A stretch of DNA of 32,806 nucleotides from Candidatus Bathyarchaeota archaeon A05DMB-2 (GTDB lineage Archaea; Thermoproteota; Bathyarchaeia; Bathyarchaeales; Bathycorpusculaceae), in the NCBI GenBank assembly GCA_018475625.1, contig JAAKEZ010000017.1, forward strand, positions 1-32,806, written 5' to 3'. The notes below the pieces were generated by a model. It was given only the letters and a program-made list of their open reading frames with translations. It was not told the origin of the DNA and did not search any database. The position numbers and the translations under genes were made by a program. Positions 1 through 32,806 of the stretch are shown here, piece after piece (position 1 is the stretch's first letter; each line of letters begins with the position of its first letter).

Positions 1-2
1 TG

Positions 3-149
3 GCGAGTTTTCAGGAGCGTTTGGATTCTGAAGTGATGTTTAATGGTCAGAAGGGATCATTGAAAAGCTTCATTCAACTGCAGCCCAGATGTGTCGTTCG
101 CTTTCTTTTGAAGGAAGCTGAGTATGTGCCTTTCTGCTTGGGATGGTGA
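3..149 (+). CDS. cas1: Cas1 integrase, C-terminal end (partial)
   Basis: An open frame enters from outside the window and stops with TGA at 147-149, giving about 48 residues. The tail ends VPFCLGW. Cas1 proteins typically end in a helix followed by a short Y-x-PF...W tail, and the fragment AEYVPFCLGW fits that. Cas1 is the metal-dependent integrase that inserts spacers into CRISPR arrays with Cas2. The stop codon directly abuts the GTG start of cas2, the usual cas1-cas2 arrangement, and this adjacency is half of the argument. The catalytic residues lie upstream of the window and cannot be checked. Confidence 0.8.
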   Translation, partial: ASFQERLDSEVMFNGQKGSLKSFIQLQPRCVVRFLLKEAEYVPFCLGW

Positions 150-446
150 GTGCTTGTGCGCTATGTTGTGATTTATGATATTACTGACGACAATTTGCGG
201 ACTTTGGTTGCTGAAACATTGAAGGATTATGGTTTGCAACGTATTCAGTACAGTGCGTTTATTGGCGGTCTGCGTAGGGATGAGTTGAATAGTTTGCTTG
301 TGGATTTGAAGAATCTGATTAAGGATTTAGTTGAGAATGTGCAGTTGTTTCCTGTTTGTGACACGTGTTTCAAAGGGCGGAAAGAAGTGGGCAAGCCTAA
401 AAAATATGAGCTGAAGAAAGAGAAGGAAAAGATAGCGTATTTCTGA
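150..446 (+). CDS. cas2: Cas2, CRISPR adaptation protein
   Basis: A 98-residue protein of normal Cas2 length. The N-terminus LVRYVVIYDITDD is the first strand of the ferredoxin-like fold with the conserved Asp after Tyr. The motif GLQRIQYSAFIG is the family's second conserved stretch. Cas2 dimerises and scaffolds two Cas1 dimers during spacer integration. The GTG at 150 follows the cas1 stop with no gap; a GTG at 156 is an alternative start. A lysine-rich C-terminus (about residues 75-95) is visible. The next gene starts after only a short gap, but it is not a cas gene. Confidence 0.93.
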   Translation: MLVRYVVIYDITDDNLRTLVAETLKDYGLQRIQYSAFIGGLRRDELNSLLVDLKNLIKDLVENVQLFPVCDTCFKGRKEVGKPKKYELKKEKEKIAYF

Positions 447-454
447 GTTGCGCA

Positions 455-470
455 AGGTTTATGTATGCAT
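455..470 (+). promoter_or_regulatory. Possible promoter of the toxin-antitoxin pair
   Basis: The cas2-antitoxin gap holds a TATA-like stretch (TTTATGTAT near 459-467). It lies about 25-30 bases before the cluster of TTG/GTG start codons at 481-499, which would suit a leaderless transcript. This suggests that the toxin-antitoxin genes are not only read through from cas1-cas2. It is inferred from spacing and base content only. Confidence 0.3.
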
Positions 471-480
471 TTGACATCTT

Positions 481-819
481 TTGTATACGGTGAACGTGTT
501 GACGCTTAAACCTTTAGCGGTAAGAATACCTAAGGAAATCGAGAAGGAAATCCTCGAAGTTGTTGAACGTGCAAAGTTAGACAAAGCAACAGTAGTTAGG
601 AATCTTCTTGAATTAGGAATTGCAGAATGGCGAAAGCAGACGGCTCTTGAGCTTCTGCGAGATGGGAAAGTGACGTTTGCTAAGGCTGCTGAGATGGCTA
701 AGCTTTCATTGTGGGAATTTGCTGATTTAGTGAAGCAGCGAAATGTTGAATGGGTTAGGTTTACTCCCGAAGAAATCGAGAAGGAGCTTAAGGCAGCGTC
801 GGCGGCGAAGCATAAGTGA
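481..819 (+). CDS. Antitoxin: ribbon-helix-helix plus UPF0175 domain
   Basis: A 112-residue protein. Residues about 10-50 (LAVRIPKEIEKEILEV onward to RNLLELGIAEW) look like a ribbon-helix-helix DNA-binding unit. Residues about 53-90 (ALELLRDGKVTFAKAAEMA, then LSLWEFADLV) match the UPF0175 helix-turn-helix pattern, where a short repeat of the form 'G.vt..kAAe.a.ls..ef...' is diagnostic. UPF0175 proteins are the usual antitoxin partners of DUF3368 PIN toxins, and that is the next gene, overlapping by four bases. The TTG at 481 is the longest start; GTG codons at 490 and 496 are equally possible because no clear Shine-Dalgarno is seen. It probably represses its own promoter. The pair sits between cas2 and cas4. 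Confidence 0.8.
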   Translation: MYTVNVLTLKPLAVRIPKEIEKEILEVVERAKLDKATVVRNLLELGIAEWRKQTALELLRDGKVTFAKAAEMAKLSLWEFADLVKQRNVEWVRFTPEEIEKELKAASAAKHK

Positions 820-1328
820 AGCCGTTAGTTTTCAATTCAACACCACTGATTTATTTGGCTAAAGTGGGATTAAGCAAGGTTCTTGAAGATTTGAAAGGTG
901 AAAAGGTGACGTCGCCAGAGGTTAAACGTGAGGTTGTGGATGAGGGAAAGCGTAAGGGAGTCCCCGATGCAATCGTGTTAGAGAAATTGTTTAGCAGCAA
1001 AGTATTTCGTGTTGTTGAGCCTAAGGATAAGGAGTTTTTGTCGAGGTTGCTGCGGACGAGAGGACTTCATGTGACCGATGCTGAGGTTTTGGCTCTTGCA
1101 CGGGAGTTAAATGGTTTGGCTTTAGTGGATGATGAGGTGGCGAGGAAAACGGCTAAAGTTTATGGAATCGCTTATGCGGGCACGCCTTATGTTTTGGTGA
1201 GGGCTGTTTATGAGGGGGTTATGACTAAAGAAAGAGCAAAGCAAGCGGTGAATGAGATGGTTTTTGCTGGTTGGCGGTGCAGCGTGGAGACATACGTACA
1301 GATTATGGAGGCTTTAGAGAAGGCTTAA
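816..1328 (+). CDS. PIN-domain ribonuclease toxin, DUF3368 type
   Basis: A 170-residue PIN protein. The N-terminal strand VFNSTPLIYLAKVG has the DUF3368 form, with Asn where other PIN proteins have Asp. Further acidic positions are TDAEVLALA (about residues 87-95) and LVDDEVARKTA (about 103-113), followed by the family's 'GTPYVLVRA..EG' segment. Together these form the metal-binding RNase site. It starts at GTG 816 inside the end of the antitoxin gene (GTGA overlap), so translation is coupled. Such toxins cut RNA when the antitoxin is lost. The extended region after residue 135 is typical of DUF3368. Confidence 0.85.
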   Translation: MKPLVFNSTPLIYLAKVGLSKVLEDLKGEKVTSPEVKREVVDEGKRKGVPDAIVLEKLFSSKVFRVVEPKDKEFLSRLLRTRGLHVTDAEVLALARELNGLALVDDEVARKTAKVYGIAYAGTPYVLVRAVYEGVMTKERAKQAVNEMVFAGWRCSVETYVQIMEALEKA

Positions 1329-1330
1329 GA

Positions 1331-1990
1331 TTGAGTAAGTATAAGGATGGGTGGTTGAGACGGAAGCAGAAGCTGCCTATTTCTGACATTACAGAGGAGT
1401 TTGTTTCTGTTACGGATATTAAGCATTACGTTTATTGTCCGAGACTTGTGTATTTTGATCGTGTTTTGCGTGCCCAGCCTGTTTTTGGTTCGCAACAAGA
1501 AGAGGGCAAGGAGCAGCATGAGGATTATGTGCGGAAAGAGCTGAGGCGTAAGGATGCTGTTTATTATTCTCCCGACTTTGTTGGGGCGGAGAAGCTGCTG
1601 TTTACTTCGCTCAGTTCGCCTGCGCTTGGGTTGCAGGGGAACGTGGATTGCATAATTAAGACGGTTAAGGGAGAGTATATCCCTGTGGAGTATAAGAATA
1701 TGAATTCGGATAAGGGCAGAGTGCGTATGGATCACAAGTACCAACTGGTTGGGTATGCGTTGCTGGTTGAGGAGTGTTTTGGCACGGTGGTTAAGCGTGG
1801 TTTTGTTAATTATATTCCTGAGGGACTGATTTTGCGGGTTGAGATTTCGCCGACTATGAAGAGTTATGTTAAACGTGTTTTGGGACACATTAAACGCATT
1901 ATACGGGATGAAGAACTGCCGCCTGTACGAGTGGCTGAGCACAAGTGCCAAGGCGGATGCGGACACAAACAAACATGCCAACAAAGATAA
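1331..1990 (+). CDS. cas4: Cas4 family exonuclease
   Basis: A PD-(D/E)XK nuclease of 219 residues counted from TTG 1331. Visible marks are YCPRLVYFD (first cluster Cys36), GNVDCIIK (Asp106), PVEYKN (Glu120, Lys122), a QLVGYALL helix (motif IV) and a C-terminal cysteine group CQGGCGHKQTC (Cys206, 210, 216). The four cysteines bind an Fe-S cluster in this family. Cas4 trims prespacers and selects PAM-side ends. The frame stays open back to GTG 1271, inside the toxin gene; TTG 1331, two bases after the toxin stop, is preferred because the added residues are not Cas4-like. The gene ends 15 bases from the converging cas8a2 gene. Confidence 0.9.
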   Translation: MSKYKDGWLRRKQKLPISDITEEFVSVTDIKHYVYCPRLVYFDRVLRAQPVFGSQQEEGKEQHEDYVRKELRRKDAVYYSPDFVGAEKLLFTSLSSPALGLQGNVDCIIKTVKGEYIPVEYKNMNSDKGRVRMDHKYQLVGYALLVEECFGTVVKRGFVNYIPEGLILRVEISPTMKSYVKRVLGHIKRIIRDEELPPVRVAEHKCQGGCGHKQTCQQR

Positions 1991-2005
1991 GACGAAAGGA
2001 CAATA

Positions 2006-3136
2006 TCAAGTCCACGTTAATAATTTTGTCGCAATATAGCGAGCCATCCCTGCTATTTGGTGCCTATTTTTGGCGGTTTCCCCTGCTAAGTTACTTGTAA
2101 ACAGTTCGGTTCGGGATGAGCGCATAAGGAGTTCCAGTTTATCTTTCTCAGAGCCCTGAGCAGCGAGATAAAGTAATTTAACATATTCCACTGCATCATC
2201 CACATCTGCTTCAGTTCTTTTACTTTGCCAGCCTTTTTGAAATGACCTACCAAGCAAGCCCATAATGGCTCGCCTTGTGCTATCCTCTTCGGCTAATGTT
2301 AAAAAGGTGCTGGCTCGAGTTCTAAATGCAGCTAACGGAACAAGCAAATTCGTGCTTACAGAGGCAGGTTTCTGTCCTGATGAGTCCTTCATTCCAACTA
2401 TCATAAGATCTGGAGAATCAGGTGGCATATTAATAGCAAACCACAGTATTACTCCTTCCTCTGGCTTGAGCCCTGGCAAATTAGCCACATTACCTCTCAA
2501 ATTTCTGTAGAAATTTTGTTTAGTAAGTTCTATACCATAAGGAAAAACTAAGACACTGATCCAGTTGTCTTCTACTTTACTTCTGAATGTACGTGCTGCA
2601 AAATAACCTGCTAGGCAAATCATTATTTGATGAAAATTAAGTTTTACATCCAACTCGTATCTGCCATCAAAATAAGGCCCTCTAGTATATCCATAGAATT
2701 CGAGATTTAGTGTAGATAGCGGTGCAAGATCACCTTTTCCAGAAAACGGATACAAAGCATGTTGAATTTCATTTTCATTGAGGTTAGGTAATCTCTGCAG
2801 ATAAGTTTTTAGAACAGTTGAAATTGGTTCGCTTGTTGCTATCCCAAACTGACGATATATTGCTGGTAAAACCCATCTTTTGTCGTTACCGCTACTTGGG
2901 AATTCAACTTTTGACTTTGTTTGCTGTAGATATTCTTCGAGTAGCTGCAACGCATAACCATATGCATCGGCTAAAACATTTCTTACATCTGCAACAAATG
3001 ATCGTACAACGATCGAATTTTCGAGAAGCTCTATTTCTGCCTTTTGAAAATCTATAAGATTAGCAAAAGAAAGAAATAAACATCTAAGATAAAACCATGG
3101 AGGCAAACCTATTCTAATCTCTTTTATGTCAATCAC
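2006..3136 (-). CDS. cas8a2: Probable Cas8a2/Csa4, type I-A Cascade subunit
   Basis: A 376-residue protein at the 3' end of the interference operon. I recognise no catalytic motif. The call rests on size and position: in type I-A loci the gene after split cas3'/cas3'' is the Cascade large-subunit part called csa4 or cas8a2. It has alternating helical and beta segments and no membrane segment. The GTG start at 3136 overlaps the cas3'' stop by eight bases (GTGATTGA), so it is translationally coupled. In family terms it would help PAM recognition and Cas3 recruitment. A profile search against Cas8a families would settle it. Confidence 0.6.
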   Translation of the reverse strand: MIDIKEIRIGLPPWFYLRCLFLSFANLIDFQKAEIELLENSIVVRSFVADVRNVLADAYGYALQLLEEYLQQTKSKVEFPSSGNDKRWVLPAIYRQFGIATSEPISTVLKTYLQRLPNLNENEIQHALYPFSGKGDLAPLSTLNLEFYGYTRGPYFDGRYELDVKLNFHQIMICLAGYFAARTFRSKVEDNWISVLVFPYGIELTKQNFYRNLRGNVANLPGLKPEEGVILWFAINMPPDSPDLMIVGMKDSSGQKPASVSTNLLVPLAAFRTRASTFLTLAEEDSTRRAIMGLLGRSFQKGWQSKRTEADVDDAVEYVKLLYLAAQGSEKDKLELLMRSSRTELFTSNLAGETAKNRHQIAGMARYIATKLLTWT

Positions 3137-3830
3137 CTATTGCTATTTTTAATTCTTCAATAAACCACCGTTTAGCATAACTTAAATCGTTGGCTCTAAC
3201 TTTATATGCATCTAAGTTATCTCCGATTACAACTGGCGCCATAAGCAAACAATAGAGTTTCGGCCATGCCAAACGGATCTTGCTTAAACACTCTTTAACA
3301 TACTTAATTAGCTCAAAAATATCGCGCAAAGAAGTATCTAAAACTTCAGTGTAACCAATTTCCTCGTCCAGAAATTTATTTATTTCATCGATACACATAG
3401 AAAAAGTCCATGGTTGCCTAAACCTATTTAATTTCTGCAATAAGTTTTCATCCTGAAGCCAGTCACGCATCGCATTATGGTGCTGAAGAACCCCCATGAA
3501 AACTAAAAGTCTTTCTTCCTTGCTTATTCCCACTTTCTCTAGGAGCCTCCAGCTTATTATTGCGGAAGGCAATTCATGATACATAAAAGTTGGTTTTTCT
3601 TTCCCTATGTTTTGCTTCCGTTGATATTGGTCGGCACCTTTACCAATATCATGGGTCAAAGCTGCCACCCTAGCCAAAAATTTGAAACGATGGAGGTCTA
3701 TGTTAAGACCAGAGGCTTTGAAACGTCTACAAGATATGTTCGCATTTTGCTGGATAAACTGTTGCGCAAAATTCAAGGTATTTTTTAAGTGATCAAAAAG
3801 TAACTGATCGTTATAGGCGTACGGTTTCAT
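3129..3830 (-). CDS. cas3'': Cas3'' HD nuclease
   Basis: A 233-residue HD-domain protein. The metal-binding HD pair is in ALTHDIGKG (about residues 58-66), with further histidines in YHELPSAI (about 84-91) and LQHHNAMRDW (about 115-124). This is the layout of stand-alone Cas3'' nucleases, which cut target DNA single strands while the separate Cas3' helicase unwinds. The ATG shares its first base with the cas3' stop (TAATG). Splitting HD and helicase into two genes is normal for type I-A and is not damage. Confidence 0.9.
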   Translation of the reverse strand: MKPYAYNDQLLFDHLKNTLNFAQQFIQQNANISCRRFKASGLNIDLHRFKFLARVAALTHDIGKGADQYQRKQNIGKEKPTFMYHELPSAIISWRLLEKVGISKEERLLVFMGVLQHHNAMRDWLQDENLLQKLNRFRQPWTFSMCIDEINKFLDEEIGYTEVLDTSLRDIFELIKYVKECLSKIRLAWPKLYCLLMAPVVIGDNLDAYKVRANDLSYAKRWFIEELKIAIGD

Positions 3831-5341
3831 TATGCTCCACCAAAGGTGTCTGATTCATTAAGCCCGATATTCTCTAGATATGTTTGACGATCGATTACAA
3901 TACCGCTATACCCATTTTTGAGGAAATAAATTGAAAGTGGCTCTTTTCTTGGTAAACTTTGCAGCTCTACAATCACTCTACCACTGACCAGCTTTCTAGT
4001 TTTGGCAAGAATGTCGCGTGCCTCAGCTTCATTCACAGGAATTGCCCAATTTGGGTCTATTTTATTTTCAATGAAAGCACTGATGATTCCTGAAGATTCA
4101 GTAAATCCCTCAAAATATTCAAAGGCGGCTTTTGCGTCGGGTAGACCTAATAATGGCATGTGATCAAGCAAACTCAACGATCTTGAGAGGGGGGAAATTT
4201 TTGTGGGAGGGGGCAGTTGATCGTAGACCTTTTTTATTAAACTCCTGCATTCGAAATAATCCAAATTAGAGTCTTCGATAAAATTCCAAGTGGCCTCTGT
4301 GGCTACTTTATCATATGGTGCACAGGTTTTAGGATTAACTACTAAGACTTCTCCTGTTATTTCACTTCTTGCAACTCTTCCTGCACGTTGTACTAGTCGA
4401 TCAGCAGGACATATTTCAGTTATCATAACATCGAAGTTGGTATCTATTCCCGCTTCGATGACTTGCGTTGCAATAACTAAAATCTCTTTTTCGTTTTTAA
4501 TTTTCTTTAAAAATTGCTCCCGCTTTACTTGAGGCAGCCCGCCATGAAATAAAACAGTATTGGTATCATTAATTTTTCTATAATACTCAATTGCTCTTTG
4601 TTTTGTATTAGCAACTATTGCCACTCGTTGATTTCTAAAATGACGAGCTAAGTCTACCGGATCTTGCAGTGATTTTTTGATGAGCCTCTTTCTTTTTTGT
4701 AATTCGTCATCAAATTTAAGATCCTTTCCTTTTTCATAAGTATATTCACGAAACTCGATACCTGATTCAATTAGTTCTTTTTTCACGAATTGTTTAAGGC
4801 TATCGGGCATAGTTGCGGTCATTATTATAATAACAACTCCAGCTAAAGCAAGAGAGCGCATGGCCGCTGTGACAGCATTAAGTGATTTGTATTCAGCATC
4901 CAAAGAGCCTAAGCCAGAAAACAGATGAAATTCGTCAAATACTATTATGGAAGTATAAATCATTGCTCTCGGAAACTCAAAATGGGCAGTATCATATTGG
5001 AATGCTTTCCAAAGTTCATGTGCAGGTAACTTGAAAAAATTGAGAAGAAATGTTTCAAGAGTAGTTATAACGCAATGTTTAGCAAAGAAAGGCGATCCAG
5101 GTTGCAACATATATTGCATTGCTAAATGTTTTTGCATGCATACGGGCATGTGGTCCTTAATTCTTGTGTACAAGTCATCTATTATGCTCCGCATAGGCAG
5201 TACATGAATAACTCTGGAAAAGTAGGGATTGCCCTCTATAGCTAACTCTGAGAGAGCTAAAGTAACCATGGATTTCCCGTAATTTGTTGGAAGATCCAGT
5301 AATATCACGCCGTTCTTGCTGTTGCTAAATAGTTCATCCAC
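3830..5341 (-). CDS. cas3': Cas3' superfamily 2 helicase
   Basis: A DExH helicase of at least 503 residues. Visible motifs are Walker A as LPTNYGKS (about residues 17-24), motif II as VFDEFHLF, motif III as MTATMP, motif IV region VAIVANTKQRA, motif V as VIATQVIEAGID, and motif VI as LVQRAGRVARS. DEFH in motif II and Asn in Walker A (PTNYGK rather than PTGxGK) are seen in Cas3 families. It unwinds target DNA for Cas3''. The first usable start is GTG 5341, but the frame stays open upstream to near the cas5 stop and would add helicase-like residues (see findings). The true start may therefore be earlier. Confidence 0.92.
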   Translation of the reverse strand: MDELFSNSKNGVILLDLPTNYGKSMVTLALSELAIEGNPYFSRVIHVLPMRSIIDDLYTRIKDHMPVCMQKHLAMQYMLQPGSPFFAKHCVITTLETFLLNFFKLPAHELWKAFQYDTAHFEFPRAMIYTSIIVFDEFHLFSGLGSLDAEYKSLNAVTAAMRSLALAGVVIIIMTATMPDSLKQFVKKELIESGIEFREYTYEKGKDLKFDDELQKRKRLIKKSLQDPVDLARHFRNQRVAIVANTKQRAIEYYRKINDTNTVLFHGGLPQVKREQFLKKIKNEKEILVIATQVIEAGIDTNFDVMITEICPADRLVQRAGRVARSEITGEVLVVNPKTCAPYDKVATEATWNFIEDSNLDYFECRSLIKKVYDQLPPPTKISPLSRSLSLLDHMPLLGLPDAKAAFEYFEGFTESSGIISAFIENKIDPNWAIPVNEAEARDILAKTRKLVSGRVIVELQSLPRKEPLSIYFLKNGYSGIVIDRQTYLENIGLNESDTFGGA

Positions 5342-5418
5342 AGACTTTAACGCTTCACAAATGAACCATCGCTCGTGCCAAGAATTCGCGTTGCATATAT
5401 AACGATATTTATCTGCTA

Positions 5419-6246
5419 TCAGACAACAAGCACCTCTTCATGCTTGAACCTATATGCAATGCCTCCTTTGAGGCAAGCACTGATTTTTCCTGAACGGATA
5501 GGCGTTTTACTTCCAGGTATTAGGAACTCCTCGAAGTCAGGAGTATCTCCTCTGGTCCAACCGCCCTTCCAAAATCGTTCTGAGTAATAAGACCCCTCAA
5601 TAGAATGTTGATCCACATATTTTAAAGGAAAGTAAAGGCGCGTTTCAATGCGATTATCTTTTAGCGGTTTAGCATCCATAGGCTCAGATTTTTCAATAGA
5701 TACTATCGACTCTTTGCTTCCTAATCTATCTATACTGCAAGCAGCTATGAGAATTTCTCTTTCCCAGTTATTACCTATTAGCTCCTCAAGTATCTTATCA
5801 TATAGAAGGTAACAGATTACTATAGCGCCACTTGGCACACTTATTTTGCCTACGCGAATGGCCCCGCTTCTATACTCTGGCAAGTATCGTCGTATTCCTC
5901 TTCCATCATTTTGAAATTGATGAAAATGAAGAGTGACATACTTGCTGATGTCTTCGTATGCAAATCCGATCGTTCCTTCTTTATAATACGCAGAAGCGCC
6001 CGCTACAGCTTTTGCTAAAACTAATGAAGGACTTGAGAACTTTCCATTAACTGCCAATGTTTCGCCTTTTATTTCCATACCGTTGAGTTTCAGTACACCT
6101 CTTCTCGCGAGTTCAGCACATAGTGCTCCTATGAGGGTTGTAGGAGGAAAAATGTAGAGTGATGTCTGCAGTTTACTTGTAGACGGCGATCTACACCAGA
6201 AACCCCAGTGAAGTGTTGCCTCAACTCTCAGCCCAAACATACGCAC
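5419..6246 (-). CDS. cas5: Cas5 (type I-A), crRNA 5'-handle-binding subunit
   Basis: A 275-residue RAMP protein. The N-terminal strand LRVEATLHWGFWCRSP followed by LYIFPPTTLIGALCAEL (about residues 30-47) is the Cas5 signature: a beta strand, then 'PP.t.l.Gal'. Cas5 caps the 5' end of the crRNA in Cascade, next to the Cas7 backbone. It follows cas7 with one spacer base. The GTG at 6246 or the ATG two codons on could be the start. It ends 77 bases before the annotated GTG of cas3', the only gap of more than a base or so between neighbouring genes in this operon. Confidence 0.87.
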   Translation of the reverse strand: MRMFGLRVEATLHWGFWCRSPSTSKLQTSLYIFPPTTLIGALCAELARRGVLKLNGMEIKGETLAVNGKFSSPSLVLAKAVAGASAYYKEGTIGFAYEDISKYVTLHFHQFQNDGRGIRRYLPEYRSGAIRVGKISVPSGAIVICYLLYDKILEELIGNNWEREILIAACSIDRLGSKESIVSIEKSEPMDAKPLKDNRIETRLYFPLKYVDQHSIEGSYYSERFWKGGWTRGDTPDFEEFLIPGSKTPIRSGKISACLKGGIAYRFKHEEVLVV

Positions 6247-6247
6247 T

Positions 6248-7279
6248 CTAGCCTTGGGGCTGCTTTAGTTCTTCTACAGATTTTTCCACAAGCTGTTCTA
6301 TTACTTTCTCTATAGTTTCACAAAGAGTGATTTCGGTTCCTTCACTTGCTTTCTCTTTGTCAAAAGCAAAAAGCGCTACATCTACATTTTTTAAGCCCAA
6401 TTTCTCAAAACAAGTGACTAGATCTTTCTTTCTATTCACTGTATTACGAACATATCCTTTTCCATTTCCAGGGCTAACTACAAATCGAATATCCTTAGAA
6501 TAAGAAGCAACTGCCGACAGAAGTTCCATATTGGGTAGAAACCTTGAGCGCTTTGCACCAAAAGGCATACTAGAATAGAACTTCAGGAGGGCTGAAAGAG
6601 CCGCCTTAACTCTTTCAGGTTTGCTTTTTTCAAGTTCTTTTTCTTTTGATTCTTCAATAGTACCAAAACCTGTAGAAGGCGTACCTATTCTTGAAGTGTC
6701 TAAGTTAAGAGAGAAAGTGTAAATTGCACTGCCAACTTCGACATTATACGGTATCTGTACTTCAGGTTTTGACGGAGCAAATCTGACATGGAATTGACTT
6801 TCCAGAGCTGCGGATTCCTTATCCCATAAAGTGGGTGTAGCATAGCCTACTTGGAAACATGAAGTCCTTTTTATTGGAGACCCCTTTTTACCAGCGTAGA
6901 GAAAGCCTCCTACATCAGCAATAAAATCTTTTAAAAGAATATCGATCTCGGCTCGTCTAATGTCATTTTCGTCATTGGCTGGTTGTAACCCCTCGTTCTC
7001 CAATAGGCCTTCGTCGGCAAACTTGAGAAACTCATGCCGTCTAGAGTATAGACCTAATGGAAGACATCGCGCATTAGCCTCTTCCACTAATAGCTCTTGA
7101 TAAGTGTGCGCTAATGACTCTCCCGAAATTACTGGCACAAACCTTATAGTATAACTACTGTTTTGATCAAGCATAACTATAGGTGCGGTTCTATGTCTAG
7201 ATAGGTTGCCAACAGTTTCAACGCCACTTAAACTTTCAAGATTAAAGATAGTTCGCACAGCAATACTAATATAACCCAC
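6248..7279 (-). CDS. cas7: Cas7 (Csa2), Cascade backbone subunit
   Basis: A 343-residue RAMP protein of Csa2/DevR type. It opens with YISIAVRTIFNLESLSGVETVGN, a form typical of Cas7 in type I-A and I-B. It continues with the core segment FVPVISGESLAHTYQ, where the Gly/Ser-rich turn is the RAMP RNA-binding loop. Then come CLPLGLYSRRHEFLKFAD and SCFQVGYATPTLW. Several copies wrap the crRNA guide. The GTG start shares one base with the csa5 stop (TAGTG), giving tight coupling. The C-terminal part has many charged residues. The small- and large-subunit genes lie on either side in the expected order. Confidence 0.9.
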   Translation of the reverse strand: MGYISIAVRTIFNLESLSGVETVGNLSRHRTAPIVMLDQNSSYTIRFVPVISGESLAHTYQELLVEEANARCLPLGLYSRRHEFLKFADEGLLENEGLQPANDENDIRRAEIDILLKDFIADVGGFLYAGKKGSPIKRTSCFQVGYATPTLWDKESAALESQFHVRFAPSKPEVQIPYNVEVGSAIYTFSLNLDTSRIGTPSTGFGTIEESKEKELEKSKPERVKAALSALLKFYSSMPFGAKRSRFLPNMELLSAVASYSKDIRFVVSPGNGKGYVRNTVNRKKDLVTCFEKLGLKNVDVALFAFDKEKASEGTEITLCETIEKVIEQLVEKSVEELKQPQG

Positions 7280-7671
7280 TATTTGCCCCCTCCACTTGAT
7301 CTAGCCACTACACTGGAAATTAAGCCCGCAGCATATGCAGCGGTATTCCTTGATACTCTAATATCCTCTGCTGATTCTACCAAAAATCTTTCATAATGAG
7401 AAGGCTCAGGCAATCTGCCCCTTATGGTGAAGTGTTTAGACTCTTTTTCCCATTTACCCGTTATTCCAATTTCATAGTCACCAACTTTTATGGCTTGATC
7501 AGCTTTTGGATTTCGAATGATTACTTCCAAAGTTCTTCCTAGCTCATAAATTGCTTTATTGACAGCATCTATGGATATTGCGTTAGCCAGCCTATCAAGA
7601 AGGGTATAACTCCGGCTTGCAATGACTACAGTAGCCAAAGCGTTAGCTATTTCAGGGTGAATTATTGGCAT
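7279..7671 (-). CDS. csa5: Csa5/Cas11a small Cascade subunit
   Basis: A 130-residue protein, first gene of the interference operon, directly upstream of cas7, where type I-A loci carry csa5. It has a helical N-terminal half (about residues 5-50), a short beta segment with alternating polar residues (about 58-90), and a second helical part rich in Ala and Ser (about 97-125). It ends in a Gly-rich tail. Small subunits stabilise the R-loop in Cascade. Sequence conservation in this family is low, so the name depends partly on gene order. The ATG at 7671 is preceded by an AGG-like ribosome site (ATAGGTT). Confidence 0.72.
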   Translation of the reverse strand: MPIIHPEIANALATVVIASRSYTLLDRLANAISIDAVNKAIYELGRTLEVIIRNPKADQAIKVGDYEIGITGKWEKESKHFTIRGRLPEPSHYERFLVESAEDIRVSRNTAAYAAGLISSVVARSSGGGK

Positions 7672-7739
7672 AACCTATTGTATTACTTTAACAAAATTTA
7701 AGTTTTACTGAAAGCACTACCACCAACTTTTGAAAAAAT

Positions 7740-7753
7740 CTTATTTTTATAGC
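7740..7753 (-). promoter_or_regulatory. Probable TATA box of the interference operon
   Basis: On the minus strand this reads GCTATAAAAATAAG, a strong archaeal TATA box. A start about 25 bases downstream (near 7718) would leave a 5' leader of about 45 bases before csa5. A weaker TTAAATTTT at 7694-7703, about 25-30 bases from the ATG, could serve a leaderless start instead. The rest of 7672-7932 is AT-rich and without a gene. Confidence 0.45.
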
Positions 7754-7932
7754 ATTAAATTAGTTTTCACCCAAAATAGAGTACCATATGGGTTGTGTAA
7801 CTACATATAGTTATTATTTTTGCATACAGCTCGATTTGCAACATAACAGGTTTATCTTACACTAGCTTTCTGTTTTAATTTTAGGTTTAATCTATTTATA
7901 TAGGGGGTATAAGTTTTGCCTCGCAAATGGCA

Positions 7933-8733
7933 TCACGCCTTTTTCTCAAGAAAACGAGTCAAGCCGAATCCTCCTGTTCGGTTTCCGCCCACATTAGCGT
8001 ATTCCGCATATTTCGCCAGCATAGCAGTCACCCTGTTCCATTCGCTTTCCTTATCCCGCATTTCATACGTGACCCAGCCCACAAACCCTGTTGTCTTCTT
8101 CTTCCGCATAACCGCCAATCGCGTATGCAACTCGTACTCGCATACCCCCACATTCTCACTCAACCATTCCTTGTAAGCCAAGTACTCCTCCTTACTGAAC
8201 CGCTTGCCGTCACTGAACAAGTTCCAAACCCGCATCAAACCCGAAAAAACCTTAACCGCATCCGGAAACATCCAGTGAAAACCACTGCCCAAACTCGCAA
8301 AATATGATGGCGTCTTAAACAAAAGCCTAAACCTGTCAACAGCTGCAGCTTCCTTCTCCAAATCCACATAACTCTTACAGTTAACGCTTAAACTGGCAAT
8401 ACGAAACACCGTGTCAAAAACCATCAAGCTGTTCTGTTTCTGAAAATAACTAAGAATAAACGCGCTGAGTTCATCCTTCAAAAACCTAAAACGCACAAAG
8501 CAAGGCGCCTGCGGATCCAACTCATAACCATTCTCAACACGACGCATACTCTTAAACCGCAAAGGCGTCACACTATAAGGCTTACGCACATCCAACTCAT
8601 GCAAAACGCCCGACACAACAGGATCCACCATACGCACCGCATGCAGCAACAAACCGCGAGCCACATAACCCGTAAAAAACGGCAAAACAACAGGCTTCTC
8701 CGCATACATCTCCAACCCAACTTCAACAGGCAA
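7933..8733 (-). CDS. cas6: Cas6 crRNA-processing endoribonuclease
   Basis: A 266-residue RAMP protein. The N-terminal strand and helix (VEVGLEMYAEKPVVLP, then GYVARGLLLHAV) and the C-terminal glycine-rich loop GGNRTGGFGLTRF (about residues 249-261) are the Cas6 hallmarks. Cas6 cuts the CRISPR transcript within the repeats to release crRNAs. The TTG at 8733 is chosen because an in-frame TGA lies three codons upstream; GTGGGAG at about 8743-8749 could be its ribosome site. It is on the same strand as the Cascade genes but separated from csa5 by 261 bases, so it probably has its own promoter in the shared gap with purC. Confidence 0.9.
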   Translation of the reverse strand: MPVEVGLEMYAEKPVVLPFFTGYVARGLLLHAVRMVDPVVSGVLHELDVRKPYSVTPLRFKSMRRVENGYELDPQAPCFVRFRFLKDELSAFILSYFQKQNSLMVFDTVFRIASLSVNCKSYVDLEKEAAAVDRFRLLFKTPSYFASLGSGFHWMFPDAVKVFSGLMRVWNLFSDGKRFSKEEYLAYKEWLSENVGVCEYELHTRLAVMRKKKTTGFVGWVTYEMRDKESEWNRVTAMLAKYAEYANVGGNRTGGFGLTRFLEKKA

Positions 8734-8853
8734 CCATGCTCAACTCCCACAGATGAGCTTCACTTTAGACGGAAACGCTCAAGATATAGCTGGAATAAGA
8801 AGTTAAAACTTTCCAAAAACGCCAAAGCAATTTTAGAGACAAACCGCTAGATA

Positions 8854-8866
8854 GCGATATAAGCTC
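8854..8866 (+). promoter_or_regulatory. Possible purC promoter (TATA box)
   Basis: AGCGATATAAGC resembles an archaeal TATA box. A start about 25 bases on, near 8887, gives a leader of about 30 bases that includes GAAGTGA (8905-8911), a passable Shine-Dalgarno for the purC ATG at 8919. The purC-cas6 gap is 185 bases and would also hold a minus-strand promoter for cas6; AGTTTTAACTT on the minus strand near 8800 is a candidate. Confidence 0.4.
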
Positions 8867-8918
8867 AAGAACAATATTCACATAAGCCATAGCGAACTGA
8901 GAATTGAAGTGACAGTCT

Positions 8919-9977
8919 ATGGGCAGCGTGAAAGACCTCGAAATAACCAAAAAACCCACACCAGACATCATGGGCGTCGGCAGATTCCACTTCTCCGACC
9001 GCTACTCTGTCTTCGACTGGGGCGAAATGCCCGACCACATCCCCGGCAAAGGCGCGGCGCTCTGCCTCATGGGCGCCTACTGCTTCGAAAAACTAGAGAA
9101 GACGGGAGTTCGAACCCACTACAGGGGCTTAGTGGACAAGACAGGGCGCCTCGTCACCTTCAAAGAAATCCGCCAACCCACAAGCACCATGGAAGTCAAC
9201 CTCGTCAACGTCTATAAACCCCAGATCCGCGCCGCGCAGGGAAAACTCGAGTACAACTACAGCATGTACACGCCAAAGCTCAAGAACTGCCTCATCCCAC
9301 TCGAAATAATCTACCGAAACGGCCTGCCAGAAGGCTCCTCAGTCTTCAAACGCCTCGAACAAGGAAAAATCACCCCGCAAGACCTCGGACTCGACCATGT
9401 CCCACAGCCCGGCGAACGCTTCAAAAAACCCATATTCGACGTCAGCACTAAACTGGAGGAAACCGACCGCTACGTCACCTGGGAAGAAGCCCAGAAAATC
9501 GCGGGCTTAACCAACATCGAACTAACTGCTGTGAAAGCGGTTCTTTCAAAAGTCAACGACACCATAACCGAAGTGGCATGCCACGCAAAACTGGAGAACG
9601 AGGACGGCAAAATCGAGTTAGCCTTCGACAACCAGAGAAAACTCATGGTCGTCGATGTCGTAGGCACCTTGGACGAGTGCCGTTTCACCTACGACGGCGT
9701 ACACGTAAGCAAGGAAATCGCCCGGCAATTCTACAAGAAAACACAATGGTACCGCGACGTGGAAGAAGCCAAAAAAACCGCGGAAGCTAAAGGCGTCAAA
9801 GACTGGCGTAGCATATGCAAATCGCAGCCCCCGAAACTCGACCCAGAGCTGAAGAACATAATCAGCGAGATGTACATGGCAGCCGCAAACGAGATGACCA
9901 ACCGCAAATTATTTGACGCGCCACCACTCGCAGAAGTGATTGGCAAATACCGGGATTATATGGGTGAAAAGCAATGA
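8919..9977 (+). CDS. purC: SAICAR synthetase (PurC)
   Basis: A 352-residue phosphoribosylaminoimidazole-succinocarboxamide synthase. It joins aspartate to CAIR with ATP, giving SAICAR in purine synthesis. The N-terminus GSVKDLE is the family's G-x-(V/T)-K-D nucleotide-binding start. FSDRYSVFDWGEMPD matches the conserved 'f.DR.S.FD.....ip.KG' block. LIPLEIIYRN is the 'vp.E.v.R.y..GS' region with GLPEGSS. The downstream ETDRYVTWEEAQ also fits. It is longer than bacterial PurC (about 240 residues), with extra helical C-terminal sequence. It overlaps purP by ATGA and forms an operon with the two purP genes. Confidence 0.92.
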   Translation: MGSVKDLEITKKPTPDIMGVGRFHFSDRYSVFDWGEMPDHIPGKGAALCLMGAYCFEKLEKTGVRTHYRGLVDKTGRLVTFKEIRQPTSTMEVNLVNVYKPQIRAAQGKLEYNYSMYTPKLKNCLIPLEIIYRNGLPEGSSVFKRLEQGKITPQDLGLDHVPQPGERFKKPIFDVSTKLEETDRYVTWEEAQKIAGLTNIELTAVKAVLSKVNDTITEVACHAKLENEDGKIELAFDNQRKLMVVDVVGTLDECRFTYDGVHVSKEIARQFYKKTQWYRDVEEAKKTAEAKGVKDWRSICKSQPPKLDPELKNIISEMYMAAANEMTNRKLFDAPPLAEVIGKYRDYMGEKQ

Positions 9978-11071
9978 TGAAAAACAAGATAAGAGAAATA
10001 ATTCGCGAATACGACCCTAAAAAAGTCCGCATAGGAGTTTTAGGCTCCCACTCAGCGCTGGAAATCGCTTCAGGCGCCAAACAGGAAGGCTTTGAAACCG
10101 TGGTTGTCTGCCAGAAGGGGAGGGAGAAAACCTACACGCGGTACTACGGTAACCTCTTCAACTGCATCGTGTTCCTAGACAAATTCGGCGACATAGTCAA
10201 AGAAGAAAACGTGCAGAAACTGGTCGACATGAACACCGTTTTTGTGCCCAACCGCTCCTTCAGTGTATACGCGGGATACGAGAACATCGAAGAAAAATTC
10301 GCCGTGCCACTCATGGGAAACCGGTACATGCTCAAAACCGAAGAGCGCGGCACACCGAGGAACCAGCAGTACCTGCTGGAAAAAGCGGGAATAAAGACGC
10401 CGAAAACCTTTAAGTCGCCCGCAGAAATCGACCGCCTCGCCATAGTTAAGGTCGCCGAGAAAACCCGCGCCATCGAACGCGCCTTCTTCTACGCCTCATC
10501 ACCAGAAGAATACGCGAAGAAAGCAGAGGAACGCGTCAAAAACGGAATAATCACCCGCGAAGCGCTCGCGCAGGCAGTCATCGAGGAATACGTCATCGGC
10601 GCCAAGTTCAACGCTAACTACTTCTGGTCTCCGCTAACTGGCGAGATAGACCTCTTAGGCTTCGACAAGCGCGTGCAAACAGACCTCGACGGCGTCTTAG
10701 ACCTGCCTGCCTCGGAGCAGTTGGAGCTTAAGATTCCGACGCAGAACATCGAGATTGGACACATGGGCGTGACCATGCGCGAGAGTCAGCTGGAAAAAAT
10801 TTTTGAGGCAGGCGAACGGTTCGTGGAGACATGCAAGAAAGAGTATCCGCCGGGGATGCTGGGGCTCTTCGCGTTGCAGGGTGCGGTTACAAAGGACTTG
10901 GAGTTTTACGTTTTTGACGTGAGTCCGCGAGTGCCAGGCTGCCCCTGCGTGGAACCAACCTCGCCTTACATGAAGTACAAGTACGGCATGGAAGTTGGTC
11001 CTGGAAGGCGTGTCGCCATGGAGATTAAGCGTGCCTTGAAAGAGGGCAGGCTTGCGGAGGTGGTAACATGA
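9974..11071 (+). CDS. purP: PurP, formate-dependent FAICAR synthetase (copy 1)
   Basis: A 365-residue ATP-grasp enzyme of the archaeal PurP family. These make FAICAR from AICAR, formate and ATP, replacing the folate-dependent PurH step. Visible are the N-terminal nucleotide-fold motif IGVLGSHSALEIASGAK (about residues 20-36), PLMGNRYMLK, IVKVAEKTRAIERAFF (ATP-grasp lysine region), IEEYVIGAKFNANYF, LGFDKRVQTDLDG, and VSPRVPGCP near the C-terminus. It starts at ATG 9974 within the purC stop and runs into purP copy 2 with another ATGA overlap. Its product is the next-but-one step after PurC in the pathway. Confidence 0.9.
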   Translation: MMKNKIREIIREYDPKKVRIGVLGSHSALEIASGAKQEGFETVVVCQKGREKTYTRYYGNLFNCIVFLDKFGDIVKEENVQKLVDMNTVFVPNRSFSVYAGYENIEEKFAVPLMGNRYMLKTEERGTPRNQQYLLEKAGIKTPKTFKSPAEIDRLAIVKVAEKTRAIERAFFYASSPEEYAKKAEERVKNGIITREALAQAVIEEYVIGAKFNANYFWSPLTGEIDLLGFDKRVQTDLDGVLDLPASEQLELKIPTQNIEIGHMGVTMRESQLEKIFEAGERFVETCKKEYPPGMLGLFALQGAVTKDLEFYVFDVSPRVPGCPCVEPTSPYMKYKYGMEVGPGRRVAMEIKRALKEGRLAEVVT

Positions 11072-12153
11072 TTACAAGCAGCGACATCGCCAAAATCCTC
11101 GGCAAGTACGACTTGAGCAAGCTTGCGATTGGCACGTTGGGTTCGCATTCGGCGCTGAACATTTTCAAGGGCGCCAAGGAAGAGGGGTTCCGCACGGTGT
11201 GCATCTGCAAGGAAAAAGACGCCATAATGTACCGCAAGTTCCCTCTTGTTGACGAGATGATAATAGTAAAGGACTTTACTGAACTGCTTAAAGAGGCGTT
11301 GCAGGAGAAACTGCGTCGGCTGAACGTGGTCTTGATTCCCCATGGTTCTTTTACCGCTTATCTAAGCACTGAGGAGTTGACCGACAGCCTTTATGTGCCT
11401 ATGTTTGGGAACCGGCAGCTTCTTCACTGGGAAGCCAACCGCAAGGAGCAGGAGGAATGGCTGCGCCAAGCAGGGCTGCGGCTGCCCGCCACATTCAAGA
11501 CGCCGGACGAAATCGATCGCTTGATAATCGCCAAGTTACCCGGCGCGAAAGGTGGCAGAGGCTACTTTTTGGCTAATTCGCCTGCGTCTTTCTATAAGAA
11601 GTTTAAGGCGATGGTTCGGCGTGGTCTCCTCCGAGAAGAGGATGTTGGCAGGATTCATTTGCAGGAGTACGCTTTGGGCGTGAACGTTTACCCCAGCTAC
11701 TTCAGCAGCATAATCAAGGACGACGTGGAGTTCTTGGCGGTGGACAGGCGTTACGAGTCCGCCGTGGACGCCATCGGCAAGATTCCAGCGAGTGAGCAGT
11801 TGGAAATCGACGTGACCCCAACCTACACTATCGTGGGCAACTTCCCCATAGTGCTCCGCGAATCCCTGCTGCCGGAACTCATGCGCATGGGCGACAGCGT
11901 CCACAAGAAAGCGCGAGAACTTGCCCCGCCCGGAATAATCGGTCCCTTTTGCTTGGAGACTGTGATTACGGATGACTTGAAGATTTACACGTTCGAGATT
12001 TCGGCGCGCATCGTGGCGGGAACAAACGTTGGCATTGGAACTTCGCCTTACGCTTACTTGAAGTACGGTGCTGGCATGTACATGGGCAGGCGCATAGCGC
12101 TTGAAATAAAGGAAGCGCGTGAACAGGGGCGCCTCGGAGAGGTTCTCGCGTAA
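11068..12153 (+). CDS. purP: PurP paralogue (copy 2)
   Basis: A 361-residue PurP-family ATP-grasp protein. It shares the plan of copy 1: IGTLGSHSALNIFKGAK, PMFGNRQLLHWEA, IAKLPGAKGGRGYF, LQEYALGVNVYPSYF, LAVDRRYESAVDA and FEISARIVAGTN. The two copies differ throughout, so this is an old duplication, not an assembly repeat. Many archaea carry two PurP paralogues and the role of the second is not always known. This copy has the more canonical glycine-rich ATP-grasp loop (GAKGGRGYF) where copy 1 has EKTRAIERAFF. Either could be the main FAICAR synthetase. The ATGA overlap with copy 1 shows co-translation. Confidence 0.85.
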   Translation: MITSSDIAKILGKYDLSKLAIGTLGSHSALNIFKGAKEEGFRTVCICKEKDAIMYRKFPLVDEMIIVKDFTELLKEALQEKLRRLNVVLIPHGSFTAYLSTEELTDSLYVPMFGNRQLLHWEANRKEQEEWLRQAGLRLPATFKTPDEIDRLIIAKLPGAKGGRGYFLANSPASFYKKFKAMVRRGLLREEDVGRIHLQEYALGVNVYPSYFSSIIKDDVEFLAVDRRYESAVDAIGKIPASEQLEIDVTPTYTIVGNFPIVLRESLLPELMRMGDSVHKKARELAPPGIIGPFCLETVITDDLKIYTFEISARIVAGTNVGIGTSPYAYLKYGAGMYMGRRIALEIKEAREQGRLGEVLA

Positions 12154-12226
12154 CGAGTAGAACAGTACTCACAGAGTCCCAGAAGTTTCTTCTAGTGTTT
12201 TTTTCCACAGCAGATAAAAGGATACA

Positions 12227-12445
12227 ATGCGCCTTTTCTTTCAGGGAGAAGGTTTGGCATCAAAAGAAGAACTCTACGGCTGGTTGTTCGTGACCACAAT
12301 TCCGTTATTGTGTGAGGAGAAAAAGCTTGAGCGCCAGCAGAAGATAGAAACTTGGCTGGACCTGTACCAGCTCACCAGAGAACTCGACATTGCCAAAAAC
12401 GGAAACGGAGCGAGCGCGAACTCGCCGATTGATTACGTGACTTAG
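12227..12445 (+). CDS. Small protein of unknown function
   Basis: A 72-residue open frame with an ATG at 12227 and an AAGGAT stretch just before it. It has a hydrophobic-aromatic middle (LYGWLFVTTIPLL, about residues 17-29), then an amphipathic charged helix (about 30-57) and a polar Asn/Gly/Ser tail. I recognise no family. It ends four bases inside the convergent kinase gene. Its codon use looks like its neighbours', which supports a real gene. A small soluble helical protein is the safest description. Confidence 0.5.
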   Translation: MRLFFQGEGLASKEELYGWLFVTTIPLLCEEKKLERQQKIETWLDLYQLTRELDIAKNGNGASANSPIDYVT

Positions 12446-13227
12446 CCGAAGCAAATCCGCTGCACGCGGTCAAAATTCTCACGTGTGCGCGCCTTTTTGT
12501 ACAGCCTTAGCGCCTCAATGAGTTCTGTGCGGTTTCTCTCACCAAGCACCTTGGATACGACTGTCCCGACGGCGCCAATGAATAGGTAGTGGCAAGCAGC
12601 CGCGACGTTTGCGGGTTTTCGGGCATCGCTGGCGGTTTCGAAATCAACAATCCAAGGCTTCCCAGTCATATCGACTATGAGGTGTTTTGGTGCTTTGCTG
12701 AGTTCGCCGTGGTCCAATCCCGCCTTATCCAGTCGCCAGCACTGCTCTAAAATGTCAGTTAAGACTTTGCGCATCTCTTCCCTTGCGGTGTGTGTCGCGA
12801 GCCACAAGGGCAGGGGGTCGCCGTCGATTAGCTGCATGAGGAGGAAGTTTTTGCTCGTGCTGATGAGTCTTGGTCCAACTGCTACAATGTTGGCTTTGGT
12901 GAGCATTTCGGCTTCGTGCTGCAGGCTCGGTCTGTCCGCGTCTACTCGGCGAATCTTTAAGGCAGCACGTTGCCCGTCCAGGTGCGCTGTCACGACAACG
13001 CCGACAAAGCCCTTGCCCAACACAGGGATGTCAAAAGCGCTGCTCCTTCCCGAGAACTCCACAGCTGAGACGCCAAGTACTCGAAGTTCTTCGAGGCGGT
13101 GCCGCAGCTCCGCTTCGCTTGCCCGGGGATAACAGAGTATGGATGCGTATGGTTCCGCGTTGAGGTTTTCGGTGGGCACTGTTACGGGTGTTTTCACTGT
13201 TCTTGTCCTTCTTTTTTCTGGCAACAA
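12442..13227 (-). CDS. Predicted Ser/Thr protein kinase, COG2112-like
   Basis: A 261-residue archaeal kinase-fold protein. Visible are the glycine loop VLGKGFVGVVV (about residues 69-79), the lysine strand AALKIRRVDADRP (Lys about 91), a Glu in LQHEAEML (about 104), and the catalytic segment LDHGELSKAPKHLIVD (about 171-186). PWIVDFETAS (about 191-200) is the DFG-equivalent metal site. This order matches the RIO-like COG2112 family known in archaea; its substrates are not established. The TTG start at 13227 lies about 20 bases from an AT-rich element shared with the divergent EF-2 gene, so the transcript may be nearly leaderless. Confidence 0.78.
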   Translation of the reverse strand: MLPEKRRTRTVKTPVTVPTENLNAEPYASILCYPRASEAELRHRLEELRVLGVSAVEFSGRSSAFDIPVLGKGFVGVVVTAHLDGQRAALKIRRVDADRPSLQHEAEMLTKANIVAVGPRLISTSKNFLLMQLIDGDPLPLWLATHTAREEMRKVLTDILEQCWRLDKAGLDHGELSKAPKHLIVDMTGKPWIVDFETASDARKPANVAAACHYLFIGAVGTVVSKVLGERNRTELIEALRLYKKARTRENFDRVQRICFG

Positions 13228-13239
13228 GGTAAAATGTGG

Positions 13240-13255
13240 CGTGTTATAAATTTAA
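13240..13255. promoter_or_regulatory. Shared divergent promoter element
   Basis: TTATAAATTTAAAT lies between the kinase gene (minus) and the EF-2 gene (plus), which start only 75 bases apart. It gives a TATA box on either strand. Plus-strand initiation would fall near 13275-13280, about 25 bases before the EF-2 ATG. Minus-strand initiation would fall close to the kinase TTG. Confidence 0.5.
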
Positions 13256-13301
13256 ATGGGAAACTCTTCTTTCAGTAGATCGGTCTTAAGCGGGTTGAAA
13301 A

Positions 13302-15458
13302 ATGCCGAGGTTCAGACAAGTTGCCGACATCCTGATGCTAATGGGCAGGAAGGAGCTTATCAGGAACATGGGGATAATCGCCCACATCGACCATGGAAAA
13401 ACCACTCTGACCGACTCGTTGCTTGCTGGGACTGGGTTGCTGTCGCCGAAGGTGGCGGGTTCCGCCCGTGTCTTGGACTATCTTGAGGAGGAGCAGAGGC
13501 GCGGCATCACCATGAAAACCGCCAACATCTCCCTGCTCTACCAAGCCGCCGAGGGCGCATTCATCATTAACTTGGTGGACACGCCTGGGCACGTGGACTT
13601 CACGGGCAAGGTCACCCGAGCCCTGCGCAGCATAGACGGCGCCGTCGTAGTTGTGGATGCGGTCGAGGAGATTATGGCTCAAACCGAAATCGTAATCCGC
13701 CAGGCTCTTGAAGAAAGAGTGCGTCCTGTGCTCTTCATCAACAAGGTAGATCGCCTCATCACCGAACTGAAGCTTAGCGCGGAGCAAATTGAAGCGAAAT
13801 TCAACCGCATAATCGGCAGCTTTAACGATTTAATCGAGATTTACGGCGAACTCCCATTCAAGAACGCGTGGAAAGTGAGCGCTGTAAGGGGTAGCGTGGC
13901 TTTCGGCTCGGCTCTGCACAGGTGGGGATTCACCTTAAACGAGACGAAGCAGAAGGGAGTGAAATTCAGCGATATAATGGGCGCTTATCGAAACGGCGAG
14001 GTTGAGGAACTGCCGAAGCTAATTCCGCTTCACACCGCGATACTCGACATGTCAGTTAAGAACATCCCAAGCCCCTTAGACGCTCAGCGGTATCGGGTGG
14101 AAAAAATCTGGAAGGGCGCTCTCTCCTCGGAAGCTGGGCAAGCCATGGTACGCTGCGACGACCGCGGACCAACGATAATGTGCGTGACACACGTTCAGGC
14201 GGATCCTGATGCTGGTGTAATCGTGACTGGGCGATTGTTCTCGGGTACCGTCAAAAATGGCGACCGCGTCTATCTCGTCAATGCGCAGGCGGAGCTGGTG
14301 GTTCAGCAGGTTGCGGTTTACATGGGCGCTTTCAGGGAGCCTGTTGACCATGTGGCGGCGGGCAACTTGGCTGCTTTGGCTGGGTTGGATGCGGCGAAGG
14401 CAGGCGAAACTGTGGTTGACGCAGAACACCGCGGGGGGATGGTGCCGTTTGAGCGCATCAGGTACGTGTCGGAGCCTGTGTTGACGGTGGCGGTGGAGCC
14501 CAAAAACCCCAAGGATTTGGAGCCTTTGTTACGCGCAATGGAGAAGCTGGCGACCGAAGACCCGAATTTGGCTGTCGAGGTGAATGCGGAGACGGGCGAG
14601 TACCTGTTGAGCGGGATGGGCGAGCTGCACCTCGAGACCGCCACAAAGCACCTGAAGGATTATCTCGGCGACATGGAAATCACGGCTTCGCTGCCGAGGG
14701 TTGTTTACAGAGAAAGCGTCACCCGAAAAGGCGCCGTTGCCACGGCTGCAAGCCCAAACAGACAGAACAGGTTCACGGTTCAGGTTGAACCGTTGGAGGA
14801 AGAGCTTGCGAAACTTATCGACCAAGACGGCTATGCGCTAAAGAGCGTCGGCGAGGTGCTCGCGGTGGATGAACAGAAGAACGCGTTGGTGGAATGCGCT
14901 GGGAAAACGGAGCAGCTTCGGAGCGTTCTGGATTCTGTAATCTCAGGCTTCACCTTCGCATGCAAGGCAGGACCCTTATGCGGGGAGCCTTTGAAAAGCG
15001 TCAAAATCAGCTTGGTCAAAGTCCAGCTCAGCGATGACGCGGAGCAGCGCAGCCCGGTTGAGATTATGCATGGTGTGGGCAAGGCGATTTTCGGCTCTTT
15101 CCTGACGGCTACGCCGGTGCTGCTTGAACCCGTCTACAAAAATGTCATTTCTGTTCCAACAGAATTGGCTGGAGAATGCTCCAGAATCGTCAGTAGCCGA
15201 CGGGGAAAAATCTCCGCCTTTGAGCAGAAGGGCATTTTGACCACGGTTACCAGCTTTATTCCAGTAGCTGAAACCTTCGGCTTAGCCCAAGAGCTGCGGT
15301 CAGCCACTTCTGGTCGCGCCTTTTGGCAGTCCACGTTTGACCATTGGGAAAAGATGCCCGCGAAGCTGGAAGCAAAAGTAATCATGGAAATCCGAAGAAG
15401 GAAGGGCTTGCCCGCGGCGGTTCCGAAGCCTGAAAGGTTCACGGAGGAAAACCAGTGA
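13302..15458 (+). CDS. Translation elongation factor aEF-2, diphthamide His replaced
   Basis: A 718-residue EF-2. The GTPase motifs are intact: AHIDHGKTTL (G1), RGITMKTA (G2), DTPGHVDF (G3) and NKVD (G4). Domain II and the domain III to V order follow archaeal EF-2, ending in IRRRKGLP. The N-terminus MPRFRQVADI aligns with the usual start, so ATG 13302 is secure. The domain IV loop reads DAEQRSPVEIMHG where archaeal and eukaryotic EF-2 have DA(I/V)HRGPAQ. Gln582 therefore replaces the His that is modified to diphthamide, and the Gly after Arg is Ser. This is either the sole EF-2 of a diphthamide-less lineage or an aEF-2 paralogue. It overlaps the glycosylase gene by four bases. Confidence 0.92.
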   Translation: MPRFRQVADILMLMGRKELIRNMGIIAHIDHGKTTLTDSLLAGTGLLSPKVAGSARVLDYLEEEQRRGITMKTANISLLYQAAEGAFIINLVDTPGHVDFTGKVTRALRSIDGAVVVVDAVEEIMAQTEIVIRQALEERVRPVLFINKVDRLITELKLSAEQIEAKFNRIIGSFNDLIEIYGELPFKNAWKVSAVRGSVAFGSALHRWGFTLNETKQKGVKFSDIMGAYRNGEVEELPKLIPLHTAILDMSVKNIPSPLDAQRYRVEKIWKGALSSEAGQAMVRCDDRGPTIMCVTHVQADPDAGVIVTGRLFSGTVKNGDRVYLVNAQAELVVQQVAVYMGAFREPVDHVAAGNLAALAGLDAAKAGETVVDAEHRGGMVPFERIRYVSEPVLTVAVEPKNPKDLEPLLRAMEKLATEDPNLAVEVNAETGEYLLSGMGELHLETATKHLKDYLGDMEITASLPRVVYRESVTRKGAVATAASPNRQNRFTVQVEPLEEELAKLIDQDGYALKSVGEVLAVDEQKNALVECAGKTEQLRSVLDSVISGFTFACKAGPLCGEPLKSVKISLVKVQLSDDAEQRSPVEIMHGVGKAIFGSFLTATPVLLEPVYKNVISVPTELAGECSRIVSSRRGKISAFEQKGILTTVTSFIPVAETFGLAQELRSATSGRAFWQSTFDHWEKMPAKLEAKVIMEIRRRKGLPAAVPKPERFTEENQ

Positions 15459-16318
15459 AGCTTGACGGCACACCATTCAACTTGGACGTTACGCTCTGTT
15501 GCGGTCAAGTGTTCAGGTGGGACAAGAAGGACAGCTGGTGGTACGGCGTCGTGGGAGACCGCGTCCTCAAGGTGCGGCAGACCGCCGCGGAGTTGGAGTT
15601 TGCAGGCGCCGACGAAAAACTGATTGTGCACTATTTCAGTTTGAACGATGACTTGCAGAAAATCGGCGCCGCAATCGGCAAAGACGAACACATCCGAAAG
15701 GCGCTAAAAGCGTTCTGGGGCTTGCGCATAATCAGGCAGGACCCATGGGAATGCCTCGTCTCGTATATCTGTGCCACGTACAAGAGCATCCCCACAATAA
15801 GGCACATGTTGTTGAGTCTTTCGAGCAAGTTCGGAGAGAAAACCGTGCTGGACGGCATGATGTTCTTTACGTTTCCCACGCCTGAAAAGCTGGCGGGCGC
15901 CGCGGAGAAAGACCTGTGGGCGTGCGGCTTGGGCTACCGCGCCCGCTACGTGCATGCGACTGCGAAGCGAATTTTCGAAAACAATTTCGAACTTGAACGC
16001 CTCAGGCAGTTGCCTTACGAGCAAGCCAAGAAGCAACTCTGCGGCTTCGCGGGCGTGGGTCCCAAAGTGGCTGATTGCGTCCTGCTGTTTTCGCTGGGGA
16101 AACTGGAGGCGTTTCCCGTGGATCGCTGGATCGCTCGCGTCATCTTGAACCATTACGTCCAGCAACTTCCGAGCAAGCTGGCACAGAAACTTTCAAAGCG
16201 AGAAGGGCTTAGCAACTCTGAGTACGCCCAGCTTAATGCGTTCGGCAGGGTATACTTCGGTGAGTACGCGGGTTACGCTCAAGAGTACTTGTACCACTAT
16301 GAGCGGATGAATGCCTAA
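15455..16318 (+). CDS. ogg: 8-oxoguanine DNA glycosylase/lyase, OGG1 type
   Basis: A 287-residue HhH-GPD base-excision repair enzyme. The N-terminal FNLDVTLCCGQVFRW is the OGG1 opening, with the G-Q-x-F-R-W motif. The helix-hairpin-helix is LCGFAGVGPKVADC with catalytic Lys204. AFPVDRWIARV carries Asp223, 19 residues later, the same spacing as in human OGG1 (Lys249, Asp268). It removes 8-oxoguanine and nicks the abasic site. The GTG start overlaps the EF-2 stop (GTGA), so the two are co-translated; no functional link is evident. Confidence 0.92.
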   Translation: MKLDGTPFNLDVTLCCGQVFRWDKKDSWWYGVVGDRVLKVRQTAAELEFAGADEKLIVHYFSLNDDLQKIGAAIGKDEHIRKALKAFWGLRIIRQDPWECLVSYICATYKSIPTIRHMLLSLSSKFGEKTVLDGMMFFTFPTPEKLAGAAEKDLWACGLGYRARYVHATAKRIFENNFELERLRQLPYEQAKKQLCGFAGVGPKVADCVLLFSLGKLEAFPVDRWIARVILNHYVQQLPSKLAQKLSKREGLSNSEYAQLNAFGRVYFGEYAGYAQEYLYHYERMNA

Positions 16319-16356
16319 ACCTGCCAGCGGCTACGGAGTTGCTGAAGTAGCGGAAA

Positions 16357-16368
16357 ACGTTTAAATTC
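16357..16368 (+). promoter_or_regulatory. TATA box of the tRNA gene
   Basis: CGTTTAAATTCC lies about 45 bases before the tRNA. Initiation about 25 bases downstream would leave a short 5' leader for RNase P to remove. Confidence 0.45.
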
Positions 16369-16406
16369 CGTCAAAAACAGCAATAGTAAACGGAGCATAA
16401 GACGCG

Positions 16407-16481
16407 GGGCCCGTAGCTCAGCTAGGCTAGAGCGCCAGGCTCATAACCTGTCGGTCGCTGGTTCGAATCCGGCCGGGCCCA
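16407..16481 (+). tRNA. tRNA with CAU anticodon (elongator Met, possibly Ile2)
   Basis: A full cloverleaf can be folded. The acceptor stem is GGGCCCG/CGGGCCC with discriminator A. The D stem is GCTC/GAGC, the anticodon arm CCAGG-CTCATAA-CCTGT (one C-U pair at the top), and the T arm GCTGG-TTCGAAT-CCGGC. The anticodon is CAT. G1-C72 and the lack of a three-G-C anticodon stem argue against the initiator. Elongator Met is likelier, but tRNA-Ile2 with a modified C34 also reads CAT in DNA. CCA is not encoded and no intron is seen. T-runs at 16513-16526 may end transcription. Confidence 0.93.
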
Positions 16482-16594
16482 CTGCTTTTGCGTGCCTGCT
16501 TCTGTGCAGTTCGGTTTTTGTCTTTTTATGCAAATTTGTTCGAAAAATGCGAGATGTTTTTATCTTCAAATTACGTAGCATTTTAAGAACAGTA

Positions 16595-17764
16595 ATGAAA
16601 CGTATAGTTGTGCTGTTGCTCGCGGTTTTGCTTCTTTCCGTTGCCTTTTTCTACACGATAATGTACTGCGGTTTGAAGAGTAGCGTTGACGGCAAGTTCT
16701 TTTTCGGAGTTTCTTATGGGCAAGAGACGGTAGAGGAAGCGAAGCTTCTGATAGACAAGGTGAAGGGTTACACCAACTTGTTCTGGCTGGGTTCTTGGAG
16801 CATAACCACTAATGAAACGGCGCTCAACGAGGTCTGCGATTACGCAGCGAAAGCCAATCTCCATTTTATTGTGTTTTTCAGCTGGGTCTCTCGAATAGTA
16901 TATCCTTGGCATCAAACGTGGTTGGACACGGCTAAAGAGAGGTGGGGTGACAAGTTCCTCGGTGTTTACCTTTTTGATGAGCCAGGCGGGAAGCAGATTG
17001 ACACGGGTGGATGGAACGAAGAAATGGTGCAAGTTTTCAAAAACGTGTCAGGTTATAGCGAGGCAGCAGGCCTCTTCGTCAGCAGTATATCGTCAATTAA
17101 TAGCACAATAGACGTGAAGAAAAGGAACCTGCCAATGTTTACTTCTGATTATGCGCTTTACTGGTTTGACTATTTGGCGGGGTACGACACGGTTTTCGTG
17201 GAACTAGGCTGGAACCACAACACAACAAAACACATAGCCCTTTGTAGAGGCGCGGCTAACGTTCAAGGTAAAGATTGGGGCGCCATAATCGTGTGGGCGT
17301 CTTATGAGCCGCCTTACTTGGCAAGCGGACCAGAAATATATCAAGAAATGCTTGCGGCTTACCGTGCAGGAGCGAAATATGTGCTCGTGTTCAATTACGC
17401 GGAAGATGCTGAAACAGGAAAACCACACAGCATATTAACGGAAGAGCATTTTAAAGCTATGCAGGACTTCTGGAGATACACTCGCAATAATCCATCTCAG
17501 CATGGAGCAGAGTTGGGGCAGGTGGCTTTCGTTCTCCCGAAAGACTACGGATGGGGCATGCGACGCCCAGACGATAACATTTGGGGGTTATGGCATGCCA
17601 ACGAAACGGCACCAGCAGACAAAAAGGCTCCGCTGATTTGGGCGAACATGGACAAGCTGATATCTCGGTACGGATTGAAATTGGACATTGTTTATGATGA
17701 TAGCCGATTTAACATTGGAGAAAAATACTCCAAGGTATATTACTGGAATACGACCATTGATTGA
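16595..17764 (+). CDS. Membrane-anchored extracellular protein of unknown function, possibly TIM-barrel
   Basis: From ATG 16595 the protein has 389 residues. Its first 25 (MKRIVVLLLAVLLLSVAFF and on) form a signal anchor. The frame stays open to ATG 16547, but the added residues precede the signal segment and a T-rich promoter-like stretch lies at about 16522-16535. The body alternates hydrophobic strands and amphipathic helices, with acidic and aromatic strand ends such as LGVYLFDEPGGKQ, VFVELGWNHN and IVWASYEPPY. This pattern is seen in glycoside-hydrolase-like barrels. No known catalytic motif is recognised, so the enzymatic idea is inference. Several N-glycosylation sequons support an outside location. 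Confidence 0.65.
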   Translation: MKRIVVLLLAVLLLSVAFFYTIMYCGLKSSVDGKFFFGVSYGQETVEEAKLLIDKVKGYTNLFWLGSWSITTNETALNEVCDYAAKANLHFIVFFSWVSRIVYPWHQTWLDTAKERWGDKFLGVYLFDEPGGKQIDTGGWNEEMVQVFKNVSGYSEAAGLFVSSISSINSTIDVKKRNLPMFTSDYALYWFDYLAGYDTVFVELGWNHNTTKHIALCRGAANVQGKDWGAIIVWASYEPPYLASGPEIYQEMLAAYRAGAKYVLVFNYAEDAETGKPHSILTEEHFKAMQDFWRYTRNNPSQHGAELGQVAFVLPKDYGWGMRRPDDNIWGLWHANETAPADKKAPLIWANMDKLISRYGLKLDIVYDDSRFNIGEKYSKVYYWNTTID

Positions 17765-17778
17765 AACGCGTCAGAACG

Positions 17779-18336
17779 CTACTTGAATTCTTTGATTATT
17801 TCGTCAACGGTCATTATCTTCGCGCCGTAAACGTTCTCCAGATACTTCAGCCCTTCTTCATGGTCTTTCTCAGTGAATGCTTCCACGCCATCTTTAGCCA
17901 CGATTATATGATAGCCTCTGAAAAAAGCGTCCGCAGCCGTGTGCCTGACGCACATGTGCGTGTGCAACCCGCCCAGAATCACGGTTTTCGCGCCTTCGCC
18001 CTTGTACAGGCTCCGCAAAAGCGAATCCAACCCTGTCTCGAAGAAACCGCTGTACGTCCGCTTCTCCACCACGTAATCCTTCACTGAAGGCGCAAGCTCG
18101 GGAATGACTTCAGCGCCCCTGGTGCCTTTTATGGCATGGTTTCCCCACTTCTCAACCACTTCCACGTCCTGCGGATAATGCGCATCGTTGCTGTAGACGA
18201 CTGGAACACCGCTTTTGCGTGCGGCCTCAACCAGTTGCTTTAGGTTCGGAATTATGTGTTTGGTTCTTTCCACCTGCAATTTTCCAGTAACAAAATCATT
18301 AAGCATATCGATAATTATTATTGCTGGCTTTTCCAA
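17779..18336 (-). CDS. pncA: Isochorismatase-fold hydrolase, probable nicotinamidase
   Basis: A 185-residue cysteine hydrolase. The triad is Asp10 (IIIIDMLNDF), Lys92 (VVEKRTYSGF) and Cys129 (GLHTHMCVRHTA). Metal-ligand positions typical of nicotinamidases are also present: Asp51 and His53 in NDAHYPQD, and His67 in KWGNHAIKGT. Nicotinamidase converts nicotinamide to nicotinate and ammonia for NAD salvage. These metal ligands favour that role over a generic isochorismatase, though substrates vary within the fold. It converges on the upstream surface-protein gene with 14 bases between them. The ATG at 18336 is preceded by AAGGAGT, a strong ribosome site. Confidence 0.82.
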   Translation of the reverse strand: MEKPAIIIIDMLNDFVTGKLQVERTKHIIPNLKQLVEAARKSGVPVVYSNDAHYPQDVEVVEKWGNHAIKGTRGAEVIPELAPSVKDYVVEKRTYSGFFETGLDSLLRSLYKGEGAKTVILGGLHTHMCVRHTAADAFFRGYHIIVAKDGVEAFTEKDHEEGLKYLENVYGAKIMTVDEIIKEFK

Positions 18337-18467
18337 AAGGAGTCACCTTCAAAAAGACTAGCGCGAGCAGACATTTTAACCTTGCCCAGCTATTGAACCT
18401 GCCCACGATGTTGATTTCCGATTAGTTAATGATAAATACTGTTTTCTACTAGTTTTAGTGGAAACTT

Positions 18468-19493
18468 ATGCAAACCAAAAAAACGGGTTACTTTCTCAGC
18501 ACTTTGCTCTTGTTCTCTGGATTAATATGTAGCGTGAGTGCTTCGACTACCACTGTATCGTTTCGCGGGGGCGGTGTCACGGTTGATTTAACGTTTCCAG
18601 AGGAAGCTCATCCAGATACAACCATAACGCACAACGTAACGATAACTGCAAATATTGCGCTTACTTTGCAAAACTTCACAATATTCATTTACGCTCCGGT
18701 AAACGCAATTTGGCAAGAGGTTAAAAACCAGACTATAACTTCTTGGGACCTGTTAGAAAACGAGAATCTCACAAGCAGGCTTGGGTTTACGTTGCCTCAA
18801 GAGGCGAATGGAACACTTTACTGCTTCATATACGTTAAAACAAACCAAAGTGCATACTACTCATCTTACACATTTTATACTACTGAGGTTCGGGAAATGA
18901 CTTATAGTGAGCTATTGGCAGGCTACAACGTTCTAAACAATACCTACAACCAACTCTTAGCAGACTACAACCAACTCTCATCAGACTACAACACTCTTAA
19001 CAATACTTACAACAATCTACAGTCAAGTTACGCAGCATTAAACTCATCCTACAACGAGCTTTCAGCTAACTACAGCATTCTGAACAATGCTTACAACGAC
19101 CTCCAAGGGAGATACAATACTCTGCAGAATAGCTACAACGAACTTGATTCTAATTATAAAAATGTAAACTCTGCCCGCAACTCGCTTCTTGGAGACATTA
19201 GCAAATTGCAATTGGATTACGATTCACTGAATTCCACTTTCTATAGCGTCCAAGGAAACTTTACTAACCTTCAAGCTGTTTACGACGCGCTTAAGGAGAC
19301 TTATAACAATTTACTAAGCGACTTCAACAATTTGCAAGGTGTGGTGGACTCTGACAGAATTGTCCTGTTCATATTCGTAGTAACGGTTGCATGTTTAATC
19401 GCGTTTGTCATATACCTTAAAAGGAAAAAAGAGGAACCCTACGTCATCATTCGCAAAGAAACCGTCGCCGTAAAACCAGACGAAAAACCTTAA
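18468..19493 (+). CDS. Membrane-anchored surface protein with Tyr/Leu heptad coiled coil
   Basis: A 341-residue exported protein. It has a signal peptide (residues 1-26, ending near SVSA), a beta-rich domain (about 28-140), and a long coiled coil (153-292) of 7-residue units with the form Y-N-x-L-x-x-x. Then come one transmembrane helix (298-317) and a short basic cytoplasmic tail. The layout is a head held away from the membrane by a stalk. Many Asn-x-Ser/Thr sequons lie in the stalk (NNT, NSS, NSY types), which suggests glycosylation. No enzymatic motif is seen. The ATG at 18468 lacks a clear Shine-Dalgarno; ATGATAAATAC near 18429-18439 may be the TATA box. Confidence 0.8.
   Translation: MQTKKTGYFLSTLLLFSGLICSVSASTTTVSFRGGGVTVDLTFPEEAHPDTTITHNVTITANIALTLQNFTIFIYAPVNAIWQEVKNQTITSWDLLENENLTSRLGFTLPQEANGTLYCFIYVKTNQSAYYSSYTFYTTEVREMTYSELLAGYNVLNNTYNQLLADYNQLSSDYNTLNNTYNNLQSSYAALNSSYNELSANYSILNNAYNDLQGRYNTLQNSYNELDSNYKNVNSARNSLLGDISKLQLDYDSLNSTFYSVQGNFTNLQAVYDALKETYNNLLSDFNNLQGVVDSDRIVLFIFVVTVACLIAFVIYLKRKKEEPYVIIRKETVAVKPDEKP
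18924..19343 (+). repeat. Coding heptad repeat, about 20 units of 21 bases
   Basis: Within the surface-protein gene the codons for Tyr-Asn recur every 21 bases. Aromatic residues fall at positions 153, 160, 167 and so on to 286, broken only at 237 and 244. Leu usually follows three residues later. The DNA copies vary, so these are old internal duplications shaped by protein structure. Confidence 0.85.
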
Positions 19494-19588
19494 AACTTCA
19501 AGCCAAGCACGTGCGCCTATACATTTCTGTTGAGTAATTTTTTCGGAATATCTTGGCTACGTTAATTCCTGACCCACTCGCATCCCAG

Positions 19589-20659
19589 TTATTCTTTGGT
19601 CAGAGCGTAAGGTCCACTGGTGAGTTTTTCCGCGCCAGCTTTGCCGACCAACACGGTGTCTTCGATGCGGATTCCGCCGTAGCCGACAAGGTAGATTCCC
19701 GGTTCCACCGTCACCACGTTGCCCACTGCAAGCGTGTCCGTGCTTTCTGGGCTTAAAGTTGGCGGCTCATGCACCTCCAAGCCCACGCCGTGACCCAGAT
19801 TATGCACGAAATAATCGCCGAACCCCGCCTCAGCAATCGCCTGCCTCGCCGCAGCGTCAACATCCTTCGCCTTCACGTTCGCCTTCACAGTCGCAAAGGC
19901 ATTGTCCTGCGCTTGCTTTACGATTCCGTACAGCCGCTTCTGCTTCTCCGAAGCCTTCCCAGCCACCAATGTTCGCGTCATATCCGAGCAGTAAGACCTG
20001 TAAGCTGCACCTATGTCCACAACCACCAAATCGCCTTGGCGGATTTTCCTGTCGGAGCAGCCGCCATGAGGAAACGCCGAGCAAGCACCTGAAGCCACGA
20101 TGGTTTCGAATGCGGTTCCGCCGGAGCCTTGTTTGCGCATTGCATACTCGATTTCCGCCGCCACCTCATACTCCTTCAAGCCTGCAGCAACCGTCTCGTA
20201 AGCCACTTTCATGCCCAAGCTAGTCAACTCTGCAGCTTTCCGCAGCAACTTGATTTCTTCTTCGCCCTTGATCTTGCGAAGTTCCTGAACGACGCCGTTG
20301 TCCGCCACAAGCTTTTCTTCACTTCCCATAGACTTGGCTAACGCTCGCCAATTTGTAATGCTTAACGCATCCACAGCAAGACGCTTAATTCCAAAAGCCA
20401 CTGACTGCTTTGCAACTTTTTCCATCAAATTCTCGCAGCGCTCAACCCGCTCAACCCTGAAACCAGCGCCCTCAGCCTTCGCCATCTCATAATTCACGCC
20501 GTAAACGTACAGCACGCTTTCGCCGTCCCTTGGAACCAGCAACGCGCTTGAACCGGAAAAACCCGCCAGATACGTCAGGTTGATACCGTTAAAAACCGCG
20601 TAGCCGTCAAACTTGTCTTCTTTAAATGCTACTTTCCGTAAAGCGTCCACCCTGTTCAT
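19589..20659 (-). CDS. M24 metallopeptidase, Xaa-Pro dipeptidase/aminopeptidase
   Basis: A 356-residue pita-bread-fold peptidase. An N-terminal creatinase-type domain (about 1-130) is followed by the catalytic domain. All five dinuclear metal ligands are in place: Asp215 (VVVDIGA), Asp226 (CSDMTRT), His290 (NLGHGVGLEVHEPP), Glu319 (VEPGIY) and Glu333 (GIRIEDTV). It removes or splits residues next to proline in peptides in the cytoplasm. The length and domain plan fit archaeal PepQ. The ATG at 20659 is the natural start. It appears to be a single-gene unit, 52 bases beyond the MoaD-like gene stop on the same strand. Confidence 0.9.
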   Translation of the reverse strand: MNRVDALRKVAFKEDKFDGYAVFNGINLTYLAGFSGSSALLVPRDGESVLYVYGVNYEMAKAEGAGFRVERVERCENLMEKVAKQSVAFGIKRLAVDALSITNWRALAKSMGSEEKLVADNGVVQELRKIKGEEEIKLLRKAAELTSLGMKVAYETVAAGLKEYEVAAEIEYAMRKQGSGGTAFETIVASGACSAFPHGGCSDRKIRQGDLVVVDIGAAYRSYCSDMTRTLVAGKASEKQKRLYGIVKQAQDNAFATVKANVKAKDVDAAARQAIAEAGFGDYFVHNLGHGVGLEVHEPPTLSPESTDTLAVGNVVTVEPGIYLVGYGGIRIEDTVLVGKAGAEKLTSGPYALTKE

Positions 20660-20711
20660 GAATTCACCGTTTAGAGAGAAATGGTGGCTGCAGAGTTAAT
20701 GCTTTCGCTTT

Positions 20712-21011
20712 TTAGCCGCCTGTAACCACAGGCATCAAAACCACCCGGTCGCCGTCTTTAAGCTTGGTTTTTATGCCATTCAACTGGTTAAGCAGCAAGC
20801 CGTTGACGGCTAAAATGTAAAAGGGTTTCAGGTCCAGTCCTTTGGGTTCGTAGATGGTTTTCTTGAAGGGTTCACCATGCTTCTCCGCAAGTAGCGTCAA
20901 CAAGTCGCTTACTAAAGCGTCGTTTTTGAGTTCGACGCTTTCGCCTTGTTCAGTGCCCAATGTTTGCTTGATGTAGCCCAAGTACTCGACAGTCACTTTC
21001 AAGCCGTGCAC
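20712..21011 (-). CDS. MoaD/ThiS-like ubiquitin-fold sulfur carrier
   Basis: A 99-residue beta-grasp protein ending in Gly-Gly (MPVVTGG), the terminus that is adenylated and thiolated in MoaD/ThiS/SAMP proteins. DGDRVVLMPVV is the last strand. It starts at GTG 21011 with AGGGGTG just upstream. A TATA box (GATTATATAAAG on the minus strand, 21048-21059) drives it divergently from the aldehyde oxidoreductase gene. MoaD supplies sulfur for the pterin dithiolene that holds tungsten or molybdenum, and AOR enzymes need that cofactor, so the pairing makes sense. A SAMP-type protein modifier or tRNA thiolation role remains possible. Confidence 0.82.
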   Translation of the reverse strand: MHGLKVTVEYLGYIKQTLGTEQGESVELKNDALVSDLLTLLAEKHGEPFKKTIYEPKGLDLKPFYILAVNGLLLNQLNGIKTKLKDGDRVVLMPVVTGG

Positions 21012-21047
21012 ACCCCTGCGAATGCCGAGTATTATACGTGTGAGAAA

Positions 21048-21059
21048 CTTTATATAATC
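21048..21059 (-). promoter_or_regulatory. TATA box of the MoaD-like gene
   Basis: On the minus strand GATTATATAAAG is a near-consensus archaeal TATA box. It places initiation near 21027, about 15 bases before the GTG start with its AGGGGTG ribosome site. Confidence 0.6.
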
Positions 21060-21177
21060 ATTTCCGAGTCAAAAATCTCTTTCACTCGTGCAAGCCGTCA
21101 TAGCTCTTAGTTTTTCGAGTTCCCAACGAATCGGTTGTGGTGTTTCCCCATCAAATGCGCCAGCAGAATCCATTAGG

Positions 21178-21188
21178 TTAATATACCT
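21178..21188 (+). promoter_or_regulatory. TATA box of the AOR operon
   Basis: TTAATATACCT lies about 35 bases before the AOR ATG. Initiation near 21208 would leave a leader of about ten bases with no Shine-Dalgarno, so translation is probably leaderless. Confidence 0.5.
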
Positions 21189-21217
21189 TACATACCGACT
21201 ACTTAAGCTAATCACAA

Positions 21218-23107
21218 ATGTCGGGGGAAACAAAAATATTCGCTTACGCGGGTAAAATTCTTCGTGTTGACCTCACAACAGGAAAAGTTTCTACTGAACC
21301 TTTAAGCGAGAAGATGGCTAAAGACTATGTTGGCGGCATAGGACTTGGCATCCGCTTATTAATGGACAACTCAAAACCAGGCACAGACCCATTCAGCCCA
21401 GACAACCCATTAATCTTTGCCACTGGTCCTCTCAGCGGCACTATGGGACCCACGGCTGGAAACGGCTACGCCGTGGTTTCCAAGTCGCCTGCAACTGGCG
21501 GAGTCGGCGAAGCCAAAGCACACGGCTTCTTCGGTCCAGACCTGAAAAGAGCAGGATACGACGCAGTAATCATCACAGGCAAGGCGGACAAGCTGTCATA
21601 CTTGTGGATTGACGATGACAAGGTTGAGTTGAGAACTGCGGAACAGCTCAGGGGAAAATCGCCGTACGAGACCGATATGGCAATACGTGAGGAACTAGGC
21701 GATTACTACATTCGCGTCTCAGCCATCGGTGAAGCAGGCGAGAAACTATGCCGCATTGCATGCATAATAAACGATGAATTCCGCGCCATCGGAAGAACCG
21801 GAATGGGCGCTGTCATGGGCTCCAAAAACCTCAAGGCAGTGGCTGTCCGAGGAACAAAAGACGTAAACGTCGCAAACCTAGACGGATTCAAAGAATTCGT
21901 AAAGATGATACATGAACGCATGAAAGGTCCTGCCACAAAGAAATACAAAACTCTGGGAACACCTGAAAACGTCTTGGTTTTAAACTCATTGTCAGCCTTG
22001 GCAACAAGGAACTTCACTAACGCTCAGTTTGAAGGCGCCGAAAAAGTAAGCGGTGAATACTTGAACGAGCACTACGTCAAAAAAATCGTGGGCTGCGCAA
22101 CTTGCGGCATGCGTTGCGACCACATCGCCGTAGTTCCAGAAGGACCCTATCAAGGCTCAACCAGCAGGTTAGAGTTCGAATGCTTATGGTCTATGGGTCC
22201 GCTATGTGGAGTTGACCGTCTTGACGCTATAATCGAAGCGATGCGGATCGTGAACGAGTACGGCATGGACGGCATATCTATCGGCGTAATCGTTGCTTTT
22301 GCCATGGATTGTTACGAACATGGCGTAATAACTAAGGAACAGACAGATGGCATAGACCTGCGATTCGGAAACGCTGAAGCACTCATCGCGCTTATCCACA
22401 AAATAGGTAAACGCGACGGCTGGCTCGGCAATACACTCGCTGAAGGTGTTGCAAGAGCTGCAGAGATAATAGGCGGAGACGCATACAAATACGCTTGCCA
22501 CATCAAAGGCTTAGAACTGCCAGGCTACGACTTGAGAACCCTGAAGACCGCAGCGCTAGGTTTCAGTGTTTCGTTCCGCGGTGCGTGTCACCTCAGGAAT
22601 GGCGCTTACTCGCCTGACGTGAAGGGTAAGGTGAACCGTTTTAAGATTGAGAAAGGACGCGGCAAGATGATAGCTGACGAGGGCAACGTGTACAACATCA
22701 TCGACTCGCTTATCGTGTGCAAGTTTTCCAGAGGCACATACTACGACGGCATCAAAGACCTATCGAACTATTACACTTTAGCCACCGGAATCCCGATTAC
22801 TCCAGAAGAATTAACAAAAAGCGGGGAAAGAATCGAGAACCTTGCACGACTGTTCAACATCCGCGAAGGCAAGGGAACAAGAAAATACGACTGTTTACCC
22901 TACAAAATAGAGAACTGCCCAGTACCCGATGAGGGACCAGCCAAAGGCGCGGTTGTAAACGAGGAAGAATTCCAAATCGGGCTTGACGACTACTACTCGG
23001 TGAGAGGCTGGAACGCAAACGGCGTCCCAACGGTTGAGAAGCTTAACGAGCTGGGTTTAGGCGATTTGGCGTACATAGTCCAAGCGGCAAATCAAGGAGG
23101 CGCATAA
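21218..23107 (+). CDS. aor: Aldehyde ferredoxin oxidoreductase, tungsten/molybdopterin type
   Basis: A 629-residue AOR-family enzyme. It oxidises aldehydes to acids with ferredoxin as electron acceptor. The N-terminal domain has YVGGIGLGIRLL and GPTAGNGYAVVSKSPATGG, the pterin-binding region. The [4Fe-4S] ligands are GCATCGMRC (Cys293, 296, 300) and Cys501 in SLIVCKF, spaced as in Pyrococcus AOR (Cys288, 291, 295, 494). RTGMGAVMGSKNLKAVAVRG is also characteristic. The exact aldehyde cannot be read from sequence. It is followed after three bases by a four-cluster ferredoxin gene with an AAGGAGG site just before the AOR stop, so the two form an operon. Confidence 0.93.
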   Translation: MSGETKIFAYAGKILRVDLTTGKVSTEPLSEKMAKDYVGGIGLGIRLLMDNSKPGTDPFSPDNPLIFATGPLSGTMGPTAGNGYAVVSKSPATGGVGEAKAHGFFGPDLKRAGYDAVIITGKADKLSYLWIDDDKVELRTAEQLRGKSPYETDMAIREELGDYYIRVSAIGEAGEKLCRIACIINDEFRAIGRTGMGAVMGSKNLKAVAVRGTKDVNVANLDGFKEFVKMIHERMKGPATKKYKTLGTPENVLVLNSLSALATRNFTNAQFEGAEKVSGEYLNEHYVKKIVGCATCGMRCDHIAVVPEGPYQGSTSRLEFECLWSMGPLCGVDRLDAIIEAMRIVNEYGMDGISIGVIVAFAMDCYEHGVITKEQTDGIDLRFGNAEALIALIHKIGKRDGWLGNTLAEGVARAAEIIGGDAYKYACHIKGLELPGYDLRTLKTAALGFSVSFRGACHLRNGAYSPDVKGKVNRFKIEKGRGKMIADEGNVYNIIDSLIVCKFSRGTYYDGIKDLSNYYTLATGIPITPEELTKSGERIENLARLFNIREGKGTRKYDCLPYKIENCPVPDEGPAKGAVVNEEEFQIGLDDYYSVRGWNANGVPTVEKLNELGLGDLAYIVQAANQGGA

Positions 23108-23110
23108 AAA

Positions 23111-23620
23111 ATGGTTCGTCCACAAGACAGAAAATTCGTCACAGCCGACCCTGAAAAATGCATAGGCTGCTTAGTCTGCGAGTACGCATGTTCAATGACT
23201 AACGAGAAGACCTTTAACCCAACCAAATCAAGAATACGAGCTTTACGTTTGGGTCCACTGACCAACCTGTCAGTAACATGCCGCCACTGTGAAGACCCCG
23301 CGTGCGTAGCTGCTTGTCCAAGAGAAGCGCTGTCTCAGGAAGAAAACACGGGCATAATCATGGTTGATGAAGAAGCATGCAACGGTTGTGCGTGGTGCAT
23401 TAGCGCATGCCAATTCGGCGCCATGATGATGCATCCCGAGAAGAAAGTAGTGTTCACCTGCAACAGCTGCAAAGACCAGCCTGATGGTCCACAATGCGTC
23501 AAATGGTGCCCTGAAGAAGCCTTGACGTTCGTCACCGCGCAGCAACTTGCTCAGAAATCACGCATAAGTGCCGTGAAGAACCTGTTCCAAGAAGCCAAAG
23601 AGAAGAAAGCTGCAAAGTAA
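23111..23620 (+). CDS. Four-cluster [4Fe-4S] electron-transfer subunit for AOR
   Basis: A 169-residue ferredoxin-like protein of the DmsB/HycB type. Cysteine groups are seen in order: CIGCLVCEYAC (about residues 17-27), CRHCEDPACVAACP (about 57-70), CNGCAWCISAC (about 90-100) and CNSCKDQPDGPQCVKWCP (about 117-134). This makes room for four clusters. Such proteins pass electrons between a pterin enzyme and ferredoxin or another carrier. Close spacing to the AOR gene makes it the likely partner subunit. A lysine-rich tail (about 155-169) follows. No signal peptide is seen, so the complex is cytoplasmic. Confidence 0.88.
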   Translation: MVRPQDRKFVTADPEKCIGCLVCEYACSMTNEKTFNPTKSRIRALRLGPLTNLSVTCRHCEDPACVAACPREALSQEENTGIIMVDEEACNGCAWCISACQFGAMMMHPEKKVVFTCNSCKDQPDGPQCVKWCPEEALTFVTAQQLAQKSRISAVKNLFQEAKEKKAAK

Positions 23621-23763
23621 CCCCAACCTTTTTCCCTCTTTGATTTATCCTTTCGTTTTGCCTGCCTTTTTCCAAAATAGACTCGATATGCGACTCCAGT
23701 AGCAATGAACCTTTAATAATAATCAGTTTCTTCAGCAGAACCACCGCCTCTTAGCCTATTACC

Positions 23764-23828
23764 GGTTTGTTTCAGAAACCTATAGAGGGGCTATCCCTAT
23801 TGGTGTTTTCCGCAACCAAAAGCATGTT
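23764..23828. repeat. 65-bp palindromic repeat, copy 1
   Basis: This intergenic segment matches 31917-31981 at 64 of 65 positions; the difference is T for G at 23772. Its ends are imperfect inverted repeats: TTTGTT(G/T)CAGAAACC on the left and, on the other strand from the right, TTTGGTTGCGGAAAACACC. The inner arms ATAGAGGGG and CCCTAT complete a hairpin with a small loop around GCTAT. It has no coding capacity. A MITE-like element or a structured RNA are the main readings. The similarity reaches weakly upstream to the shared CCACCGCCT at 23741. Confidence 0.85.
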
Positions 23829-23946
23829 GGAAACAGGATAGGGAGAGGACACCAGCTGAGCTGTGAGGGCAAGTAGTTTCTTTATTCAGCGGTTGGCAAG
23901 TTTTTTATGCGGTGGCAGTGATATAGTATTCTGCGGGGCTGAGTGT

Positions 23947-24207
23947 TTGAGCGAAGAAAACATCATCCGAATCGGTCAGGTAACACATTTCTTCTCCAAA
24001 ATCGGCGTCGCAGTCATCGAGTTAAAAGCGCCTTTAGCCGTGGGTGACCGCATTCTCGTTAAGGGTCCGTCAACCGATTTTGAACAGGTTGTTGAATCCA
24101 TGCAGATTGAGCATAAGAACATTCAAAGAGCAGAAGCAGGGCAGAGCATAGGCTTGAAGATGGCAGAGCATGCCAAGGAAAAAGACGTAGTTTATAAGAA
24201 AATCTAA
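23947..24207 (+). CDS. EF-Tu domain II-like beta-barrel protein
   Basis: An 86-residue protein from TTG 23947. It reads IIRIGQVTHFFSKIGVAVIEL, then VGDRILVKGPSTDFEQVVESMQIEHK and AGQSIGLKMAEHAKEKDVVYK. This is the translation-factor domain II barrel found in EF-Tu and in a small stand-alone archaeal family, also seen at the ends of U32 peptidases. The frame is open back to GTG 23863, but the extra 28 residues are not domain-like, and GCGGGGCTG just before TTG 23947 could be a ribosome site. A role in RNA or translation is inferred from fold only. Confidence 0.7.
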   Translation: MSEENIIRIGQVTHFFSKIGVAVIELKAPLAVGDRILVKGPSTDFEQVVESMQIEHKNIQRAEAGQSIGLKMAEHAKEKDVVYKKI

Positions 24208-24408
24208 TTCTTTTTTTCTTCTTTTCGCCAAGCGAAAAAGCACACACTGGATCTTAAATAAACGCCGTGCAACGTTGCCATAAATTTAGAAGAGCGTGAG
24301 TCTGTACGAGTGATTCATAAGGCTTTATTGATTGCCTACAGTTATCTTGTGTAACATCTACTCTCGGAAAACTGGGAAAATCGAATTCGATCTGACGCTG
24401 GGAAAAGC

Positions 24409-27400
24409 ATGCGATATAACCGTCGAGAAAGCAATGACAGCAACTTCATGGCTCTCCTAAACTTCCTTGCTGATCCTACAGTCATTGTTGACGAAAAAGG
24501 GGTTTTCTTGGCAGTAAATGACGCGGTAGAGAACTTAACTGGGTTAAGCAAGAAAGAATTTGTCGGCAAGAACTTCTTGGAAATTAAAAATTTAACACCA
24601 GAAACCAAAGCAATTCTGGCAGAAAATTTGAGAAAGAGAATGCAAAGCCTGCATATTGAACCGTACGAAATTAGCTTAATAGATAAAGATGGGCAAATGC
24701 GGTATTTTGAATTGACGGCGAAAAAGATTGATTATGCTGGACAACCTGCTGATGTCGTCATATTACGTGACATTACTCGAAGAAAGGAAAATGCGAGGCG
24801 CCTTAAGGAATATTCCGAGAAAATGGAAGAACTCGTAAACGCGAAGGTTAAAGAAATTAAGGAAAGTGAGGAGAAATACCGCGAGTTAATCAAGAAAATG
24901 AATGACACCGTATGGGTCATCGACCTTAACGGCAAATTTATTGACGTGAATGATGCCGCTGTAAAGATTCTCGGCTATTCCAGAGACGAATTGCTTTGCA
25001 TGGGACCTGCGGACATCGACAACAACTTAACCAAGGAACAAATCCATAACCTAGTCAGAAATATGCCTGCCGACCGCATACAAGTTTTTGAAACAATGCA
25101 CACCACCAAAGATGGAGCGGAGATACCTGTGGAAATTAGCTCTAGCCTTGTGACTTATCAGGGAAAACAAGCGATTTTGAGCATTGCAAGGGACATCACT
25201 GAACGCAGGCGACTTGAAGAGGCTTTGCGAGCAAGCGAAGAAATGTTCCGTGCGATAAGCACTTGCGCTAAAGACGCCATTGTTGCGGTAAACTCGACTG
25301 GTGAAGTTGTCTACTGGAACCCTGCCGCGGAACAAATTTTTGGTTACAGCCAAGAAGAGGCAGTAGGCAAGAACGTGCTAAACTTGCTGGTTCCTCCTCG
25401 CTATCATGGTTTTCAACAATCACTCTTTGAACTGGTCGAAAGCAGTCAACTGCTTCAAGGAAAAATACTTGAATTCACTGCTCTTAGAAAAGGCGGAAAA
25501 GAGTTTCCTGCAGAGCTTTCAGCTGCCTTCATGCCTTTCAAAGGCGCCATGTGCTTGGTGGGCGTCGTAAGGGACGTTTCCGAACGCAAGAAAGCAGAAG
25601 CCAAACTGTTGGCGTCAGAGAAAAAATATCGCAGGTTATTTAAGGAACTCAAAAGGGCTGAGAAACAGCTGCTGATAGAGAGAGACAGAGCACAAAACTA
25701 TCTTGACATTGCAGGCGTAATGCTCGTTGCTCTGGACACTAAGGGGCGCGTCACATTGCTGAATCGAAAAGCATGCGCTATTTTAAAATGCACAGCAGAA
25801 GAAGCACTTGGAAAGAACTGGTTCAACACTTTCTTGCCTAAGGATACAAAGAATAATGTGAAAAAAATCTTTCAAGCGTCAATTAAAGGGAAAAAGTGCT
25901 TGCTAGATTACAATGAAAACTATGTCATTTCTAAAAGCGGGGAGGCGCATCTAATTGCATGGCATAACGTTATCCTAAAAAACTCGAAGGGACAGGTTAT
26001 CGGCACCCTAAGCTCGGGAGAAGACATAACTGAACGTAGGAAAATAGAAATGAAACTGCAGGAAGCTGAAAAGCGTTATCGGATGCTGTTTAATCAAGCA
26101 CCAGTGGGCATTATGCTTATTGACCAAGCGGGAACTGCAGTTGAGTTTAATGAAGAAGCCCATCGGCAGCTAGGCTATTCAAGAGAAGAGTTTGCAAAAC
26201 TTACTATTTCTGATTATGAGGCGCTTGAAACACCTGCGGAAACAAGGGCGCACATGAGAAAAATACTAAGAACTGGACGGGACGAGTTTGAAACCAAACA
26301 TCGCACTAAGAACGGTGAAATCCGGGACGTCATCAACACCGTTCAGCTTATTGAACTTGGCGGAGAGAAATTTTTCCATGTCATTACGCGTGACATTACT
26401 GAGCAAAAGAAAATTGAAAATGAACTTAAAATGGAACGGGACAAGCTTGAAGCTGTCACTGAAAACGTTGGTGCTGGACTGGCAATTATCAGCAAAGACT
26501 ATCGCATATTATGGGTGAATAAACTTATGAAGCAGCTTAATGGTGACTGCGAAGGCAAGCGATGTTATTCAACATTCAATAGGCTCAACCGCGTTTGTCC
26601 AGATTGTGGGGTAAAGAAAGTTTTTGAGAACGGCGTGCCCATTGACATTCACGAATACACTAGTCAAGATGATAGTGGCAACAGATTTTGGGTTGAACTT
26701 ATTGTTACTCCAATTAAAGATGTAAACGGAAATGTTACAGCGGCGCTAGAGCTGGCGGTAAACGTAACTGAAAGAAAAATCATGCAAAACAAACTGGCAG
26801 AATACTCTCAAAAACTGGAAAAATTAGTGGAAAAAAGAACGGAACAGTTGAAGCAGACACAGGCTAAACTTGTTAAATCCGAACGGCTTGCCGCAATCGG
26901 CGAATTAGCCGCAATGGTCGGGCACGATTTGCGAAACCCGTTGACTGGCATTAAAGGCGCCGCTTACTATTTGAAAACCAAGTACAGCGAAGAAATCGAC
27001 CCCGCTGGCAAAGCGATGCTGAGGACCATTGACGAGTGCATTGAGCACTCCAACAAAATCATAAACGACCTGCTGGAGTACTCCAGAGACGTGAAATTGG
27101 AACTGTCAGTGACCAATCCGAAAACGCTGCTGGCGCAATGCATTTCGATGCTTAAAATTCCAAAGAAAATACAGGTGGTTTGCGAGGCTGAAGAAAACCC
27201 AACTGTTAAGGTTGATGTGGCGAGGATGAACCGGGTCCTCCTCAACATACTTCAGAACGCTGTTGACGCCATGCCAGACGGCGGAACCCTGACCATAACA
27301 AGCAAAAAAGTGGAAGATAAGCTGGAAATTTCAGTCACTGACACTGGCATAGGCATGTCCAAGAAAACTATAGCCAAGCTTTGGACCCCGTTGTTCACCA

Positions 27401-27612
27401 CTAAGGCGAAAGGCATGGGCTTCGGCTTGTCCATATGCAAACGCATAGTGGAGGCTCATCAAGGCGAAATCTCCGTGAAAAGCAAATTGGGAGAAGGAAG
27501 CACATTCACCGTGTCAATTCCGCTCCACCCAAAATTAGCAAGCGAAGCAGAAACAATGGTTTTCAACGAATCTGCTTTATCAGCGATGGGGCATGTGCCT
27601 GAAGTGCCGTGA
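24409..27612 (+). CDS. Six-PAS sensor histidine kinase
   Basis: A 1067-residue soluble kinase with no transmembrane segment. Six PAS units are seen, at about residues 14-125, 150-265, 280-395, 425-545, 560-670 and 690-800, most ending in a 'RDIT(E)R' or 'VNVTERK' PAC motif and joined by coiled helices. The sixth has a cysteine group (Cys714, 719, 730, 733) that may bind metal or sense redox state. Then come HisKA with VGHDLRNPLTG (phosphorylated His839), N box NILQNAVDAM (Asn950), G1 DTGIGM, and LFTTKAKGMGFGLSICKR (F and G2 boxes). No receiver domain or response regulator is adjacent, so its partner lies elsewhere. The start could also be ATG 24448, just before PAS 1. Confidence 0.9.
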   Translation: MRYNRRESNDSNFMALLNFLADPTVIVDEKGVFLAVNDAVENLTGLSKKEFVGKNFLEIKNLTPETKAILAENLRKRMQSLHIEPYEISLIDKDGQMRYFELTAKKIDYAGQPADVVILRDITRRKENARRLKEYSEKMEELVNAKVKEIKESEEKYRELIKKMNDTVWVIDLNGKFIDVNDAAVKILGYSRDELLCMGPADIDNNLTKEQIHNLVRNMPADRIQVFETMHTTKDGAEIPVEISSSLVTYQGKQAILSIARDITERRRLEEALRASEEMFRAISTCAKDAIVAVNSTGEVVYWNPAAEQIFGYSQEEAVGKNVLNLLVPPRYHGFQQSLFELVESSQLLQGKILEFTALRKGGKEFPAELSAAFMPFKGAMCLVGVVRDVSERKKAEAKLLASEKKYRRLFKELKRAEKQLLIERDRAQNYLDIAGVMLVALDTKGRVTLLNRKACAILKCTAEEALGKNWFNTFLPKDTKNNVKKIFQASIKGKKCLLDYNENYVISKSGEAHLIAWHNVILKNSKGQVIGTLSSGEDITERRKIEMKLQEAEKRYRMLFNQAPVGIMLIDQAGTAVEFNEEAHRQLGYSREEFAKLTISDYEALETPAETRAHMRKILRTGRDEFETKHRTKNGEIRDVINTVQLIELGGEKFFHVITRDITEQKKIENELKMERDKLEAVTENVGAGLAIISKDYRILWVNKLMKQLNGDCEGKRCYSTFNRLNRVCPDCGVKKVFENGVPIDIHEYTSQDDSGNRFWVELIVTPIKDVNGNVTAALELAVNVTERKIMQNKLAEYSQKLEKLVEKRTEQLKQTQAKLVKSERLAAIGELAAMVGHDLRNPLTGIKGAAYYLKTKYSEEIDPAGKAMLRTIDECIEHSNKIINDLLEYSRDVKLELSVTNPKTLLAQCISMLKIPKKIQVVCEAEENPTVKVDVARMNRVLLNILQNAVDAMPDGGTLTITSKKVEDKLEISVTDTGIGMSKKTIAKLWTPLFTTKAKGMGFGLSICKRIVEAHQGEISVKSKLGEGSTFTVSIPLHPKLASEAETMVFNESALSAMGHVPEVP

Positions 27613-27613
27613 A

Positions 27614-27626
27614 CCTGAGACTCAGG
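27614..27626 (+). terminator. Small stem-loop after the kinase gene
   Basis: CCTGAGACTCAGG forms a 5-bp stem with a 3-base loop directly after the kinase stop codon. No strong T-run follows, so it may act in 3' end processing or be chance. Confidence 0.3.
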
Positions 27627-27690
27627 GAATTATTTCGAATTCGCTATTGATGGAGATGTCTCCCACATATTCCATCTTTTTCTTTAAGTT

Positions 27691-27730
27691 GTTGAAACCA
27701 TGTTTCAGAGTTTACAGAAAGCGTAAGTAA
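27691..27730 (+). pseudogene. Relic: last codons of a tyrosine recombinase gene
   Basis: The frame ends FRVYRKRK followed by TAA at 27728-27730. It closely resembles the end (FKIYRKRK) of the recombinase relic at 31052-31213. The similarity continues past the stop into a CCCTC...GAGGG hairpin (27732-27750) and GTTTGTTGAAAAGTGCGGGG. Only the extreme 3' end survives. The match to the other relic is seen directly; the recombinase label is carried over from that relic. Confidence 0.55.
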
Positions 27731-27829
27731 TCCCTCTTAAAAGTGTGAGGGGTTTGTTGAAAAGTGCGGGGTGGTAGGTTAATTCTCAGATTTTGTTGGC
27801 AAACATAAGCGAGCCTGAAAGTAGGCCTA

Positions 27830-28210
27830 TCAACATCGCCCAATCCCGCTTAGTTTACATTTAACCATGCAGTTTTTCGTAAAAAAATTTCCTGCATCAG
27901 TAGACGTATAGTTCCAGTCAAGTAAAAGTTTCGGAGGCCATTCTGGACTAAAATTCCACGCCAGCCAACCAATATTCTTTTCTTCCAAATAATTTAGCAG
28001 TGGAGTTGCAAAATTTTCAACTGTTCCGCCAATGTTTGGATCGTCGAGGTCAAAGCCAACTTCAATTAGCGTTGGAATTTGGGAGGCTACGTTGCCAAAG
28101 GCGTCATCCCAGCTTTTCATCCAATTTGTGTTGTTGTAGACATTTGCGCTGAGCAAGTTTCTGCTAATCTTTCGCCAATTCTTTCTGAGTCCGGCATGGT
28201 TTTCGAATCC
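27830..28210 (-). pseudogene. Decayed GH5-like glycoside hydrolase, C-terminal part
   Basis: An open stretch of about 127 codons without a proper start; an in-frame TAA lies at 28211-28213. The protein has IPTLIEVGFDLDDPN, in the place where GH5 cellulases carry the catalytic Glu at the end of strand 7. NIGWLAWNFSPEWPPKLLLDW looks like the strand-8 Trp region and the closing 'dWn...t..G' stretch. The last residues after NFFTK lose the family pattern, suggesting a 3' frameshift. Upstream of the TAA the other frame continues weakly. It lies among recombinase relics. It could be a short expressed remnant, but no signal peptide or start region remains. Confidence 0.45.
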
Positions 28211-28319
28211 TTAACGAGGTTCATGGAAGTTTTTCATAAAGATTCTTCTCTTTCTATACTGGAAAATGGTTGAAAAAATATGGAAATGGAATTTTGGAGG
28301 CTTTTGGGCTTATTGAGTT

Positions 28320-28997
28320 TTAGGTTCTTTTATGCTTAGTGTAGATCACTGCCGTTGTCAATATCGCTGTTGCTACTGCAACTGATATGACTATCGAGAG
28401 CATCTCTATAGACATGTTTAATGTTGGTAGATTTGGAAGTATTGATGAGGATTGCCAGATGTTTGTGCTGGTTGCCTTGTAAGTAAATGACTCTGAACCT
28501 TGAGATAAGGTGACTTCTAGAAGCGCCCCTGTTTGCTTGTCCCAGCAATAGTTGAACTGCATTTCGCCTTGCGACAAACTTGCGTAAACCACTGTTCTAC
28601 TTGCTCCAGCATAGGTTCCGGTTTTCTCGCCAGCAAGTTTTAAGCCGCCATATCCTGCTATTTGAACAGTGTCTTCAGCGTTCGCGTTTGCTTGTATGAT
28701 CGCTTGGAAAGTAAGGTTTCCCGTGCCGCTTGCAACATTCCATGTCATAATCTCATTTTGTTCTGTTCCGTTAACATGGTGGGTTATTATACGTAATGTC
28801 GCTGTTGTTCCCGTAACAGACATGCATTCCACTTTAACCCATTGCGGGGCGTCCCCTGGCGGATTACCACCGGAAGCATAGTCACATCTTATCCAGTCGC
28901 CTGCTTTAACGCCGATTTGCGTTTCGGCATAAGCAGAGGTTGTGCAAAGCAAGAAAAGCAGCGTTACAAGTGCTCCAAATGTAAAGGCTTTCCGCAT
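28320..28997 (-). CDS. Exported, membrane-anchored protein of unknown function
   Basis: A 225-residue protein with a signal peptide (MRKAFTFGALVTLLFLLCTTSAYA, cut near residue 24) and a beta-rich body. One C-terminal transmembrane helix (about 195-219) and the basic tail TKHKRT follow. The body begins VKAGDWIRCDYA and includes repeated Thr/Ser/Gly strands (TTATLRIITH, GKTGTYAG-like turns). A single domain facing outward is likely. It lies 14 bases after the 609-residue beta-propeller gene, with GGTAGG just before its ATG, so the two are one operon and probably act together at the cell surface. No family is recognised. Confidence 0.7.
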   Translation of the reverse strand: MRKAFTFGALVTLLFLLCTTSAYAETQIGVKAGDWIRCDYASGGNPPGDAPQWVKVECMSVTGTTATLRIITHHVNGTEQNEIMTWNVASGTGNLTFQAIIQANANAEDTVQIAGYGGLKLAGEKTGTYAGASRTVVYASLSQGEMQFNYCWDKQTGALLEVTLSQGSESFTYKATSTNIWQSSSILPNLPTLNMSIEMLSIVISVAVATAILTTAVIYTKHKRT

Positions 28998-29011
28998 TTA
29001 TGTTCCTACCG

Positions 29012-30841
29012 TTATCTGCGTTTTATTATGATTAAGGCGATTACGGATGCTGCTGCAATGATGGCAACAGACAGTATTATCCACCAATAGCCCAGTATGC
29101 CTGTTAAATCGGCGCCGCCGACACCGCCTTGCAAATGCGCGGTCAACTCGTGGAAGCTGTGGTGATATTCTACGTAGATTTGAGCGTTGTTGCCGACTTG
29201 GTTTATTTGAAAGTCTATTGGCTGATTGTCTAATGTGACTTGGACGGCTGAAAGTGAGTTCACCATTTCTATTGGTATTGTTATGTTGGCTATGCCTGTT
29301 GTGCCGTCTGGACCGCCAACGGAAATGCTCAAAGCCATACTAGTAGAGTTGAAAACCACGCCGAGCACAGAGGAGTTTGTTGAAACATACATTGTCTTGT
29401 TTGACCATTGAAGCGTCATACGAATCCACCCTTCTGGAAGAACAGAGACAAAAGCGCTTAAGCCCGTGGCTGCAGCCTCAAGTCCATCGCTTACCCCGTC
29501 ACCATCAGTATCTGCCTTTTTCGGGTCTGTCTTGAAGACTTTGACTTCGACGCCGTCGCTTAATCCGTCGCCGTCAAAATCGGTGCTTCCCAACCATGTT
29601 CCATAATTAATTTCTTCAAGATTTGTTAATCCATCCTCGTCATAATCCATGTCAACATCCGTTGGGTCCAAAGGGCAGAGGGAATTCTGGATTTCTGAAG
29701 AGTCGGATATGCCGTCTCCGTCGCTGTCTGGATTAGGCGTTATAGGCATGTCAAAATCTATAAGGTAAGGATAGCCATCTAAACTGCTATATGAAAATCT
29801 AACGCATGCAGCTATTGAGGCTTTAACAGGCGACCATACAAGCCCATAGCCTCCGTTTAGAATGTTGTGTTTATTGGTTCCATCCAAATTTACGGCTGTC
29901 ATGTTGCCGTGCCAAGAATCCCAGTTGGTGGAGATCCCATAATCAGTTATGGTACCATTAATTTCTGAATACGTTAGCATTGTTTCGTTAGATGTCCAAT
30001 CAACAAACATTGCAATTTTCCTATCAGAAGCTGATGAAATGTTTATTGGTGGCTCAGCACCGTTTATGTCCACGATCCAAACTTCGCTGCCCACTGTGTA
30101 TGCTATTTTGTTGTTTGATGGAGAAACCTTTAAACCTGTGATCAGTTTGTCCATCCCTTCAAGCTGTAAAACCAGCGATTTTTCGCTTGTGATTAAGTTA
30201 TACTTCCAAATGTAGCTTGTGTAATTGTATTGGCCGCTTGTAACATTGTATACGGTCTCGCAAGAAGTGTAAACAAGAAATCCATCATTGGTTACGTCAA
30301 TGAGGAAAGGTCTCCTCATAGAGCTAACTGATGTACTGTTCATATACGTTACAAAGGTTGAATCAGTCCCGTCCAACTTTACAGAGAATATCTGCGGAAG
30401 CCACTCTGTATTCGGAACTGCCACATAGAATATTTTTGTTTCGTCTGGCGAAAAGGCAAACTGAATCACATTTTCCCATTCAAGTTGCCCCAAGTCAAGG
30501 GAGAAGTTGTATGCTAATACACCGCTTTCCACGTTTACGATTAGCACTTTCCATTCATCCGTATCCAGGCTATAGAGTTGCGGTTCATAGACTCGTCCAT
30601 AGATCAGCAAGTATCTCCCAGAAGGCGACCAAGCAATGCTTTTTGCGTTAACCCATCCGTGTTCAATGTTAAGAAAGTCTCCTTGACGCCACACTATCGT
30701 CGACGGCCAGTAGATAAGCCTCGGATTAGCGTTTTCGGTGGGTGCAAACGCGTCTGCAAGGGGAACTTTGTAAAATCCAAGCAATGCCGAAGCTGCTATA
30801 ATGCTTATTGCGATTAGGGCTGAAAGCCAAGCTTTAGGCAT
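29012..30841 (-). CDS. Surface beta-propeller protein with calcium-binding repeats
   Basis: A 609-residue protein. It has a signal anchor (about residues 5-24), then a WD40/TolB-like propeller (about 40-365) with blade motifs such as SIAWSPSGRYLLIYG, QFAFSPDETKIFYV, LKVSPSNNKIAYTV and GLVWSPVKASIAA. A thrombospondin type 3 region follows (about 371-457) with Asp-rich loops DSDGDGISD, DYDEDGLTN, DFDGDGLSD and DTDGDGVSD, which bind calcium. Then come a beta domain (about 460-575) and a C-terminal transmembrane helix (about 584-606) with tail IKRR. It is probably displayed outside the cell. GGTGTGA at 30849-30855 on the minus strand is its ribosome site. No enzyme motif is seen. Confidence 0.82.
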   Translation of the reverse strand: MPKAWLSALIAISIIAASALLGFYKVPLADAFAPTENANPRLIYWPSTIVWRQGDFLNIEHGWVNAKSIAWSPSGRYLLIYGRVYEPQLYSLDTDEWKVLIVNVESGVLAYNFSLDLGQLEWENVIQFAFSPDETKIFYVAVPNTEWLPQIFSVKLDGTDSTFVTYMNSTSVSSMRRPFLIDVTNDGFLVYTSCETVYNVTSGQYNYTSYIWKYNLITSEKSLVLQLEGMDKLITGLKVSPSNNKIAYTVGSEVWIVDINGAEPPINISSASDRKIAMFVDWTSNETMLTYSEINGTITDYGISTNWDSWHGNMTAVNLDGTNKHNILNGGYGLVWSPVKASIAACVRFSYSSLDGYPYLIDFDMPITPNPDSDGDGISDSSEIQNSLCPLDPTDVDMDYDEDGLTNLEEINYGTWLGSTDFDGDGLSDGVEVKVFKTDPKKADTDGDGVSDGLEAAATGLSAFVSVLPEGWIRMTLQWSNKTMYVSTNSSVLGVVFNSTSMALSISVGGPDGTTGIANITIPIEMVNSLSAVQVTLDNQPIDFQINQVGNNAQIYVEYHHSFHELTAHLQGGVGGADLTGILGYWWIILSVAIIAAASVIALIIIKRR

Positions 30842-31051
30842 ACAGTGTCACACCATATTTTGTAGCATATATTACGAAAGCATAAATTAAGATTTGTGCT
30901 AAAAAAATCCATACAAACAATCACGATGATTTATAATAATTTTCAATAACACTCTAAATCACAAACTAACATTAAAAACAAACACAAGACCAAGCAGGGC
31001 TATTCCACAAATGAAATACTACGAAACAAAACATCCTTCACTTCATGCAAC

Positions 31052-31213
31052 ATCAAAAACACGCTCATTTACATGCAGCTCGTCGATTTCGGAGACGACA
31101 AGTACACGGTCAGAGTCGCCCACACAATAGAAGAGGGCAAGCAGCTAATCGATGCTGGATTCGAATAAGTCACAAAAAGAGACGGCTTCAAAATTTACAG
31201 AAAACGCAAATAG
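31052..31213 (+). pseudogene. Tyrosine recombinase relic 1 (C-terminal end)
   Basis: The frame reads IKNTLIYMQLVDFGDDKYTVRVAHT, then EEGKQLIDAGFE, an in-frame TAA (31166-31168), VTKRDGFKIYRKRK and TAG at 31211. The NTLIYMQL part is the nucleophile region of archaeal XerC/D-like recombinases, with the Tyr codon at 31070-31072. The tail 'EA..LIEAGFEYVT...K.FRKRK' is familiar from integrases of uncultured archaea. The catalytic core before it is missing and the TAA interrupts it, so it is dead. An inverted CCCTC/GAGGG hairpin follows at 31214-31235. Confidence 0.72.
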
Positions 31214-31235
31214 CCCTCCCGAAAAGTAGAGAGGG
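31214..31235 (+). terminator. Hairpin after recombinase relic 1
   Basis: CCCTCCC and GAGAGGG pair around a GAAAAGTA loop. A similar hairpin follows the relic at 27730, so it is an inherited part of the recombinase 3' end. Confidence 0.4.
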
Positions 31236-31246
31236 TTCGTTGATAA

Positions 31247-31275
31247 GTGCGGGAGGTGAGATTTGAACCCATCGT
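31247..31275 (-). other. tRNA 3'-end-like fragment, possible att site
   Basis: On the minus strand ATGGGTTCAAATCTCAC resembles a T arm (stem ATGGG/CTCAC with one mismatch, loop TTCAAAT). It is followed by CTCCCGC and discriminator A, as in an acceptor 3' strand. No matching 5' half (GCGGGAG) or anticodon arm is seen nearby. It sits at the joint between two recombinase relics. Tyrosine recombinases often target tRNA 3' ends, so an attachment-site scar is plausible, but chance similarity is not excluded. Confidence 0.35.
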
Positions 31276-31277
31276 AG

Positions 31278-31700
31278 CGTGGCGAAATCTCAAAGCTAAC
31301 ATGGACCGACATAGACTTTTAGCAAAGAGTCGTAAGAATAAAGCCAGAAAAAAGGAAGCTTGCCACGTATGCTGCTCTTTCATCAACGGCAATTGAGATG
31401 CTAGACAACATTAAGAAAACCTCTGACCGCCTATTCCATTCGCCGATGACGTGCGTTCCTTCTTCTACGTCCAACGAAAATGCATCGCATGAAAACTAGG
31501 CAACCCCAGACTAATGCAAATGTACTTCCACACTTTCAGACATTGGAAAGTCACAATGGAATACCGCAAAAACAAAGGACATCTTCTACGTCAATCAACT
31601 CTTAGATCACAAAAGCATCCAAAGCACCCAAGTCTACATGCACATTGAACGGTCACTCTACCAAAACGGACTGCCAGACGAATACCACGTCAAAGTAACT
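31278..31700 (+). pseudogene. Tyrosine recombinase relic 2 (catalytic domain)
   Basis: Pieces of the catalytic domain lie in order across changing frames. RGEISKLTWTDIDF (31278-31319; Arg I region) is followed by a TAG stop. Next come VVRIKPEKRKLATYAALSS and AIEMLDNIKKTSDRLF, then DDVRSFFYVQRK after a frameshift near 31445. HTFRHW (31529-31546) is the H-x-x-R box. After another shift near 31570, DIFYVNQLLDHKSIQSTQVY carries the nucleophile Tyr at 31635-31637. A missing N-terminal domain, one stop and at least two frameshifts make it a pseudogene. All catalytic boxes can still be recognised. Confidence 0.75.
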
Positions 31701-31746
31701 AAAACACAAGAAGAAATCACGCAACGTCCAAGAGGCATGAGCTGGA

Positions 31747-31887
31747 TTGAAAGCGAACTCAGTTGATGAACGCCTAGTAATCTACGTCCCCCGATTCAGA
31801 GTGGTGCTCAAGCACGCCAAAACAGGCAAGGAGAAGACAGTTGCGTTCGAAGGCGTCACAGGAAAACTAATCCTAAAAGAAGCATAA
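31747..31887 (+). CDS. Short open frame, unknown (46 residues)
   Basis: A TTG-started frame reading DERLVIYVPRFRVVLKHAKT, then KEKTVAFEGVTGKLILKEA. The alternation of hydrophobic and charged residues looks like a small beta-sheet protein, and the codons look used rather than random. It follows recombinase relic 2 directly and could be the surviving 3' end of another decayed gene. I do not recognise the family. It ends four bases before the extended part of the palindromic repeat. Confidence 0.35.
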   Translation: MKANSVDERLVIYVPRFRVVLKHAKTGKEKTVAFEGVTGKLILKEA

Positions 31888-31916
31888 GCACCACCGCCTA
31901 TTTGGAGTCTAATAGT

Positions 31917-31981
31917 GGTTTGTTGCAGAAACCTATAGAGGGGCTATCCCTATTGGTGTTTTCCGCAACCAAAAGCATGTT
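31917..31981. repeat. 65-bp palindromic repeat, copy 2
   Basis: Same element as 23764-23828, with G at 31925 where copy 1 has T. This G extends the terminal inverted repeat (GTTGC against GCAAC), so copy 2 is the better palindrome. Both copies are intergenic. Similarity upstream (CCACCGCCT at 31891 against 23741) suggests a larger unit of about 90 bases with a less conserved left part. Confidence 0.85.
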
Positions 31982-32447
31982 AAAAACCAATGGAAGAATA
32001 GGTCTAGAAGAGTAATCTATCCACAGAACCTTCAGATGCATCACAGTTTCTTTCTGTAGCAACTATCACTCAAAAGACCCAAATTACAAAACAACAAGCA
32101 ACCTCACCAAAAATCAAACTTACCAGTCCGTACAGCAACGTTTATTTCGCCCCAATAAGAAATGTTTATATTAGCTGAATCCGCTTCTAAAGAAATTCAG
32201 CAACAAGCTAGCCCCGCAATAAATCAACATGGCGGCGGCTCAACCCCAACCACAACGGCGATTTCGCCTAACAGGAATGAGGGTGTTGGCCTCCAATTGC
32301 GGGGACATACATGTGGACCTGACGCTGTTAGGTCTGAATTGGGCTTTGACGTTAATGTGGTACAATCCCTCCAAATCCAGCAAGCCAAAACATGCGATAC
32401 ACATCATAAACATCCAGCACGGTCAGCATGGAGTACGCAAGTGCGTA
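31982..32447 (+). promoter_or_regulatory. rRNA promoter region and 16S leader
   Basis: No gene is seen here. GTTTATATTA at 32164-32173, after AAGAAAT, is a strong BRE/TATA pair for the rRNA operon, with initiation expected near 32195. A weaker ACGTTTATT lies at 32138-32146. The leader of about 250 bases has stretches able to pair, such as GACCTGACGCTGTTAGGTC near 32314-32332. It ends in a perfect hairpin TACGC-AAGT-GCGTA (32434-32447) touching the mature 16S. The outer processing stem cannot be checked because the 3' end is outside the window. Confidence 0.6.

Positions 32448-32806
<359 letters not shown>

Follow-up and report, generated by a model that had tools for sequence, protein, structure and literature searches.

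The gene under study encodes an elongation factor 2 (EF-2). It lies in a 32,806-nucleotide stretch of bathyarchaeal DNA, the whole of which is here called the window, and is flanked by a divergent RIO-like kinase gene and an 8-oxoguanine DNA glycosylase gene. The relevant features, with their basis in brackets, are:

8919..12153, plus strand: purine cluster of a SAICAR synthetase and two PurP-type ligases, a conserved part of the locus (profile matches)
12442..13227, minus strand: RIO-like kinase, upstream and divergent, a conserved neighbour (RIO1)
13302..15458, plus strand: EF-2 of type A, tip-degenerate, 718 aa, with all five EF-2 domains (Pfam, TIGR00490, AlphaFold2, Foldseek)
13383..13406, plus strand: P-loop HIDHGKTT, intact (alignment)
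13500..13514, plus strand: switch I RGITM, Thr70 intact (alignment)
14763..14765, plus strand: Gln488 codon in tip loop 1 (SPNRQN for SPNKHN), the yeast His583 position (alignment; contact role, PMC8674143)
15024..15065, plus strand: second tip loop of domain IV, reading QLSDDAEQRSPVEI in place of the canonical EF-2 sequence LHEDPVHRGPAQI (translation, alignment)
15030..15032, plus strand: Ser577 codon, the yeast His694 position, His in every intact EF-2 sampled (alignment; contact role, PMC8674143)
15045..15047, plus strand: Gln582 codon at the position of the diphthamide His, yeast His699 (alignments)
15455..16318, plus strand: OGG-type 8-oxoguanine DNA glycosylase, downstream of type A (OGG_N, HhH-GPD)

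By overall architecture the protein is an ordinary EF-2. It scores 753.8 bits against TIGR00490, above the cut-off of 738.45, and so falls within the full-length aEF-2 family. The Pfam domains GTP_EFTU, D2, EFG_III, EFG_IV and EFG_C are all present, as are GTPase motifs G1–G4, including the switch I Thr and the switch II His. An AlphaFold2 model has the normal EF-2 fold (mean pLDDT 85.6), and its best Foldseek match is the archaeal EF-2 5h7j (E 1.8e-82). The start of the OGG gene overlaps the EF-2 stop at 15455 (GTGA junction), with GGAGG upstream, and in the window's family almost every type A locus has the same order, EF-2 type A followed by OGG.

The tip of domain IV is where the protein departs from its relatives, reading LSDDAEQRSPVEIM where other archaeal EF-2s have LHEDPVHRGPAQIM. 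The initial annotation held that the diphthamide His is missing, and gapless alignments bear this out: Gln582 falls on the diphthamide His of Sulfolobus and Pyrococcus EF-2 (HMMER, sequences of solved structures), in the same register against about 140 archaeal EF-2s. The motif it gave as usual, DA(I/V)HRGPAQ, was in the right register, but the archaeal form here is HEDPVHRGPAQ. The tip loop contains no His, the nearest one (MHGV) aligning outside the loop, and no other loop residue aligns with the modified position. Carrying Gln582, the protein thus lacks the modifiable His that defines a diphthamide-bearing EF-2. A base-calling error at 15045–15047 can be dismissed because a relative, L011, with 92% protein identity reads SDDTEQRSPVE in this loop. 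Chance loss of the His is likewise excluded, since it is invariant in all the other groups sampled (26 other Bathyarchaeia, 23 other Thermoproteota, 35 intact type A and 55 type B copies). In yeast eEF2, the codon-anticodon duplex is contacted by diphthamide 699, His583, His694 and Asp696 (PMC8674143). When yeast His583 and His694 are mapped onto the archaeal SPNKHN and HEDPVH segments by conserved motifs, the four corresponding residues in the window protein are Gln488, Ser577, Asp579 and Gln582, of which only Asp579 (yeast Asp696) is kept. These alignments indicate that the loss is not confined to the modified His: of the four residues that contact the decoding site, three are gone.

Whether the gene is a paralogue or belongs to a diphthamide-free lineage had initially been left open, with a search for a second EF-2 and for dph1/dph2, dph5 and dph6 proposed to decide it. 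The genome carrying the window (110 contigs, 96.4% complete, 2.1% contamination) contains, on contig C3, a second EF-2 with DPVHRGPAQI, together with one Dph1/2, one Dph5 and six PF01902 (dph6-like) proteins. This second copy, of type B, scores 824.5 bits against TIGR00490 even though truncated, versus 753.8 for the window's type A, and both EF-2s also occur in the closest genome, G147. A genome with an HRGPAQ-bearing EF-2, Dph1/2, Dph5 and PF01902 proteins belongs to a diphthamide-competent archaeon of the Bathyarchaeia, and the window gene is an EF-2 paralogue within it. For it to be instead the sole EF-2 of a diphthamide-free organism, contigs C3, C43 and C44 would all have to be contaminants, despite the contamination estimate of 2.1% and the grouping of the type B copy with that of G147; nothing in the genome supports this vanishingly improbable reading, and we reject it.

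The two types were placed using 151 genomes of the class and 68 other Thermoproteota, with 194 EF-2 rows in the tree. Named relatives of the window EF-2 are almost all Candidatus Bathyarchaeota genomes, and the listed non-bathyarchaeal Thermoproteota have a single EF-2 each. With the tip columns left out of the alignment, the trees place type A, the window copy included, inside the vertical bathyarchaeal EF-2 lineage (the tree contained no Asgard sequences) and type B in one separate clade with support of 100 and a long stem. The types also differ in switch I, which reads YLEEEQKRGITIKTAN in type A and SWELEQKRQMTVFASN in type B, or SYILEKQRGVTIFASN in one of its subclades; these lineage-specific residues of type B surround a kept Thr, and every type B copy has HRGPAQ. 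Holding type B together with the order's type A gave p = 0.055 in an AU test, and type B may have arisen by an old duplication or by transfer.

Within the window's order, intact A was found with no B detected in 24 genomes, intact A together with B in 7, and degenerate A together with B in 39 (39 of the 46 genomes having both). B occurs with no A found in 9 genomes (G071, G098, G101, G102, G103, G104, G116, G117 and G131), and degenerate A with no B found in another 9, whose bins may be incomplete. All stages thus survive in living lineages, from intact A alone through intact A with B and degenerate A with B to B alone. Matches to Dph1/2 (PF01866) and Dph5 (TIGR00522) are present in every one of the 39 genomes carrying degenerate A and B. 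The degenerate copies form a near-clade with L019, which keeps HRGPAQ, at its base, a topology from which a single main loss event appears likely. The type A tips HRNPAQ (G126) and HHGPAQ (G146) resemble early stages of degeneration.

Gene order identifies which copy moved. The two genes stand head to head in the arrangement purC-purP-purP> <RIO-like <EF2B EF2A> OGG>, which, small differences among the purine genes aside, is found in G106, G108, G112, G125, G126, G127, G135, L019 and L036. In sister genera, type B sits between the RIO-like kinase and type A. The window and its family's degenerate members retain the old neighbours and differ only in having no EF2B at this site, which makes the window gene the copy that did not move. 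It is the resident, vertically inherited EF-2, descended from the order's original copy, and the idea that it is a newcomer paralogue is rejected by tree and synteny alike.

The loss of the tip is not accompanied by decay elsewhere. The initial annotation had argued as much from the intact GTPase motifs, and the rates agree: in the G000/G147 pair, dN/dS is 0.115 for type A (dS 0.354) and 0.025 for type B (dS 0.367), with 0.09–0.17 in other type A pairs. K33, T34, T70, D93, G96, H97, N147 and D150 are kept in all 54 degenerate A copies, and D30 of the P-loop in 52. On this dN/dS and these kept catalytic residues we reject decay; purifying selection still acts on the window EF-2, and its GTPase site is intact. 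The tips tell a different story. Among degenerate A copies, His is kept at the His583 position in 2 of 54 and at the His694 position in 6 of 54, versus about 100% in every other group. Mean identity across tip 2 is 0.20 in type A against 0.92 in type B, the loop being hypervariable and, in many relatives, shortened. Type A as a whole evolves faster than B (median ratio of tree distances 3.7 in 19 genomes). With intact A as the reference and the tips excluded, domains II, III and IV are accelerated 1.36-fold over domains I and V (95% CI 1.16–1.61), a modest effect measured with approximate domain bounds; with type B as the baseline for these 30S-facing domains, the interval is 1.04–1.66 and nearly reaches 1.

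We consider it about an even bet (probability roughly 0.5) that type B is the translocase and that type A has been kept as a 50S-directed GTPase for another job on the ribosome. Type B would carry out diphthamide-dependent translocation, while type A would still dock at the GTPase centre of the 50S subunit through domains I and V and hydrolyse GTP, but would no longer stabilise the codon-anticodon duplex. A 50S-directed role is favoured because the small-subunit-facing domains are relaxed more than the large-subunit-facing ones; in yeast, eEF2 remains attached to the large subunit via domains I and V (PMC8674143). The likeliest job for type A would be a large-subunit step within the repertoire of plain archaeal EF-2, for instance ejection of the anti-association factor aIF6 or some other control of free 50S subunits. 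Sulfolobus EF-2 without diphthamide releases aIF6 from the 50S subunit with GTP alone (PMC8024482). The outcome would resemble the function of eukaryotic Efl1, reached independently. More tentatively, in this one order of Bathyarchaeia the original EF-2, pushed out of translocation by B, might have become a dedicated large-subunit GTPase, either an independent archaeal counterpart of Efl1 or a 50S hibernation factor. Several observations run counter to the 50S-directed model: the 30S-facing domains are only modestly accelerated, the window protein still has the fourth contact residue, Asp579, and the 9 genomes with degenerate A but no detected B mean that B may not always back up A, unless those bins are incomplete. 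Since some B-bearing genomes lack A, its job must also be dispensable in some lineages.

Other roles for type A have to be weighed against this one. It could be a diphthamide-independent, condition-specific translocase isoform working alongside B, an option consistent with the retention of every domain and GTPase motif and with the genomes in which only degenerate A was detected. Recombinant Sulfolobus EF-2 without diphthamide keeps its ribosome-dependent GTPase activity (PMC8024482), and organisms lacking diphthamide still translate, at lower rates and with more frameshifting (PMC8674143). The hypervariable, often shortened loop is not a conserved alternative tip, however; three contact residues have also been lost together, and we regard the isoform as unlikely. 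A role in ribosome hibernation or 50S storage is suggested by M. acetivorans, whose EF-2 and PurH dimerise 50S subunits (PMC12605026), by the purC-purP-purP cluster that adjoins the type A locus across the family, and by the strongest constraint lying on the 50S-facing domains. Yet the active sites are empty in the M. acetivorans complex, whereas type A keeps its catalytic GTPase residues; the oppositely oriented RIO-like gene separates the purine genes from type A, and those genes were already there when B stood next to A. Hibernation is, on these grounds, clearly unlikely.

It is very unlikely that type A simply has no specific job and has been decaying slowly since B took over. Its faster evolution and its absence from the 9 genomes in which only B was found would fit such redundancy, but dN/dS remains at 0.09–0.17 in all pairs tested, reading frames are intact over dozens of genomes, catalytic residues persist in 54 of 54 copies, and the position next to OGG is conserved. 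The reading that we prefer remains that of a 50S-directed GTPase beside a type B translocase.

In earlier discussion, diphthamide-less EF-2 paralogues go along with dph loss. The present case uncouples the two: the loop has disappeared, the diphthamide pathway has not. According to a 2023 paper (PMC10307638), which cites Narrowe et al. 2018 (Genome Biol Evol), many archaea without dph encode a second EF-2 missing the diphthamide residues. The window gene resembles these in being one of two EF-2s and lacking the key residues, but their hosts have no dph genes and the present genome keeps them. As far as the description in PMC10307638 goes, retention of dph sets the window gene apart from the paralogues of Narrowe et al. 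2018. A His-bearing partner is present here, and tree and synteny both mark the loop-less copy as the original.

Efl1/Ria1 is the eukaryotic EF-2 paralogue for eIF6 release. The window gene is likewise an EF-2 paralogue with a proposed role as a large-subunit GTPase, but it groups with bathyarchaeal EF-2. Archaea reportedly lack an Efl1 orthologue (PMC8024482), and a 2015 survey recorded only one added archaeal translational GTPase, aSelBL (PMC4342817). Bacterial EF-G II is also a fast-evolving translocase duplicate under relaxed constraint, but it has lost RGITI and diverged in its GTPase domains while keeping domain IV (PMC3150367), the reverse of what is seen here. Compared with canonical archaeal EF-2 (TIGR00490), the window copy has the same five domains, GTPase motifs and fold and has lost decoding-site tip residues.

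Few proteins are as conserved as EF-2, which serves as a single-copy phylogenetic marker. Because the diphthamide carrier is not the vertically placed copy in these genomes, a marker-gene tree or an annotation can end up with the wrong one. The surviving series of stages also makes EF-2 roles apart from translocation testable.

Several other Bathyarchaeia show peculiarities in EF-2 or dph genes. No Dph1/2 match was found in any of the seven genomes of family f16 (G009, G014, G019 and G220–G223), nor Dph5 in G009, G014 and G019; the family is a candidate for diphthamide-free Bathyarchaeia, at a completeness of only 65–89%. The EF-2 of G014 (L135) keeps the His, reading VHEDPVHYGPGQ. In genus g20, type B was found in only 5 of 11 genomes and not in G022, G044, G086, G087, G099 and G219, four of these six having Dph genes. 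Type B pieces lie at contig ends in G133 and G149, and assembly breaks are a possible cause of the missing type B in this genus. One member, G086 (L198, L261, L278), is 95% complete in 20 contigs, and its only EF-2 found is a tip-degenerate A, with type B, Dph1/2 and Dph5 all undetected; it may be a diphthamide-free bathyarchaeon or reflect a gap in the bin. The EF-2s L140 (G051) and L142 (G027) carry an intein-like insert within the P-loop (DHGK|CVSGDTL...HN|TT), in frames of 1200–1332 aa. G047 has two intact type A genes (L063, L123), one very close to that of other f5 genomes, and the pair is either a duplicate or the product of a mixed bin.

Elsewhere in the window, type I-A-like cas genes occupy 1271–8733 (Cas4, Cas3 HD and helicase parts, Cas5a, Cas7/Csa2, Csa5 and Cas6), with a Cas2-like ORF nearby at 150–446; direct repeats were not found at 1–900 or 8700–8930. 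Beside the cas genes, at 481–1328, is a toxin-antitoxin-like pair (UPF0175 and DUF3368/PIN-like). An aldehyde ferredoxin oxidoreductase is encoded at 20712–23620; downstream of it comes a 4Fe-4S protein, and a ThiS/MoaD-like gene lies nearby.
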